From the NCBI RefSeq assembly GCF_023006325.1, contig NZ_JAINDF010000006.1:248001-312000 (forward strand): 64,000 nt of DNA, in the 5' to 3' direction. The notes under the pieces are model-generated. The model saw only the letters and a list, made by a program, of their open reading frames with translations, was not told where the DNA came from and ran no database searches. This DNA comes from Kordiimonas marina (GTDB lineage Bacteria; Pseudomonadota; Alphaproteobacteria; Sphingomonadales; Kordiimonadaceae). This document shows positions 1 through 64,000 of the stretch, piece after piece (position 1 is the first letter of the stretch; every line of letters begins with the position of its first letter). A program made the position numbers and the translations under genes.

Positions 1-1
1 T

Positions 2-256
2 ATCTCGCCTGAGGTGGCCGCTTATATGTCGGTCTATGCCGAAACCTTCCTGCCGATCCTTTTGATGCTTGGGCTGTTCGCCCGCGTTGGCGCGGCGGGC
101 CTTCTCGGCATGGCCCTGGTTATCCAGTTTCTGGTCTATCCGGGCCATTTTTCCGAGCATCTGACATGGATGGCTGCGCTTCTCGCCATTCTGGTCCTTG
201 GGGCAGGGCGGGTATCGCTCGATCACCTGATCCAGCGCTTCAGTCGCCGTACCTGA
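2..256 (+). CDS. DoxX family membrane protein, 3' end only
   Basis: The reading frame is open from the left edge of the window, so the start lies outside. About 84 C-terminal residues remain. They hold two hydrophobic segments and the DoxX-like pattern of a Pro/Leu-rich helix (LPILLMLGLFAR), a VIQF-LVYP turn and a final GRVSLDHLI. DoxX proteins are small four-helix inner-membrane proteins of loosely defined role, sometimes tied to thiol or oxidative stress. A terminator-like hairpin follows the stop codon, so this gene ends its transcription unit. The family call rests on pattern only. Confidence 0.7.
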   Translation: MSPEVAAYMSVYAETFLPILLMLGLFARVGAAGLLGMALVIQFLVYPGHFSEHLTWMAALLAILVLGAGRVSLDHLIQRFSRRT

Positions 257-277
257 CGGTGGAGTGCTTGAAACCGC

Positions 278-304
278 GCCGGGTTGTTTCAGCCCGGCTT
301 TTTG
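278..304 (+). terminator. Rho-independent terminator after the DoxX gene
   Basis: GCCGGG (278-283) pairs with CCCGGC (293-298) around a nine-base loop and is followed directly by a T run. It lies between the DoxX stop codon and the Lrp-type gene. Confidence 0.75.
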
Positions 305-386
305 TTTTATTTGCGAGAATTTTCCGCTAAGAGTGAGGCCAATAAAGGCGTGACAGCCTCATGCCTCACCACAAAAAGGACAAGCC

Positions 387-878
387 ATGGACGATATCGA
401 CCGTAAGATCCTAGGTCTCTTGCAGAAGGACGCCACCCTCAGTACGGCGGAGATCGCCGAGGCGGTCGGTCTGTCCACCACGCCGTGCTGGCGCCGTATC
501 CAGATCCTGGAGCAGGAAGGTTATATCACCCGCCGTGTCGCCCTGGTTGACCGGAACAAGGTCAATGTCCCACTCGATGTTTTTGTCGCTGTCCGCACCA
601 ACGAACATAACTGGGATTGGCTGGATGAATTCGCCCGCCTCATCTGTGAGTTCCCCGAAGTGGTTGAGCTCTACCGGATGAGTGGCGAAATCGATTATCT
701 GATGCGCGTTGTGGTGCCGGACATGGCCGCCTATGACGCTTTCTACAAGAAGCTGATCTCCAAGGTGCAACTGTCGGACGTCAGCTCCTCCTTCGCCATG
801 GAACGGATCAAATACACAACGGCCCTGCCGCTTGACTATGCGCTTGAAGAAACGCGCGGACGGCGCCGGAGGTCTTAA
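387..878 (+). CDS. Lrp/AsnC family transcriptional regulator
   Basis: A 163-residue protein of usual Lrp length. Residues 1-55 form the winged helix-turn-helix (MDDIDRKIL, then STAEIAEAVGLS and CWRRIQ). Residues 65-145 form the RAM effector domain, with the typical EVVELYRMSGEIDYLMRV core. Members bind amino acids or related ligands and control nearby transport or metabolic genes. The ATG follows an AAAAAGGA ribosome site. The next gene, aminopeptidase N, starts three bases after the stop codon, so the two are probably cotranscribed. The ligand cannot be read from the sequence. Confidence 0.93.
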   Translation: MDDIDRKILGLLQKDATLSTAEIAEAVGLSTTPCWRRIQILEQEGYITRRVALVDRNKVNVPLDVFVAVRTNEHNWDWLDEFARLICEFPEVVELYRMSGEIDYLMRVVVPDMAAYDAFYKKLISKVQLSDVSSSFAMERIKYTTALPLDYALEETRGRRRRS

Positions 879-881
879 GTC

Positions 882-3515
882 ATGGATGTTTCAGCCGCTG
901 CCTCGGTACCCAAGAGTGAAATCTATCTCGCCGATTACCGCCCGCCCGCTTTTGCCATTGATCATGTCCAGCTGACCTTCCGTCTTTTTGATGATTTTGC
1001 CGAAGTCGAAGCCGTCTCCGACGTGCGCCGGCAGGAAAAGGGCACGGCCCCGCTCATGCTTGATGGCGGTCCTTATATGGACCTGGTTTCCGTGGCGGTC
1101 GATGGCGAGGCCCTCACGGGGAATGCCTATACACTTGGCTCAGACAGCCTGACGCTTCATGACGTGCCGGACCAGTTCAGCCTGCGGATTGTCACCCGGC
1201 TGAAACCTCAGGAAAATACACGCCTTGAAGGGCTGTATCATTCCGGAGGCAACTTCTGCACCCAGTGTGAGGCGGAAGGCTTCCGTCACATCACATATTT
1301 TGTCGACAGGCCCGATAACCTTGCGCGCTATAGCGTCCGGATCGAGGCGAATAAGGCCCGTTGTCCGGTCCTGCTGTCGAACGGCAACCCGGGGGATGCC
1401 GGGGATCTGAATGAGAGGCGCCATTTTGCGGAATGGCATGACCCGTTCCCGAAACCCAGCTATCTGTTTGCGTTGGTCGCAGGCAAGCTCGGAGTGCTGA
1501 GTGACAGCTTCACGACCGAAAGCGGTCGCGATGTTGCCCTCAATATCTATGCCGCGCCGGCGGACCTGGATAAGTGCGGGTACGCCATGCAGTCGCTCAA
1601 ACGCTCGATGAAATGGGACGAAGAAGCGTTCGGGCGTGAGTATGACCTCGATGTCTATAACATCGTCGCGGTGGGTGACTTCAATATGGGGGCCATGGAA
1701 AACAAGGGCCTCAATATCTTCAATTCCAAATATGTGCTGGCGAGCCCGGACACCGCGACCGATACGGATTTCGACCGCATCGAAGGCATCATCGGGCACG
1801 AATATTTCCACAACTGGTCGGGCAACCGGGTTACCTGCCGGGACTGGTTCCAACTGAGCCTCAAGGAAGGTCTCACCGTCTTCCGGGACCAGCAATTCTC
1901 GTCGGACATGACGTCCCGCGCGGTGAAGCGTCTGGATGATGTGCGGCTGTTGCGGATGCTCCAGTTCCCTGAGGATGCAGGTCCGCTCGCTCACCCGGTT
2001 CGCCCTGAAAAATATATTGAGATCAATAACTTCTACACGGTCACGGTCTATAATAAAGGTGCTGAGGTCATCCGGATGATGCACCGTCTCCTGGGGGCGG
2101 ATGGTTTCCGTGCCGGGACCGACCTTTATTTCGACCGGCATGACGGACAGGCTGTTACCTGCGAAGATTTCGTCAAGGCGATGGAAGATGCCAATGGGGC
2201 TGATCTCGGTCAGTTCCGCCTGTGGTATTCCCAGGCTGGTACGCCCAAGCTGACGGTTGAGCGCATGCGGGACGGAAACCAGGTTACCCTGACCATTACA
2301 CAGTCGTGCCCGCCCACACCGGGGCAGGCCGAAAAACTGCCATTCCATATGCCCTTTATGGTGGGCTGGGTTGGTGCCGATGGCGCCGAAATCCGCCCGA
2401 CAATCGCGGCTGATGGTACCTGGCATGAAGACGGCTGCCTCCTGGACCTCAGACAAGAGCGGCAGCAATTTGTTTTTGAGGGCGTCCCGGAAGGGGCTGT
2501 GCCCAGCCTTCTCAGGGACTTTTCCTGCCCGGTGCTGATGACGAGCGACCTGACGGAAGCTGAGTTCGCTTTCCTCTCGGGCGCGGACACGGATGCTTTC
2601 GCCCGCTGGGAAGCGACGCAAACGCTTGTGTCCAATCTTCTCGTCCGGGTGGTTGAAGGGGATGAGCCTCTGACCTCGCTTCCGTCTCACCTTACGGATG
2701 CGTACGGCGCCGTCCTGACGGATGAAAACACAGACCCGGCGCTGATTGCCGAGCTTTTGATGCTGCCGAGCGAGATTGACGTCGGTCAGAAGCTTAAGGT
2801 TCTGGAGGCTGAAAAGCTGCACAAGGCAAGGGAAACGGTTCTTCATTTGCTGGTGAAGGCCCACGGCGGCGTGATGCGCAGCCGCTATGAGGCGCTGGCA
2901 AGCGACGGCTTCTTCCAGGATCAGGATGCAAAAGCCGCGCGCAAGCTTAGGAATGTGCTTCTCGGGTATCTGGCGCTTGGGGAAGACGGTGAAGCCCTGG
3001 TGAAGACGCATTATGACGGCGCCGATAATATGACCGACCAGATGGCTGCGCTTTCTCTTGTGACGGATAGCGACTTTGCTTGCCGGAAAGTAGTGCTGGA
3101 TGATTTCTACGCGCAGTGGAAAGACAATACGCTGGTCATCGACAAATGGTTTGCCGTTCAGGCGAACAGCAAGCGTGAAGATACGGTTGAAGTGGTGCGG
3201 GCGCTCACGAACCATGAAGCCTTCACCATCAAGAACCCCAACCGCCTCCGTTCCCTGGTGTCTTCCTTCTCGATGCTCAACCAGGTTCGCTTCCATAGCG
3301 AAGACGGGGCAGGGTACCGCTTCCTGGCTGACATGATCGAAGCTGTTGATGCCATCAACCCACAGATGGCGGCTAAGCTGGTGGCGCCTCTTGGCCGTTG
3401 GCGCAGGCTTGAGGGCAGAGCCCGTGATATGATGCAGGAATCCCTCAGGAAAATCGCAGGGAACGCCGCTACCAGCGACGATGTCAGGGAATTGGTTGAA
3501 AAATCCCTGACTTAA
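882..3515 (+). CDS. pepN: Aminopeptidase N (M1 zinc metallopeptidase)
   Basis: An 877-residue cytosolic M1 aminopeptidase that removes N-terminal residues from peptides. The substrate motif GAMEN is at residues 270-274. The zinc site HEYFH is at 306-310, with the third ligand E329 in KEGLTVF. The long alpha-helical C-terminal region is of full length for proteobacterial PepN. It starts just after the Lrp-type regulator, so that regulator may control it. No truncation or frameshift is seen. Confidence 0.97.
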   Translation: MDVSAAASVPKSEIYLADYRPPAFAIDHVQLTFRLFDDFAEVEAVSDVRRQEKGTAPLMLDGGPYMDLVSVAVDGEALTGNAYTLGSDSLTLHDVPDQFSLRIVTRLKPQENTRLEGLYHSGGNFCTQCEAEGFRHITYFVDRPDNLARYSVRIEANKARCPVLLSNGNPGDAGDLNERRHFAEWHDPFPKPSYLFALVAGKLGVLSDSFTTESGRDVALNIYAAPADLDKCGYAMQSLKRSMKWDEEAFGREYDLDVYNIVAVGDFNMGAMENKGLNIFNSKYVLASPDTATDTDFDRIEGIIGHEYFHNWSGNRVTCRDWFQLSLKEGLTVFRDQQFSSDMTSRAVKRLDDVRLLRMLQFPEDAGPLAHPVRPEKYIEINNFYTVTVYNKGAEVIRMMHRLLGADGFRAGTDLYFDRHDGQAVTCEDFVKAMEDANGADLGQFRLWYSQAGTPKLTVERMRDGNQVTLTITQSCPPTPGQAEKLPFHMPFMVGWVGADGAEIRPTIAADGTWHEDGCLLDLRQERQQFVFEGVPEGAVPSLLRDFSCPVLMTSDLTEAEFAFLSGADTDAFARWEATQTLVSNLLVRVVEGDEPLTSLPSHLTDAYGAVLTDENTDPALIAELLMLPSEIDVGQKLKVLEAEKLHKARETVLHLLVKAHGGVMRSRYEALASDGFFQDQDAKAARKLRNVLLGYLALGEDGEALVKTHYDGADNMTDQMAALSLVTDSDFACRKVVLDDFYAQWKDNTLVIDKWFAVQANSKREDTVEVVRALTNHEAFTIKNPNRLRSLVSSFSMLNQVRFHSEDGAGYRFLADMIEAVDAINPQMAAKLVAPLGRWRRLEGRARDMMQESLRKIAGNAATSDDVRELVEKSLT

Positions 3516-3603
3516 GTTTAGTACGATTCGCGCAAAATTGTGGGAAACGTAAAACTGTCAACCGGGGATGCGACAAATAATCGCAGCGCCGCAAGGCAGT
3601 AGG

Positions 3604-3618
3604 TTAAGACAAGCTTAA
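3604..3618. promoter_or_regulatory. CtrA-like box (TTAA-N7-TTAA) within an inverted repeat
   Basis: TTAA at 3604-3607 and 3615-3618 are separated by exactly seven bases, the consensus for the alphaproteobacterial cell-cycle regulator CtrA. The motif sits in a longer perfect inverted repeat, GGTTAAG-N5-CTTAACC (3602-3620). It lies about 155 bases upstream of the HTH regulator start at 3775. Binding by CtrA, or self-binding by the HTH protein, is inference. Confidence 0.45.
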
Positions 3619-3774
3619 CCACCTTAGTTGATGATTTTACATAATAAAATGATAAGGGCGGCACTTGAGGCTGCGGGTAATCTCAACTTGAACGTGAGTG
3701 AAAATACAACGGACTAGAGATAGCCCGGAATGCAGCTTATACTGCTCATAGCCAATCACCAGAGAGAGAGTAGC

Positions 3775-4197
3775 ATGACCACGAGTCCTGAAACAAATGT
3801 CAAGAACCCGGATCCCATCGATGTACATGTTGGGCAACGGGTCCGTGCTCGCCGCAAGATGTTGGGTCTTTCGCAAACCCAGCTCGGCAAAGAACTGGGC
3901 GTAACGTTCCAGCAGGTACAGAAATATGAACGCGGTACCAACCGCATCGGTTCTAGCCGTCTTTTCAAGATGTCTACAACCTTAGATGTTCCTGTGGCCT
4001 ATTTCTTCGAAGGCGCTGAAACCAAGCTGCCGGGCTACAACGAAAGCGTTGAAGCCCTCGGCGAGGATGCTTTCGACAAGCAGGAAACCCAAGAGCTGGT
4101 TGAGGCTTACTATCGTATCGCCGACCCGCGTATCCGCAAGAAAGTTCTGGGCCTTGCCCGGCTTCTCTCCAGCGGTGTTGACGAATACGGCATGTAA
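3775..4197 (+). CDS. Cro/CI-type helix-turn-helix transcriptional regulator
   Basis: A 140-residue protein with an XRE-type HTH at about residues 18-75: GQRVRARRKMLGLSQ, then TFQQVQKYERG and the PVAYFFEG end. A helical tail (residues 90-135) probably dimerises. I chose the ATG at 3775, after a purine-rich AGAGAGAG site. An upstream in-frame ATG at 3730 would add 15 unconserved residues. Related single-domain regulators are common in alphaproteobacteria; the target genes are unknown. It is preceded by about 260 bases of AT-richer DNA with a CtrA-like box and followed by a strong terminator. Confidence 0.9.
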   Translation: MTTSPETNVKNPDPIDVHVGQRVRARRKMLGLSQTQLGKELGVTFQQVQKYERGTNRIGSSRLFKMSTTLDVPVAYFFEGAETKLPGYNESVEALGEDAFDKQETQELVEAYYRIADPRIRKKVLGLARLLSSGVDEYGM

Positions 4198-4225
4198 TTT
4201 ACCCCATACCATTTCGCTAAAAGGA

Positions 4226-4258
4226 AAGCGCGCCCCTTAGCCAAGGGCGCGCTTTTTC
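4226..4258. terminator. Bidirectional terminator between convergent genes
   Basis: AAGCGCGCCC (4226-4235) pairs with GGGCGCGCTT (4245-4254), followed by TTTCTT on the plus strand and by a broken T run on the minus strand. It separates the HTH regulator from the convergent PEP-CTERM-like gene. Confidence 0.85.
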
Positions 4259-4286
4259 TTTGGGATGATACCTGGCCAATGGGGGC

Positions 4287-6830
4287 TTAGCGCTTGTCGG
4301 CCGTTTCCTTTTTCGATTTCCGGCGTTTGCGTTCGCGCCGGACCACATAGGCGATACCCGGGGCGAGCAGGAACAGCCCAGCGGGCGCGGGCACGCTGGC
4401 AACGATATTGATGATCGCGGTATCCAGGCTGGTCAGGATGACATCCCCCGGTAGGAAGACGGTGCCGCCGCTCAGGAGGTCGACCAGACGGCCGTCGCTG
4501 CCGAGAAGGCTGCCATCAAACCGGACATGCAGGGTGACATTATAGAGGCCGCCCTGGGTGAAGGACGTGCCGTCGCCGGTATGGATCAGCAGGTTTTCCC
4601 CTGTGCCGAGAACCTGGTCCCCCAACATCCACGTCAGTTGAAACTGCGACAGGTCTGTCAGGTTACACACGGCTTCGATTGCGAAGGTGCTGCCGCAGCC
4701 ATTGAGGGTGAAGTCTTCCCCAAGGGCGATCGGGTCGTAGACCCCTGCCTCTGCCACAATTTCCGGTGCTGGCGTTGGCGCCGGAGTTGGAGCAGGCGTT
4801 GGCGCCGGCGTCGGTGCCGGGGTAGGGGCTGGCGTTGGCGCCGGTGTTGGCGCCGGTGTCGGAGCTGGTGTTGGCGTCGCCGTCGGTTCCGGTGTCGGTG
4901 CGGGCGTCGGGGTCGCCGTTGGCTCCGGCGTAGGTGCCGGTGTCGGGGTTGCGGTCGGCGCGGGCGTCGGCGCAGGCGTTGGCGTTGCTGTCGGGGCCGG
5001 TGTCGGGGCGGGCGTCGGCGCAGATGTCGGTGTCGCACTCGGGCCGCCGATATCAGGTGTTCCGTCACTGGGGCTCGGCACCGCAACCGGCGTGCTGGTT
5101 GGGGTCGATGTCGAAGGTGACGGCGCCGGCGCAGAGGTCGGAGACGGTGAAGGACTGGAGGAGCTCGACGATGAGCTGGAACCGCTGCTCGAGGCCGGGG
5201 TGTTGGTCGTGGGCGTCGGTGTTGCTGCAGCCGCCTCGGAGGTTGGCAGGCCGTTGGCGGCATCGGCAAAGGTTTCAACCGGGTCGATGATCGGTGTATC
5301 GAGGCCGAGGATTTTCTCCGCGGTCATGTTCTGCCCGGCAGCCGGTGTGACTTTGTCGATGAATTTGGCGACATCCTGCGCCATCTGCTGCTCGACGTTG
5401 GTGTCCGGCTCGGGATAGATGATGACGGCGGTGACATAGGTGTCCTGGCCGCCAAGCTGACGGAAGTCGAGGCGCAGCGTGCCATCAACCACTTCGGCGC
5501 GTGTAACCAGCATATGGCCCGTCGCAGGGGCACCGCCACCACCACCGCCACTTTGCAGGAAGGAATGCGTCCCAGCCTCGGCAAAGGCCGAGATAAAGGA
5601 GCGGATCGTGGCAACACCGGTTCCACCGGTCATGCTGCTGGTCTGACTGCCGCGCTTCAGGGAGGCGGGGACCAGGGGCATGAGCCCTTCATGGCTTGTG
5701 TCCGCGTGTCCCGAAGCCGCAAGGCGCAGCGGCAGGGTCCTGAGAAGCGGCGTAGCGTCCGAAGTGGTATTGTCCGATGTCGCGTCTTTTTCGCGCTGTT
5801 CTTCCGGGCTGTCGGACAAACGGCCCGGGCCGCCGGTCGCCAGCTTCATAACCGGGACAAGGTCATCGGTCGCGCGGGTGTCAACCATGTTGACCTTGCC
5901 GCCGTTTCGTTTGACGTCAACACCAAAGGGATAAAGCGGCGATTTACCGTTCGGGCGCGGCGCGGTCAGGATAACCACGCGGTACCGGCCGTTCTTGAGG
6001 CCGGTCGCAACGAATTGTTCGATGTTGTGAACACCGTTCGACAGGATCGACGGCCCATCCTGGGCGGCTTCATCGTCCATATTCTTGCCGACGAGCATCT
6101 TGCTCTTGGAGCCGACGCGGATGAATTTGTCGTAAGGCTTCTTGTCTTCGGGGCCAAGGTCCCAGCCGATCGCGCCTTTTTTCAGTTCGAAGCCGGAATC
6201 GAGTACGAACGGGGACATAAAGGCGGTCCAGTGCGTCCGGGCACCGGCTTCGATGATCAGGTTTGCAGCGTCGGAGATGGTGCCGAGGTCATAATCGCCC
6301 GCGCGCTTGCCGATGGCGTCGAGAAGTGCATCCATCCGCGCCTTAAGCTGTTTGTCGTCGCCCAAAGCCTGGTTGAGATAGGACTGGACGACCTGGAAGC
6401 CCCATTCGTCAACCGCCAGTGCACCTTCAACCGCTTCTTCGAGCGAAACAGACGGGAAGGTTTCAATGCGGGCCTCAACAGGCTTGCGGATCAGTTCGGC
6501 ACTGCGGGTGCCGGTGAGATAATAATCCACAGGGGACGTCTTGTCCGGTTTGCTGCCCTGGTCTTCGCTGGATTCTGCGCTTTGCAGTGCCGGGCGGATG
6601 ATCTTCAGGCGCCGGATACCGGGGATTTCCACCGGCGGCGGCGTGGTCATGCGGTAGGTGGCGGGCGGCGGCAAAACGCCGGAGCCGATCACGGGCGGCA
6701 AAGTATCGTCGAGCACAGCAAGCTTGTTGTCTTGCTGACGACCGTAAAGGCCATAAATAAGTGTCCCCGTTGCCACGGCCGTGCCGGTCAGCAGCGTGGA
6801 GATGATCAAGGATTTATTGCTCGACAGCAT
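4287..6830 (-). CDS. PEP-CTERM-like surface protein with Pro/Thr/Ala repeats
   Basis: An 847-residue exported protein, likely a substrate of the exosortase A encoded at 23100. A hydrophobic N-terminal segment (about residues 8-27) acts as signal or anchor. A large unassigned region follows (30-520), then a Ser run, a PTPA-type repeat (about 599-690), a PKD-like beta domain (about 700-795) and a C-terminal tail. The tail has VPAPAG at 813-818, a hydrophobic helix and a long Arg/Lys cluster, which matches the three-part PEP-CTERM sorting signal with VPAP in place of VPEP. Such proteins are cleaved and attached at the cell surface or exopolysaccharide. The basic tail is longer than usual. It is transcribed away from the exopolysaccharide operon. 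Confidence 0.8.
4764..5036 (-). repeat. In-gene Pro/Thr/Ala low-complexity repeat
   Basis: About 270 bases of degenerate 6- and 12-base units encode PTPA, PTAT and PTPE repeats, on the minus strand, in the surface protein. Synonymous third-position variation is high, so the repeat is kept at protein level rather than as identical DNA. It is probably a rigid, extended stalk or a glycosylation target. Confidence 0.9.
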
Positions 6831-6880
6831 CAGGTGCTTCCATATTCACGCAAGGTCCACGGCAAATCATTATTACCATA

Positions 6881-6891
6881 CCATAATATGG
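6881..6891. promoter_or_regulatory. Short palindrome in a divergent promoter region
   Basis: CCATA-A-TATGG lies in the 200-base, AT-richer gap between the surface protein gene (start 6830, minus) and the CobT-like gene (plus). It could be an operator for one of the two genes. The arms are only five bases, so chance is possible. Confidence 0.25.
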
Positions 6892-7031
6892 CAACTACCG
6901 CTTGCTCGCCAATCCCCCAAAAGCGCCTTTTTCATAGCCATATACTGCCTGTTGCTCTAATACAAGCGTTGCCGAGGCCCATGGGGGTCACCCAATCGTC
7001 TATTTATTATAATCCGGGATGTTTGAACGAG

Positions 7032-7976
7032 ATGTTAACTGGCCAGCCGTTTGACGATATTCGTACTGTTATCAGTGATTTATCAGGACCTGATGAGCAA
7101 AGTGTAACGGCGATACGGGCACAGGCGAATGCTAAACCATTTGCAGAGGCTCGCGGTCTTCTGGATCTGACCGCCTGGCTTGGAGCCTGGCAAGGCACGG
7201 AGCAGCCTGTCCTGAAGGACATACACATCTGTCTTCTTGTCTCTAGTTACAGCCACGTCGCCGAAGGACCGGCGATGGCGGCGGATTATGTCGATATGGC
7301 GGCCAAGGGCAGGGCGCCTGTCAATTTGCTGTGCGTTGACCGGGGTATCGGGTTGCGCGTTATTGATATGGCGCCGTCCGTGCCTCATGCGCTTGATGGC
7401 CGTTGGTCGGATGCTGACTGCGTTGCGGCCATTGCCTTCGGGATGGAAGCTGCAGCAGCCGGTGGCGACCTGCTGGGTCTCAGTGATTTTGCGCCCGGCA
7501 ATGAAGCGCCGGCCGCGGCCCTGATTGCTTACTGCCTGGCAGGCAGCCTGGAAGGGGGCAATGACCTGTTGACGGATGAGGAGCCTGTGTTCGTCGCCGC
7601 CCGCACCATGCTTTCAAGCATCGACCTGCCCCCCAACCAGCCGCTTGCTGCCCTGCGCCTTCTGGGCGGGCGGGAAATCGCCGGGATGGTCGGGGCGATG
7701 ATTGCCGCGCGCAGTGCCGGCCTGCCTGTCCTCACAGATGGATGGGCCGCCCTTGGGGCAATTGCGGTTCTGGAGGCCTTGTCGAAAGAGGCTGCGGCCC
7801 ATGTCCGGGTTGCCGGTGTCGCAGACACGGCACAAGCACGCCTGATGGCCCAGATGAAACGGACCCCGCTCATCGGGGTTCCCGTGGGTGTGGGACCAGG
7901 CTGCGCGGTGGCCGCTGGCTTGCCGGTCCTTGCGGCCGCTGCGGCCCTGCCGGGTGTGCCCGAACGACGCCGCTAA
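7032..7976 (+). CDS. CobT-like protein lacking catalytic glutamate
   Basis: A 314-residue homologue of nicotinate-nucleotide:dimethylbenzimidazole phosphoribosyltransferase. The frame matches alphaproteobacterial CobT at FDDIRTVISDLSGPDE, LTAWLGAWQG, LGGREIAGMVGA (211-222) and PVLTDGW. Known functional residues are changed. The GEMGIGNTT loop reads SDFAPGNEA (151-159), with Asp at the Glu174 position of Salmonella CobT. The RLGEGTGA motif reads PVGVGPGCA (284-292), with Val at the catalytic Glu317. The N-terminal DHG/NHG motif is also lost (SSYSHV). It may therefore bind a ligand without catalysis. No other cobalamin synthesis gene is nearby. An ATG at 6981 would add 17 residues; 7032 fits the family better. 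Confidence 0.75.
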   Translation: MLTGQPFDDIRTVISDLSGPDEQSVTAIRAQANAKPFAEARGLLDLTAWLGAWQGTEQPVLKDIHICLLVSSYSHVAEGPAMAADYVDMAAKGRAPVNLLCVDRGIGLRVIDMAPSVPHALDGRWSDADCVAAIAFGMEAAAAGGDLLGLSDFAPGNEAPAAALIAYCLAGSLEGGNDLLTDEEPVFVAARTMLSSIDLPPNQPLAALRLLGGREIAGMVGAMIAARSAGLPVLTDGWAALGAIAVLEALSKEAAAHVRVAGVADTAQARLMAQMKRTPLIGVPVGVGPGCAVAAGLPVLAAAAALPGVPERRR

Positions 7977-8021
7977 GCCATTAGCTGTATTTTTGAGGGC
8001 CAGCTAGTCCATGCTTTATGG

Positions 8022-8038
8022 AAGGCACGGTTTTGGCT
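8022..8038 (+). promoter_or_regulatory. Sigma-54-like -24/-12 promoter of the EPS operon
   Basis: AAGGCACG-GTTT-TGGCT matches the RpoN consensus TTGGCACG-N4-TTGCW except at the first two bases and one base of the -12 box. The GG-to-GC spacing is exactly the required 11 bases. It lies about 96 bases upstream of the first operon gene. PEP-CTERM loci are often linked to the PrsK/PrsR two-component pair, whose regulator is a sigma-54 activator, but neither gene is in this window. Confidence 0.5.
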
Positions 8039-8133
8039 TGTCAAAGCAAGGGGTTGCAAGCGGGAACGCAGAAGTCTAGTGTTGGCGGCATTGGGGGCGG
8101 TTCTGGCATCACAAGGGAAGTGGCCAACGCCAA

Positions 8134-9525
8134 ATGGTGCGAATTTTTCGTCATTATGTGTCACCGCTGAAGCTGACGCTGGCAGCTGTTGATTCATTTC
8201 TTGTTTTCGGTGCCGTCAATCTTGCCGAACACATTCGCTATGGCTTGATCGATATTCAGGGGCCGTCCGGCTATATTGTCTGGATTGCACGCCTGCTTGT
8301 CCCGATTATTTTCATGCCGGTTCTTCTTGGAGTTGGCGGCTACCAGCCGGATGCCATGCGGGACCTGCGTGTTTTTGCCGTGCGGATTGCCGTGGCGATC
8401 GTGATTTCCGGCACCGTCCTGTCGGCCTTGATGTTCCTGTTTCCCAGCCTGCCGCTTTGGCGTTCGATCCTGGTGCTGACCATGACCCTCACCGGCCTTG
8501 GTCTGGTAGCCAGCCACTATCTGTTTATCCTGACAGGTAGCGATCAGCTCCTAAGCCGTAGGGTTATTATTCTTGGGGCCGGGCATAAGGCCAGGGACCT
8601 GCTGGACTATGCCGACACGGCCCGCGAGGCTGGCTTGAATGTGGTCGATGTGGTTGCCCTTCCAGGTGAAGAAACACTTGTGAAAAGTGCCGTAATCCTA
8701 GAAAATTTAAACAATTTTGATGCGTTCGCTTTTCAGCAGGGCGCGGAAATGGTTCTGGTTTCCGCAGATGGCGACCATCCTGATTTGCCGCTCGAAGCCC
8801 TGATCGCGTGTAAGCTGGGCGGGATTGAGGTCAAGGAACGCAGGGCCTTTTATGAACAGGTTCGCGGCTATGTGTCGCTTGAATCGGTTAAGGCCGAATG
8901 GATCATCTTTTCCGAGGGCTTCAAGGGCGGGAACGGTATCGAGCGTGCAGCCAAGCGCTTCCTGGATATCCTTGTCGGAATTATTTCCCTGATCCTGTCG
9001 CTGCCGATCATGCTGGTCACCGCCCTCGCGATTAAGCTGACAAGCCGGGGCCCGGTTTTTTACCGGCAGGAGCGCGTCGGTCTGCATGGCCAGGTTTTCC
9101 GCTTGTTCAAGTTTCGCAGTATGCGCGTAGATGCCGAAAAAGAGGGGCAGCCGCAATGGGCGCAGCATAAAGACCCGCGGGTCACCAAGGTGGGGGCCTT
9201 CATCCGGCGTACCCGGATCGACGAGTTGCCACAGATATTGAATGTCCTTTCAGGGAACATGAGTTTCGTGGGGCCTCGGCCCGAGCGACCCTATTTTGTC
9301 GAGCAGTTGGAAAAGGAAATCCCTTTTTACCGGGAACGTCATTGTTTGAAGCCGGGCATTACCGGTTGGGCGCAAATTCAATATCCCTACGGGGCCTCGG
9401 TAGATGACGCACGCCGCAAGCTGGAATACGACCTATATTATATAAAAAACTACTCCCTGTTCCTGGATTTGCTGATTATCCTGCAAACAGCCAGGGTCAT
9501 TCTTTTCCCGATCGGAGTACGCTAA
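8134..9525 (+). CDS. XrtA-system undecaprenyl-phosphate sugar-phosphate transferase
   Basis: A 463-residue inner-membrane enzyme that starts exopolysaccharide repeat-unit assembly by moving a sugar phosphate from UDP-sugar to undecaprenyl phosphate. Four N-terminal membrane helices (to about residue 130) precede a Rossmann-like linker domain (about 140-250). The C-terminal bacterial sugar transferase domain carries FKFRSMRVDAE, RTRIDELPQ, NVLSGNMSFVGPRPE and KPGITGWAQ. The layout matches the PEP-CTERM-associated family (TIGR03013). It is the first gene of the operon, and prsT follows after four bases. The ATG at 8134 has only a distant ribosome site. Confidence 0.93.
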   Translation: MVRIFRHYVSPLKLTLAAVDSFLVFGAVNLAEHIRYGLIDIQGPSGYIVWIARLLVPIIFMPVLLGVGGYQPDAMRDLRVFAVRIAVAIVISGTVLSALMFLFPSLPLWRSILVLTMTLTGLGLVASHYLFILTGSDQLLSRRVIILGAGHKARDLLDYADTAREAGLNVVDVVALPGEETLVKSAVILENLNNFDAFAFQQGAEMVLVSADGDHPDLPLEALIACKLGGIEVKERRAFYEQVRGYVSLESVKAEWIIFSEGFKGGNGIERAAKRFLDILVGIISLILSLPIMLVTALAIKLTSRGPVFYRQERVGLHGQVFRLFKFRSMRVDAEKEGQPQWAQHKDPRVTKVGAFIRRTRIDELPQILNVLSGNMSFVGPRPERPYFVEQLEKEIPFYRERHCLKPGITGWAQIQYPYGASVDDARRKLEYDLYYIKNYSLFLDLLIILQTARVILFPIGVR

Positions 9526-9529
9526 CGCC

Positions 9530-12367
9530 ATGACGGCACAGTCAAAAAAATCAGGTTCCCGGCTGCGGCATACCGGGCGCGCGGCCCTTGTGGCGATGCT
9601 CTTGGCCTCAGCGGCCGGTATCGGCGGGCAAGGGGCCGTCTATGCGCAGGCAGGTGACAAGGCCAAGGTCGAAGCGCTGATGAAAAGCCGCCAGTTTGAT
9701 GAGGTGATCAAACTGCTGACCAAGATGCAGGCGAGCGGGAAGGCGGATACCGACAGTTATATGCTGCTTGCGCGGGCTTACCTTGAAACCGGCGCGGGGA
9801 TCGCGGCCGAGGCCTCCATCGAGCGCGCCCGCCGCCTTGGTGCCGACTATGCCCAGACCGTGGTGCCGTTTGCCAAAGCCCTTCTCCTGCAAGGCAAATA
9901 TGCCGATGCCCTGGCCGCCCTCAGGGGGGTCAGTATTCCACAATCCTTCCAGCGCGAGGCCATGATCGTCACGGGGGACGCCAATTTCGCCCAGCATAAG
10001 TTTGATGCGGCGCGCGAAAGTTATGAGAAGGTCGTTAAAGGCTATGGCCCCGATTTTCAGGCTTTTCTGGGCCTTGCGCGTCTGGAACTTCGTGCCGGGA
10101 ATCTCGAGGCTGCCAAAGCGGAGGCTGAAAAGGCCTATAAGCAGAACCCTGATAACACCATGGTGCAATATACCCGTGGCCTGATCGCGCGCTACCAGGG
10201 GGATATCAAGGACGCGGAGAAATATTTCCAGGATGCGCTGAGGCTCTACCCGGACAATATTCTGGTCAACCTGGAACTGGCAGCGATCCGGATCAACGAA
10301 GGCAAGCTCAAGGATGCGGAAAAGTATCTTGATGCTGTCTATGCCGTGTCGGCGAACCACCCCATGGCGCTGTATCTTTCCGGCACGATCCTGGCGAGCG
10401 AAGGGAAATACGAGCAGGCTGACGCCTTGCTCGTGCGTGCCCGTAATGTGACGGAACGCTATCTGCCGGCCATGTATGTCCGCGGCCTGGTCGCTTATCA
10501 GTTGGGCAAATATGCGATTGCCGAACGCTTTTTGAAGACGGTCATCGAAGCGCGGCCCGCGGATCGCCCGGCAAGGCTTGCGCTCGCGGCCACATATATG
10601 CGTGAGACACGGGCGCAGGAAGCCTATGATCTCCTGAAGCCGATGCTCAAGGCAACCAAGGAAAAAGACGCTGGGGTGATTGCTGTGGCGGCGGCTGCGG
10701 CCATCGCATCCGGGCATAAGGATGAAGGCGCCGCGCTTTACGCGAAGCTTTCGAGCGATGAAGCGAAAAGTCAGGACCAAGTCCTGAAAGGTCTTGCGGC
10801 CAAACTGGCGCTTGCCGACTTTGCGGAAGGCGATACCTCGGGCGCCATTGCGGCCCTGTCAGCTGTGACGGCAGGCAAGGACAAGGACCTGCGTGATCTT
10901 GGTATTCTGGGCGGGATGCAGCTCAGAACCGGGGACTATGAAGGTGCTGGTGTCACCATTGGCACCATTCTCAAGGAGGCCCCGGACCGGGCCCTCGGCT
11001 ACAATATGCGCGGAACGCTGCAGTATAAGCGTCACCAGTATCTGGAGGCGGTTCGCTCCTTCTCGGAAGCGCTTGACCGCAACAGCGACTATTATACAGC
11101 GCTCCGGAACAGGGGGCTCGCGCTTCTCCAGCTCAAAAAATATGACGCGGCCGAAAAGGACCTCCGCCGCCTGTTGACGCTGAAGCCGGACGATGTCCGG
11201 TCGAAGGCGACGTTGGGCCGCGTGCTTTTGCGGGCGGGAAAATATGATGAGGCGAGCGGGTTCTTCCGTGCCGCGGTGGAGGCTCTGCCCAAGGTCGTTG
11301 ACGTAAGGGCCGATTATGCAGACGCGCTTGCCGGTGCCGGACATACGACCCAGGCGATTAACCAAGCGCGGGAAACCGTGGTTCAGGGGGAAAACAGGCC
11401 GGACCTGTTGAAGCGCATGGGCGTTTTGTTCCTGAAGCTCAAGCAGCCCAGGCTCGCCGTGCAGCCGCTTTCCCGCTATGTCGCCTTTAATCCGGACGAT
11501 GGGGAAGCCCATCTTCTGCAAGGACGGGCGCTGCTCGCAACGGGGCTTTATACCGGCGCCCGTACGTCGTTCCTGCGGGCGATGAAGGCTGACAAGGATC
11601 AACTGCCGCAGGCCGAGGGCAACTGGTATCTGTTTGCCGCCGCGGCGCGTGGGCATCATTTTGACGATGCGCGCACCCTGTTGCCGACGCTGGATCAAGC
11701 GGCACGCCCCGCCGATATCCGTGCTGGTGTTGTTGGCCAGTATCTGATGGAAGCAGGCAACGTGCAGGCTGCGGTCGAAGCTTATCGCACCGCCATGAAG
11801 ACCGACGCATCCGAAGACACGGTGACGGGGCTTGCCAAAGCCCAAGCTTCGGCGGGGGATAGGGCAGGGGCGATCGCAACCCTCAGGTCCTACCTGAAGG
11901 ACCACGACAGCGCACGCCAGGCGCATATGGAACTGGGCCTGCAGCTTGAAGCCGTCGGCAAACCCGATGAGGCCGCGAAAGAATATGAAGCCATTCTACA
12001 GGCCGGGGTGGCCGATGCGCAGGTTATGGCACGGCTTGCCAAGGCCTATCTGCGGCTTGGTAACAATACCAGCATTCCGCTCGCGGAACGGGCCTATCTG
12101 ATCCTTCCGGAAGATCCGTCGATCCTGGATACATACGGCTGGGTTCTGTTGCAGGCGCAACACAATACCCAGAAGGCCGTGAAAATATTGGGGCAGGCGA
12201 TCCGTAGGGCACCCTCGAACGCCACGTACCGCTATCACCTCGGTATGGCTTACCTGGCGCAAGGGCGGAGCAAGGACGCGGCCGAGATGTTTGACCAGGC
12301 GCTGCGGCTCAACCCGACGTTCCCGGAAGCAGCTGACGCAAAACGCCAGCTCGGCCAGTTGCGATAG
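9530..12367 (+). CDS. prsT: XrtA/PEP-CTERM system TPR protein PrsT
   Basis: A 945-residue exported protein built almost wholly of tetratricopeptide repeats, with many copies of the A..Y..AL..P pattern from about residue 45 to the end. It matches the PrsT family that marks exosortase A loci, where it probably scaffolds polymer assembly or export in the periplasm. The basic N-terminus and hydrophobic core end at VYAQA, a signal peptidase I-like site. No lipobox cysteine is present, although many family members are lipoproteins. It lies four bases after the sugar transferase and 22 bases before a glycosyltransferase. Confidence 0.92.
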   Translation: MTAQSKKSGSRLRHTGRAALVAMLLASAAGIGGQGAVYAQAGDKAKVEALMKSRQFDEVIKLLTKMQASGKADTDSYMLLARAYLETGAGIAAEASIERARRLGADYAQTVVPFAKALLLQGKYADALAALRGVSIPQSFQREAMIVTGDANFAQHKFDAARESYEKVVKGYGPDFQAFLGLARLELRAGNLEAAKAEAEKAYKQNPDNTMVQYTRGLIARYQGDIKDAEKYFQDALRLYPDNILVNLELAAIRINEGKLKDAEKYLDAVYAVSANHPMALYLSGTILASEGKYEQADALLVRARNVTERYLPAMYVRGLVAYQLGKYAIAERFLKTVIEARPADRPARLALAATYMRETRAQEAYDLLKPMLKATKEKDAGVIAVAAAAAIASGHKDEGAALYAKLSSDEAKSQDQVLKGLAAKLALADFAEGDTSGAIAALSAVTAGKDKDLRDLGILGGMQLRTGDYEGAGVTIGTILKEAPDRALGYNMRGTLQYKRHQYLEAVRSFSEALDRNSDYYTALRNRGLALLQLKKYDAAEKDLRRLLTLKPDDVRSKATLGRVLLRAGKYDEASGFFRAAVEALPKVVDVRADYADALAGAGHTTQAINQARETVVQGENRPDLLKRMGVLFLKLKQPRLAVQPLSRYVAFNPDDGEAHLLQGRALLATGLYTGARTSFLRAMKADKDQLPQAEGNWYLFAAAARGHHFDDARTLLPTLDQAARPADIRAGVVGQYLMEAGNVQAAVEAYRTAMKTDASEDTVTGLAKAQASAGDRAGAIATLRSYLKDHDSARQAHMELGLQLEAVGKPDEAAKEYEAILQAGVADAQVMARLAKAYLRLGNNTSIPLAERAYLILPEDPSILDTYGWVLLQAQHNTQKAVKILGQAIRRAPSNATYRYHLGMAYLAQGRSKDAAEMFDQALRLNPTFPEAADAKRQLGQLR

Positions 12368-12389
12368 TGCGGGACGGAAGCCTCAGGTC

Positions 12390-13607
12390 ATGAAGATACT
12401 GGTTTTCTCCACTCTGTTCCCGAACCCGGAGGAACCGACACTCGGCATTTTCGTCGAAACCCGGCTGCGGCATTTGATCAAGGATACCGGCATCGAAGCG
12501 GTGGTCATCGCGCCCGTGCCCTGGTTTCCATTTCGTCACCGCCTGTTCGGGCGCTATGGCCGCTTCGCCAGGGTGCCCAGGATGGAAACGCAGAACGGCC
12601 TGACCATCCATCATCCCCGCTTTCTGGTTATCCCCAAGGTTGGAATGCGCCTGACGCCCGGGTTTCTCTTCAAGGCCGCGAAGCGGTGCCTTGCGGGCTT
12701 GATGGCCAAGGGGGAAAGGTTCGACCTGATCGACGCCCATTATCTCTATCCGGATGGTGTCGCGGCGGCGCGGCTTTCGGAGGCTGTCGGTATCCCGTTC
12801 GTGATGACGGCACGCGGCAGTGACGTAACCCAGATCGGCCGGATGCCGGCCCCGCGTCAGGAGATCCTGGCATCGACCAAGCGGGCAGGTCATGTGGTGA
12901 CGGTGTCACGTTCCCTTAAGGAAGAGCTCACGTCCATGGGGGTCGCCCCTGAAAAGATTACCGTGCTCAGGAACGGGGTTGATACGGCAAAGTTTCATGA
13001 GACGGGACGAGATGAGGCCCGCAAGACCTGGGGCTTTGACGGGAGGGTCCTGCTGTTCGTAGGCTGGCTGATCGACCGCAAGCGGGTCGATGTTCTTCTC
13101 GATGTCGCGGCCCGAATTCCGGATATATCAGTGGTTATCGCAGGCGATGGCCCCTTGAAGGCCATGCTGGTGAAGAGGGCTGCGGCCTTGGGGCTTGAGG
13201 GGCGAATTCACTTCCTCGGGCAGGTGATGCCCGCTGACATGCCCCGGGTGATGAGCGGGGCGGATGTGTTGATGCTGCCGTCCGAACGCGAAGGCTGGGC
13301 CAATGTGCTTCTGGAAGCCATGGCGTGTGGTACGCCTGTGGTCAGCCGTGCCGTGGGCGGTGCGCCTGATTTGGTCACTGTCCCGAAAGCCGGGCGGCTG
13401 GTTGCGAAGGCCCCCCATGAAGATGGGGAAGTGGACGCCTTCGAAGCGGCCTTACGTGACCTGCTGGATAAATATCCGGCCCGCGATAAAGTCCGTGCCT
13501 ATGCCGAAGGCTTCGGATGGGCCGAGACATCGGCGGGGCAGGTCTGTATTTTCGAAGAAGTCATCGCTGCTTACAAGGCGGCGGGGCAGGCTGAAGGCAA
13601 GGGGTAA
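12390..13607 (+). CDS. Glycosyltransferase family 4 protein
   Basis: A 405-residue GT-B fold enzyme likely to add a sugar during repeat-unit synthesis on the cytosolic face. The N-terminal domain begins MKILVFSTLFPNPEEPTLG. The C-terminal nucleotide-sugar domain has VLLFVGWLIDRKRVD, VIAGDGPLK and the EREGWANVLLEAMACGTPVV motif with its conserved glutamates. I chose the ATG at 12390 because MKILVFS is the usual family start; the frame runs on upstream into prsT. Donor and acceptor sugars cannot be inferred. Confidence 0.93.
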   Translation: MKILVFSTLFPNPEEPTLGIFVETRLRHLIKDTGIEAVVIAPVPWFPFRHRLFGRYGRFARVPRMETQNGLTIHHPRFLVIPKVGMRLTPGFLFKAAKRCLAGLMAKGERFDLIDAHYLYPDGVAAARLSEAVGIPFVMTARGSDVTQIGRMPAPRQEILASTKRAGHVVTVSRSLKEELTSMGVAPEKITVLRNGVDTAKFHETGRDEARKTWGFDGRVLLFVGWLIDRKRVDVLLDVAARIPDISVVIAGDGPLKAMLVKRAAALGLEGRIHFLGQVMPADMPRVMSGADVLMLPSEREGWANVLLEAMACGTPVVSRAVGGAPDLVTVPKAGRLVAKAPHEDGEVDAFEAALRDLLDKYPARDKVRAYAEGFGWAETSAGQVCIFEEVIAAYKAAGQAEGKG

Positions 13608-13612
13608 AGGGC

Positions 13613-13780
13613 ATGGATACCATCTATTTCGTCATCTTCTGCCTGGCTGTGGCGTTCGTCATTTTCTGGAGCCTCAGAAACGACGATCTTGCCGATTTCG
13701 ATGATACGGCGATAAAGGATAAGAAATTCACACTCTCCAAAGGAGGGAAAGCGAAGGATTCGAACAACAAAGGCGATTGA
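13613..13780 (+). CDS. Small single-pass membrane protein (55 aa)
   Basis: An ATG five bases after the glycosyltransferase stop codon, preceded by a GGGGTAAAGGGC ribosome site, opens a 55-codon frame ending in TGA. Residues 3-21 form one membrane helix (IYFVIFCLAVAFVIFWSL). A charged cytosolic-looking tail follows, with DDLADFDD and a Lys/Gly/Asn end. It belongs to the operon by spacing. I do not recognise a family. A role as a small partner of the polymer export machine is guesswork. It could also be a chance frame, but the start signal and membrane helix argue against that. Confidence 0.65.
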   Translation: MDTIYFVIFCLAVAFVIFWSLRNDDLADFDDTAIKDKKFTLSKGGKAKDSNNKGD

Positions 13781-13827
13781 TTTTCAGTCCCAGTACTTTA
13801 TTTGTTCGATGTTGATTTATCGGGCTT

Positions 13828-13849
13828 TTTCTTGCCATAGTGCAAGAAA
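13828..13849. promoter_or_regulatory. Inverted repeat upstream of the export lipoprotein gene
   Basis: TTTCTTGC (13828-13835) and GCAAGAAA (13842-13849) form a perfect eight-base inverted repeat with a six-base spacer, in the only sizeable gap inside the operon. No T run follows, so an operator is more likely than a terminator. It may mark an internal promoter. Confidence 0.4.
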
Positions 13850-13901
13850 TGCGGGCCTTGTTGGCAGACAGGCCTGGCTAAGTTTTAGGTGGGAGATTGA
13901 C

Positions 13902-14543
13902 GTGACGTCAGTTGGCAAGTCCTTGAGGACAATGCTGCTTTTGGTTTTTGCAGCAGTTATGGTGTCCGGCTGTGCCTGGATGAAAAGCTATCCGCAGTTG
14001 CCGTCGGCGCCTTTCGTGCCGCCGGATGAAGGGCCTGGACCCAATTATCTGATCGGTCCCGGCGACGGGCTTAGCATCTTCGTATGGCGCAACCCGGAAC
14101 TGTCGGTTCAGGTGACGGTCCGGCCGGATGGTCGGTTGTCGATGCCGCTTATTGACGACTTGTCGGCGACCGGCAAGACGCCGAGCCAGCTTGCGCGCGA
14201 TATCGAAGAAAAGCTGAATGTTTACATTCAAAGCCCGATCGTGACCGTCGTTGTGCAGAATTTTATCGGCCCGTTCTCACAGCAGGTGCGGGTCGTCGGG
14301 GAAGCCACCAACCCGCAGGCCATCCCGTACCGGGCCAATATGACCCTTCTGGATGTGATGATCCAGGTTGGCGGACTGACGCAGTTTGCCGCAGGCGACC
14401 GGGCGACGCTGATCCGGTTTGAAGATGGCAAGCAGAAGGAGTATCGGGTTCATATTGAATCGCTTCTGAAGGATGGCGATATCAAAGCCAACGTGAAGAT
14501 ACTGCCGGGCGATGTGCTGATTATACCAGAGAGCATTCTGTAG
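13902..14543 (+). CDS. XrtA-system polysaccharide export lipoprotein (Wza-like)
   Basis: A 213-residue outer-membrane lipoprotein of the polysaccharide export family. A signal peptide with lipobox VSGC places the acylated cysteine at residue 24. The Poly_export domain follows (YLIGPGDGLSIFVWRNPELS, VRPDGRLSMPLI). A SLBB-like part comes next (RVVGEATNPQAIPYRANMTLLDVM). It forms the outer-membrane exit for the polymer with the chain-length protein downstream. The GTG at 13902 follows a GGGAG site and gives a clean signal peptide; the frame is open further upstream. Confidence 0.92.
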   Translation: MTSVGKSLRTMLLLVFAAVMVSGCAWMKSYPQLPSAPFVPPDEGPGPNYLIGPGDGLSIFVWRNPELSVQVTVRPDGRLSMPLIDDLSATGKTPSQLARDIEEKLNVYIQSPIVTVVVQNFIGPFSQQVRVVGEATNPQAIPYRANMTLLDVMIQVGGLTQFAAGDRATLIRFEDGKQKEYRVHIESLLKDGDIKANVKILPGDVLIIPESIL

Positions 14544-14589
14544 TATGATTAGACGCGTACGTTATGAGTAAGCGTTTTGGAGACGAGTA

Positions 14590-16221
14590 ATGGCTGACGG
14601 CCAGCTTGGATTGCATGAAGTTTTTCAGCAGATCAAAGCTTTCGCCTACGGGATTTGGCGGAAGAAATGGTATATGCTGATTACAAGCTGGGTCATTTGC
14701 CTGGCGGGCTGGTCGCTCGTCGCGATGATGCCTTACCGCTATGAGGCGTCAGCCCAGGTTTTTGTCGATACCGAAACGCTCCTGCCGCAGATTGCCCGCA
14801 ACCTGGGTGTGAATGTCGACCTGATGCGTCAGGTCGATATCATGCAGCGTACGCTGACGATGCGCCCGAACCTTGAGAAGGTCATCCGGCTGTCGGGTGA
14901 TCTGGAGCATCTGGCCGCATCGCCCAAGGATATGGATGCGATGGTGGCCGAGCTCCAGCGTAATATCCGCGTCATTCAGTTGAGCGGCGGCATGTTCCGT
15001 ATCCAGTTCGCGATCAATGACAGCCGCTTGAGCGACCGGGCCCGGGCCACCGTGGCGAGGTCGGTTGTCAGCAATCTCGTGTCTTTCTTCCTGGAGCGCA
15101 ACACCACGGAAAATACCGCGAATTCGGAAAATGCCTCTGAATTCCTCGATCAACAGATCAAGGACTATAAAGGCCGCCTGGAAGCCGCGGAACGCGCACA
15201 AGCCAAGTTCGAGCAGGAGAATATCGAGTATTTGGGCGGCGAGGGGTCGTTCCTGTCCCGGCTCGACAGTGCCCGCGCCGACCTTCGCAAGACCAACCAG
15301 AAGATTGCCGAAATGGATGTGGCGCTCAAATCGCTGCAGGATCAGATCAAGAACGTCCCGCCGACCATCCGTGAGGCTCGGTCCGCCCGCTCAGGTGGCT
15401 CGGCTGGTGACCGCGACCCGCTTGAGGAACGCATTTCGGACCTGGAGAAGAAGCTCGATAAGCTCAAGACGCTCGGCTACAAGGACAAGCACCCTGATGT
15501 GGTCAACGTCAGCCGCCAGATCGAGAATCTCAAGGCCGAACTGAAGAAGAAGCAGGATAAGGTCGAAGAGGAACTGCAGTCGTCTGCCGAAACCGGCAAA
15601 AAGTCGAGCCTGACGACCGAGACACCAAACCGTCTCTATGAGCAGATGATGCTGCAGATCATCCAGACGACGACTGACCTCAAATCGATGCAGCAACGGG
15701 CGACCGAACAGAAGAAACTCATTACCGAGATGGAGGAAAAGGCCAAGCGCGTGCCTGAAATCCAGGCTGCTGAAAGCCAGCTGAAACGCGACTATAAAAC
15801 CATCAAGCAGCAATATAACGAGCTTGTTCAACAGCAGCAGAACCTGGAGATCAGGAAGTCTGTGGAAGGGGCTGGCCAGTCTGTAGCGCTGCGAGTGGTC
15901 GAGCCGCCATCGGTCCCGAAAAAGCCGTCCGGCCCGAACCGCCTGCTGTTCATGACAGCCACCCTGTTCGGGGGGCTGTTGGGCGGCATCGGTGTTGCGC
16001 TCGTGCTGTCGCAGTTGCGGCCAGTTGTTATAACGGTTGACCAGCTGCGCGCTCATTTCGACCTGCCTGTGCTAGGCAACGTTACGCGGACTTTGTCCGA
16101 GGAGGAAAACCGCCAACGCAGTTATGATCTGCTTGGTTTTGCCGGAGCAACAGCCGGCCTGTTTTTAACCTTCATCATCTTTATCGCCCTCGATGTGTTC
16201 GTGGGCCCCAGCGTCAGCTGA
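14590..16221 (+). CDS. XrtA-system chain length determinant protein (Wzz-like)
   Basis: A 543-residue polysaccharide co-polymerase. One membrane helix near residues 25-45 and a C-terminal helix near 515-535 flank a long periplasmic coiled-coil region (about 180-430, rich in Glu/Lys/Gln). A PPSVPKKPSGPNR segment precedes a further hydrophobic stretch near 455-475, as in Wzz proteins. It sets polymer length and bridges the inner membrane to the export lipoprotein. It lacks a cytosolic kinase domain; the kinase is the separate next gene, 22 bases downstream. Confidence 0.92.
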   Translation: MADGQLGLHEVFQQIKAFAYGIWRKKWYMLITSWVICLAGWSLVAMMPYRYEASAQVFVDTETLLPQIARNLGVNVDLMRQVDIMQRTLTMRPNLEKVIRLSGDLEHLAASPKDMDAMVAELQRNIRVIQLSGGMFRIQFAINDSRLSDRARATVARSVVSNLVSFFLERNTTENTANSENASEFLDQQIKDYKGRLEAAERAQAKFEQENIEYLGGEGSFLSRLDSARADLRKTNQKIAEMDVALKSLQDQIKNVPPTIREARSARSGGSAGDRDPLEERISDLEKKLDKLKTLGYKDKHPDVVNVSRQIENLKAELKKKQDKVEEELQSSAETGKKSSLTTETPNRLYEQMMLQIIQTTTDLKSMQQRATEQKKLITEMEEKAKRVPEIQAAESQLKRDYKTIKQQYNELVQQQQNLEIRKSVEGAGQSVALRVVEPPSVPKKPSGPNRLLFMTATLFGGLLGGIGVALVLSQLRPVVITVDQLRAHFDLPVLGNVTRTLSEEENRQRSYDLLGFAGATAGLFLTFIIFIALDVFVGPSVS

Positions 16222-16243
16222 TGACGATGAATAGTGGAATGTC

Positions 16244-17377
16244 ATGGACCTGATTGAACGCGCCGCCATGAAGGCGAAACAGAAGGAAAAGGAAGCCCGC
16301 TCGCTGGTCGAACGGGCTGCCGAAAAGGCTGCGTCCGGCGCCAAGCCTGTGGGTGGGATCGGAACACCGAAACCGGCCGGTGACGCGCCGCGGTCCGACC
16401 CGTCCTCGCTGAACCCTGGGGCAGGCGCGGACAGCGGTGTGGGTGGAAAGACGGCACCCCGCGGCATTGGTGACCCGACAGCCCCGCGTCAGCCCCGTCC
16501 GGCGCCGAAGGAGCAAGACGAAGCTATTGTTGGGTTTGAGGCCAAAACCGGGACGCTCGCGATTGGGGAGCCGGGGGCTATTGCGGCGACCGAGCAACCA
16601 GGCCCCGTTGCGGCCAAGCGGCCCAAGGGTGGGGGCAAGCCACGCCGGGAAGAAGAGATCGACCTCGTTGCCCTTCGGGACGCTGGGTATATCACCCCGG
16701 ATATGCCGCCAAACCTGATGTCGGAGGAATTCCGGATTATTAAGCGGTCGCTGCTTCTGACGGCTTTTGCTAAGGGCGATAAGAAGACCAAGAACAGTAA
16801 TATCGTGCTGGTTACCAGTTCGAACCCGGGTGAGGGCAAGACCTTCTGCACCATCAATCTGGCGCTCTCCATCGCGACGGAGCAGGACGTTACTGTGCTT
16901 CTGGTCGACGCCGACTTCTCCAAGCCGGAAGTTCTGAACCGTCTTGGGGTCGCCGGTGGCCGCGGCCTGATGGATGTTGTGGCCGATTCCGAGCTCGACC
17001 TGGGTGATTGCCTGGTCAGGACCAATATCCCGAACCTTGTCCTGCTGCCAGCAGGTCGTCAGCACAACCTGACCACCGAGCTTCTGGCCAGTGAGCGCAT
17101 GGAACATATCGTCAATGAGCTTTCGACACGCTACCCGGACCGGATCGTCATTTTCGATTCACCTCCCGTGCTGGCAAGTTCGGCTGCTTCGGTGCTGGCG
17201 CTTTATATGGGGCAGACCGTGTTCGTGATTGAGGCGGAGAAAACCACCGAGCCTCAGATCAAGGAAAGCCTGACGATGATCAGCTCGTGCGAGAATATCA
17301 ACTTGATCCTCAACAAGACCCGCTACAGCGGCAGCAACAAGAAATTCGCGTCCTATTATGGCTATGGCGGCCGCTAG
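16244..17377 (+). CDS. XrtA-associated tyrosine autokinase
   Basis: A 377-residue cytosolic BY-kinase. A charged, Pro/Ala/Gly-rich N-terminal linker (1-145) leads to a P-loop ATPase. Walker A is SNPGEGKT (193-200), Walker A' is VLLVDADF (218-225), and a later FDSPPVL segment fits the Walker B position. The C-terminus has a short tyrosine cluster (SYYGYGG), the usual autophosphorylation site. Phosphorylation cycles with the co-polymerase upstream control polymer export. It fits the PEP-CTERM-associated kinase family in both context and layout. Confidence 0.93.
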   Translation: MDLIERAAMKAKQKEKEARSLVERAAEKAASGAKPVGGIGTPKPAGDAPRSDPSSLNPGAGADSGVGGKTAPRGIGDPTAPRQPRPAPKEQDEAIVGFEAKTGTLAIGEPGAIAATEQPGPVAAKRPKGGGKPRREEEIDLVALRDAGYITPDMPPNLMSEEFRIIKRSLLLTAFAKGDKKTKNSNIVLVTSSNPGEGKTFCTINLALSIATEQDVTVLLVDADFSKPEVLNRLGVAGGRGLMDVVADSELDLGDCLVRTNIPNLVLLPAGRQHNLTTELLASERMEHIVNELSTRYPDRIVIFDSPPVLASSAASVLALYMGQTVFVIEAEKTTEPQIKESLTMISSCENINLILNKTRYSGSNKKFASYYGYGGR

Positions 17378-17389
17378 GGATTAAATCGG

Positions 17390-18859
17390 GTGGCATCAGG
17401 CAAGCCAATATTCGGTCTAATAAGGGGAGGGCTGGCCGCGGGGCTCGCGCTGAGTTCGCACGCGGCCTGGGCACAGCATATCTGGGTTGAACCGCGCGCC
17501 GAGGCCAAGCTGGCGCTGACGGATAATGCCACCTTGGTGGATACAGGCCGGATATCCGATGCGGTTCTCGATATTTCACCCGGTATCAATATGCGCATTG
17601 AAGGCCGCAAGACCAAAGGCGCGATCGATTATTCCTACGATTACCTCTATTTCATGTCGGACAAATCCACCGACCAGCGCCACCATCTGTTCGGGCTGAT
17701 TGATGCCGAGGTCTGGGAAGATCACCTGACGGTCAATGGCCGCGCGAGCGTGCAGGAAATGTTCATCGACCGAGGGGCGGGGCTGTCCAATACCATCGCC
17801 AACAGAAGCGCCAACAGGCGCACGGTCCAGAACTATACCACCGATGCCATCCTCAAGGGCGGCTTCAGGGATTTTGCTGATTGGCGACTGAGCTACCGGT
17901 TCGGTCTCATGCTGAGCCCCGCCGATAATCTGAATGATCCGACACTGACGGCTCATTTTTCGGATTCTGAGACCCACGAATTCGTGGGGTCGATCGGCTC
18001 GGGCGATCGGTTCAACAATCTGGAATGGACCATTTCTGCCAACCGGTCGACCGTGATCCGCAGCCTGGCAGTGGCCAACTATCTCAATGAAAGTGTCAAA
18101 GGGGAGTTCTGGTACAAGTTCAACCGGCATTTCGCCATCGTCGGGTCGCTTGGCTATACCAAGAATAATTTTCAGACCAGCGCACTTGCCGCAAATGGCC
18201 GCGCCTGGGAAGTTGGGGCACGCTGGACACCGGGCCAGAAGCTTGATCTGACGGTGAGGCGGGGCAAGGAAGGCAAGCGCAGTACCTGGTATGTCCGGCT
18301 CCAGCATTTTTTCTCTGCCCGGATCAATGTCACCGCCACCTACACGGATACCCTGTCCGCCATGTCTCTGGTAATGAACGATAGCCTGCAGGGTTATAAA
18401 TTCGACCAGTCAGGGGGCATTGTGGACCCGTCGGGCATTACGGTGGACAATAGCACGCCAAACTTTTCGCTCTCTGACGTGGATTTCCGACGCCGGTTCG
18501 CAAACGTCGTGCTGACATGGCAGAAACGTCGGTCTCAGATTTATTTCAGTGCGAATAATGAATGGCGCACGTACGATAATGCAACAGGTACAGCAAAAAC
18601 CTGGGGGATTTCCGGTGGACTGAAGCATAATATCGATGAGAATTCGAAACTTTCGGGCACACTAAGCTATCGACGGAGTAGATTTGAGAATTCAGTTCGG
18701 GTAGACAATTACATAGTTGGGGGTCTTGACTGGTCGAGGACTTTGTCGCGCTATTTTAAACTGTCGGTATCTGTGAACCACAGCGAAAGGTTGTCAAACA
18801 CGGCTGGCGGCAATTTGCGCGAAAATACTTTGACCATGTATCTCAGAGGGACTTATTAG
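17390..18859 (+). CDS. PEP-CTERM-associated outer membrane beta-barrel protein
   Basis: A 489-residue exported protein with a GTG start and a signal peptide cleaved after AAWA. The rest is rich in alternating aromatic and polar beta-strands (IDYSYDYLYFM, WRLSYRFGL, LTMYLRGTY) and ends in an aromatic residue, as barrel proteins do. Layout and context match the TIGR03016 family of exosortase A loci. It may form a second outer-membrane component for polymer passage. It starts 12 bases after the kinase. Confidence 0.85.
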   Translation: MASGKPIFGLIRGGLAAGLALSSHAAWAQHIWVEPRAEAKLALTDNATLVDTGRISDAVLDISPGINMRIEGRKTKGAIDYSYDYLYFMSDKSTDQRHHLFGLIDAEVWEDHLTVNGRASVQEMFIDRGAGLSNTIANRSANRRTVQNYTTDAILKGGFRDFADWRLSYRFGLMLSPADNLNDPTLTAHFSDSETHEFVGSIGSGDRFNNLEWTISANRSTVIRSLAVANYLNESVKGEFWYKFNRHFAIVGSLGYTKNNFQTSALAANGRAWEVGARWTPGQKLDLTVRRGKEGKRSTWYVRLQHFFSARINVTATYTDTLSAMSLVMNDSLQGYKFDQSGGIVDPSGITVDNSTPNFSLSDVDFRRRFANVVLTWQKRRSQIYFSANNEWRTYDNATGTAKTWGISGGLKHNIDENSKLSGTLSYRRSRFENSVRVDNYIVGGLDWSRTLSRYFKLSVSVNHSERLSNTAGGNLRENTLTMYLRGTY

Positions 18860-18865
18860 AGCGGC

Positions 18866-19903
18866 ATGTACGAAAGCTTTTACAATTTACAGGGACGGCC
18901 TTTCCAACTGACGCCGGACCCGCGCTTTTATTTTAGCTCCCGCACTCATAAGAAGGCGATGGCCTACCTGACCTATGGCCTGAACCAGGGCGAAGGTTTC
19001 ATTATCGTAACCGGTGACATTGGTACGGGTAAGACGACCTTGGTGCGTCACCTGTTCGACACGCTGGATCGCAACGAATTTATCGCAGCCATGATCGTCA
19101 GCACCCAGTTGAGCGCGGAGGACCTTTTGCGCAGTGTGGTCGCAGCGTTCGGGCTGGATGCCCAGGCCGATGACAAAGGCCAGTTGCTTGCACGGTTGGA
19201 GCGTCACCTCAGGGAACAATTCCGCATGGGGCGGCGCGCGCTTCTTGTGGTGGACGAAGCGCAGAACCTGTCGAACGCGGCCTTGGAAGAGATGCGGATG
19301 CTTTCTAACTTCCAGGAAGGCGACAAAGCCCTTCTGCAAAGCTTCCTCGTCGGCCAACCGGAATTCCGGGAGCGTATCTTCACAGCCCCCGAGCTTGAGC
19401 AACTGCGCCAGCGGGTGATCGCCACCCACCATCTGGAACCGATGGATAAGGAAGAACTGGCGGGCTATATCGAACACCGCCTGAAGCTTGTGGGCTGGGA
19501 TAATGACCCGTGTTTTACTGCAGATGCTGTGGAAGCCATCTACAGGCATACCGCAGGTGTGCCGCGGCGCTTGAATACGCTGTGTTCGCGTGTCCTGCTC
19601 TTCGGGGCGCTTGAGGAAGTTCACACCATCGATGGGGATACCATCGAAAGCGTGGTGGCCGATATGGCCAGCGATACCCGGCAGGTTACGCCGACGTCCT
19701 CCGCCCGTCTGACCCCTCCGCCCGTCAGCCCACGGAATGATGGGACGGTGCCGCTTGAAGCCAAGACGGACAAAAATGCCAAGGAAATGCAGGACCGGAT
19801 CAACCAGCTCGAAACCATGATGAAGTCGCAGGACGAGACCTTGAAACGCCTGACGGAGCTGATGACCAATCTCGCGGGTGGCGGCAAGAAGGATGACAGC
19901 TGA
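18866..19903 (+). CDS. XrtA-associated ExeA-like AAA ATPase
   Basis: A 345-residue P-loop ATPase. The N-terminal YESFYNLQGRPFQLTPDP motif is typical of ExeA/GspA-type ATPases. Walker A is GDIGTGKTTL, Walker B is ALLVVDEAQ, and arginines follow in the PRRLNTLCSRVL sensor region. A helical, Gln/Lys-rich tail (about 300-340) looks like a coiled coil. It is a standard member of XrtA loci (TIGR03015), of unknown exact role. The stop codon overlaps the deacetylase start. Confidence 0.93.
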   Translation: MYESFYNLQGRPFQLTPDPRFYFSSRTHKKAMAYLTYGLNQGEGFIIVTGDIGTGKTTLVRHLFDTLDRNEFIAAMIVSTQLSAEDLLRSVVAAFGLDAQADDKGQLLARLERHLREQFRMGRRALLVVDEAQNLSNAALEEMRMLSNFQEGDKALLQSFLVGQPEFRERIFTAPELEQLRQRVIATHHLEPMDKEELAGYIEHRLKLVGWDNDPCFTADAVEAIYRHTAGVPRRLNTLCSRVLLFGALEEVHTIDGDTIESVVADMASDTRQVTPTSSARLTPPPVSPRNDGTVPLEAKTDKNAKEMQDRINQLETMMKSQDETLKRLTELMTNLAGGGKKDDS

Positions 19904-20816
19904 AGGCCTGAGCTCAGCCCCTTTTATTGCGCCAGTGGAGGCGTCGGTCTCTTATGACGGCCGTCATGCCTTCACGGTCGATGTCGAAGAATGGTTCCAG
20001 GTCGGGGCGTTCGAAACCACATTGAAGCGGGAAGACTGGCCTGCGCTCGAAAGCCGGGTCGAACGCCAGACCTATGCCATTCTGGCGCTGCTTGAAGAAA
20101 CCGGTGTGAAGGCGACCTTCTTTTGCCTGGGCTGGGTGGCTGAACGTAAGCCGCTGCTCATTCATGCGCTTCATGAAGCGGGTCATGAGGTGGCCTGCCA
20201 CGGCAGGGACCACCGCCGTTTGTTCACCATGGACCGCAAAACTTTCGAGCGTGACCTGACGGTTGCCAAGGCGCAGCTTGAAGATGCGATCGGCGCACCT
20301 GTGCGGGGTTACCGCGCGCCCAGTTTTTCGCTGACGCCGGATATCTGGTGGGTGTATGACGCGCTGGCTGCTGCGGGCTTTATCTACTCGTCCAGCCTTT
20401 ATCCTTTGAAAACAGATCATTACGGGATGCCTGCGGCGCCGCGCCAGCCCTTTTGGCCGGTGGCGGATCGGTCCGTCCTAGAAGTGCCGATGACGGTTTG
20501 CCATGTGTTTGGCCGCTCATTGCCGGCGTCTGGCGGCGGGTATTTCCGTCTGCTGCCGTATGCCCTCGGTCGTTGGCTTCTGGCGAAAGGCAGTAAGCAG
20601 GCGGGCAGCCCGGCAGTTTTCTATATGCACCCGTGGGAGATGGACCCGGACCAGCCGTTTGTCGCCGATGCCCCGTGGCTATCGCGTTTCCGGCACTATA
20701 CCGGCCAGCGCGCGCTTGAGGGCAAACTCCGGCGCTTGCACAAGGATTTCCGCTGGGGACGCATGGATGAAACCATCGTAGCGCCGGTTTTGAAGGCGGA
20801 AGGGCGGGTGCTGTGA
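19893..20816 (+). CDS. XrtA-system polysaccharide deacetylase
   Basis: A 307-residue NodB-fold deacetylase that probably removes acetyl groups from the exopolysaccharide. Motifs seen are FTVDVEEWFQV (catalytic and metal aspartate), ATFFCLGWVAE, HEVACHGRDH (metal histidines), RGYRAPSFS and FYMHPWEMD. The C-terminal DUF3473-like region fits TIGR03006. The ATG at 19893 overlaps the ATPase stop by 11 bases. A GTG at 19878 is the alternative. No signal peptide is seen, so its site of action is unclear. Confidence 0.92.
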   Translation: MTAEGLSSAPFIAPVEASVSYDGRHAFTVDVEEWFQVGAFETTLKREDWPALESRVERQTYAILALLEETGVKATFFCLGWVAERKPLLIHALHEAGHEVACHGRDHRRLFTMDRKTFERDLTVAKAQLEDAIGAPVRGYRAPSFSLTPDIWWVYDALAAAGFIYSSSLYPLKTDHYGMPAAPRQPFWPVADRSVLEVPMTVCHVFGRSLPASGGGYFRLLPYALGRWLLAKGSKQAGSPAVFYMHPWEMDPDQPFVADAPWLSRFRHYTGQRALEGKLRRLHKDFRWGRMDETIVAPVLKAEGRVL

Positions 20817-21859
20817 GCCTGACGGTCCGACAGATGGAAGCCACGGATGTGGCCGCGTGGGATAGCTTCGTTGCAGGCCATCCTGATGGCACCTTCTGTC
20901 ACCGTGCCGGTTGGAAGCAGGTACAGGAAGTGGGCGCGGGGCAGGAAAGTCCGTTCCTGCTTGCGGAAGACGAAGGCGGGCGTCTTGTCGGGGTCATGCC
21001 GCTCACGTTCCGCAACAGCCTGCTGTTCGGGCGCGCGGCCATGTCCAGCATGTTCGGGGTTTATGGTGGCGCCTTGGCGGAAACCGGCGCGGCTTACCAG
21101 GCTTTGGAAGACGAAGCCTGGAAGCGGGCGCAAGCCTGGGGCGCGGACGTGCTCGAGTGCCGGACGGTCAAGGCGCGCCATGCCGAAATGGAGGGCTGGC
21201 AGGTGCCGGCCCCGAAGGCGGCTACTTTCCGAAAAACCTTGGCGGATGATGAGGATGGACTTCTCAAGGCGATCCCGCGCAAGCAGCGGGCGGTGGTTAG
21301 AAAGGCGCTTGAAGGCGGTCTCAGTTCGGACTGGAGCGGGGACTTGGACACCTTCTATGCGCTTTATGCCCGCAGCGTTCATGCGCTTGGGACGCCGGTA
21401 TTCCCTAAGAAAATATTCGAAGTGATGGCCGATGTTTTCGCGCCCAATCTCGATATTCAGGTCGTTCGGGACCAGGCTGGCAGGGCGGTGGCGAGCCTGA
21501 TGAGCTTTTATGATGCTGATACCGTGCTGCCTTATTATGCGGGGTCAGGCCCGGGTGCGCGCGAGGCGAAAGCCCATGACTATATGTATTTCGACCTGAT
21601 GAAACGGGCGCGTGAACGCGGTAAGACAGTGTTCGATTTCGGGCGCAGCAAAATCGGCAGCGGTCCTTATTTCTTCAAGAAAAACTGGGGCTTAGAGCCG
21701 ACGCCGCTTGAGTATGAATACCGCGTGGCGGCGGGCGCCCAGGTTCCGGACCTGTCCCCGACCAGCGGCAAATATGCGCTGATGGTCAAGGTATGGAAAC
21801 GGCTACCTTTATGGCTTGCCAACCGGCTCGGCCCGCCGGTCGCGCGGCACCTGGGATAG
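20813..21859 (+). CDS. FemAB-family PEP-CTERM system protein
   Basis: A 348-residue GNAT-fold protein of the FemAB type, matching the exosortase-associated family TIGR03019. Conserved parts are TFCHRAGWKQV at the start, PRKQRAVVRKAL in the middle and FDFGRSKIGSGPYFFKKNWG near the end. FemAB enzymes join amino acids to peptidoglycan or other amines; here a transfer to exopolysaccharide or protein is only proposed. The GTG start overlaps the deacetylase stop as GTGA, which indicates translational coupling. Confidence 0.9.
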   Translation: MSLTVRQMEATDVAAWDSFVAGHPDGTFCHRAGWKQVQEVGAGQESPFLLAEDEGGRLVGVMPLTFRNSLLFGRAAMSSMFGVYGGALAETGAAYQALEDEAWKRAQAWGADVLECRTVKARHAEMEGWQVPAPKAATFRKTLADDEDGLLKAIPRKQRAVVRKALEGGLSSDWSGDLDTFYALYARSVHALGTPVFPKKIFEVMADVFAPNLDIQVVRDQAGRAVASLMSFYDADTVLPYYAGSGPGAREAKAHDYMYFDLMKRARERGKTVFDFGRSKIGSGPYFFKKNWGLEPTPLEYEYRVAAGAQVPDLSPTSGKYALMVKVWKRLPLWLANRLGPPVARHLG

Positions 21860-21870
21860 GGGGTAACACT

Positions 21871-23103
21871 ATGGCCCGTATCCTTTTTCTCGCGCACCGC
21901 ATCCCGTATCCACCCAACAAGGGTGACAAGATCCGATCATGGCATTTTTTCGAGCATCTGGCCCAGCAGCATGACGTGCATCTGGGCTTTTATGTCGATG
22001 ACAAACGCGACCTGCAACACATTCCGTTCCTTGAGAATATGTCAGCAAGCCTATGTTTTGAAACGGTAAGTCCTTTCCGACAAAAGCTGCGCGGGCTGGT
22101 TTTGGGGTTGCTGCAACAGTTGCCCTTCACGCTTGCCGCTTATCCGCAAAAGCGGTTAAAGGCTTATGCGAAAAGGCTTATTGAGAATGACGAGGTCGAC
22201 CTGGTCTTTTTGTTCTCAGCAGCGACAGCGCCGCTGGTTATGGAAAAAGACCGTATTTTCAAAGGGCTACCGGTCGTTGCTGACCTGGTGGATATGGATT
22301 CGGCCAAGTGGTCCGCCTATGCTGCACGCTCCCGCTGGCCTTTTAGCGCGCTATACCGCAGAGAAGCGCGGCTTTTGCGGGCTTTTGAGGCCGAAATCGC
22401 TGGTGTTGCAGATGCAACAGTTTTCGTCACCGACGCGGAAGCCAGGCTGTTCCGGCAGGAGACCGACAGCAAGGGCCGGGTCGAAGCCGTGCCGAACGGG
22501 GTCGACCTCAAAATGTTCGACCCGGATCGTTTCAGTGCCGGACCGAAAAATGCTGCCGAAGAACCGGTGGTCATTTTCACCGGTGCGATGGACTATCGGC
22601 CCAATGTCGAGGCGGCTGTGTGGTTTTGCCGGCATGTCTGGCCGCAGGTACGGCGCGCGATACCCGGCGCGCGGTTCAAAATCGCCGGGGCGCCGGTCGC
22701 CCCACGTGTGACGGAGGAGGCCGCGAAGGCGGACGGCGTTGAGGTGCTGGGCTATGTCGAGGATATGGCGGCGGAGATTGCCGCGGCTGACATCGCGGTT
22801 GCGCCGCTCCTGACCGCGCGGGGCCTGCAGAACAAGGTGCTGGAAGGCATGGCGATGGCAAAGCCGGTGATCGCGAGCCCGGCCGCGCTTGAAGGTATCG
22901 AGGCGGCCCCGGATGAAGACATCATGCTGGCGGACGGCCCGGGGGACTTTGCCTCAAGGCTGACCATGCTGCTGCATGACAGCGACAGGCGTACCGCGCT
23001 CGGTGCAAACGCCCGGCGCTTTGTCGAGGCCCATCATGCCTGGAAACCGGCGCTGGCCAAGTTCGACCGGCTGATCGCGGATGTGCTGGAGCGCAAGGGA
23101 TGA
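21871..23103 (+). CDS. XrtA-system glycosyltransferase (TIGR03087-like)
   Basis: A 410-residue GT-B glycosyltransferase. The start MARILFLAHRIPYPPNKGDKI is the hallmark of the PEP-CTERM-linked family. The donor-binding half has VVIFTGAMDYRPNVEAA, EVLGYVEDM and LEGMAMAKPVI. It likely adds a sugar to the lipid-linked repeat unit. The ATG at 21871 follows a GGATAGGGGG site; the frame is open further upstream. The stop overlaps the exosortase start as ATGA. Confidence 0.93.
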   Translation: MARILFLAHRIPYPPNKGDKIRSWHFFEHLAQQHDVHLGFYVDDKRDLQHIPFLENMSASLCFETVSPFRQKLRGLVLGLLQQLPFTLAAYPQKRLKAYAKRLIENDEVDLVFLFSAATAPLVMEKDRIFKGLPVVADLVDMDSAKWSAYAARSRWPFSALYRREARLLRAFEAEIAGVADATVFVTDAEARLFRQETDSKGRVEAVPNGVDLKMFDPDRFSAGPKNAAEEPVVIFTGAMDYRPNVEAAVWFCRHVWPQVRRAIPGARFKIAGAPVAPRVTEEAAKADGVEVLGYVEDMAAEIAAADIAVAPLLTARGLQNKVLEGMAMAKPVIASPAALEGIEAAPDEDIMLADGPGDFASRLTMLLHDSDRRTALGANARRFVEAHHAWKPALAKFDRLIADVLERKG

Positions 23104-24638
23104 CGGGCGCGCCCCATGCCCGCCTCCAGTTGATGCCGGTGGCCTTATGGCTTTCCGGTCTTCTCCTGATCGGGCTGGCCTGGTGGCCGGATGCGCAGAA
23201 CCTTGCTTGGCTCGTATGGACCAGGGACACCTATAACTACGGCCTTTGGGTGCCGGTGATCAGCCTGTGGCTTATCTGGCGTGACAGGGACAGGCTTCAG
23301 GGCCAAGCCTTAACGCCGTGGCTCGGCGGCGCGCCGGTGATGGCGGGCGCGGCCATCCTGTGGCTGGCGGGAAGCTTTTTCGATGCTGGCCTCCTGCGTC
23401 ATCTGGCGCTGATCACGGCGTTGCAGGGGCTGACGCTGGTGGCGTTTGGGCCGGTGGTCTACCGCCGTGTCCTGTTCCCGATGCTGTTCCTCTATCTGAT
23501 GGTGCCGTTTGGCGAGGGGATGATACCACCCCTTCAGCAATTAACCGCGGACGGCACGATCCGTCTGCTCCGCCTGGTGGGCATCCCCGCCCAGTCGGAC
23601 GGTGTGCTGATCACCTTGCCGAGCGGGGTTTACGAGGTCGCCCGCGCCTGTGCCGGGGTCCAGTTCCTGTTCACCAGCCTGGTGATGAGCGTGCTGATGG
23701 CCTTCCTGGCGTTCCGGCGCTGGCGCAAACGCGCGGCCATGGTGCTTGCAGGCGTCCTGGTGCCGATTTTGGCCAATATTCTGCGGGTTTTCAGCATCCT
23801 GGTGATCTCGGAACTGACAAGCCAGCAGTTTGCCAAAAGCATCGACCATATCGTGTACGGATGGGTGTTCCTGTCCTTCATCCTCCTGATCCTGATCGCC
23901 CTCGCTTACCGTTATGCCGATAACGCGGAAGACGAGGCAGAGGCGGACCCCGGTGAGGTGGCGGCGCCGACACGGCAGGCTATGGCCTGGATCGCGGTCC
24001 TCATCCTTCTGCCGCTGGGTGCGCGGCTTTTGCTGCCCCCGGTCGAGGCTTCGACTGTTTGCCCGCTGCCGGACAAACCCCTGCCGGCCTGCGAAGGGTG
24101 CGGCTACCGTTTGCTGGATGCCAGCCACACATATGGCTGGCCGCTTTATGCTGGGACGGACAAGGAAGGCAAGGCCCTGTACCGGCATGCAGGCATCCGG
24201 CTTCAGCTTTACCGCGCGCTCTATAGCCCGGAACGGCCCGGTCACCGGCTCAGCGGGCTTGAAAACCGGCTGGGGAGTGATGGCTGGGCGCCGCTGCCGG
24301 GCCGGGGTGGTACCACGGTGACCGTGGGGGCTTACAAAGCCCGGGAAATCGTCCTGTGGCGCGGCGCGGCGCGGCGGCTTGTGTGGCAACTTCAGTTTGT
24401 CGGCGGTCATGCTGTCACATCACTGTGGCAAGCCAAGCTGTGGGGCGGGTTTGCCAGGCTGCGCCATGGGGCTGCCCGTGCGGCGGTCCTCAGCGTCTCA
24501 ACCGAGATATCCGGTACGGAAAACGCGGCGCGCGCCGAGATCCGGAATTTTCTATCGACTTTTCCCCCTGAAACGATTTTATGGGATGGGGGCATAAACG
24601 CGGATAAGGATATTTTATGTGCGGCATCAGCGGGATAA
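23100..24638 (+). CDS. xrtA: Exosortase A with C-terminal EpsI-like domain
   Basis: A 512-residue membrane transpeptidase-like enzyme that processes PEP-CTERM proteins. About eight hydrophobic helices span residues 15-272. The proposed catalytic residues are all visible: Cys184 in RACAGVQFL, Arg229 in NILRV and His250 in DHIVYGW. A soluble C-terminal part (about 290-512) resembles EpsI, as is usual for exosortase A. It would recognise the VPAP tail of the surface protein at 4287. The start overlaps the glycosyltransferase stop by four bases. The end overlaps the amidotransferase start by 22 bases. Confidence 0.93.
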   Translation: MTGAPHARLQLMPVALWLSGLLLIGLAWWPDAQNLAWLVWTRDTYNYGLWVPVISLWLIWRDRDRLQGQALTPWLGGAPVMAGAAILWLAGSFFDAGLLRHLALITALQGLTLVAFGPVVYRRVLFPMLFLYLMVPFGEGMIPPLQQLTADGTIRLLRLVGIPAQSDGVLITLPSGVYEVARACAGVQFLFTSLVMSVLMAFLAFRRWRKRAAMVLAGVLVPILANILRVFSILVISELTSQQFAKSIDHIVYGWVFLSFILLILIALAYRYADNAEDEAEADPGEVAAPTRQAMAWIAVLILLPLGARLLLPPVEASTVCPLPDKPLPACEGCGYRLLDASHTYGWPLYAGTDKEGKALYRHAGIRLQLYRALYSPERPGHRLSGLENRLGSDGWAPLPGRGGTTVTVGAYKAREIVLWRGAARRLVWQLQFVGGHAVTSLWQAKLWGGFARLRHGAARAAVLSVSTEISGTENAARAEIRNFLSTFPPETILWDGGINADKDILCAASAG

Positions 24639-26515
24639 TGACGGCAGACGGTGCGGGGGTCGACCAGTCGGCCCTCAGGCGGATGACCGACCGGATCGCC
24701 CACCGCGGCCCTGATGGCGAAGGCTTTTTCTGGGGCGCGGGCGTTGCCCTTGGCCACCGCAGGCTCGTCATTCTGGATGAAAGCGGCGGTGTGCAGCCCA
24801 TGTATGGCGCCGACGACCAGGTCGTGATTAGCTACAATGGCGAAATCTATAATTTCCAGACGCTTCGGCGCGAGCTGGAACTGCTGGGCCATACGTTCAA
24901 GACCGACCATTCCGACACCGAAACCCTGCTTCATGCCTATCTGGAATGGGGCAGGGACTGCGTGCACCGGCTGCGGGGCATGTTTGCCTTCGCTATCTGG
25001 GACAACAGAACCGGTGAGCTGATGCTGGCGCGCGACCGCCTCGGCATCAAACCGCTTTACTATGGCACGCTGCCGGATGGCACCTTCCTGTTCGCGTCGG
25101 AGCTGAAGGCGCTCCTCACCCATCCGGGCCTGCCGCGCAAGCTGCGGCTTGATGCGCTGGAGGACTATCTCGCGCTTGGCTATGTCCCGGACCCCAAAAC
25201 CATCATCGACGGGGTGGAGAAGCTGGCGCCGGGTCATACGCTGGTGCGCCGGAAAGGCCAGCGCCACGCGGTGCCTGAACGCTATTGGGCACCCGATGTC
25301 ACCACGCCGCACGCAAAGGAAAACGATGCAAGCGAGTTTCTGGAGCGGCTTGAAGAAGCCGTGAAGATGCGCATGGTCGCTGACGTACCTTTGGGGGCAT
25401 TCCTGTCCGGCGGGCTGGATTCCAGCACCGTTGTCGGCCTGATGAGCCGCAACAGCGCGGAGCCGGTGGAAACCTGTGCGATCGGGTCGGAGGACCCGGC
25501 CTATGACGAAAGCGGTTTCGCCCAGCTTGCTGCCGATCATTTCCATACCCACCACCGGCTGCGCCTGTCGTCACCCGAAGACGGCTTTTTGCTGAAATGC
25601 ATGGCGGACGTCTATGACGAGCCATTCGCGGACCTGTCGGCCTTGCCGACATACCGGGTGTGTGCGCTGGCGCGGGAAAAGGTGAAGGTGGCGCTGTCAG
25701 GCGATGGCGGCGATGAACTGTTCGCGGGCTACAGACGCTACCGCTTCCATATGGCGGAGGAAGGGCTGCGCTCGATGCTGCCGCTGGGCCTCAGGCGCCC
25801 GCTTTTTGGCACACTGGCCCGGCTTTACCCCAAAATGGACTGGGCGCCCCAGTTCCTGCGCGCCAAATCCACCTTCGATGCGCTCGCCCGGTCCTCGGTT
25901 GAGGCCTATTTCCAAAGCGTCAGCAAAACGCCGGACCGTGACCGTGTGCGCCTGCAGTCAGCCAAAATGAAGATGCGGCTCGCGGGTTATCATCCCCATG
26001 ACCGCTTCAAGGAAATCGCGGATGAGGTCAAGGGCGCCCACGCGCTTTCGGTCGTGCAATATATCGATTTCATGACCTATCTGCCCGGCGATATCCTGAC
26101 CAAGGTGGACAGGGCCAGCATGGCTCATTCGCTGGAGGTCCGCGTGCCGGTGCTGGACCACAAGTTCGTCGAATGGGGGCTCAGGTTCGACCCCGATGCC
26201 CGCATCCATGACGGTGAGGGCAAGGCGATCTTCAAGAACGCCGTGCGGGGCTTTCTGCCGGACGAGATTATCGACAGGCCCAAGCGGGGCTTTGACGTGC
26301 CGGCGGTGAACTGGCTCCGCCACGAACTGGTGCCTGAGCTGGAAAAGCTCACGAACAGTGAACGGCTGCTGGATTCAGGGCTGATCGACCGCCGGGGGCT
26401 CCGCCGCATGGTCGATGAACATGTGAAGGGAGAAAGGGACCATCATACGACCTTATGGTCCCTTCTGATGCTCGACGGGTCGCTGGAACAGCTTGACTTG
26501 GATACCGCGGCCTAA
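24617..26515 (+). CDS. XrtA-system amidotransferase (asparagine synthase-like)
   Basis: A 632-residue class II glutamine amidotransferase fused to an ATP-pyrophosphatase domain. Cys2 (MCGISG) is the nucleophile for glutamine. The PP-loop SGGLDSS is at about residues 264-270. In exosortase loci this subfamily (TIGR03108) is thought to amidate a sugar acid or related group of the exopolysaccharide rather than make asparagine. It is the last gene of the operon and starts inside the xrtA end. Confidence 0.93.
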   Translation: MCGISGIMTADGAGVDQSALRRMTDRIAHRGPDGEGFFWGAGVALGHRRLVILDESGGVQPMYGADDQVVISYNGEIYNFQTLRRELELLGHTFKTDHSDTETLLHAYLEWGRDCVHRLRGMFAFAIWDNRTGELMLARDRLGIKPLYYGTLPDGTFLFASELKALLTHPGLPRKLRLDALEDYLALGYVPDPKTIIDGVEKLAPGHTLVRRKGQRHAVPERYWAPDVTTPHAKENDASEFLERLEEAVKMRMVADVPLGAFLSGGLDSSTVVGLMSRNSAEPVETCAIGSEDPAYDESGFAQLAADHFHTHHRLRLSSPEDGFLLKCMADVYDEPFADLSALPTYRVCALAREKVKVALSGDGGDELFAGYRRYRFHMAEEGLRSMLPLGLRRPLFGTLARLYPKMDWAPQFLRAKSTFDALARSSVEAYFQSVSKTPDRDRVRLQSAKMKMRLAGYHPHDRFKEIADEVKGAHALSVVQYIDFMTYLPGDILTKVDRASMAHSLEVRVPVLDHKFVEWGLRFDPDARIHDGEGKAIFKNAVRGFLPDEIIDRPKRGFDVPAVNWLRHELVPELEKLTNSERLLDSGLIDRRGLRRMVDEHVKGERDHHTTLWSLLMLDGSLEQLDLDTAA

Positions 26516-26534
26516 GCCAAAGGGCCGGCCGCGG
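26505..26534 (+). terminator. Possible weak terminator hairpin after the EPS operon
   Basis: CCGCGGCC (26505-26512) pairs with GGCCGCGG (26527-26534) around the amidotransferase stop codon. No T run follows, so it may only slow transcription or protect the 3' end. Confidence 0.3.
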
Positions 26535-26558
26535 CAGGATTTGGGTCAATATCAGGTT

Positions 26559-27245
26559 TTAACGATTGTCGAGCGCGTAGCCGGCGGAGCGGACGGTGCG
26601 GATGAAATCCTTGCCGCCATGTTCGTTGATCGCCTTGCGCAGACGGCGGATATGAACGTCCACCGTGCGCGGTTCGACATAGACGTCATGGCCCCACACC
26701 GAATCCAGCAGTTGCTCGCGCGAGAAGACGCGGCCCGGATTTTCCATGAAGTGACGCAGGAGCCGGTATTCGGTCGGCCCCAGATGCACGGGCTGATCGC
26801 CGCGCGTCACCCGGTGGGAGACATTGTCGAGCTTGATATCCTCGAACACCAGTTCATGGCCTGCAAGGGCAGGGCGGACGCGGCGGAGCACCGCCTGGAT
26901 ACGGGCCAGCAGTTCCTTCGGCGAGAAGGGCTTGACGATATAATCGTCGGCACCGGTCTCCAGGCCGCGGATACGGTCAGGCTCGTCCGCGCGGGCGGTG
27001 AGCATGATGATCGGCACATTGGCCGTGGTGTCCTTGCGGCGCAGCTGGCGGCAGATTTCAAGGCCGGAAAGGTTCGGCAGCATCCAGTCCAGCAGGATGA
27101 CGTCGGGGCATTCCTGGCTGGCGTGGTAAAGACCTTCCTCGCCGTCGGCGATCGCTTCAACCTGATAGCCTGCGCGTTCAAGATTGTAGCGCACCAGCTC
27201 GGTGATGTTCTCGTCGTCCTCGATGAGAAGAATACGTGTTTTCAA
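26559..27245 (-). CDS. phoB: Phosphate regulon response regulator PhoB
   Basis: A 228-residue OmpR-type regulator. The receiver domain has the acidic pocket ED10-D11, phospho-acceptor D53 in LLDWMLPN and Lys in VKPFSPKEL. The C-terminal winged helix has VHLGPTEYRLLRHF and PRTVDVHIRRLRKAI. It activates phosphate-starvation genes when phosphorylated by PhoR. It lies 18 bases downstream of phoU on the same strand, which supports PhoB over other OmpR members. Confidence 0.93.
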   Translation of the reverse strand: MKTRILLIEDDENITELVRYNLERAGYQVEAIADGEEGLYHASQECPDVILLDWMLPNLSGLEICRQLRRKDTTANVPIIMLTARADEPDRIRGLETGADDYIVKPFSPKELLARIQAVLRRVRPALAGHELVFEDIKLDNVSHRVTRGDQPVHLGPTEYRLLRHFMENPGRVFSREQLLDSVWGHDVYVEPRTVDVHIRRLRKAINEHGGKDFIRTVRSAGYALDNR

Positions 27246-27263
27246 GACTGTGTCCCTCCGGGC

Positions 27264-27977
27264 TTAGTCGTCGGACTCATCCAACACGGTGGTGCTGGTT
27301 TCGTCGTTTTTCGGACGCGCGTCCTCAAGCAGGGTGCCGGTGATGGCATAATAGACCTGCTCGGCTACATTCGTCGCCTGATCGCCGATCCGTTCCAGGT
27401 TCTTGGCGATCATCAGATAGTGGGTCAGCGCATTGATCTGATCCGGCGCTTCCATCATGCGGGCCAGGATCTGCCGGTAAGCGGCATTATGCATATTGTC
27501 GAGGTTCTCATCGCGCTCCCACACGTCCATGGCCGCGTTGGCGTCATTGTGAACGTATGAGTCCATCACCTCTCGGATCATGACGCGGGCTTCGGCGGCC
27601 ATGCGGTCCAGCGTGGCCGGCATGGGGACCGGGTCGCTTTCGGCGATCGCGAGGGTGCGCTTGGCGATATTCTTGGCATAGTCGCCCATGCGTTCGATGA
27701 GGCTGGTCATCTTGAGCGCGGCAACGACAACCCGCAGGTCATCGGCCACCGGGGCGCGGAGGGCGAAGAGCGTGATGGCGGCGCGCTCAGCCTGGAGCTC
27801 CATCTGGTCCAGGGTCTGGTCGGCCACGCGGACTTTATGCGCTTTTTCGACGTTGGTTTCCCTCAAGGCTTCCATAGCGGCGACCAGTTGGTCTTCTGCC
27901 ATACCGCCCATGCGGCTCACAATGGTCCGCAGGTCCTTGAGGTCGTCGTCGTATGCACGCATGGTATGCTCTGTCAT
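27264..27977 (-). CDS. phoU: Phosphate signalling protein PhoU
   Basis: A 237-residue all-helical protein with two PhoU repeats (AYDDDLKDLRTIVSRMGGMAEDQ, and LERIGDQATNVAEQVYY with the metal-site ExxxD pattern). It links the Pst transporter to PhoR and dampens the Pho response when phosphate is ample. The ATG at 27977 has an AAAGG site seven bases upstream. A TTG at 27998 gives a longer form without a good site. The pst transporter genes, often adjacent, are absent. Confidence 0.94.
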   Translation of the reverse strand: MTEHTMRAYDDDLKDLRTIVSRMGGMAEDQLVAAMEALRETNVEKAHKVRVADQTLDQMELQAERAAITLFALRAPVADDLRVVVAALKMTSLIERMGDYAKNIAKRTLAIAESDPVPMPATLDRMAAEARVMIREVMDSYVHNDANAAMDVWERDENLDNMHNAAYRQILARMMEAPDQINALTHYLMIAKNLERIGDQATNVAEQVYYAITGTLLEDARPKNDETSTTVLDESDD

Positions 27978-28417
27978 TCTGGTACCTTTCTTAGCCAAAC
28001 GCCCCGTAATCTTACTGCGGGTGCGTTCCCGCTTCGGTGCTGTATGAAACTCGGGTCGCTTCCTACCGGCCGCGGTTCGCCGTTTTCATAAATTGACGAT
28101 AAACACTCCCATACCGATCATCAAGAGCAGTCGGTGGTATCCCCCTATGAAGAAGGATGTTTCTGGAAGCGGCGGCCTTCACGGCACGCGGCAGTCTAGG
28201 ATCGGTGAGGCCATATAGGGCAGGGCAGCGGCGGAGGCTTGGAACATCCGGGCGCCCAGAAACGGTAGTGCCGAGTGCTTGTTCATTATACCTGTCTCCG
28301 CCCTTATGGCCTCACCAAAAGGTGTAAGAGTTCAAGCAGGGCCTGTTGAGGCTCTGGTTGGTTGCGTATCCCAATATAGAGGCATTGTTACAAAGTGATG
28401 ACGGGCGGGAACGTGGC
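27978..28417. other. 440-base gap between phoR and phoU
   Basis: No convincing gene is seen where pstSCAB would often stand. A 32-codon minus-strand frame from 28286 has a GGAG-like site but no recognisable product. A promoter-like pair upstream of phoU is listed separately. A small CACC-AAAA-GGTG hairpin and scattered short repeats are present. I see no Pho-box tandem repeat. Confidence 0.6.
28096..28124 (-). promoter_or_regulatory. Possible sigma-70-type promoter of phoU-phoB
   Basis: On the minus strand TTGATG and TATCGT are separated by 17 bases, about 120 bases upstream of the phoU ATG. The match to the -35 box is fair and to the -10 box weak. Confidence 0.35.
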
Positions 28418-29725
28418 TTATGACGCTTCCGTGACGGGCTGAGCTTGGCCGACTTTGCCGGGAATCGGCAGGCGGAAGCTGAAAGACGTGCCTTTGCCGA
28501 GCTGGCTCTTGATTTCCATCTGGCTGCCGTGGCGCAGGAGGATGTGTTTGACGATCGCGAGGCCGAGGCCGGTGCCGCCCATCTTGCGAGAACGCGCGGT
28601 GTCGACCCGGTAGAAGCGTTCGGTCAGGCGCGCCAGGTGCTCGGGGGCGATTCCCGGTCCTTCGTCGCGGATGGTGATCGTCACATGGCGGCCACCGTAA
28701 TGCGGTGTGGCGGTGACATGGACGGTGGTGCCTCTTTCGGCATATTTGGCGGCGTTCGACAGCAGGTTGAGAAGGACCTGGGTGATCTGGTCGGCGTCGG
28801 CCACGACCATTTTGACATCGGGCGCCGTCTGTTGGTCGAACTTGATTCCGCGTTCGCTGGCCTGGGGCAGCACGGTATTGATGCTGCTGGCGATCAGTTG
28901 CGGAAGGTCGATGGTCGAAGTCGGCGCGACATGGCGCGACATTTCAATGCGCGACAGGGACAGAAGGTCGTCGATCAGCCGGACCATGCGCTCGGCTTCC
29001 TTCTGCATGATGCCGAGGAAGCGTTGCTGGGCCTCCTGGTCGTCCATCGCCGGGCCCTGCAGGGTTTCAATGAAGCCGATAAGGGACGTAAGCGGTGTGC
29101 GCAGTTCGTGGCTGGCGTTGGCGACAAAGTCGGCGCGCATCTGTTCGGTCTTCAGGAGGCTGGTGACCTCATAGAAGAAGACCATCGCCTGGGCGCCGAT
29201 GGTGCCGTCGTCACTGGCCGGGACGGGGGCGACCGTCACGTCGAAGCTGCGTTCGTTGCTGGAGGTATAGCGGATGGTGCCGAACTCGACCTGCTTGCCG
29301 CTGATGACGGCGTCGAGCGCGTTGACGAAATTCGACTGGCGCAGATAAAGCACGACATCGTTATTGAGGATGTCGCTGCCGAGAAGGTCGAGGGCGGCCT
29401 GGTTGGCGAAGGCGATTCTCTGCTGGTCGTCGATCAGGAGTACGGGCGAGGGCAGGCGGTTGAGCGTGTTGGCGCGCACGGTCATCGCACCCTGCTTGGT
29501 GGTGCGGCGCTGTTCGCGCACGGTTTCCCGCATGAGTCTCAGGGATTCCATCCGGCGTTTGATCCGGAGCTGGATCAGGAGCGTCCAGGCGGTGGCGAAG
29601 ACGATGATGGCGCCGAGAAGGCTGACCTGGCCGAAATACCAAAGAATTACGAGCGCAAGCGTGATCATCATGATGATCGACCGCTCGTTCAAAAGGCGCC
29701 GGTACTCTTTAAGGGATACACTCAT
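28418..29725 (-). CDS. phoR: Phosphate regulon sensor kinase PhoR
   Basis: A 435-residue histidine kinase. Two N-terminal membrane helices (about 16-52) precede a PAS domain (about 90-190). The HisKA box SHELRTPL carries phospho-acceptor H206. The ATPase domain has NLLSNAAKYA and GTGLGLAIVKHIL. It phosphorylates PhoB under phosphate limitation. The short periplasmic part is typical of PhoR, which senses through PhoU and Pst rather than directly. It is separated from phoU by 440 non-coding bases. Confidence 0.9.
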   Translation of the reverse strand: MSVSLKEYRRLLNERSIIMMITLALVILWYFGQVSLLGAIIVFATAWTLLIQLRIKRRMESLRLMRETVREQRRTTKQGAMTVRANTLNRLPSPVLLIDDQQRIAFANQAALDLLGSDILNNDVVLYLRQSNFVNALDAVISGKQVEFGTIRYTSSNERSFDVTVAPVPASDDGTIGAQAMVFFYEVTSLLKTEQMRADFVANASHELRTPLTSLIGFIETLQGPAMDDQEAQQRFLGIMQKEAERMVRLIDDLLSLSRIEMSRHVAPTSTIDLPQLIASSINTVLPQASERGIKFDQQTAPDVKMVVADADQITQVLLNLLSNAAKYAERGTTVHVTATPHYGGRHVTITIRDEGPGIAPEHLARLTERFYRVDTARSRKMGGTGLGLAIVKHILLRHGSQMEIKSQLGKGTSFSFRLPIPGKVGQAQPVTEAS

Positions 29726-29929
29726 TCCATCGCCAGTTTATCGCAATACGCCATGCATGCGGGAGGGGGGATTTCGCCCAAAATAGTCGGACCGGATTTA
29801 AGAGAATATATATTGCAGTTTCGTGACAAGGGAAAAATTAGCCTTTTCTGCCGTTTAAACCGTGCGTCATAATGACTTTTTTCTCGTCAGGACTTGAAGA
29901 ATAGCCTAGACCGGGCCAAATTGCGGCTG

Positions 29930-29944
29930 TTAAAGTTGCCTTAA
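29930..29944. promoter_or_regulatory. CtrA-like box (TTAA-N7-TTAA)
   Basis: TTAA at 29930-29933 and 29941-29944 are seven bases apart. The site is 57 bases upstream of the ATG of the secreted protein at 30001 and about 205 bases upstream of phoR on the other strand. Position fits activation of the 30001 gene. A poor -10-like TATGAT follows. Confidence 0.5.
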
Positions 29945-30000
29945 TTGGGGGTCGGCTATGATCATAAGGCAAATGGTCGGATGTGGAGACCGGGACTGAC

Positions 30001-30870
30001 ATGAACGAGCCGAACGAAAAAGACAGCGTTTTTCTTGAAAAGCGACGCCAACTACTGAAGTTGGGGGCGGCCGGTGTGCCTATGCTCCTGACGATGAAAG
30101 CGTCGGCGGCCCAGCCGCTGCATTCCGCACTGGATTGCGCGATCACCATCCCGTCGGGCATGTGCATCATGGTCGGCAGTGACGGTGCGGCCTGGATTTC
30201 GACCCGCTATAATTATGACGGCAGCAAGCTCACGAACGGCAAGGTCAAGCAGTTCAAGAGTGCGTCGGAATATGTCCTGCCTGCGGGCTCTGTGCCTGCG
30301 CGCTACCGCCCCGACGGCAATTGCCCAACCGACCCGTGCAGCAGCAGCGGCGGCAGCAGTGGTGATGACGATGAAGGCGGCCATTGGGGACACCATAGCC
30401 AACAGGAAAGCGGCTTTGCGGCGCTTTTCGACCGCCTGACCCTGACGCGGACCGCTCAGGCCGACGATACGCTTTATGCGTCCGACTGGGGGCATAGCGG
30501 AGGTGAAGGCGACGACAGTGATGACGGCAGCAGCGGATGTCCTACCTCCGGCGGTGACGACGATGACAATCATGACAGCTATTCCAGCAACCACTGGGGA
30601 AGCAGCGACGATAATCATGACGATGACGAGGGCGGCAGCAGCGGCAGTAACGATACGTCCAGCTGCGACTACAAGATCTATTGTTTCGACAGCTCAACCC
30701 AGTTCCAGCCGGGCACCTTCATTGACGCCAACGGCAACTGGAACCTGAGCGGCGACCTGGGCCTCTACACCATCGTCGCGGCGAAATACGGGGAATATTA
30801 CGGCACCTACAATAACTTCCCCGGCGTGTCGTGTATGCTGTCGATCATGACTTACCTGAATAACCAGTAA
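30001..30870 (+). CDS. Exported Asp/Ser/Gly/His-rich cysteine protein, unknown function
   Basis: A 289-residue protein that I do not recognise. Residues 14-37 form an export signal with a twin-arginine-like RRQLLKLGA core, ending ASAA. Residues about 113-222 are low complexity, with runs of Ser, Gly, Asp and His (GDDDDNHD, GSSDDNHDDD), broken by a helical stretch near 137-160. Eight cysteines occur (46, 55, 108, 113, 180, 222, 228, 278). The C-terminal 65 residues look folded, rich in Tyr. The next three genes encode a PqqD-like chaperone, an HprK-related kinase and a nucleotidyltransferase, so it may be their substrate. That link is inference. A GTG-less ATG at 30001 gives the clean signal; an ATG at 29983 is possible. 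Confidence 0.75.
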   Translation: MNEPNEKDSVFLEKRRQLLKLGAAGVPMLLTMKASAAQPLHSALDCAITIPSGMCIMVGSDGAAWISTRYNYDGSKLTNGKVKQFKSASEYVLPAGSVPARYRPDGNCPTDPCSSSGGSSGDDDEGGHWGHHSQQESGFAALFDRLTLTRTAQADDTLYASDWGHSGGEGDDSDDGSSGCPTSGGDDDDNHDSYSSNHWGSSDDNHDDDEGGSSGSNDTSSCDYKIYCFDSSTQFQPGTFIDANGNWNLSGDLGLYTIVAAKYGEYYGTYNNFPGVSCMLSIMTYLNNQ

Positions 30871-30881
30871 AGCCCGCGGCC

Positions 30882-31187
30882 ATGGCGGCGGGGCCGAACA
30901 GAAAAACATGGCGCTGGCGGGCAAATCCCCGCCATTACCGGTGCCATGTGCTGGGTGATGTGACCTTCGTCTATAACCACCTGTCCGGCGATACCCACAT
31001 GCTCAACCTGGTCTCCATCGCGCTCCTGAACCTTATGGCGGAGCGGACCTTCACGCTGGACGAGCTTGCGGCGGCGTTTCCTGCCCATATGGATGTGTCT
31101 GCGGATGAATGCCCGCCCGGCGTGGTGTGGCGCCTGTTTGACGAGCTGGACGAGGTTGGCCTTGTCGAGCGGTCGGGCGGGGCCTGA
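30882..31187 (+). CDS. PqqD-like peptide chaperone (HPr-rel-A system)
   Basis: A 101-residue PqqD-fold protein with the family pattern of a short beta part (VLGDVTFVYNHLSGDTHMLN) and helices (LLNLMAERTFTLDELAAAF, VVWRLFDELDEVGLVE). PqqD-type proteins hold a precursor peptide for a modifying enzyme. Its position before an HprK-related kinase fits the family that NCBI names the HPr-rel-A system PqqD family chaperone. It starts 11 bases after the exported protein and ends three bases before the kinase. Confidence 0.85.
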   Translation: MAAGPNRKTWRWRANPRHYRCHVLGDVTFVYNHLSGDTHMLNLVSIALLNLMAERTFTLDELAAAFPAHMDVSADECPPGVVWRLFDELDEVGLVERSGGA

Positions 31188-31190
31188 CCG

Positions 31191-32114
31191 GTGCGGCGGC
31201 TGGAGGACTATGGCAGGCGGGCCGTGCGCCAGGCGCTTAGGCGCGGGACGCTGGTTCTGCACCTTGGCCCCTTCGCCATGCAGCTGAAGGCCGACAGCCG
31301 GGCGCTCCTGGCGTTTCTCCTGTCCATGTATGGGGCCTGCCATGCCACGCTGGAAGCGGGCGTGCTGGCTGACTTTTCGCTCCATGTGCGGGCGCCTAAT
31401 ATGATCAGGCGCTTTGTCCGCCGTCAGATCACGCCGGACCCCGGCTTTTATTTCCCGACCGTGCCGCTGCCGCGCCCGATGGCGCCCTTGGCGCTTGAGA
31501 TGGGGATGAACCTGGCGGTCGCGCTCCAGTGCTTCCGCTTCGCCATCTATCACGCCGGGGTAGTGGCGGACGAGCGGGGCGCCATTGCCATCTCCGCTTT
31601 CTCAGGCGGTGGAAAAAGCACGCTGACCGCGGCGTTGATGGAAGAAGGCTTCCGCCTGCTGTCCGACGAATTCGCGATCATGGGGCTGGATGAGCCCGGG
31701 CTTTACCCTTACCCGCGCCCGGTTTCGCTCAAAAACGCGTCGGTGGAAATCGTCCGGGCCTTCGCGGGCGCGGAGGAAATGAGCACGACGCTGACCGGCA
31801 CCCCAAAGGGCGACATCGGCTACCGCCGCGCGCGGCCGCACGAACTTGAAATGATGCACGAACCGGCGATGCCGAAGCTTTTGCTGTTTCCGCAGTTCAG
31901 CCTGGATGCCGAACCGCGCGCCGAAAAGGTGGAACCGGGCGACGCCGTCATGCGTTTCATCGCGGGCTCCCCCAATTATCACGCACTGGGCGAAGCCGCC
32001 TTCGGCAGCCTTATGGCCTTTGCCGACAGTGTCGCGGCCTATGACCTGCATTATGGCAACACGGCGGACAGCATCGCGCTCGTCAAGGACCTGTGGCGGG
32101 AGCATGGATCATGA
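31191..32114 (+). CDS. HprK-related kinase A
   Basis: A 307-residue P-loop kinase related to HPr kinase/phosphorylase. Walker A is SGGGKST (138-144), and GFRLLSDEFAIM (153-164) matches the acidic motif of HprK. The N-terminal 130 residues differ from HprK. Relatives in peptide-modification clusters phosphorylate serine of a precursor, but no reaction is proven for this subfamily. The GTG start lies right after the PqqD-like gene. The stop overlaps the next gene as ATGA. Confidence 0.87.
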   Translation: MRRLEDYGRRAVRQALRRGTLVLHLGPFAMQLKADSRALLAFLLSMYGACHATLEAGVLADFSLHVRAPNMIRRFVRRQITPDPGFYFPTVPLPRPMAPLALEMGMNLAVALQCFRFAIYHAGVVADERGAIAISAFSGGGKSTLTAALMEEGFRLLSDEFAIMGLDEPGLYPYPRPVSLKNASVEIVRAFAGAEEMSTTLTGTPKGDIGYRRARPHELEMMHEPAMPKLLLFPQFSLDAEPRAEKVEPGDAVMRFIAGSPNYHALGEAAFGSLMAFADSVAAYDLHYGNTADSIALVKDLWREHGS

Positions 32115-33139
32115 GCCGGTCGTTCCTGCAAATCGCCGTCGGTCTCGCGCCCTTGCCCACAGGGGAAAGGTTGGTGCGCTTTATCGGCTGGGGACGGCGC
32201 GCCCATATCCTCGGACAGCTCGCCACCGTGTGGGAGGAGCGGGCTGACGGCAAGCTCGCCGAAATTCTCGCCAACGCCCGCATCTGGGCCGGGCATGACA
32301 GGCGGATGCTGAGCTATGAAATGAACAGGATTACCCGCGCCCTGATGGGGACGGATATCTACCCCGTGCTTCTCAAGGGCGGGGCCTATGTCGCCAAGGC
32401 GCTGACGGCGGGCGAAGGCAGGCGGGTCAGCGATATCGACATCCTGGTGAAGGAAGACGAACTCGACCGGGTCGAAGCATCGCTCAAGGATGCAGGCTGG
32501 GTGGCCGATGAAGGCACCAGCGGTGACTATGACCAGCAATATTACCGGGCCTGGATGCATGAACTGCCGCCGCTCCGCCACAAAAGCCGGCGCACGGTGG
32601 TGGATGTGCACCACCGGCTGACCCCGCGCACCGCGCGGCTGAAGGTCGATCATGAAGCTATGTTCGCGGCGGCGCGGCCGACGGCGGATAGTGCGCTCAA
32701 GGTCTTCAACCCCACCGACCGTTTCATCCATGCCGCGATCCATATTTGTGCGGATGGCGCGTTCGAGACGCCGGAACGCAGCCTGATCGAGCTCTTTTAC
32801 CTGTTTGCCGACCTGAGCGAGGCGGAGGCCGAAGGCCTGCGCGCGCGGGCGGCTGAGGTTGGGGCCTTATGGCCGGTCGATCATGCGCTGTGGGCGATAA
32901 GCTGGTTCTTCGCCAACAAGCGCGCCCGGTCGCTTTGCAGGGAAGGGATGTTTGCGAAAGCCTTCGCCGCCCCCGTACGCTGGGCTATCCGCGCCAAGGT
33001 GGCGGGTGGCCTCAGGGCCAAGGCGGCCATGCTGCTCCTCTACCCGCGCAGCCATCTTCTCAGGATGCCGATCGGAATGCTGACGGTGCATCTGTTCAGG
33101 AAAGCGGTGCGGTCCCTCAGCGGGTCACAAGCGAACTGA
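32111..33139 (+). CDS. Nucleotidyltransferase-fold protein of the HprK-related cassette
   Basis: A 342-residue protein of the NTP_transf_5 type. KGGAYVAKAL is followed by RRVSDIDILVKEDEL, whose Asp pair is the likely metal site. HELPPLRHKSRRTVVDVHHRL matches the family's middle part. Such proteins accompany HprK-like kinases in peptide-modification clusters, where they could add a nucleotide or sugar nucleotide. The ATG at 32111 overlaps the kinase stop. The 3' end overlaps the convergent gph gene by 23 bases. Confidence 0.82.
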   Translation: MSRSFLQIAVGLAPLPTGERLVRFIGWGRRAHILGQLATVWEERADGKLAEILANARIWAGHDRRMLSYEMNRITRALMGTDIYPVLLKGGAYVAKALTAGEGRRVSDIDILVKEDELDRVEASLKDAGWVADEGTSGDYDQQYYRAWMHELPPLRHKSRRTVVDVHHRLTPRTARLKVDHEAMFAAARPTADSALKVFNPTDRFIHAAIHICADGAFETPERSLIELFYLFADLSEAEAEGLRARAAEVGALWPVDHALWAISWFFANKRARSLCREGMFAKAFAAPVRWAIRAKVAGGLRAKAAMLLLYPRSHLLRMPIGMLTVHLFRKAVRSLSGSQAN

Positions 33140-33779
33140 TGTCGCCAAGGTGGCTGATCAGATGGTCGGCCCCCAGCTCAGCCGCGGGAACCGTGGAATA
33201 GCCGAAATCGACGGCGATACAGGGCACTTTGGCATCACGCGCGGCGTTTACGTCCGTCGCACTGTCGCCCACCATCAAGAGAGGGCCGTCGCCCGCCACC
33301 ATGGCGGCGGTTTCCAGGATATGGCGGCCATCGGGCTTGCGGAAAGCGAAGCTGTCCCCGCCTGCAATGGCGTCGAAACGGCCCCGGATATCCAGCTCTT
33401 CCAGCAGCTGTTCGGTCAGCCCGATCGGCTTGTTGGTGCAGAGGGCAACGCCGAAGCCACGGTCCCTCAGATCTGCGAGCAACGCCTCGGCGCCGGGGAA
33501 CAGGTCGGTGCCATCGGCGATATGCTCGCCATAGTAAGCCAGGAACACCGGCAGAAGGTCATCGACGGAATGCCCGTCCATGCCGCCTGTGGCCTCAAGC
33601 CCCAGCTCAATGAGCTTGCGGGCACCAAGGCCAACCATATGGCGGACCTGGTCGAGCGTCACGGACGCGCGCCCGACACTTGCCAGGACATGGTTGGTGG
33701 CGCCATAGAGGTCCGGGGCGGAATCGACGAGGGTGCCGTCTAGGTCGAAAATGATTTTCTGGGCGGTGAAGGCGGTCAT
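33117..33779 (-). CDS. gph: Phosphoglycolate phosphatase (HAD family)
   Basis: A 220-residue HAD hydrolase. Motif I is IIFDLDGTLVDSAPDL with the nucleophile Asp. Motif II lies at VALCTNKP, and motif IV at LLMVGDSATDVNAARDA. It removes phosphate from 2-phosphoglycolate, which arises from repair of oxidised DNA ends. The Gph-like GDGPLLMVGDSATD segment supports this assignment, though other HAD phosphatases are close. Confidence 0.87.
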   Translation of the reverse strand: MTAFTAQKIIFDLDGTLVDSAPDLYGATNHVLASVGRASVTLDQVRHMVGLGARKLIELGLEATGGMDGHSVDDLLPVFLAYYGEHIADGTDLFPGAEALLADLRDRGFGVALCTNKPIGLTEQLLEELDIRGRFDAIAGGDSFAFRKPDGRHILETAAMVAGDGPLLMVGDSATDVNAARDAKVPCIAVDFGYSTVPAAELGADHLISHLGDISSLVTR

Positions 33780-34058
33780 GGAACGCGGTACTCACATTTA
33801 TCATGCCAGCGACAAAAAGCCTGTGGGCTTGTCTCCAGCTTTTAAGCTATAAAATAGATGGTCTGACGCTACAGGTTAGAAATGGTGGCAAGCAAGGCTT
33901 TTCAAGGGCTGCTATAGCCAAAATATTCGCGGGACCGGGCCGAAAAACCTTGCTTTGCAGTCAGGGCCTAGATTATTAGTGTGTTCTTAAATTGCTTAAA
34001 AGTGCAGTTTATTGAAATTTTGTTACATGTGAAAACGATGTAGAGCTGAGGTTTGGTG

Positions 34059-35432
34059 ATGAGTGACTGGCGCCCCGATAGCTGGAGAAAACGGCCCATA
34101 GTTCAGGTGCCCGAGTATCCGGACGCCGCTGCGGTGAAAGAGGTAGAGGCAGAACTTGCCAGCTATCCGCCGCTGGTATTTGCCGGCGAGGCCCGCAATC
34201 TGAAAAGAGAGCTCGCCCAGGTGGCGGAAGGTAAGGCCTTCCTGCTGCAAGGGGGCGACTGCGCCGAAAGCTTTGCAGAATTTCATCCGAACAATATCCG
34301 CGATACCTTCCGTGTGATCCTGCAAATGGCGGTGGTGCTGACCTTCGCGGCCAGCTGCCCGGTGGTCAAGGTCGGCCGTCTGGCGGGCCAGTTTGCCAAG
34401 CCGCGGTCGTCGAACACCGAAACCATCGATGATGTGACGCTGCCGAGCTACCGTGGCGATATCATCAATGGCCCGGCGTTCGATGCTGAATCCCGTGTGC
34501 CGGACCCGGCGCGCATGTTGAAGGCTTTCAGCCAGTCGGCTGCCACGCTCAACCTCCTGCGCGCCTTCGCACAGGGCGGCTATGCCAACCTATTGTCCGT
34601 CCATCGCTGGAACCTGGATTTCGTCAGCCAAAGCGCGGCGGGCGAACGCTACCAGGAACTGGCGGACCGGATCGGTGAGGCGCTCGCCTTTATGGAAGCC
34701 TGCGGTATCAACCCTAGCAATGTTCAACAGCTGCAGGGCACGGATTTCTATACGTCGCACGAGGCACTGCTGCTCGGCTACGAACAAGCACTGACCCGCG
34801 TCGACAGCACGTCGGGGGACTGGTACGACACCTCCGCCCACATGCTGTGGGTTGGGGACCGCACGCGCCAGCCTGAAGGCGCCCATGTTGAATTCCTGCG
34901 CGGCATCGGCAACCCGGTTGCCTGCAAGGTCGGGCCGACCACCGAGGTCGATGACCTGATGCGGCTGATCGATATCCTCAACCCGGATAACGAAGCCGGT
35001 CGGCTGACGCTGATCACCCGCTTTGGCGCCGACAAGGTTGAGGAGCATCTGCCCAAGTTCCTGCGCAAGGTTCGGGAAGAAGGCCGCAAGGTCGTCTGGT
35101 CGTGTGACCCGATGCACGGCAACACCAAATCGTCCGCAGGCGGGCTCAAGACCCGGCCGTTCGACCGGGTGCTCAAGGAAGTCAAGCAGGTGTTCGCCTG
35201 CCACAAGGCCGAAGGCACCTACGCGGGCGGCATCCACCTGGAGCTCACAGGCCAGAATGTCACTGAATGTATTGGCGGCGCAGTCGCGATCACGGAAGAG
35301 GGGCTTTCCAGCCGCTATCACACCCACTGTGATCCGCGCCTCAACGCAAGCCAGTCGATCGAACTGGCCTTCCAACTGGCGGAAGCCCTGAAGGAAGAAC
35401 GCGAAGCCCTCGGCGCCTCCGCTGCCGCTTAA
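34059..35432 (+). CDS. 3-deoxy-7-phosphoheptulonate synthase, class II
   Basis: A 457-residue class II DAHP synthase, the first step of the shikimate pathway (phosphoenolpyruvate plus erythrose 4-phosphate). Class II marks are [19 protein letters not shown] at the start, [31 protein letters not shown] and the final [14 protein letters not shown]. The ATG at 34059 follows GTG and TTG in frame and has a GCTGAGG site. About 280 bases of AT-richer DNA precede it, likely holding the promoter. A good terminator follows. Confidence 0.96.
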
Positions 35433-35458
35433 AAGGCACAGGATGGGAAAAGAATTTC

Positions 35459-35485
35459 AGGCGGCTTCCGGGCCGCCTTTTCTTT
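35459..35485 (+). terminator. Rho-independent terminator after DAHP synthase
   Basis: AGGCGGC (35459-35465) pairs with GCCGCCT (35472-35478) around TTCCGG, followed by TTTTCTTT. Confidence 0.88.
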
Positions 35486-35523
35486 AGCTTGTTTGGGGCC
35501 TTAAGGCAGGGTAAAAGCGCGGC

Positions 35524-37200
35524 ATGACCGAAAGACTTTCCATATATATGGCACAGCTGAACCCGACGGTGGGGGCAGTGAAAGCCAATGCAGAAGCAAT
35601 CGCGGCGGCGTATGCCGATGCGGTGCTCGCGGGTGCTGATCTCGTGCTCACGCCTGAGCTGTCGATCGCCGGCTACCCGCCGGAGGATCTGGTCCTGAAG
35701 CCCTTCTTTGTGCGCACGGTCGCGCAGGCGGTGGAAGGCCTCGCGGAAATTACCTCGGGCGAGGGCGCGCCGGGGCTGGTCGTCGGCGGGCCGTGGGCCG
35801 AAGGCGACAAGCTTTATAATGCCGTGTTCCTCTTGGCGGGCGGCAAGGTTGCGGCTATCCGCTATAAGCATGAGCTGCCGAACTATGGCGTCTTCGACGA
35901 GAAGCGCGTGTTCGATTCCGGGCCGCTGATCGAACCGGTTGAATTCCGCGGCATCAAGCTCGGTATCATGATCTGCGAAGATATGTGGTTCCCGGCCGTC
36001 AGCAACCATCTGGCGGACCGCGGCGCTGAAATCCTGCTCGTGCCCACCTGCAGCCCCTATGAGGCGCGCAAGCATGACGAACGCAAATGGCAGGCGGGCC
36101 AGCGCGTCAAGGATACCGGCTTGCCGCTTGCTTTCTGTAATCAGGTTGGCGGGCAGGACGAACTGGTGTTCGATGGCGCCAGCTTCGCCATGTCGGCCGA
36201 TGGCCATATCGGTGTTCAGATGGACGCCTGGGCGGAAGCCGGGCTGCTGACCGAATGGTCGCGGAGCGCTGACGGCTGGTTTGTCTGCACGACCGTATTT
36301 GAAGGCCATGAGCCGGACGGCCTTGAAGGCATGTACCAGGCGATGATGCTGGGTCTCCGTGACTATATCACCAAGAACCGCTTCCCCGGTGTGATCCTCG
36401 GCCTGTCCGGCGGGATCGACAGCGCGCTGTCGGCCGCCGTCGCCGTCGATGCCCTGGGCGCGGACAAAGTTCACTGTGTGATGATGCCGTCCGTCTATAC
36501 CTCCGGCGAAAGCCTCGAGGACGCCGAGGCGTGCGCGCGCATGCTTGGGGTTCATTATGACATCGTCAGCATCAAGGACGGCGTTGAGGCATTCGGTGCC
36601 ATGCTTGGACCGCTTTTCGAAGGCACGGCGCCGGACACGACGGAAGAAAACATCCAGTCACGCCTGCGCGGTGTGCTGTTGATGGCGCTTTCGAACAAGT
36701 TCGGCAAAATGGTGCTGACGACCGGCAACAAGTCCGAGGTGTCGGTGGGCTACGCCACGCTCTATGGTGACATGTGCGGCGGCTATAGTGTGCTGAAGGA
36801 CGTCTATAAAACCGACGTGTTCGCGCTGTCGCGCTGGCGGAATGACAATCTGCCGCGGGGTGCCCAGGGGCCTGAGGGCACGGTGATGCCGGACCGCATC
36901 ATCACCAAGCCGCCGAGCGCCGAGCTGCGCGCCGACCAGAAAGACGAAGACAGCCTGCCGCCCTATGACGATCTGGACGATATGCTGCGCTGTCTGGTCG
37001 ATGAGGAAATGTCGGTTGCCGACATTGTCGCGCGCGGGCATGACGCATCAACGGTTGCACGCATCGAACACCTGCTGTACATCGCCGAATACAAACGGCG
37101 GCAGGCGTCGCCCGGTGTGAAAATCACCCGCAAGAATTTCGGCCGCGACCGGCGGTACCCAATTACCAACGGGTTCCGCTCCGCGCGCAAGGACGGCTAG
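35524..37200 (+). CDS. nadE: Glutamine-dependent NAD+ synthetase
   Basis: A 558-residue two-domain enzyme that makes NAD+ from deamido-NAD+. The N-terminal nitrilase-type glutaminase domain has LTPELSIAGYPPEDL (Glu), RYKHELPNYGVFDE (Lys) and MICEDMWFP (Cys). The C-terminal synthetase domain has the PP-loop LSGGIDSAL and TTGNKSEVSVGYATLYGDMCGGY. Full length, with its own transcription unit after the upstream terminator. gltX follows after 34 bases. Confidence 0.96.
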   Translation: MTERLSIYMAQLNPTVGAVKANAEAIAAAYADAVLAGADLVLTPELSIAGYPPEDLVLKPFFVRTVAQAVEGLAEITSGEGAPGLVVGGPWAEGDKLYNAVFLLAGGKVAAIRYKHELPNYGVFDEKRVFDSGPLIEPVEFRGIKLGIMICEDMWFPAVSNHLADRGAEILLVPTCSPYEARKHDERKWQAGQRVKDTGLPLAFCNQVGGQDELVFDGASFAMSADGHIGVQMDAWAEAGLLTEWSRSADGWFVCTTVFEGHEPDGLEGMYQAMMLGLRDYITKNRFPGVILGLSGGIDSALSAAVAVDALGADKVHCVMMPSVYTSGESLEDAEACARMLGVHYDIVSIKDGVEAFGAMLGPLFEGTAPDTTEENIQSRLRGVLLMALSNKFGKMVLTTGNKSEVSVGYATLYGDMCGGYSVLKDVYKTDVFALSRWRNDNLPRGAQGPEGTVMPDRIITKPPSAELRADQKDEDSLPPYDDLDDMLRCLVDEEMSVADIVARGHDASTVARIEHLLYIAEYKRRQASPGVKITRKNFGRDRRYPITNGFRSARKDG

Positions 37201-37234
37201 GCCGCCCACCCACTTAACTGACTGGATAGGTAAT

Positions 37235-38566
37235 ATGACTGTCAAGGTTCGCTTCGCTCCGTCGCCCACCGGTAAACTGCATCTGGGCAATATCCGCGCT
37301 GCCCTCGTAAACTGGATGTATGCGCGACAGCAGGGCGGCACCTTCTTCCTCCGGATCGACGATACCGACCGTGAGCGGTCGACCGAGGAAAATGTCGACG
37401 ACATCAAGAAGGACCTGACCTGGCTTGGCCTTAATTGGGATGAGACCTTCCGTCAGAGCGACCGTTTCGCCCGCTATGACGGTGTGGTCGACAAGCTGAA
37501 GGCCGATGGCCGCCTGTACGCCTGCTATGAAACCGCCGAAGAGCTGGAGATGAAACGCAAGATCCAGCTCGGCCGTGGCAAGCCGCCGGTTTATGACCGT
37601 GCGGGCCTTTCGCTTACCGATGATGAGAAGGCCGCATATGAGGCCGAGGGCCGCAAGCCGCACTGGCGCTTCAAGCTCAACCTGCCGGGCCGGGTGGACT
37701 GGACCGACCTGATCCGCGGTGACGTTTCCATCGACCTCGAATCACTTTCCGACCCGATTCTGATTCGCGAAGATGGCTCCTATCTCTATACGCTGCCGAG
37801 CGTGGTGGACGATGTCGATTACGGCATCACCCATATCGTGCGCGGTGAGGACCATGTGACCAACTCCGCGGTTCAGGTGGAGATTTTCGAAGCCCTCGGT
37901 GCCCGCGCGCCCGAGATGGCGCACTTCGCGCTCCTGACCGGTAAGGGCGGTGAAGGCCTTTCGAAGCGCTACGGCGCCATGTCGATCGGTGAATACCGCG
38001 ACGAAGCCGGACTTGAGCCCATGTCTGTGGTTTCGCTGCTCGCGCGTGTTGGCACCAGCGAGCCGATTGAGGCATTCGCCGACGTCCAGCCGCTCATCGA
38101 TGCGTTCGATTTCGGCAAGTTCGGCCGCTCGACCGCCAAGCTCGATACGGCAGAGCTTGAGCACCTGAACGCGAAAATCCTGCATATGACGCCGTTTGAA
38201 AAGGTCGCCGACCGTCTCGAGGGTGTCGACGAAGCCATGTGGGAAACGCTCAAGCCGAACCTTGAGAAGCTGCATGACATCCGTGAATGGCTCGCCATCA
38301 TCAACGGCCCGGTTGAGCCGGTCATCGAAGACGCGGCCCATATGGCCAAGTGCCATGACCTGCTGCCCGCGGGTGACATCACCGCCGACACCTGGAAGGC
38401 CTGGACCGATGTGATCAAGGCTGAGACCGGTGTGAAGGGCCGCGGCCTCTTTATGCCGCTCCGCCAGGCGCTCACGGGGCAGGACCATGGCCCGGACATG
38501 TCGGCTTTGCTGCCGCTTCTCGGCCGCGACAAGGTGCTTGCCCGGCTGATGGGCAAAAGCGCCTGA
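37235..38566 (+). CDS. gltX: Glutamate-tRNA ligase
   Basis: A 443-residue class I aminoacyl-tRNA synthetase. The HIGH-type motif is [13 protein letters not shown] and the KMSKS-type motif is GEGLSKRYG. The length is slightly short, as in a common alphaproteobacterial branch. Two GltX paralogues are frequent in these bacteria, so a second copy may lie elsewhere, and this one may prefer tRNA-Glu or tRNA-Gln. cysS follows at once. Confidence 0.95.
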
Positions 38567-38579
38567 TTTGGAGGGGCTG

Positions 38580-39917
38580 ATGACCGAGATCCAGCTCTAC
38601 AACACGCTCGCGCGCGCCAAACAGGCGTTTGAGCCGATCGACCCCGCCAACGTACGCATGTATGTCTGCGGGCCGACGGTCTATAACTATGCCCATATCG
38701 GCAACGCGCGTCCTGTTGTGGTGTTCGACATGTTGTTCCGGCTTCTCCGTCATGTTTATGGTGCGGAGCACGTCACCTACGCCCGCAACATCACCGACAT
38801 CGACGACAAGATCATGAAGGCGGCGGCGGACGAGGGCGTCAGCATCAAGGCGATCAGCGCCCGCTATGCCAAGGCCTATCAGGACGATATGGCCGCCCTT
38901 GGGGCTTTGGACCCGACGATCCAGCCGAAGGCGACCGAGCATCTGTCCGAGATGATCAAGATGATGCAGTCGCTGATCCAGAAGGGCCACGCCTATGTCG
39001 CTGAAGGGCATGTGATGTTCAACGTGCCCTCGATGGAGACTTATGGCCGCCTGTCCGGACATTCGCGCGATGAGCTGATCGCGGGGGCCCGCGTCGATGT
39101 CGCGCCCTATAAGAAGGACCCGGCCGATTTCGTGCTGTGGAAGCCGTCGACCGAGGACCAGCCGGGCTGGATGAGCCCGTGGGGCCGTGGCCGCCCGGGC
39201 TGGCACCTTGAATGCTCCTGCATGATCGAGAAGCACCTGGGCGAGACCATCGACATCCACGGCGGCGGGCAGGATCTGATCTTCCCGCACCATGAGAATG
39301 AGATCGCGCAGAGCGAATGCAGCCACGGCGCCCAGTTCGTGCGCTACTGGATGCATAACGGCTATCTGACCGTGGACGGCGAGAAAATGTCCAAGTCGCT
39401 CGGCAACTTCCACACCGTGCATGACCTGATCAAGGATCATCCGGGGGAAGCGCTGCGCATGAGCTTGCTCACCGCGCATTACCGCCAGCCGGTGGACTTT
39501 TCGCTCGACGGTGTCGCTGAGCAGAAGCGCAGGCTGGACCGCTGGTACCGCCTGACGGACGGTGTCGAGGCTACTGCGGAAGTGCCGCAGACAGTGATTG
39601 AAGCCCTCGCGGATGATCTCAACACCCCGCGGGCTATTTCGGCGCTCGATGCGCTCGCCACCAAGGAAACGGCCGCTGAGCTGAAAGCCGGCGCCCAGTT
39701 CATGGGCTTCCTGAACCAGGACGCGAACGCCTGGTTCCAGGGCGGCGCGACCGATGAGCTGGAAGCCGCCGAGATCGAAGCGATGATAACCGCCCGCAAG
39801 AATGCGCGGGCGAACAAGGATTTCGCCGAATCCGACCGTATCCGCGATGCTTTGCTCGCGAAGGGGATCGTGCTTGAAGACGGTCCAAACGGGACGACTT
39901 GGCGCCGTAAGGACTGA
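38580..39917 (+). CDS. cysS: Cysteine-tRNA ligase
   Basis: A 445-residue class I synthetase. The HIGH motif is in [11 protein letters not shown] and the KMSKS motif is [11 protein letters not shown]. Zinc ligands are visible as MYVCGPTVY near the start, HLECSCMI, and [10 protein letters not shown]. The ATG at 38580 follows a GAGGGG site; a TTG at 38568 would add four residues. It lies 13 bases after gltX, and a methyltransferase gene starts three bases after its stop, so the three are one unit. Confidence 0.97.
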
Positions 39918-39920
39918 GGA

Positions 39921-40661
39921 ATGACTGAAACCAACCTTCAACCCGCTATCATTCTCGTGCGGCCGCAGCTTGGCGAAAATATCGGCAAGGCGGCGCGGGC
40001 GATGCTGAACTTCGGCCTGACCGAGATGCGGCTTGTCGCCCCGCGGGACGGCTGGCCCAACCCGGCGGCAGGCCCTACCGCGTCCGGCGCCGATCAGATC
40101 CTTGATGATGCGCAGGTATTCGAGACGGTCGCTGACGCGATTGCCGACTGTACCCATGTTTATGCCGCCACCGTGCGGGACCGCGATATGCCGAAACCGG
40201 TGGTGACGCCGCGGGAAGCCGCAGGCCAGATGCATGAGATCATCAGGGCCGGGTCGCGCCCCGCTATCCTGTTCGGGCCGGAACGCGCCGGGCTTACCAA
40301 TGACGATGTTTCGCTGGCCGATACGGTGCTCACCGTGCCGGTGAATCCGGGGTTCGGTAGCCTGAACCTTGCCCAGGCGGTCATTCTGGCGGCGTATGAA
40401 TATTACCAGCACGGTAATGAAACCCCTGCCTACCAGCCGTCCCACCCGGAAGGCGCCGCGAACAAGCAGGAACTTCTGGGCCTGGTGGAGCATATCGAAA
40501 CGGAGCTTGGCAAACGCGGTTTCTTCCGCAGCGAAGACCGCCGCGAAACCCAGGTCAGGATGATCCGTAACCTGATCCAGAATGCGCACTTCTCCTCACA
40601 GGAAGTGCAGACATTGCGCGGTATCGTCAAATCGCTGACCCTGGAACCCTTTGAGCGCTAG
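39921..40661 (+). CDS. trmJ: TrmJ-like SpoU family RNA 2'-O-methyltransferase
   Basis: A 246-residue SPOUT methyltransferase. The knot motifs ILVRPQLGENIGKAARAMLNFG, ILFGPERAGLTNDD and VPVNPGFGSLNLAQAV bind S-adenosylmethionine. TrmJ methylates the ribose at position 32 of several tRNAs. The C-terminal helical extension (residues 165-245) fits TrmJ/LasT. The exact target is not certain from sequence alone. Confidence 0.85.
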   Translation: MTETNLQPAIILVRPQLGENIGKAARAMLNFGLTEMRLVAPRDGWPNPAAGPTASGADQILDDAQVFETVADAIADCTHVYAATVRDRDMPKPVVTPREAAGQMHEIIRAGSRPAILFGPERAGLTNDDVSLADTVLTVPVNPGFGSLNLAQAVILAAYEYYQHGNETPAYQPSHPEGAANKQELLGLVEHIETELGKRGFFRSEDRRETQVRMIRNLIQNAHFSSQEVQTLRGIVKSLTLEPFER

Positions 40662-40774
40662 GCCTTTCCGCTCTTTCCGCTCTTGCCGTTCATCTGCTGT
40701 ACAGCGTCTTTCGTTTTTAATCGCACCCGGTTAGAGTGTGGCTGACTTCACCGTGAGAGGGAGAGGAAGACCGA

Positions 40775-41434
40775 ATGTCATTTCTGGGCATGATCGCGAT
40801 TGTCGCCACCCTGTTTCAGGGTGGGGTTGATGCCACGGGGACGGCTATCGCCCGTCCGCTCGGTGAAGCGCATGAGGACCCGTCGACAGGTAACTACTAT
40901 CAGATATTCCAGTTTTACGGCCCTAAACCCTACACGTGGGCCCATGCCAAACATATGGTGCACGGCTATATCTATGAAGGCCGGGTAGGGCAGCTTGCTT
41001 CGGTCAAGACGCTGGAAACCCATTATTTCCTGCTGCTCCAGTTCCCGGAAATGCGCAAGCACAAAACCTGGATCGGCCTCAGTGCCCAGTGTAATGAGCA
41101 AGCCGACCTGGAATGGCTCGACGGCACGAAGCTGGAGGATACCAATTTCCGGGCCTGGGCCGCGGATGCGCAGCGGAAGATCAGCCGGACCTGCCGTGAC
41201 CACCGCTTGAGTGGCAATATCTACCCGATCTATTACATGCCGGACGCATTTGGCGTGCGCTGGGAAATGGGCCAGTCAAACACCGACATCGAATATATGG
41301 TGGTCGAATTCCCGAAATCTGAGGACCCGAAAGCCGCCGGCCAAAAATCCGACAGTAAAGACAAGCCGGAGGGGGCTAAGGATTCAGGCACGAAAAAACC
41401 GGCAGACGACAAAGGGCCATCTGCCGGTCGGTAA
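40775..41434 (+). CDS. Secreted C-type-lectin-like domain protein
   Basis: A 219-residue protein with a short hydrophobic N-terminus (residues 1-20). Residues about 42-182 follow the C-type lectin pattern: YTWAHAKHMV, GQLASVKTLETHYFLLL, WIGL at 99-102, LEWLDGTKLEDTNFRAW and a final IEYMVVEF strand. Two cysteines (106, 140) could pair. The calcium-binding EPN/QPD loop is not evident. The last 35 residues are charged and low complexity. Function is unknown; binding to a sugar or a protein partner is possible. The ATG follows a strong GAGAGGGAGAGG site. Its 3' end carries the hemB terminator of the opposite strand. Confidence 0.75.
   Translation: MSFLGMIAIVATLFQGGVDATGTAIARPLGEAHEDPSTGNYYQIFQFYGPKPYTWAHAKHMVHGYIYEGRVGQLASVKTLETHYFLLLQFPEMRKHKTWIGLSAQCNEQADLEWLDGTKLEDTNFRAWAADAQRKISRTCRDHRLSGNIYPIYYMPDAFGVRWEMGQSNTDIEYMVVEFPKSEDPKAAGQKSDSKDKPEGAKDSGTKKPADDKGPSAGR
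41393..41428 (-). terminator. hemB terminator inside the neighbouring coding end
   Basis: On the minus strand TCTGCCGGT closes a stem with ACCGGCAGA (41398-41406 and 41420-41428 on plus) and is followed by six T bases. It lies 20 bases beyond the hemB stop and within the last codons of the lectin-like gene. Confidence 0.8.
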
Positions 41435-41446
41435 CGGGACCGTTTC

Positions 41447-42532
<1,086 letters not shown>

Positions 42533-42685
42533 CTACAAAAAGGCAAGGGGGCCTGTCACGCTTTGTGATAATTTTGCGTGCAATTTTGATCGAATTTTAG
42601 CATTAACAAAGCATTAGGACTTGTCGCACACAGTGTCATGCACAAGATTCGACGAAAAATCGTCCTAAATTCAGGCAGGTTTAAT

Positions 42686-43165
42686 ATGAGCAGCTACGAT
42701 TTTAACGACCCGAAGTTCCTATTCCTGGACATATTGTCCCTGGTGGAACGTCTGCACCGGCGCCTTCTTGATGTTCTCAAGAACCATCTTGAGCATATCG
42801 GCAAGAACGACCTGAACCCGGTTCAAGCGCTTCTTCTGCATAACGTGGCGGACCATGAAATGACCGCGGGCGAGCTGAAGACCCGGGGCTATTACCAGGG
42901 GTCCAACGTCTCCTATAACCTCAAGAAACTGGTGGAAATGGGCTATCTGCGCCATGAACGCTCGGATTATGATCGCCGTGCCGTCCGTATTTCGCTGACC
43001 GACAAGGGCTACGAAATCCGTGACGTGATCGACGGCCTTTATGAGCGCCAGCTTGAGGAACTGCTGCAGGATGACCTTATCTCGCACGACGAGCTGAAGC
43101 ACCTGCGCAAGAACCTCAGGAACCTGGAACGCTACTGGTCCGACAAACTTCATTTCGGTCTTTGA
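42686..43165 (+). CDS. MarR-type winged helix regulator (LdtR-like)
   Basis: A 159-residue regulator. The winged helix runs from about residue 45 to 115: MTAGELKTRGYYQGSNVSYNLKKLVEMGYL and the wing RSDYDRRAVRISLT. Long N- and C-terminal helices form the dimer. The GYYQGSNVSYN helix is typical of LdtR, an alphaproteobacterial regulator of L,D-transpeptidase and stress genes. The ATG at 42686 follows a GGCAGGT site. The 246-base upstream gap is AT-rich and has an imperfect CtrA-like site (TTAA-N7-TTAG at 42603). Confidence 0.87.
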   Translation: MSSYDFNDPKFLFLDILSLVERLHRRLLDVLKNHLEHIGKNDLNPVQALLLHNVADHEMTAGELKTRGYYQGSNVSYNLKKLVEMGYLRHERSDYDRRAVRISLTDKGYEIRDVIDGLYERQLEELLQDDLISHDELKHLRKNLRNLERYWSDKLHFGL

Positions 43166-43300
43166 CTTTAGGCAAGAACCTGCTCATCGGTTTTTCCTAT
43201 ATCTGTGTGCGACAATTTCGACGCTGGACTGCAACACCAGCATTGCGTTAAAGGAATCCCACCGCTAAAATCCGGTGGTAAGCAGCAGACGGATACCGTG

Positions 43301-44521
43301 ATGGATTACGAAAAGATTTTTGCCGACGCGATTGGGGCCATTCGCGAAGAAGGCCGTTATCGGGTCTTTGCAGATATTTCGCGGGAGCGGGGCAACTTCC
43401 CCCGAGCGCTTCGGCATGACGCAGGCGATAACGCCCGGTCGATCACGGTCTGGTGCTCCAATGATTATCTCGGTATGGGCCAGCACCCGAAGGTGCTTGA
43501 AGCCATGCACAAGGCGCTGGATGAAACCGGCGCTGGGGCAGGCGGAACCCGCAATATCGCTGGGAATAACCACTATCACGTCCTCTTGGAACAGGAACTT
43601 GCCGACCTGCATGGCAAGGAAGCTGCGCTCCTGTTTACGTCGGGCTACATTTCCAACGAAGCCACGCTGTCGACCGTTGCCAAGGTTCTGCCGGGCTGCA
43701 TCATCTTCTCCGATGAGATGAACCATGCCTCGATGATCCAGGGCATCCGCAACAGCGGCGCGCAGAAACATATTTTCCGTCATAACGATCTCGAGCACCT
43801 GGAAGAGCTTCTTAAAGCTGCTGACCCGGATGCGCCGAAGATCATCGCCTTTGAGTCGGTTTATTCGATGGACGGCGATATCGCGCCGATCGCCAAGATT
43901 TGCGATCTGGCCGACAAATATGGCGCCATGACCTATCTGGACGAAGTTCATGCGGTTGGCCTGTACGGCCGTCGTGGCGGCGGCGTGTCCGACCGCGACG
44001 AGGTTGCTGAGCGTCTGACCATCATTGAAGGCACGCTCGGCAAGGCGTTTGGGGTTATGGGCGGTTATATCGCCTCCTCGAAAACGCTGGTCGATGTGAT
44101 CCGCAGCTATGCGTCCGGCTTTATCTTCACCACCGCGCTGAGCCCGGTTCTCGCGGCTGGTGCCCTGGCCAGCATTCGTCACCTGAAGCAAAGTGGCGCG
44201 GAACGCTCGCTGCACCAGGAGCGGGCGGCTGCGCTCAAAGCGCGCCTGAAGGCGGCAAACCTGCCGGTGATGGACTCGGAAAGCCATATCGTGCCGGTCT
44301 TTATCGGGGACCCGATCCTGTGCAAGGATGTTTCCGACCTGCTGCTCAACGAATATGGCATCTATGTCCAGCCGATCAATTTCCCGACGGTGCCGCGCGG
44401 CACGGAGCGCCTGCGCTTCACGCCAGGTCCGCTGCATGACGACACCGCCATGGATGCGCTGGTTGAGGCCCTCAGCGATGTCTGGCAGCGCCTGAACCTC
44501 AAGCGGGCTGTGGGCTGTTAA
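43301..44521 (+). CDS. hemA: 5-aminolevulinate synthase
   Basis: A 406-residue PLP enzyme that condenses glycine with succinyl-CoA, the C4 haem route of alphaproteobacteria. Lys248 in [14 protein letters not shown] matches the PLP lysine of the Rhodobacter enzyme. [17 protein letters not shown] and [12 protein letters not shown] are conserved. The ATG at 43301 agrees with the usual MDYEKIF start; the frame runs on upstream. About 135 bases after the LdtR-like gene are free for a promoter. Confidence 0.96.
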
Positions 44522-44541
44522 GAAACCCAGAAAGGGCGCTC

Positions 44542-44763
44542 ATGCCTGAGACTGGTGAAGTTCTCATAGAAATTACGCAGATGGGCAATTCGGTCCGGGT
44601 GTGTGCTGTGTGCACACGGACCGGGACGGAGGTCTCTATCGTCGGGGACCCCCGGGCCAGCAGGCGAGAGCTTGAGATGCTGGCTATGCGCAAATTGCAG
44701 TATGTGATGAACCGGGACGAAAAGAAGCCGGTGGTGGAAAACAAAAAAGGGCTGATCGTTTGA
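44542..44763 (+). CDS. DUF6898-like small protein
   Basis: A 73-residue cytosolic protein. The pattern GEVLIEITQMGNSVRVCAV, TGTEVSIVGDP, then a helix ending AMRKLQYVM is shared with small alphaproteobacterial proteins that I recall as DUF6898. Function is unknown. It starts 20 bases after hemA with an AGAAAGGGCG site, so it is probably cotranscribed. The stop codon lies inside the terminator hairpin. Confidence 0.75.
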   Translation: MPETGEVLIEITQMGNSVRVCAVCTRTGTEVSIVGDPRASRRELEMLAMRKLQYVMNRDEKKPVVENKKGLIV

Positions 44764-44776
44764 TCAGCCCTTTTTT
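44743..44776. terminator. Bidirectional terminator between hemA unit and mucR
   Basis: GGGCTGATC (44749-44757) pairs with GATCAGCCC (44762-44770). Six A bases precede and six T bases follow, so it can work in both directions. It overlaps the stop codon at 44761. Confidence 0.92.
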
Positions 44777-44795
44777 GTTGGCGATGGGGTGGCAA

Positions 44796-45203
44796 TTATC
44801 GTTTTTTGCCGAGGCCGATTTTCTTTGCGAATTCTGAACGGCGGGCAGCATAGCTTGGCGCCACCATCGGATAATCGGCCGGAAGCCCCCATTTGGCCCG
44901 ATATTCCTCGGGGCTCAGGTCATAGCGCGAGCGCAGATAGCGCTTGAGCATCTTGAGCTTTTTCCCGTCTTCGAGGCAAATGATATAGTCATTGGTGTAG
45001 GATTTTTTTATGGGAACAGCAGGAGTCTGCTGGTTCGCAGTCGTTTGTTGATCGGTGCCCAAGTTGGTCAGCGTTGAATATACGGTCTTGATGACGTCAG
45101 GAAGATCGCCGGATGATACCGTATTGTTGCTGACATAAGCGGTGACAATATCAGCCGCTAACCCGAGCATGGAATCAACAATAGTAGTATTATCGCCTGA
45201 CAT
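44796..45203 (-). CDS. mucR: MucR/Ros family transcriptional regulator
   Basis: A 135-residue regulator. Residues 71-132 form the Ros/MucR domain: IICLEDGKKLKMLKRYL, then YDLSPEEYRAKWGLPADYPMVAPSYA. Cys76 and Asp79 hold the first two positions of the usual metal site, but the two histidines (KRHL..H) are Tyr89 and Tyr94 here, so zinc may not bind. MucR proteins silence AT-rich targets and control exopolysaccharide, motility and cell-cycle genes. The upstream region is AT-rich and has a perfect CtrA-like box. Confidence 0.93.
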   Translation of the reverse strand: MSGDNTTIVDSMLGLAADIVTAYVSNNTVSSGDLPDVIKTVYSTLTNLGTDQQTTANQQTPAVPIKKSYTNDYIICLEDGKKLKMLKRYLRSRYDLSPEEYRAKWGLPADYPMVAPSYAARRSEFAKKIGLGKKR

Positions 45204-45516
45204 TAATTCTATGCTCCGATTTTAATGATACGTTCGGTCCGGTTATTTGCAGCATTTCAATGACAAATTCAACAGCAAATAGTAGTCGTGCCCAATTTTA
45301 ATCCTTAATAAACTGTTAATAAATGCATGTTGCAAGTAATCGGCAGTCTTTTCTGTGTCATTACTCAAAACAGTTCGGAATGCGATTCCGTGTCTTGGGT
45401 TCGGGAGATGAGTGTGCTATCCAGACGCCACAGAACCGGCGGCTTCCAGCTCTTTCCGATGCTCCTGGCGTTGCCGAGGTAAGACCCATCATCGTTTAGT
45501 AAAAAAGGCCATCGCC
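45204..45516. other. AT-rich divergent region between mucR and rpiB
   Basis: A 313-base gap without a convincing gene. The half next to mucR is markedly AT-rich with several TTAA and TAAT steps, suitable for MucR self-binding, and contains the CtrA-like box at 45305. The half next to rpiB has normal base composition; the rpiB frame is open there but unconserved. Confidence 0.6.
45305..45319. promoter_or_regulatory. CtrA-like box (TTAA-N7-TTAA)
   Basis: TTAA at 45305-45308 and 45316-45319 have the exact seven-base spacing. It lies about 100 bases upstream of mucR (minus) and 200 upstream of rpiB. Confidence 0.45.
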
Positions 45517-45960
45517 ATGACCGCAGAAACCATCGCCGTTGCCAGCGATCACGCAGGGTACGATTTAAAAGAATTTATCAAAGAAGAGCTCGAAAACCGG
45601 GGCTTTGAGGTGCTTGACCTGGGCACGCATGGCCGGGAGTCGGTCGACTATCCTGACTATGGCGCCGCCATGGGCGAAGCCATCGCCAGCGGCAAGGTGG
45701 GGCGCGGTGTTGTCGTCTGCGGTTCGGGTATCGGAATCTCGATTGCGGCCAACCGCAACCCGGCGGTGCGCGCAGCTCTCTGCCAGGACGGCCTGATGGC
45801 GCGTCTTTCCCGCCTGCATAACGACGCCAACGTTTTGGCCCTTGGTGCGCGTCTTATTGGTATTGAGACAGCTAAGGATTGCCTCGACAATTTCCTGGAT
45901 ACCGATTTTGAGGGCGGCCGCCATCAAAGGCGGGTCGACAAACTCGGTACTTCCAATTAA
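45517..45960 (+). CDS. rpiB: Ribose 5-phosphate isomerase B
   Basis: A 147-residue isomerase of ribose 5-phosphate and ribulose 5-phosphate. Conserved parts are IAVASDHAGYDLK, LGTHGRESVDYPDY, VVCGSGIGISIAANR with the active cysteine, and HNDANVLALGAR. The ATG at 45517 follows an AAAAAAGG site; upstream codons in frame are unconserved. It heads the conserved rpiB-glyA-nrdR-rib order. Confidence 0.95.
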   Translation: MTAETIAVASDHAGYDLKEFIKEELENRGFEVLDLGTHGRESVDYPDYGAAMGEAIASGKVGRGVVVCGSGIGISIAANRNPAVRAALCQDGLMARLSRLHNDANVLALGARLIGIETAKDCLDNFLDTDFEGGRHQRRVDKLGTSN

Positions 45961-46011
45961 ACCAGCTTTCAGTTCGCTTCCATCATCCATAGTGCGCAGG
46001 GGTTATTGCCA

Positions 46012-47304
46012 ATGACCACATTTACCCAACCGGGCTTTTTTACCGCCAGCCTTGCCGAAACCGATCCTGAGCTGAAAACCGCCATCGACGGCGAGCTCAA
46101 GCGTCAGCAGGGGCAGATCGAGCTGATCGCGTCTGAAAACATCGTCAGCCGCGCCGTGCTTGAAGCACAGGGCTCGGTTCTGACCAACAAATATGCCGAA
46201 GGCTATCCGGGCCGCCGTTATTATCAGGGCTGCCACCATGTCGATATCGCCGAGAACCTGGCGATCGACCGGGCCAAGCAGCTGTTCAATGCAGGTTTCG
46301 TCAACGTGCAGCCGCATTCGGGCGCCCAGGCCAACGGCGCTGTTATGCTGGCGCTCACCAAGCCGGGCGATACCATCATGGGCATGTCGCTCGATGCTGG
46401 CGGTCACCTGACCCACGGGGCCGCGCCTGCCATGTCCGGCAAATGGTACAATGCGGTCCAGTATGGCGTTCGCCGTGAAGACGCGCTCATCGACTATGAT
46501 GAAGTTGCTGCTATGGCGAAGGAGCACAAGCCGGTCCTCATCATCGCTGGTGGCTCGGCCTATCCGCGCTTTATCGATTTCGCCCGCTTCCGTGAAATCG
46601 CAGACAGCGTCGGTGCCTATTTCATGGTCGATATGGCCCACTTCGCCGGCCTCGTGGCCGGTGGCCAGCATCCGAACCCGCTTGAGTATGCCGACGTTGT
46701 CACCACGACGACGCACAAAACCCTGCGCGGTCCGCGTGGCGGCATGATCCTGACCAACCGTGAGGATGTGTCGAAAAAGATCAACTCGGCCGTATTCCCC
46801 GGCCTCCAGGGTGGTCCGCTTGAGCATGTGGTCGCCGCCAAGGCTGTCGCCTTCGGCGAAGCGCTGAAGCCGGAATTCAAAGGCTATGCCGCGCAGGTGG
46901 TCAAGAACGCCAAGGTTCTGGCTGATCGCCTCAAGGAAAAAGGCTTTGATATCGTCTCCGGCGGCACCGACACCCACGTGGTGCTGGTTGACCTGCGTCC
47001 GAAAGGCCTGACCGGTAAGGCGGCCGACGAAGCGCTGGAGCGCTCGCACATGACCTGTAACAAGAACGGTGTGCCGTTCGATCCTGAGAAGCCGATGATT
47101 ACCTCGGGTATCCGCCTGGGGACGCCTGCGGGCACCACGCGCGGCTTCGCGGAAGCTGAGTTCACCCTGATCGCCGACATGATCACCGAAGTGCTCGACG
47201 GCCTGGCTGCGAACCCGGAAAATAACGAGGCTGCTGAAGCCAGCGTCCGGGCAAAAGTCGCTGATCTCTGTGAACGCTTCCCCATCTATAGTGATTTGGG
47301 CTAA
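46012..47304 (+). CDS. glyA: Serine hydroxymethyltransferase
   Basis: A 430-residue PLP enzyme converting serine and tetrahydrofolate to glycine and methylene-tetrahydrofolate. The PLP lysine is in [36 protein letters not shown] and [12 protein letters not shown] are conserved. The ATG at 46012 follows a GCAGGGG site. A TTG two codons upstream is unlikely. nrdR follows after 80 bases that contain G/C-rich inverted repeats without a T run. Confidence 0.97.
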
Positions 47305-47384
47305 GCTAGCCCCAACTGCTGGGGGTGGGCGTGCGCGGCCACCCTCCAGACTTAGTACATCAGGGGGCTATGTAAGGGGGCATT

Positions 47385-47876
47385 ATGCGCTGTCCGTTTT
47401 GCCAGAACGACGACACACAGGTTAAAGATTCACGGCCAACCGAAGATAAGTCGGCGATCCGGCGTCGGCGTTTCTGCCCGGCGTGCGGGGCCCGCTTTAC
47501 CACATTTGAACGCGTACAGCTGCGTGAGCTGACGGTGGTCAAAAAGTCCGGGCGGCGGGTGCCGTTCGAACGCGAGAAGCTTGAACGCTCGCTCGATATC
47601 GCGCTCAGGAAACGGGCGGTCGAACCCGACCGGGTCGAACGTATGATCAACGGTATCGTCAGGCGCCTTGAATCGATGGGTGAAAGCGATATCGATTCCG
47701 ATCACATCGGCAAACTGGTGATGGAGGGTCTCGAAAGCCTCGACCAGGTAGCCTATGTCCGCTATGCCTCGGTCTACCGTAACTTCCGTGAAGCATCAGA
47801 CTTTGAAAAATTCCTCGGCAAAATGGGCGGTACGGAAGACGATTTCCATGACGAGGAGTATCGCGAGGAGTCCTGA
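47385..47876 (+). CDS. nrdR: Transcriptional repressor NrdR
   Basis: A 163-residue repressor of ribonucleotide reductase genes. A zinc ribbon uses Cys3, Cys6, Cys31 and Cys34. An ATP-cone domain (about 49-139) senses ATP and dATP ([27 protein letters not shown]). It is followed without a gap by ribD. No NrdR box is seen in this window; the reductase genes are elsewhere. Confidence 0.97.
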
Positions 47877-48974
47877 GTGACCGATACCGCGAAGCTCGAC
47901 CAGCGTTTCATGCGTCACGCCCTGTCCCTGGCGGGGCGGGGCCTTGGCCGCACGGCACCCAACCCTGCGGTTGGCTGCGTCATTGTCAAAAATGGTGTCA
48001 TTATTGCGCGCGGGCATACCATGCCCGGCGGTCGCCCCCATGCCGAGCGTGTCGCGCTCGACCAGGCGGGGGAGGCGGCACGCGGCGCCACGGCCTATGT
48101 CTCCCTTGAACCCTGTTCCCATACCGGCAAAACCGGCCCGTGCGCGGATGCGCTGATAGATGCAGGCATTGCCCGTGTGGTTGTCGCGGTCGGCGATCCG
48201 GACCCCCGGGTGTCGGGGGACGGCATCGCCAAGCTCAAGGCTGCGGGCATCGATGTTACCGAAGGTGTTGAAGAAGCGGCCGCGGACGCGCTCAATGCCG
48301 GCTTTTTCCTGAAAGTGACGGAAGGGCGTCCGCTCTTTACCCTCAAGATGGCAACCTCGGCCGATGGCCGTATCGCGCTCGCGTCGGGGGAAAGCAAATG
48401 GATCACTGGGGCTGAAGCCCGCCAGGCCGGGCATATGCTGCGGGCGACACATGACGCCATCCTCATCGGCGCAGGAACCGTGCTGGCGGACAATCCGGCG
48501 CTCGATTGCCGGATCGCCGGCCTTGAGGACCGCTCTCCTGTGCGTGTGATCCTGGATGGCCGTTTGCGGACGCCGGTTCATAGCAAACTTGTCGCCACCG
48601 CAGGCGATATCCCGACCTGGATCGTGACGGATAAGGCCCATGCGGACCGGTTCGACCAATATGAAGACTGGGGCGTTGACGTCATCGCGCTGGATGACCC
48701 GCATGACATACAGGCGGTCGCGCAAGCGCTGGGGGACCGGGGGCTGACACGAGTGCTGATCGAAGGCGGCGGGCAGGTTCATGCCTCCTTTCTGAAGGCG
48801 GGGCTGGTCGACCGGGTCGCCCATTTCATCGCGCCCAAGCTGATCGGCGGCGACGGTGTCGCGGCGATTGCGTCTTTGGACCTTGCCAGCCTTGGGGCAG
48901 CGCCCCATCTTAAACTCAAACATATTCGGCGGCTCGGGCCGGATATCCTTGCATCCTATGAGAAGGCGGAGTAA
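47877..48974 (+). CDS. ribD: Bifunctional riboflavin deaminase/reductase RibD
   Basis: A 365-residue enzyme doing the second and third steps of riboflavin synthesis. The deaminase domain has the zinc site His55-Ala-Glu57 with Cys80 and Cys89 (EPCSHTGKTGPC). The reductase domain starts near 145 (LKMATSADGRIAL, LIGAGTVLADNP, LIEGGGQVHASF). The GTG start directly follows the nrdR stop, so the two are coupled. Confidence 0.96.
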   Translation: MTDTAKLDQRFMRHALSLAGRGLGRTAPNPAVGCVIVKNGVIIARGHTMPGGRPHAERVALDQAGEAARGATAYVSLEPCSHTGKTGPCADALIDAGIARVVVAVGDPDPRVSGDGIAKLKAAGIDVTEGVEEAAADALNAGFFLKVTEGRPLFTLKMATSADGRIALASGESKWITGAEARQAGHMLRATHDAILIGAGTVLADNPALDCRIAGLEDRSPVRVILDGRLRTPVHSKLVATAGDIPTWIVTDKAHADRFDQYEDWGVDVIALDDPHDIQAVAQALGDRGLTRVLIEGGGQVHASFLKAGLVDRVAHFIAPKLIGGDGVAAIASLDLASLGAAPHLKLKHIRRLGPDILASYEKAE

Positions 48975-48983
48975 CTGAGGCCC

Positions 48984-49583
48984 ATGTTTACAGGGATAGT
49001 CACAGATGTAGGCCGCGTGCGCGCGGTGGAAGGCGATGCGGACAAGCGTGTCACCATTGAGACCGCCTATGATATGGGCCGTGTTGAAATCGGTGCATCG
49101 ATCGCCTGTGAAGGCGTGTGCCTGACGGTTGTCGACAAGGGCGATGGCTGGTTCGCCGCCGATGTCTCCGCTGAAACCCTGAAGGTCACCAACCTGGGCG
49201 ACTGGAAGGTTGGCAGCCTCGTCAACCTCGAGCGTTCCTTGAAGCTTGGGGACGAAATGGGCGGTCATATCGTCACCGGTCATGTGGACTGTGTCGGTAC
49301 CATTGCCCGGTTCGAGACCTTGGGTGAATCCATTGTGATGGATGTGGCCGTTCCCGCGTCCCTTGGCACCTTCGTGGCCCAGAAGGGCAGTGTTGCGGTC
49401 AATGGTGCGTCGCTCACCGTCAACAGCGTGGCGGACGAGGGTGATATCACCCGCTTTTCCATCAATCTCATTCCTCATACCCAGGCTGTCACCAGCTTCC
49501 GTGCGAGCAAGGAAGGCGACCGGGTGAATGTGGAGTTTGACATTCTGGCGCGTTATGTCGCGCGCCTGCAGATAAAAGGCTAA
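48984..49583 (+). CDS. ribE: Riboflavin synthase alpha subunit
   Basis: A 199-residue protein with two lumazine-binding repeats: MFTGIVTDVGRV with GVCLTV near residue 48, and GHIVTGHVD with GASLTVN near 145. It makes riboflavin from two lumazines. It starts nine bases after ribD. Confidence 0.96.
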   Translation: MFTGIVTDVGRVRAVEGDADKRVTIETAYDMGRVEIGASIACEGVCLTVVDKGDGWFAADVSAETLKVTNLGDWKVGSLVNLERSLKLGDEMGGHIVTGHVDCVGTIARFETLGESIVMDVAVPASLGTFVAQKGSVAVNGASLTVNSVADEGDITRFSINLIPHTQAVTSFRASKEGDRVNVEFDILARYVARLQIKG

Positions 49584-49588
49584 CGGTC

Positions 49589-50695
49589 GTGCCCCAAGAG
49601 TTTCTTTCGCCAATCGAAGACGTCATTGAAGACGCCCGCAACGGTAAAATGTTCATCCTGGTCGATGATGAAGACCGGGAGAATGAAGGTGACCTGATCA
49701 TCCCGGCGCAGATGGCAACGCCGGATGTGGTGAATTTCATGGCCAAATATGGCCGTGGCCTCATCTGTCTGCCAATGACGGGCGAACGGGTTGCTCAGCT
49801 TGGTCTGCCGCTGATGAGCACTAATAACCAGGCCCGCCACCAGACGGCCTTCACCGTTTCCATCGAAGCGAAAACCGGGGTGACCACCGGCATTTCCGCG
49901 GCGGACCGGGCCCGTACCATTGCTGTTGCCATCGATGCCAGCAAGGGCAAGGACGATCTTGCGACCCCGGGGCATGTGTTCCCGCTGGTCGCGCGCGACG
50001 GCGGTGTGCTGGTGCGCGCGGGCCATACCGAGGCCTCGGTCGATATTTCGCGGCTGGCCGGGCTGAACCCGTCGGCTGTTATCTGTGAAATCATGAATGA
50101 AGACGGCACCATGGCGCGGCTCAATGACCTTGTGCCTTTTGCCAAGGAGCATGGCCTCAAGATCGCGACCATCCGGGACCTCATCGCTTACCGGCTCAAG
50201 TATGACAATCTCATCTCCCGCGTGACCGAGACCAAGCTCAAGCGCCGCAGTGGCCATGAGTGGAACGTCATCGTCTATACCGCGGACGCCGACCGGCGTG
50301 AGACCGTTGCGCTGGTGCTGGGGGATATAAAAGCCGAGGTGCCGACGCCCGTGCGGATGCATTCGCTCAATCCGTTTGAGGACCTTCTGGATATGGACCA
50401 TCCGCGCACGGGCCAGCTTGGCCGTGCGATGGCGGCGATTGAGGCTGAAGGCCACGGTGTCGTCGTGCTGTTTCCGGGCCTTATCGGGATGCGGCCGTCC
50501 GAAGCCGTGCGCCCGCGTGACCCCGGTCATGAGAAAGGCCAGGGCGCCCTTAAGGATTATGGCATCGGCGCGCAGATTTTGCGTGATCTCGGTGTCGGTC
50601 ACATGATTCTCTATTCGAATACGCCAAGCCATATTGTTGGCCTTGAAGGCTACGGCCTCGATGTCGTAGAACAGCGCGAAATTCCGGATGCCTGA
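49589..50695 (+). CDS. ribB: 3,4-dihydroxy-2-butanone 4-phosphate synthase with degenerate GTP cyclohydrolase domain
   Basis: A 368-residue fusion. The N-terminal part (1-205) is a complete DHBP synthase: [12 protein letters not shown] acidic site, [13 protein letters not shown] and [10 protein letters not shown]. The C-terminal part (about 210-365) follows GTP cyclohydrolase II, but the zinc-binding cysteine motif is replaced by [14 protein letters not shown] and the GRGIGL loop is missing. It therefore should not open GTP. This matches the RibBX type, and a separate ribA should exist. GTG start, six bases after ribE. Confidence 0.93.
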
Positions 50696-50727
50696 TCTCA
50701 GGCACGTGTAACGTAAGGATTAGTCAG

Positions 50728-51168
50728 ATGGCACAGCCTCATCTTTTGCTTGTTGAAGCGCGTTTTTATGGTGATTTGGCCGACGAACTGGCCCTCGGGG
50801 CTATCGAGGCAATTGAGGAGGCCGGTGCAACCTGTGACCGTGTCGCCGTGCCTGGTGCACTGGAAATTCCGGGGGCGATCAAGTTTGCCCATATCGGCCC
50901 CCGCGTGAAATATGACGGCTATGTCGCGCTTGGCTGTGTCATTCGCGGCGAGACGACGCACTATGATTATGTCTGCGGTGAAAGCGCCCGCGGACTGCAG
51001 CAACTGACGCTCAACAATAATCTGTCCATCGGCAACGGTATCCTGACCGTTGAGGACTGGGACCAGGCTTGGGCGCGGGCGAAACGCAGTGAAAAGAACA
51101 AAGGCGCGGGGGCAGCGGAAGCAGCGCTTGCCATGATCGCGCTCAAGGAAAAGTTTGGAGTAGAATAA
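50728..51168 (+). CDS. ribH: 6,7-dimethyl-8-ribityllumazine synthase
   Basis: A 146-residue lumazine synthase. [27 protein letters not shown] and [14 protein letters not shown] (active-site histidine) are conserved. It joins the RibB product with the pyrimidine from RibD. The stop overlaps the nusB start by one base. Confidence 0.96.
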
Positions 51169-51635
51169 TGGCGCGTGAGCCCAGAAAAATGAAAAATGGC
51201 GGTCCGCGCAGTGCGGCCAGGCTCGCGGCGGTTCAGGCGCTTTATCAGCTTGAAATGTCCGACGATCCTAAGCCCACGCTGGTGATCGAGGAATATATCC
51301 GCCATCGTCTGGGTGCCGAAATCGAAGGCGACCAGTATGTGGAGGCTGATGCCGACCTGTTCGCCGATATCACCGAAGGCGGCTGGGGCCGACGGGCTGA
51401 GTGGGACGAGGCGATCACACCGTGCCTGAGCACCGATTGGTCGCTCGACCGGTTGGAGGCCATCATCCGCGCGATTTTCCGGGCAGGCGCCTATGAACTT
51501 GCGGCGCGGCCGGATGTGCCGACTGCGGTTATCATCAACGAATATGTCGATGTCGCGCACGGCTTTTATGAAAGAAGCGAAGCCGCTTTCGTAAACGGCG
51601 TGCTCGATAAATTGGCCAAATCCCTGCGCGCCTGA
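51168..51635 (+). CDS. nusB: Transcription antitermination protein NusB
   Basis: A 155-residue all-helical RNA-binding protein. RSAARLAAVQALYQLEM at the start, and a C-terminal VIINEYVDVAHGFYERSEAAFVNGVLDKLAK region, are typical. It acts with NusE in rRNA transcription. The ribH-nusB-thiL order is conserved across proteobacteria. Confidence 0.95.
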   Translation: MAREPRKMKNGGPRSAARLAAVQALYQLEMSDDPKPTLVIEEYIRHRLGAEIEGDQYVEADADLFADITEGGWGRRAEWDEAITPCLSTDWSLDRLEAIIRAIFRAGAYELAARPDVPTAVIINEYVDVAHGFYERSEAAFVNGVLDKLAKSLRA

Positions 51636-51665
51636 GATTGAGGGCGTTGCGGGGCCGAGAAGGCA

Positions 51666-52649
51666 ATGGCAGGCGGACATAAGGCACATGACGAGACCCT
51701 TGGCGAATTCGGCCTGATAGACCGGTATTTCGCGCCGCTCGCCGGCCCCGAAGGGCTTGGCCTCAAGGATGATGCCGCCTGTCTTACCCCCACAGCGGGT
51801 ACAGATCTCGTTATTTCCAAAGATATGCTTCTGGAAGGCGTGCACTTCCTTGGTGATGACCCGGCGGACAGCCTGGGCCATAAGGCGCTCGCGGTTAATC
51901 TGTCCGACCTTGCCGCCAAGGGCGCGGTCCCGCGTCATTATTTCCTCGGCCTTGCTCTGCCTAAAGGGACGCCAGCGGACTGGTGTGCCGCCTTTGCTGC
52001 GGGCCTCAAGTCCCTGCAGGAGACAAGCGGTATTGTCCTGCAGGGCGGGGATACAACGGCGAGCCGCTCGGGCATTGTGATCAGTGTCACCGCCGTGGGG
52101 GAGGTGCCTTCGGGGGCCATAATCCGGCGCTCAGGCGCGCAAGTTGGCGATGATGTCTATGTCACCGGCACATTGGGGGACGGGGCGCTCGGGCTTTTGA
52201 GCCTTCAAGGCAAGATCGCCGCCGATGAATATCTGACCGACCGCTACCGGCGGCCGACGCCGAGGAGCGCCCTTGGGGTGGCGCTTCGCGGTCTTGCCCA
52301 CAGCGCGGCGGATATCTCCGATGGGCTTATCGCCGACCTGGGCCATATTTGTGAGGCTTCAGGCCTGGGGGCCCAGCTCGAACAAGCTTTGCTGCCGGTC
52401 TCGGCCCAGGCCCAGGCGGCCGTGGCGGAAAACCCGGCCGTTAAACCGCTGATCTGGTCGGGCGGGGACGATTATGAGCTGGTGTTTACGGCGCCCCCGG
52501 CTATGCGGGCGGAAATCGCCGCACGTGCACGCGCGCAGGGCGTAGCCGTCACCCGCATTGGGCAGATAGAGGCAAAAAAGGGTGTGCGTCTGGTTGATCC
52601 GGGCGGACAGCTGGTGCAGATTGGCCGGGAAGGCTATCAACATTTCTAA
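51666..52649 (+). CDS. thiL: Thiamine-monophosphate kinase
   Basis: A 327-residue kinase forming thiamine diphosphate. GEFGLIDRYFAPL, LKDDAACL, VISKDMLLEGVHF with metal aspartates, GGDTTASRSG and SADISDGLIADL are conserved. It lies 30 bases after nusB, in the usual position. No TPP riboswitch is seen. Confidence 0.95.
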   Translation: MAGGHKAHDETLGEFGLIDRYFAPLAGPEGLGLKDDAACLTPTAGTDLVISKDMLLEGVHFLGDDPADSLGHKALAVNLSDLAAKGAVPRHYFLGLALPKGTPADWCAAFAAGLKSLQETSGIVLQGGDTTASRSGIVISVTAVGEVPSGAIIRRSGAQVGDDVYVTGTLGDGALGLLSLQGKIAADEYLTDRYRRPTPRSALGVALRGLAHSAADISDGLIADLGHICEASGLGAQLEQALLPVSAQAQAAVAENPAVKPLIWSGGDDYELVFTAPPAMRAEIAARARAQGVAVTRIGQIEAKKGVRLVDPGGQLVQIGREGYQHF

Positions 52650-52669
52650 CCGACAGGGATAGGACGCTT

Positions 52670-53179
52670 ATGTCGCAGGACAATGCAAGTCTGGAATCTG
52701 AAAGCGGCTCAGGCAAGATGCTGCTTGTGCTGGGCCTTTTGGGCGGTCTCGCCGTCGGGGGTGGCCTTGGCTATTTCTATTCCAAGCAGTTTGGCAGCCA
52801 CGAAGGCGCCACAACGACCTCTGAGGCGAAACCGGCGAAGGCTGAAGGCAAGCTTCTGAGCGTGCCTTTCGACCGGTTGGCGGTGCCGATTTACATGCAC
52901 GCCAACGGATCGTCGCGGTTCGTGGGCAATTATTTCGTCGATATCAAGGTCGAAACCCACGGCGAAGAGAACCAGATCAAGATCAGGAAGGCGCAGCCTC
53001 AACTCCAGCAGGCCTTCCTCTCCGCCATCAGCAAAAATGACATGATGCGCGACGATGCCCCGCTTGAGATCGACGTCGACAAAGCCGGGGATATCCTCAA
53101 GAAGAAAGCCGATGAGGTGCTCGGCCCCGGTGTTGCCGAACGGGTCCTGATCATGAGTGCGCTGCGGGTTTCGCAGTAA
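52670..53179 (+). CDS. FliL-like membrane protein
   Basis: A 169-residue protein with one membrane helix (residues 18-40, Leu/Gly-rich) and a periplasmic domain resembling flagellar FliL ([25 protein letters not shown], later [15 protein letters not shown] and [11 protein letters not shown]). FliL steadies the flagellar stator. No flagellar gene is nearby. It sits 20 bases after thiL, an order I recall from other alphaproteobacteria. It may be a non-flagellar paralogue. Confidence 0.75.
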
Positions 53180-53424
53180 CGGTATATCTCTGGAAAGCGC
53201 TGAAAGAAGGGCTGGCGACCTCCCGTTGGGGGCCGCCTGTTTCCGTTCGCCCGCATTACTGCCCTTGCAAGAGTTGCGATTGCTCCATAAGGTTGAACGT
53301 GGCCGACCTGTGTTGGGAGTATACCAGGGGTTTCGCCTATAATAGCGGGCAGGGTGGTCAGTTGGGGAGTATTGCCGCCCGTAAGCCCAAGGTCTTGGGT
53401 CTGATTATAGGGAGGGTTTATCCC

Positions 53425-55518
53425 ATGCAAGTTATGTACGCCGCCATTGCCTGCGGCGTTATCGCTGTTCTTTACGGCATCATCACGCGTCAATCCATTC
53501 TGTCTGCCAGTGCAGGCAATGAGAAAATGCAAGAAATCGCCGAAGCCATCCAGGCTGGTGCACGCGCTTACCTTAATCGTCAGTACCGCACCATTGCGAT
53601 GGTGGGGGTTGTTGTCGCCATCCTTCTGTTCTTCCTGATCACGAAGCTGGCGGCTTTGGGCTTTGTCATCGGTGCTGTGCTGTCTGGCGCTGCCGGCTAT
53701 ATCGGGATGCTGATCTCGGTCAAAGCCAACGTGCGCACGACCGAAGCGGCCCGCACCGGGCTTCAGGAAGGTCTGACGCTGTCGTTCCGTTCGGGTGCTG
53801 TAACCGGCATGCTGGTTGCCGGTCTCGCGCTTTTGGCGGTCTCCGGCTATTATACCGTGCTCACGGGTCCGATGGGCTATGCCCCCAATGACCGCACGGT
53901 GATCGACGCGCTGGTGTCGCTCGGGTTCGGGGCGTCGCTGATTTCCATCTTTGCCCGTCTGGGCGGCGGTATCTTCACCAAAGGTGCCGACGTGGGGGCC
54001 GACCTCGTTGGGAAGGTTGAGGCTGGTATCCCGGAAGATGATCCGCGTAACCCGGCGGTGATCGCCGATAACGTGGGCGACAACGTCGGTGACTGCGCCG
54101 GTATGGCGGCTGACCTTTTCGAGACCTATGTGGTCACGATGGGGGCGACCATGGTGCTGTCCGCGCTGTTCATCAAAGCCGGTGTGGCCGATATCATGTC
54201 GCTGCCGCTGATCATCGGCGGGACCTGTATTCTGACCTCGATCATCGGCACCTTCTTCGTCAAGCTTGGTAAGTCGCAGTCGATCATGGGCGCGCTTTAC
54301 AAGGGCTTCATCGTGACGGCTGTCCTGTCGGCCATCGTGATGTGGTTCGCCATGAGCTGGGCGCTGGGTGGCGATATGGAGAAAGTCTTCACCACGGGCA
54401 CGACGTCCTTCTCGGGCCGCGATCTCTATTATTGCGGGCTTGTCGGGCTGGCTGTGACCGGTCTCATCATCTGGATCACCGAATATTATACCGGCACCGA
54501 ATTCCGCCCTGTGCGGTCGATTGCCAAGGCATCGGTGACAGGTCATGGCACCAACGTGATCCAGGGTCTTGCTGTGTCGCTTGAATCCACGGCGCTGCCG
54601 ACGATTGTTATCTGTGCCGGTATCATCGCCGCCTTCAAGCTGGCCGGTCTTCTGGGGCTGGGCTTCGCGGCAACGGCAATGCTGGCGCTCGCCGGTATGG
54701 TCGTGGCGCTCGATGCCTATGGTCCGGTAACCGACAACGCGGGCGGGATCGCCGAAATGGCGGGCCTTGACGATGATGTCCGTGCCCGTACCGACGCGCT
54801 TGATGCGGTTGGCAACACCACCAAAGCGGTGACCAAGGGCTATGCCATCGGCTCGGCCGGTCTGGCGGCGCTTGTGCTGTTCGGGGCCTATACCACCGAC
54901 CTGAAGACCTACTTCGCGTCGGTAACGGTCGATTTCAGCCTGTCGAACCCGTATGTGGTTGTCGGGCTGTTAATGGGGGCGCTGTTGCCGTATCTGTTCG
55001 GTGCCATGGCTATGACGGCCGTTGGCCGGGCAGGGGGCGCTGTGGTTGAGGAAGTCCGGGCGCAGTTCCGTGACAACCCGGGGATCATGGAAGGGACGAC
55101 AAAGCCGGATTATGCCCGGTCGGTCGACCTTCTGACCAAAACCGCGATCAAGGAAATGGTGATTCCGAGTCTGCTGCCGGTGGCGGCGCCGGTTGTCATC
55201 TATTTCGTGATCCACGCGATTGCCGGCCAGGCAGCGGCTTTTGCCGCCCTTGGTGCCCTGCTTCTGGGCGTGATCGTCGGTGGTCTTTTCGTCGCGCTGT
55301 CGATGACGGCGGGCGGTGGTGCCTGGGATAACGCCAAGAAATATATCGAGGACGGTAATTATGGCGGCAAGGGCTCGGAAGCCCACAAAGCTGCCGTCAC
55401 CGGCGATACGGTTGGCGATCCTTACAAGGATACCGCTGGCCCGGCGGTGAACCCGATGATCAAGATCAGCAACATCGTTGCGCTCTTGCTTCTGGCGATC
55501 CTGGCCCACGCGGGCTAA
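53425..55518 (+). CDS. hppA: K+-independent proton-pumping pyrophosphatase
   Basis: A 697-residue membrane pyrophosphatase with about 16 helices that couples pyrophosphate hydrolysis to proton export. The substrate site is [21 protein letters not shown] and [13 protein letters not shown]. The motif [10 protein letters not shown] has lysine where K+-dependent enzymes have alanine, so it is the potassium-independent type. The ATG at 53425 follows a strong GGGAGG site. A terminator follows the stop codon. Confidence 0.97.
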
Positions 55519-55540
55519 AGCGGGTCTGTCCTGGAAACAC

Positions 55541-55570
55541 AAAACCCCGGCCAAGGCCGGGGTTTTTCTT
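55541..55570. terminator. Bidirectional terminator between hppA and bamE
   Basis: AAAACCCCGGCC (55541-55552) pairs with GGCCGGGGTTTT (55555-55566) around a two-base AA loop, with a T run after it. The convergent genes can share it. Confidence 0.92.
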
Positions 55571-55593
55571 TGTAACGCGTATGAGCCGGTTGC

Positions 55594-56091
55594 TTAACCG
55601 TTCGGGCCCGGCGTGTCGGAGGAGCCCACAGGCGCCTGGCCGGAGAAGCGGCCGATGCTGCCGAAAATCTGCTGGAAGAAGTTGAGCGACCGGCCGTAGG
55701 TCGGCGTCTTGTCCTTGACCGGGTTGATATGGCGCATGGTCGAAATATCGTAGTTTTCCACGTCGGAGACGACGCCTTTGTCGTTGAAGGCCACGGCGAG
55801 AACGCGGTGGTCTTTCGGGTCCGGCCAGAAGACCGGGCGTACCCGCACGATGGTGGAAACATAATACCAGGTTTTGTCCGAGAAGGTGGAGGTGACCGTC
55901 GGGGTCCCCAGCGTAGCCTTCACGGACTGTCTGTTGTCCACGCCCGGCTGGATCGCATTCGCAAGCTCGGGGTCGAAAACATAACCACGTACCATCCTGG
56001 CGTTGCCGCAGGCCGACAGACTAGCCCCTAAAACGAGGCATAGCCCAAGCGCGCGGGCAGTTTTCAAGGATTTGGCAGGCGTTTTCGTCAT
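55594..56091 (-). CDS. bamE: Outer membrane assembly lipoprotein BamE (SmpA/OmlA family)
   Basis: A 165-residue lipoprotein. The lipobox LSAC puts the acylated cysteine at residue 28. The BamE core follows: IQPGVDNRQSVKATLGTPTVTSTFSDKTWYYV, then VLAVAFNDKGVVSDVENYD. It stabilises the BAM complex that inserts barrel proteins. The ATG at 56091 follows GAGAG; the frame runs on upstream with unconserved residues. The last 45 residues are a variable Ser/Gly-rich tail. Confidence 0.9.
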   Translation of the reverse strand: MTKTPAKSLKTARALGLCLVLGASLSACGNARMVRGYVFDPELANAIQPGVDNRQSVKATLGTPTVTSTFSDKTWYYVSTIVRVRPVFWPDPKDHRVLAVAFNDKGVVSDVENYDISTMRHINPVKDKTPTYGRSLNFFQQIFGSIGRFSGQAPVGSSDTPGPNG

Positions 56092-56272
56092 GCTCTCAAC
56101 TTTCCATATTCTTGTGTCTTGGGACACATTCCACCCGTTTAATAGCCCCAGCCGTTGCATGGTGCAAGGCTCCGTGATAGAGCGACCGACAATAGCTTGC
56201 AAGCCCTGTGCACATAAGCGGGCATATCTTGCAGGCGATACAGGCTGATTAAGGCAATTTGAAGGAGGGCTC

Positions 56273-56839
56273 ATGTTTGGGCGCTGGCTGAAAAATCGTC
56301 AGGAAAAGAAACTGGCTTACCGTCTGTATCAGAAGCTTGCGACCCAATCGCGGGAGCCAATCTTCTATACAAGGCTGGGCGTGCCGGACACTTTCGACGG
56401 CCGTTTCGATATGGTCCTCCTGCATCTGTTTCTGGTGCAGAGCCGTCTGGAAGACTTCGGGACGGAGACACGCACCCTCAGGCGCAAGGTTCAGGAAGCC
56501 ATGGTGGCGGACCTCGACCGGGCCCTCCGCGAGGTTGGGGTCGGTGACATGAGCGTCGGCAAGGAGATGAAAAAGGTCGGGTCGGCCTGGTTCGGTCGCC
56601 TGAATGCCTATGGCGCAGCGGTTGAGGACGATGCGGAAGAGGGCGCCTTGAAAGTTGCCCTCAAGCGTAATCTTTACCGTGAAGACGCCGATGATGCCCT
56701 TCTGGACGCCATGACAGAATATGTCGAGACGACGCGCGCCAAGCTGGCAGGCTATGGCCTGGAGGCCTTTCTGGCTGTATCATTCGACTTTCCCACCCCT
56801 GATGGCGGCGAGGCCGCCCAAGTTCAAGGACAGGGCTGA
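56273..56839 (+). CDS. Ubiquinol-cytochrome c chaperone family protein
   Basis: A 188-residue protein of the CBP3/UQCC1 family, which helps assembly of the cytochrome bc1 complex in mitochondria. Conserved parts are YTRLGVPDTFDGRFDMVLLHLFLVQ, then DLDRALREVGVGDMSVGKEMKK and FGRLNAYGAA. Strong GAAGGAGG site. It is divergent from bamE. The DUF177 gene starts at its stop codon. Confidence 0.93.
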   Translation: MFGRWLKNRQEKKLAYRLYQKLATQSREPIFYTRLGVPDTFDGRFDMVLLHLFLVQSRLEDFGTETRTLRRKVQEAMVADLDRALREVGVGDMSVGKEMKKVGSAWFGRLNAYGAAVEDDAEEGALKVALKRNLYREDADDALLDAMTEYVETTRAKLAGYGLEAFLAVSFDFPTPDGGEAAQVQGQG

Positions 56840-57384
56840 TGACCAAGACATATACCCTTGCTTTCAAGCTGCCGGTGGAAGAGCTGGACCGGGAGCATCG
56901 TCATTACGTGGTTGAAGCCACGGAGGCTGAGCGCGCCCAATTGGTTGAGCGTTTCGACATCGTGGCCCTCAATAGCCTGTCCGCGGAGGTCGATGCCTGG
57001 GATGGTGGAGACGAAAGGTTCCATCTGAAAGGGCATTTGAAGGCGGATCTGGTTCAGCGCTGCATCACGACCCTTGCGGATGTGCCGGAGAAAATAGACT
57101 CATCTTTCGAACTGATGCTCGTGGATGCCGCTACGGCCGACAGGATGGACGCCGAAGAAGCATATCTCGATCCCGCCGTTCCTGATTATGATGCGATCGA
57201 AGGCAATGAAATCGGGCTTGGGGAAATTGTCGCGCAGACGCTGGCAATCTCGATGAACCCTTATCCCCGGGCCGAAGGCGCTGAGCTTGAAGCCTCATCG
57301 GGCGGCAAGGTTTCGGTCAATGAGCCCGAGCTCAAGCGGCCAAATCCATTTGCGGTCTTGGAAAAATTGCGTGACGAATCTTGA
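56839..57384 (+). CDS. DUF177 protein (YceD-like)
   Basis: A 181-residue YceD homologue. E. coli and plant relatives support 23S rRNA accumulation. The HLKADLVQRCITTLADVPEKIDSSFELML stretch carries the one conserved cysteine. DLGE is represented by IGLGEIVAQTLAISMNPYPR. rpmF, its partner in gamma-proteobacteria, is absent, as is common in this class. It overlaps the chaperone gene by one base. Confidence 0.9.
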   Translation: MTKTYTLAFKLPVEELDREHRHYVVEATEAERAQLVERFDIVALNSLSAEVDAWDGGDERFHLKGHLKADLVQRCITTLADVPEKIDSSFELMLVDAATADRMDAEEAYLDPAVPDYDAIEGNEIGLGEIVAQTLAISMNPYPRAEGAELEASSGGKVSVNEPELKRPNPFAVLEKLRDES

Positions 57385-57485
57385 AGTAGGCGCCAAAATC
57401 GCTATGGTCCCGGTGTGGGGGAGCTACCGACCGTAATAGCGGCAAGGTAGCTGGCGGATGATAATAAGCGTCTCGACGCGCAAGA

Positions 57486-58544
57486 ATGGACAAAAAATTC
57501 GTGGCCAAGAATATTACCATCGCAGTCGATGCAATGGGCGGCGACCACGCACCAGGCATGGTCATAGATGGCATCGCGCAGGCACGTACCCTTTTCCCGG
57601 ATACACAGTTTCATATATACGGTGACGAAGCCGCGGTTCTGCCGCTGCTCGACAAATATCCCGAGCTAAAGGCGGCCAGCCAGGTCTTTCATACCGATGA
57701 ACGGGTGAAGGCGGACGACAAGCCCTCCCAGGCGCTTCGGCGCGGGCGGCAATCCTCAATGGGGTTGACGATCCAGGCGGTCAAGGACGGCACCGCCGAT
57801 GTGGCGCTCTCAGCCGGGAATACCGGTGCCTTAATGGCGCTCTCGAAATTCATCCTGCGCACGATGCCGGGGATCGACCGGCCGGCCCTGATCTCACCCT
57901 TGCCGACCCTTCGGGGCGAAAGCGTGATGCTGGATCTGGGCGCCAACATTGAATGTGACGCCAAGAACCTTGTTCAGTTTGCCATCATGGGCGCCGCTTA
58001 TGTGCGGACCGTTCTGGGCCTCAGCCGGCCGACTGTGGCGCTTCTCAATGTCGGAGTCGAAGAGCTGAAGGGCAAAGACACCATCAAGGCGGCGGCGGAC
58101 ACATTGAAGGCGTCCGCGCACCTGCCGATGGACTTTGTCGGCTTCGTGGAGGGCAATGACATTGCCCGCGGCGAGGTTGATGTGGTTGTCACCGACGGTT
58201 TCACCGGCAATATCGCCTTGAAGACCGCAGAAGGCACCGCACGTCTGGTGGCTGAGCTTCTCGGGCGGGCGTTCCGCTCATCCTTCATGACCAAGCTCGG
58301 CTATCTGATGGCGCGTCATGGCCTGCGCTCCTTCCGGGACCATATGGACCCGAACAATCATAATGGCGGGGTTTTCCTTGGTCTTAACGGCCTTGTGATG
58401 AAAAGCCATGGTGGCGCCAATGCCCATGGGTTCGCGTCTGCGGTGACGTCTGCGATCGATATGGCGCAGAACGATCTGATTCGCCTTATCGCCGAGGATT
58501 TGCAGGGGATTGCGGAGGTCGAAGAGACCGCTGGCGTGGCCTGA
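57486..58544 (+). CDS. plsX: Phosphate acyltransferase PlsX
   Basis: A 352-residue enzyme making acyl-phosphate from acyl-ACP for phospholipid synthesis. IAVDAMGGDHAPGMVIDGI, LSAGNTGALMA and VTDGFTGNIALKTAEGTA are conserved. About 100 bases precede it. In most relatives fabH follows directly; here the next gene is ihfA after about 160 bases, so fabH is not at this locus. Confidence 0.97.
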   Translation: MDKKFVAKNITIAVDAMGGDHAPGMVIDGIAQARTLFPDTQFHIYGDEAAVLPLLDKYPELKAASQVFHTDERVKADDKPSQALRRGRQSSMGLTIQAVKDGTADVALSAGNTGALMALSKFILRTMPGIDRPALISPLPTLRGESVMLDLGANIECDAKNLVQFAIMGAAYVRTVLGLSRPTVALLNVGVEELKGKDTIKAAADTLKASAHLPMDFVGFVEGNDIARGEVDVVVTDGFTGNIALKTAEGTARLVAELLGRAFRSSFMTKLGYLMARHGLRSFRDHMDPNNHNGGVFLGLNGLVMKSHGGANAHGFASAVTSAIDMAQNDLIRLIAEDLQGIAEVEETAGVA

Positions 58545-58706
58545 AACCCCGGTTATCCCGGTCGAATCTGTCCCAAAGAGTCAAAAATCGCATATAAACC
58601 CTTCTAAATACTGACTTATCGTACGTTGGTGCGTTGACTCTCCCGCTGCCTTAGATTAGCTTTTTAAGGTTGCAGGAGCATGCCTATCGTCCATGAGGGG
58701 GCCAAT

Positions 58707-58997
58707 ATGAGCACAAAGACACTGACACGAGCAGACCTGACGGAAGCGGTTTATGAAGAAGTCGGCCTGTCGCGCAATGAGTCCGCCGACCTTGTGGAAT
58801 CCGTTCTGAGCGAGATTTCCGACTGCCTGGTTGGCGGTGAAAATGTCAAAATTTCCTCTTTTGGCAGCTTCCTTGTCCGCGATAAAAACGGCCGTATGGG
58901 CCGGAACCCGAAGACCGGCGAAGAAGTGCCGATCGACCCGCGCCGTGTGCTGGTCTTCCGCCCGAGCCAGGTCATGAAGGACCGCATCAACAGTTGA
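58707..58997 (+). CDS. ihfA: Integration host factor subunit alpha
   Basis: A 96-residue HU/IHF-fold DNA-bending protein. [44 protein letters not shown] with the arm, and the final [13 protein letters not shown] match IHF alpha. The ATG at 58707 has a GAGGGGG site and fits the family; an ATG at 58680 would add nine residues. The 160-base upstream gap holds an AT-rich promoter-like stretch. Confidence 0.93.
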
Positions 58998-59014
58998 CCT
59001 CAGGGAGTATTGAG

Positions 59015-59488
59015 GTGCCCAATCCTGCCGAGAGCGAGGGAAGGCTGCGCGGCGGCAAGGGACGCGAAGCGTTCCGGACTATTTCCGAAGTTGCCGACGA
59101 GCTTGACCTGCCGCAGCACGTGCTGCGTTTCTGGGAAAGTAAATTTTCCCAAATCCGCCCGCTGAAGCGCGGCGGGAACCGGCGGTATTATCGTCCTGAT
59201 GATGTTCAGCTCCTGATGGCGATCAAACAGCTTCTCCATGCCGATGGCTATACCATCCGCGGGGTGCAAAATCTCTTCAAGGCGCAAGGGCTCAAGGCCA
59301 CCATCGCGCAGGCGCTGCGCCTGGAAGGGGAAGAGGGTGATGTCGCGGAAGCACAAAGTGTCGATGAGCAGCCCTCAAGCCATGAGATGGCCCCGCAGGT
59401 GACTGAAGGGGCAGACGAGGGCGCGGATACGGATGCACTCAGGGCTGTGCTTGCCAAGCTCAGGAAAATCCGTGCCCGGCTCGACTAG
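59015..59488 (+). CDS. MerR family transcriptional regulator
   Basis: A 157-residue regulator. The MerR HTH runs about 17-90: [41 protein letters not shown]. An acidic, low-complexity middle (105-135) precedes a short C-terminal helix. No metal-binding cysteines are seen. It follows ihfA, the usual alphaproteobacterial place. The GTG at 59015 has a GGGAG site; a TTG at 58994 overlaps the ihfA stop. Confidence 0.9.
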
Positions 59489-59524
59489 GCCGGCCTTTCC
59501 CATCCTCCACTTTCAATAAAATGA

Positions 59525-60151
59525 TCAGCGCGACGGTGTAATCCGGTAGGCGCAACGGCGGCCGCCTTTCAGGACATGTTCTGTCCGTTCAACGGTGGCA
59601 TCCTCGCCGATGAGATTCTGGAAAAGCATCAGTTCCTGTTTGCACAGGCCGCTGCAGGCCTTGGCGGCCTCACAGATCGGGCAATGATTTTCGAGAAGGA
59701 GGAGGCTGCCGTCATCCGATTCCTGAACTTCGGCCATATAGCCGTCATGCACGCGTTCCGCCGCCAGTTTTTCCAGCCGGGCTTTCAGGCCATGCGCATC
59801 TTTCATGGCATTTCCGTAGCGGGCTTCTTGTTTCTGGGTGCGGTGGGCGATCAGCGTGTCGAGCGCATCCTGGCCCATCACGGTGCGAATGCTGTCGATC
59901 AGGTCGAGTGACAGGTCGCGGTGGGCGTCCTGGAAATAGACGTCGGACTTTTCCGTCAGTTGCCAATGCTTGGGCGGCCGTCCGCGGCCCGGGCTTGGTG
60001 TGGCACAGCAGGTGACCATGCCTTCATCCTGCATCTGATACAGATGCTGGCGGACCGCCATCGGTGTGAGGTCCAGTGTTTCAGCAAGCTCACATGCCTG
60101 GGCATGGCCGCGTCGCTTCAGCTCGGTCAGGATAGTTTCTCGGGTGCTCAT
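59525..60151 (-). CDS. SufR-like Fe-S cluster transcriptional regulator
   Basis: A 208-residue regulator of the DeoR/SufR type (COG2345). The winged helix (1-65) has ELAETLDLTPMAVRQHLYQMQDEGMV. The C-terminal region has clustered cysteines at 157, 160, 166 and 170 (CPICEAAKACSGLC) plus Cys200, which suit an Fe-S cluster. The ATG at 60151 follows AAGGCAG. It is divergent from a Rieske protein gene, and a perfect inverted repeat lies between them, so control of that gene and of itself is likely. Confidence 0.87.
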   Translation of the reverse strand: MSTRETILTELKRRGHAQACELAETLDLTPMAVRQHLYQMQDEGMVTCCATPSPGRGRPPKHWQLTEKSDVYFQDAHRDLSLDLIDSIRTVMGQDALDTLIAHRTQKQEARYGNAMKDAHGLKARLEKLAAERVHDGYMAEVQESDDGSLLLLENHCPICEAAKACSGLCKQELMLFQNLIGEDATVERTEHVLKGGRRCAYRITPSR

Positions 60152-60174
60152 AACTGCCTTTCTGTTGTCGAATT

Positions 60175-60190
60175 TATTTCTAAAGAAATA
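60175..60190. promoter_or_regulatory. Palindromic operator between regulator and Rieske gene
   Basis: TATTTCT-AA-AGAAATA is a perfect seven-base inverted repeat with a two-base spacer, 24 bases upstream of the SufR-like start and about 145 upstream of the Rieske gene. It is AT-rich and placed as expected for autorepression. Confidence 0.55.
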
Positions 60191-60334
60191 TATTGAAAAA
60201 ATCAACAGGCGGGATTATACGCTAATTTATAAACATATTCCTTTACAAATAAAGGAGGCAGCGATGATCCCTGATCTGCAATGGATTGAATATGCTAAAA
60301 TCCGGTCCGGGTTACGACACGAGAAAGAAGAACA

Positions 60335-61936
60335 ATGCAAAAAGCAACCATCCGAGCCGTGCGAGCGGCCGAAGAAGAAGGACGAGCCTGGCTTAGGTTG
60401 GGCGATGCTGCGGCGCTCACGGATACGGGCCGCGCTGTTTTTAAGATAAAAGGCCACCAGATCGCGGTTTTTGAGACCCCCGCCGGTCTTTATGCCATCA
60501 ACAACCGCTGTCCGCATGAGGGCTACCCGCTCGTCGAGGGCTCCCTCAAGGGCGATTGCATCCTGGCCTGCAACTGGCATGGCTGGACCTTCGACCTTAA
60601 GGACGGACACACCCTTCAGGGCCGCGACCCGGTCAAGACCTATCCGGTCGAACGGCGGGACGGTGCCCTGTGGGTGGACCTGGCGCCTGAACCCGCGGGC
60701 ACGCTCAAGGCCCGCGCCTACGCTGAGCTCGATGAAGCCATGCGGGAGCATGATTATGAGCGTCTCGCCCGCGCCCTCTGCCGTCTTGATAAGGCAGGGG
60801 AGGCTTATGAAAGCGTTGCCGTTAAGGTTATTAACGATAGCCTTGGCCAGCTTGAACGCGGCCTGACCCACGCCCAGGCGGGGCTTGCCGATTGGACGGC
60901 CCTGGCGGGCGACGATCCTGACCTGCGCTTGGTGGCGTTCCTCGAAGCGCTCGGTCATTTATCCTGGGACGGCTTGATGAGCCGTGAGGCGCCGGTCTGC
61001 GATGCCGTGGCACCTTATAGCGCTGATGACCTGAAGGCGGCTATCGAGGACATGGACCAGGATTCCGCGCTTGCGCTCGTGCGCGGGGCTTTCCGTACGG
61101 GCAAGGGCTTTGCTGACCTCAAGCCCGTGTTCCTAGGGGTGATTTTTAGCCATTATGCCGGTTTCGGCCATCCGGCTATCTATATCATGAAGATCGAGGA
61201 ACTGATCGCTCGGCTCGGTCCGGGGGTGGAGGAAACCCTGGCGCTCCAGACGGCGCGCTATATGTGCCAGGCTGCGCGCGAGGACCTGATCCCTGAGTTC
61301 CGTCCGTTCGGTGACTATCTCACCGCCAAGCCGGGGGATGAACCCGTCCCGTCGGCTGCGCGGTTCAGCGGCCAGTCCGTGCGGTCGGCCCTCGCCATGG
61401 CGTCGTCGTCACTTGCACGCCCCCTGGAGCTGTGGGAGCATTTGCTGGCTGCCGGGGCGCTCAACATGCTCAGGTTTGACATCACCCGGCAGGATAGGGT
61501 GGAACAACCGATCGCCCAGAATATCGGTTGGCTGGATTTCACCCATACGCTCACCTTCGCGGAGGCTGTCCGCTTTCACGCCAGGGAAAACCCGGCTTAT
61601 TGGCGCTCGGGCCTGTTGCAGATGGCCTGCTTCGTTGGTCGGAACGCGGCTTTCCTTGGGGGCGATGACTGGGGCGAATGGCGGGTGGCGGACCGGGGGC
61701 ATTTCTTCGCCATACAGAAGGCCGCGCTCTTCAACATGGATGAGGGCGACTATATCTTCGGCGTTCACCGGCTGAAGATGGTGCGCGCGGGGGAGGCGCT
61801 ATGCGCCGTGGTCGGCGAGGATACGGCCAGCCTGATCGCCGCGGCGCTCAACCGCTACCTGGGCTCACCGCTCCGGAAACGCCATCCGGCACGGGCGGCT
61901 TTCCAGGCCCGCCAAACGGTTCTGAAAGAAGGCTGA
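60335..61936 (+). CDS. Rieske [2Fe-2S] domain fused to a large helical domain
   Basis: A 533-residue protein. Residues 17-117 form a Rieske ferredoxin domain with ligands Cys59, His61, Cys79 and His82 (NNRCPHEGYPL, LACNWHGWTF). The remaining 410 residues are mainly helical, with several His-rich stretches (FSHYAGFGHPAIYIMK, FTHTLTF, FHARENPAYWRSG), and I do not recognise a family with confidence. They lack the usual mononuclear iron motif of ring-hydroxylating oxygenases. No signal peptide is present. It is divergent from the SufR-like regulator. A redox enzyme whose C-terminal half binds a metal or substrate is the simplest reading. Confidence 0.8.
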   Translation: MQKATIRAVRAAEEEGRAWLRLGDAAALTDTGRAVFKIKGHQIAVFETPAGLYAINNRCPHEGYPLVEGSLKGDCILACNWHGWTFDLKDGHTLQGRDPVKTYPVERRDGALWVDLAPEPAGTLKARAYAELDEAMREHDYERLARALCRLDKAGEAYESVAVKVINDSLGQLERGLTHAQAGLADWTALAGDDPDLRLVAFLEALGHLSWDGLMSREAPVCDAVAPYSADDLKAAIEDMDQDSALALVRGAFRTGKGFADLKPVFLGVIFSHYAGFGHPAIYIMKIEELIARLGPGVEETLALQTARYMCQAAREDLIPEFRPFGDYLTAKPGDEPVPSAARFSGQSVRSALAMASSSLARPLELWEHLLAAGALNMLRFDITRQDRVEQPIAQNIGWLDFTHTLTFAEAVRFHARENPAYWRSGLLQMACFVGRNAAFLGGDDWGEWRVADRGHFFAIQKAALFNMDEGDYIFGVHRLKMVRAGEALCAVVGEDTASLIAAALNRYLGSPLRKRHPARAAFQARQTVLKEG

Positions 61937-62019
61937 ATTTTTCCAAAAACATCTATTGCAGTGCCCCATGGTGCTGGCTATAGTGCGCGCCACCCAAGCC
62001 CCCTTTGAGGCATTCCTGT

Positions 62020-62097
<78 letters not shown>

Positions 62098-62102
62098 AAA
62101 AG

Positions 62103-62133
62103 ACCGTCGCAGCTTAGGCTGTGGCGGTTTTTT
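62103..62133 (+). terminator. Rho-independent terminator after tRNA-Pro
   Basis: ACCGTCGCAGC (62103-62113) pairs with GCTGTGGCGGT (62118-62128), with two G-T pairs and a four-base loop, then a run of T. Confidence 0.88.
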
Positions 62134-62274
62134 GTTGGGGCCACCGCTGGGCTTACCCGAGTCCCCAGATTTCTTTTCTTGCGAATTTGCTGCACTGCAG
62201 TAAAGTTGCCGCCGAAAGGCTGGGTGGGCCAGAAGGTCAATAAGGCCAGAAGGCTAATAGGGAAGGACGCACGC

Positions 62275-63081
62275 GTGAGCGATATACTCCTCAACATGCT
62301 GCCGCTGATCGGCGCGGGTCTTGTCGCCGGTTTTCTGGCTGGTCTTCTGGGTATTGGCGGTGGGATCGTTACCATCCCCGCGCTGTTCATCGTGCTCGGC
62401 AAGGTCGGTGTCCCGCATGAATGGCGGATGCATGTTGCCATCGCCACATCGCTGACCATCATTATCGCCACAAATTCCTCCAGCGTCTGGGCCCATAACC
62501 GCAAGGGTGGGGTCGCCTGGTCTGTGGTGAAGGACTGGTGGTGGGCTGTCGCCCTCGGGGCGTTCGCCGGCAGTTTCTTCGCCAAGGGGCTGAAAACCGC
62601 CGAACTGGTCTATTTTTTCGCGACCCTCGCAGGCTTTGTTGCCCTCAAGATGCTGCTGCCGTTCGACCGCTGGAAACTGGGGGATGAATTGCCGTCCGGA
62701 CCGTTCCGCTACCTGAACCCTGGCCTTATCGGCTTCTTCTCAGCCGTGATGGGCATCGGCGGCGGCAGTTTCTCCGTGCCTTACATGACGCTCTATAACG
62801 TGCCGATCCACCGCGCGGTGGGCACGTCGGCGCTGATGGGGCTGGTGATCAGCGTCACCGCAGGCCTTGGCTACCTGATCGGCGGCTACGGTATCGCGGG
62901 AATGCCCGCCGGGATGGCTGGCTTCATCCACCTGCCGTCGGCCCTTGTGGTGGCGGCGGCTGCCGTCATCATGGCGCCCCTGGGTGCCAAGGTCGCGCAC
63001 AAACTGCCGAAAAAGGCGCTCAGCACCACCTTTGGCATCTTTCTGGTGATCGCCACAATTCGGCTTCTGAGCGACGTCTAA
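62275..63081 (+). CDS. TauE/SafE family anion permease
   Basis: A 268-residue inner-membrane protein with about eight helices in two repeats. GLVAGFLAGLLGIGGGIVTIPAL and FFSAVMGIGGGSFSVPYMTL are the paired GIGGG motifs of the family. Members export sulfite, sulfonates or related anions; the substrate is unknown here. The GTG at 62275 follows a GGGAAGG site; an ATG at 62296 is the alternative. The frame is open far upstream through the tRNA but has no meaning there. Confidence 0.9.
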   Translation: MSDILLNMLPLIGAGLVAGFLAGLLGIGGGIVTIPALFIVLGKVGVPHEWRMHVAIATSLTIIIATNSSSVWAHNRKGGVAWSVVKDWWWAVALGAFAGSFFAKGLKTAELVYFFATLAGFVALKMLLPFDRWKLGDELPSGPFRYLNPGLIGFFSAVMGIGGGSFSVPYMTLYNVPIHRAVGTSALMGLVISVTAGLGYLIGGYGIAGMPAGMAGFIHLPSALVVAAAAVIMAPLGAKVAHKLPKKALSTTFGIFLVIATIRLLSDV

Positions 63082-63162
63082 GCCATTGCATCTGCGCGGC
63101 GCTTTCACTAGGGTCGCGGCCAAATAATTGGTAACCTAGAGACAATAAGAGGGAAGGTACCG

Positions 63163-64000
63163 ATGTCCGAGAGTAAGTTGAAACTGGCGGCCGAATTTGC
63201 CCCGGCGAGCGACGAAAAGTGGCGCGCGCTGGTCGAAAAAACGCTGGCCGGCAAGGATTTTGACCGCGCCATGCGCGCGCGGTCCTATGACGGCATCCCC
63301 ATTGAGGCGCTTTACACCCCTGAAAATGCCCGCATTGAGCCGCAATCCAGCGTGCGCGATGACGGCTGGGACATGATGACCGCGCACTGGGAAGCGGACC
63401 CCGAGGCTGCGAACAAGGCGGTGCTGACTGCGCTTGAACGCGGCGCGACCTCCTTCGCGCTCCGCATGGAAGCAGGCGCGTGCCCTGGTATACGGGCTGA
63501 GGATCTTGGCGCTGCGCTTGACGGTGTTTATCTCAATATGGCGCGGACCGCGCTGTTGCCGGGCGAGGCCTTCTCGGCCTCGGCCAAAGCCTTCATGGCA
63601 CTTGCGAAAGCGGCGGGCCATAAGCCGGGCGAGGTTGCAGCTTCTCTGGGCGCAGACCCCATCGGCACGCTCGCGCAGACCGGCCGGTTGTTGACCACGG
63701 CTGAGGCGGCCACCACAGAGGCCGCTGAGATCGCCGCGGGCGTGGCAGGCGCGGGCTACAGCCGTGTCCAGACCTTCACGGCTTCCGGCACCATGTATCA
63801 CACCGCAGGCGCCACTGAAGCGCAGGAGCTGGGCTTGATGCTGGCGACGGGTGTGGCGTATTTGCGGGCAATGGATGCCGCCGGGCTTGACGTCGATACG
63901 GCCGCGAAACAAATCCAGCTGACGCTGGCGGCCGATGCCGACATCTATTTCACCACGGCGAAGTTCCGCGCGGCGCGCCGCCTGTGGGGCAGGGTGCTCG
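63163..64000 (+). CDS. mutA: Methylmalonyl-CoA mutase small subunit, 5' part
   Basis: The first 279 codons are in the window, and the frame is open at the right edge. LKLAAEFAPASDEKWRALVEK, FDRAMRARSYDGIPIEALYT and the TFTASGTMYHTAGATEAQELG stretch match the beta subunit of methylmalonyl-CoA mutase. It partners the B12-binding large subunit in propionate breakdown. The large-subunit gene would be expected just beyond the window. The ATG follows an AGAGGGAAGG site. Confidence 0.93.
   Translation, partial: MSESKLKLAAEFAPASDEKWRALVEKTLAGKDFDRAMRARSYDGIPIEALYTPENARIEPQSSVRDDGWDMMTAHWEADPEAANKAVLTALERGATSFALRMEAGACPGIRAEDLGAALDGVYLNMARTALLPGEAFSASAKAFMALAKAAGHKPGEVAASLGADPIGTLAQTGRLLTTAEAATTEAAEIAAGVAGAGYSRVQTFTASGTMYHTAGATEAQELGLMLATGVAYLRAMDAAGLDVDTAAKQIQLTLAADADIYFTTAKFRAARRLWGRVL

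Follow-up and report, generated by a model that had tools for sequence, protein, structure and literature searches.

The locus described here raises the question of what a PqqD-type protein, an HprK-related kinase and a nucleotidyltransferase act on when they are encoded beside an exported-looking protein. It lies in a window of 64,000 nucleotides from Kordiimonas marina, by which we mean the whole stretch of DNA analysed. Four genes occupy positions 30001-33139, all on the + strand, and they and the parts of the first protein (P1) that matter here are as follows:

30001..30870, + strand: P1, a Tat-like, exported-looking protein (ATG start, 289 aa) whose relatives adjoin the kinase; proposed substrate of the cassette
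30001..30111, + strand: P1 leader, residues 1-37, RRxLLxxGAxxxP; from its conservation, proposed Tat signal and PqqD-binding leader
30337..30693, + strand: low-complexity Asp/Ser/Gly-rich stretch of P1, about residues 113-231, missing in many relatives
30823..30843, + strand: C-terminal motif of P1, G275-V-S277-C278-M-L-S281; from its conservation, S281 is the proposed modified serine
30882..31187, + strand: PqqD_rel_X, an RRE-like peptide carrier of 101 aa (TIGR04353)
31191..32114, + strand: HprK-related kinase A (HprK_rel_A), 307 aa, GTG start (TIGR04352, alignment A1)
32111..33139, + strand: NTP_transf_5 nucleotidyltransferase, 342 aa, ATG start (PF14907)

The coordinates agree with the sequence-only reading, which had described four adjacent same-strand genes with 11 bases between P1 and the PqqD gene; three bases separate the latter from the kinase gene, whose stop overlaps the nucleotidyltransferase start as ATGA. 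That reading had also linked the last three genes to NCBI families (HPr-rel-A system), and the PqqD protein and the kinase both passed the curated cut-offs (TIGR04353, 51.3 bits, cut-off 35, with the gene adjoining the kinase; TIGR04352, 219.4 bits, cut-off 200). The PqqD protein fell slightly below the cut-off of PF05402 (21.7 against 23.4 bits), and the nucleotidyltransferase, a partner that we take to belong to the HPr-rel-A system, matched PF14907 at 127.5 bits (cut-off 31.2). In the literature searched, which includes few subscription journals, we found no biochemical data on HPr-rel-A enzymes and no paper containing any of the four model names, "HPr-rel-A" or "HprK-related kinase".

Of 398 genomes sampled across the phylum, 61 have the enzyme set (E≤1e-30); four pattern matches to close relatives of the kinase on viral contigs were rejected, as none was upheld by tblastn. 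Residues H121, K142 (P-loop), D159 and E160 are invariant among the 20 sequences of alignment A1, with D-E at the position where HPr kinases read D-D. Against solved structures, the kinase profile ranked HPr kinases at the top (1ko7, E 4e-4), whereas the single sequence gave no match at E≤1. The P-loop region is alike in HPr kinase/phosphorylase (1ko7, 1jb1), and H, K and D are aligned, but the match spans only about 50 residues. A short protein of HPr-kinase type is encoded separately in the same genome (PF07475, 74.3 bits).

The sequence-only reading had expected proteins like P1 to co-occur with the kinase elsewhere, and they do. A Tat-like protein of the same architecture, with an [ST]CxxS tail, is encoded upstream in 102 of 138 distinct kinase loci (same strand as the kinase, within about 3 kb), compared with 18 of 722 other Tat-like ORFs of the same DNA in the same screen. 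The remaining loci comprise 2 with a variant motif, 17 with another Tat-like protein, 14 with none and 3 at contig edges; given the 17 whose Tat-like proteins do not carry the tail motif, the proposed site cannot be general. A tblastn match to P1 was obtained in 27 of 38 loci, all 27 of which have the motif protein there. At the genome level, 40 of the 149 genomes of family f5 have P1 and kinase, 5 the kinase only, none P1 only and 104 neither (Fisher 4e-31, a value that overstates the association because the sampled genomes are related); the five kinase-only genomes gave no P1 match at E 1e-10. P1 was likewise confined to kinase-positive genomes in an order sample of 196 genomes (50 of 50, among 90 with the kinase) and in 59 relatives (32 of 32, among 40), as it was in f5 (40 of 40), the three samples overlapping.

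This association does not depend on adjacency: P1 is unlinked from the kinase in six genomes, at 163, 279, 322 and 685 kb or, in two of them, on different contigs. In one genome (G678) the cassette is split, one locus holding P1 and PqqD_rel_X (41.1 bits, cut-off 35), a second the kinase and NTP_transf_5 (165.1 bits). Given that the cassette is usually accompanied by an exported-looking protein, often with a Cys-x-x-Ser tail, that protein, perhaps through the tail serine, is likely the target of a putative modification before export.

Our main reading, to which we give a probability of roughly 60%, is that the four genes encode a substrate and its modification enzymes. For the individual steps, we infer that P1 would be made with its RR leader, through which PqqD_rel_X, acting as an RRE, would bind it; HprK_rel_A would then phosphorylate a P1 serine, most likely S281 of G-x-[ST]-C-x-x-S, with S277 as second choice. 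The NTP_transf_5 enzyme could subsequently extend the phosphoserine by a nucleotide or a sugar-phosphate, and modified P1 would leave by Tat; once outside the cell, its two conserved Cys might form a pair. The orphan HPr-rel-A enzyme set thereby gains a concrete candidate substrate and candidate residue, and the question of its function becomes a mass-spectrometry experiment. If the reading is true, RRE-guided kinase chemistry would reach beyond small peptides to exported proteins, and would be linked to exopolysaccharide and phosphate-control loci.

Two published systems offer precedents. In the LPP system of Bacillota, a discrete RRE, an HprK-like kinase, an NTP transferase and a precursor gene sit among polysaccharide genes; LppK, with the RRE, phosphorylates one Ser of the linear phosphopeptide precursor, LppA S3T and S3Y gave no phosphorylation, and loss of the analogous lppN had no effect there, a point against our main reading (PMC13381572). 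By assignment of the window's proteins to families, an RRE, an HprK-like kinase and an NTP transferase are common to LPP and the cassette. LPP also has an SpI-like leader peptidase and an MsbA-like exporter, whereas neither is among the four genes here, nor was either recognised by eye in the window's ORF list. Its leader is of the YxxPxVLxHQ type with the modified Ser near the core N-terminus, in contrast to the Tat-like leader and conserved C-terminal Ser of P1, in which the LPP precursor motif YxxPxVLxHQxIxFETxxS is absent by reading; the proposed precursor in HPr-rel-A loci is also often larger than that of LPP.

HprK-like kinases working with an RRE also phosphorylate specific Ser residues in lasso peptides; PadeK, PsmK and PsmN act on the C-terminal Ser of the precursor, and PsmN, an annotated nucleotidyltransferase, has been linked to hexose addition there (PMC9266682). 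Phosphorylation of that Ser by the lasso tail kinases PadeK, ThcoK and PsmK resembles our proposal for S281 (PMC9266682). Lasso systems differ in having a cyclase/B2 pair and a short precursor; no cyclase or B2 is among the four genes, the proposed substrates of the cassette are exported-looking proteins of about 120-300 aa, and the kinase motif is H-K-D-E rather than H-K-D-D. The XrtA amidotransferase (24617-26515) matches the lasso cyclase model NF033535 below its cut-off (250 against 525 bits). Because Ser phosphorylation by HprK-like kinases that work with RREs has already been published (PMC9266682, PMC13381572), the earlier description of a "new kind" of modification was too strong.

The most conserved parts of P1 are the leader and the tail. 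The N-terminus is a twin-arginine-like RR leader, EKRRQLLKLGAAGVPMLLTMKASAA; R16 and P27 are invariant in 29 P1s, as are G275, S277, C278 and S281, and the second R of RR is invariant in alignments A2 and A3. Mean pairwise identity in A3 is 0.70 from RR to +22 versus 0.21 across most of the mature part; conservation covers the leader, an early Cys and, close to the C-terminus, GxSCxxS. Export by Tat would be consistent with a TatC encoded in the genome (239 bits). No family, and no Tat-signal model, was reported for the window's P1 in NCBIfam (E≤0.1) or Pfam (E≤1), and NCBIfam gave no match of any kind at E≤0.1, including a C-terminal PEP-CTERM/XrtA sorting signal. When 21 partner proteins, both P1s and type B, were scanned, Tat models appeared for 3, all below cut-off and none of them the window's P1; given that none of the 21 reached a curated NCBIfam cut-off, the partner is not found in that library.

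This conservation bears on which residue would be modified. It is unlikely that P1 is modified on the conserved Cys or another residue, or a type B protein on a C-x-x-S close to its mature N-terminus, with the tail Ser being structural. The motif Cys is as invariant as the Ser, and an early Cys is invariant in 10 aligned type B partner proteins (assigned by reading of loci, not by model), several having C-x-x-S-G; the HprK-type peptide kinases of the two published accounts, however, act on Ser, and these include the negative LppA variants. The tail motif is also compatible with a structural disulphide and no modification.

The surroundings of the cassette include Pho-type and XrtA genes:

28418..29725, - strand: PhoR-like histidine kinase, divergent from P1 (TIGR02966, 312.3 bits, below the cut-off of 334.2)
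27264-27998: PhoU, after the PhoR-like gene (204.2 bits, cut-off 130.25)
26559-27245: PhoB, after PhoU (347.1 bits, cut-off 296.2)
29812..29829, - strand: weak Pho-box-like site, 10 of 14 positions of the consensus
23100..26515, + strand: exosortase XrtA with the amidotransferase of the XrtA system, listed as genomic context (TIGR03109, 270.3 bits; TIGR03108, 860.7 bits; both above cut-off)

The PhoR-like gene is divergent to P1 in 97 loci, and among 40 kinase-positive relatives, 30 have XrtA no more than 15 kb away from the kinase. Scored against the 14-position Pho-box consensus, the best matches upstream of P1 exceeded dinucleotide shuffles in Kordiimonadaceae only (21 regions, mean 9.76 versus 8.78, SD 0.17; 58 other regions, 8.79 versus 8.72, SD 0.09); a score of at least 10 was reached in 10 Kordiimonadaceae regions, and in 8 of these the site is directed at phoR. 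Because the XrtA/EPS neighbourhood is frequent, it suggests that the product acts in or on the exopolysaccharide layer.

It is rather improbable that the cassette modifies an EPS small molecule or glycan, with P1 as a co-regulated exported helper instead of the substrate. This neighbourhood would fit such a role, as would P1 adjoining the PhoR-like gene in 6 of 6 cases where it is distant from the kinase, and two loci (L164, L185) that sit in EPS-type clusters and belong to the 14 with no upstream Tat-like protein; for 4 of these 14, the P1 search covered the rest of the genome. On the other side, PqqD proteins bind peptides. P1 tracks the kinase even when unlinked and stays with PqqD in the split cassette, and RRE proteins are described as binding peptides (PMC13381572).

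With P1 as substrate, a wider extension of the main reading can be offered tentatively, although we consider it doubtful: a phylum-wide, export-coupled modification in which the C-terminal Cys-x-x-Ser serine would be phosphorylated in the cytoplasm and converted by NTP_transf_5 to a nucleotide- or sugar-phosphodiester, the folded product leaving by Tat to form a protein-glycan link in XrtA-type exopolysaccharide, and which in Alphaproteobacteria would be tied to phosphate control via the neighbouring phoR-like gene.

The sequence-only reading called P1 Asp/Ser/His-rich with eight cysteines. We counted 8 Cys, 13.1% Ser, 12.1% Gly and 11.1% Asp; His is 2.8% overall and enriched (5.7%) in the middle stretch only, so the His-rich label does not hold for the whole protein. 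That reading regarded P1 as the substrate on account of its abundant Ser and Asp; P1 does belong with the cassette, but that reason finds no support: the stretch is not the conserved part. Modification of the low-complexity residues, making P1 a multiply phosphorylated surface protein, is quite improbable. Besides the window's P1, many Kordiimonadaceae P1s have Asp-rich stretches; yet the middle is poorly conserved, and a DDDD run occurs in just 22 of 107 motif-bearing (type A) proteins, one of which is spurious (a 109-aa ORF at L160, a locus that also has a real one; without it, 22 have DDDD and 58 have two Cys). LppK and PadeK each act on a single Ser (PMC13381572, PMC9266682). Short relatives of about 121-145 aa do not contain the stretch, and in eight genomes of the genus Kordiimonas another P1-like gene is present at a second site; the five of these copies that were examined keep leader and tail without the stretch; because of such relatives, low-complexity Ser/Asp is ruled out as a general target. 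That P1 is an unrelated exported protein in a chance neighbourhood is hardly credible: distant P1s share little sequence beyond leader and tail, but the locus (102/138) and genome co-occurrence counts oppose it. Individual loci also speak for the main reading: P1 and PqqD are separated by a gene for a GT4-type glycosyltransferase at L103 and L127, and at L165 a kinase-nucleotidyltransferase fusion adjoins a Tat-like SCWGS protein.

Same-strand genes for a Tat-like protein with a C-terminal [ST]CxxS motif (type A partners) were found upstream of 102 of 138 distinct HprK-related kinase A proteins, so the co-occurrence looked for on the strength of the sequence-only reading does extend beyond the window. 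ORF reading reproduced the positions of the four genes, and NCBIfam and Pfam matches agreed with the families proposed for those genes that the reading had assigned. With start codons picked by rule, P1, the Tat-like protein of the window, has 289 aa and eight Cys; its description as Asp/Ser/His-rich suits its Ser (13.1%) and Asp (11.1%), but the overall His content (2.8%) is not high. Tat models gave P1 no support at cut-off, and we infer Tat export from its Tat-like sequence. The genome measures 3.68 Mb, with the window at 248001-312000 of one contig; P1 and its surroundings in the window are as follows.

4287-6830, - strand: large exported-looking protein that has Pro-Thr repeats, ends in VPAP...RRERKRRK and by eye resembles PEP-CTERM proteins (no match in an NCBIfam search at E<=0.1)
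8134-26515: exopolysaccharide gene cluster with exosortase XrtA and the XrtA-system amidotransferase at its end (this pair profile-tested, the others named by eye)
26559-29725, - strand: PhoB, PhoU and PhoR-like gene
30001-30870, + strand: P1, followed by PqqD_rel_X, the HprK_rel_A kinase and the NTP_transf_5 nucleotidyltransferase

The kinase family scored above cut-off in 38 of 59 relatives (40 counting two weaker near-full-length matches) and also in genomes sampled from the order (88 of 196), the class (11 of 385) and the phylum (61 of 398). DNA flanking the kinase was read for 39 of the 40 relatives (the window and 38 stretches, L033-L070; G048 was left out), to which we added the best 80 of 543 named loci, the first 20 of which hold many repeats of the same genomes, and 40 stretches chosen from the match lists of phylum, class and order genomes. 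The resulting 159 loci represent 138 distinct kinases, as judged by the last 150 residues. Besides the 102 with the motif in the last 45 residues of the partner, two had a variant (L122, L179), 17 another Tat-like protein, 14 no partner (10 of them judged from locus DNA alone) and three a contig edge. The motif is a selection criterion of the screen, which fixes its S and C in advance; the same motif occurred in 18 of 722 other Tat-like ORFs of the same DNA, many of these ORFs not being genes. Independently of the motif, all 27 loci with a tblastn match to the window's P1, among the 38 fetched from relatives, carry a motif protein at that place (25/25 within the family), and 86 of 107 motif proteins have a G two positions before [ST], which the screen did not demand. 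A second architecture (type B, sorted by eye) was seen at L109, L151, L153, L163, L168, L170, L171, L175, L177 and L180, with an RR leader, an invariant early Cys, which several carry as C-x-x-S-G, and a motif resembling S-P-G-Y-W. Scans of eight type B proteins gave no family above cut-off.

Alignments of 19 short (A2) and 29 larger (A3) P1s were also used as queries against the kinase-searched genomes. Among 149 genomes of one sampled family (f5), A2 found P1 in 40, all among the 45 with the kinase, leaving five kinase genomes (G919, G921, G953, G972, G984) without a match at E 1e-10. Across the order (A2, E 1e-5), P1 occurred in 50 of 196 genomes, every one among the 90 kinase genomes, and in the f5 portion the two sets were identical (32 genomes). 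A3 found P1 in 32 of the 59 relatives, each among the 40 kinase genomes, and gave no match in the other eight of these. Fisher values for these samples (4e-31 for f5, 4e-22 and 2e-9) are too strong, given the overlap between samples and the relatedness of their genomes. Evidence leaning less on gene neighbourhood comes from six genomes in which P1 lies apart from the kinase, by 163 kb (G057), 279 kb (G810), 322 kb (G888) and 685 kb (G840) or on a different contig (G821, G678). The cassette of G678 is itself split, with P1 beside a PqqD_rel_X gene and the kinase and NTP_transf_5 at another place, where the 1.5 kb upstream of the kinase held no recognised PqqD-like ORF of at least 60 aa.

The leader and the tail are the best conserved parts of P1. 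In A3, mean pairwise identity reached 0.70 along the RR leader and 0.73 in the region of the tail motif, against 0.21 for most other mature sequence and 0.12 before the RR (in A2, 0.64, 0.83, 0.55 and 0.18), and R16, P27, S42, C46, G62, G275, S277, C278 and S281 were invariant across A3. Exactly two post-signal Cys were present in 58 of 107 motif proteins. The idea that P1 is the cassette substrate is supported; the Ser/Asp-richness offered as its reason is not, because a DDDD run occurs in only 22 of the 107 and the five second copies read lack the low-complexity stretch. Such second P1-like genes lie elsewhere in eight Kordiimonas-genus genomes (G003, G006, G010, G013, G014, G015, G017, G018), and the five fetched (L201-L205) encode 197-208 aa.

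The profile of 20 aligned kinases matches HPr kinases near the P-loop (1ko7, E 4e-4), with H121, K142, D159 and E160 invariant. The window kinase is thus of type H-K-D-E, whereas lasso kinases are H-K-D-D in the review PMC9266682, which also gives the C-terminal Ser of the precursor as the PadeK target and links PsmN to a hexose on that Ser, a nucleotidyltransferase role not being excluded. For LppA, PMC13381572 describes one to four LppK-dependent phosphates, all at S3, absence of LppN activity in that system, and LPP genes situated among polysaccharide genes. By analogy, we infer a mechanism in which PqqD_rel_X would bind the P1 leader, the kinase would phosphorylate the tail Ser, the nucleotidyltransferase would elaborate the phosphoserine and Tat would export P1. 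Such elaboration may fit the fusion of kinase and NTP_transf_5 in a single 706-aa frame (L165:6468-8585) and the GT4-type glycosyltransferase gene (Pfam) between P1 and PqqD in Sphingobium (L103:6441-7640, L127:6441-7643). An ORF similar to the latter was recognised by reading at L135.

In 30 of the 40 kinase-positive relatives, XrtA was no more than 15 kb away from the kinase, and XrtA matches at E<=1e-20 were present in 39/40 kinase-positive versus 12/19 kinase-negative relatives; among the 40 phylum, class and order stretches, 17 had an XrtA-cluster-type protein of some kind and 12 the amidotransferase. A PhoR-like gene, counted by tblastn matches to the window's histidine kinase, was divergent from P1 at 97 loci including repeats (79 distinct intergenic regions), and the pair was kept at all six loci with P1 distant from the kinase. 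The window's histidine kinase scored 312 bits against the PhoR model, below the cut-off of 334, and the PhoU and PhoB beside it both exceeded theirs. Old synteny accounts for part of this pairing, and a role for phosphate control of the system is only a lead. At L098:6427-6870 and similar Sphingopyxis-type loci, a MarR-family gene takes P1's place upstream of the kinase; in one related genus, P1 was located elsewhere in five searched genomes.
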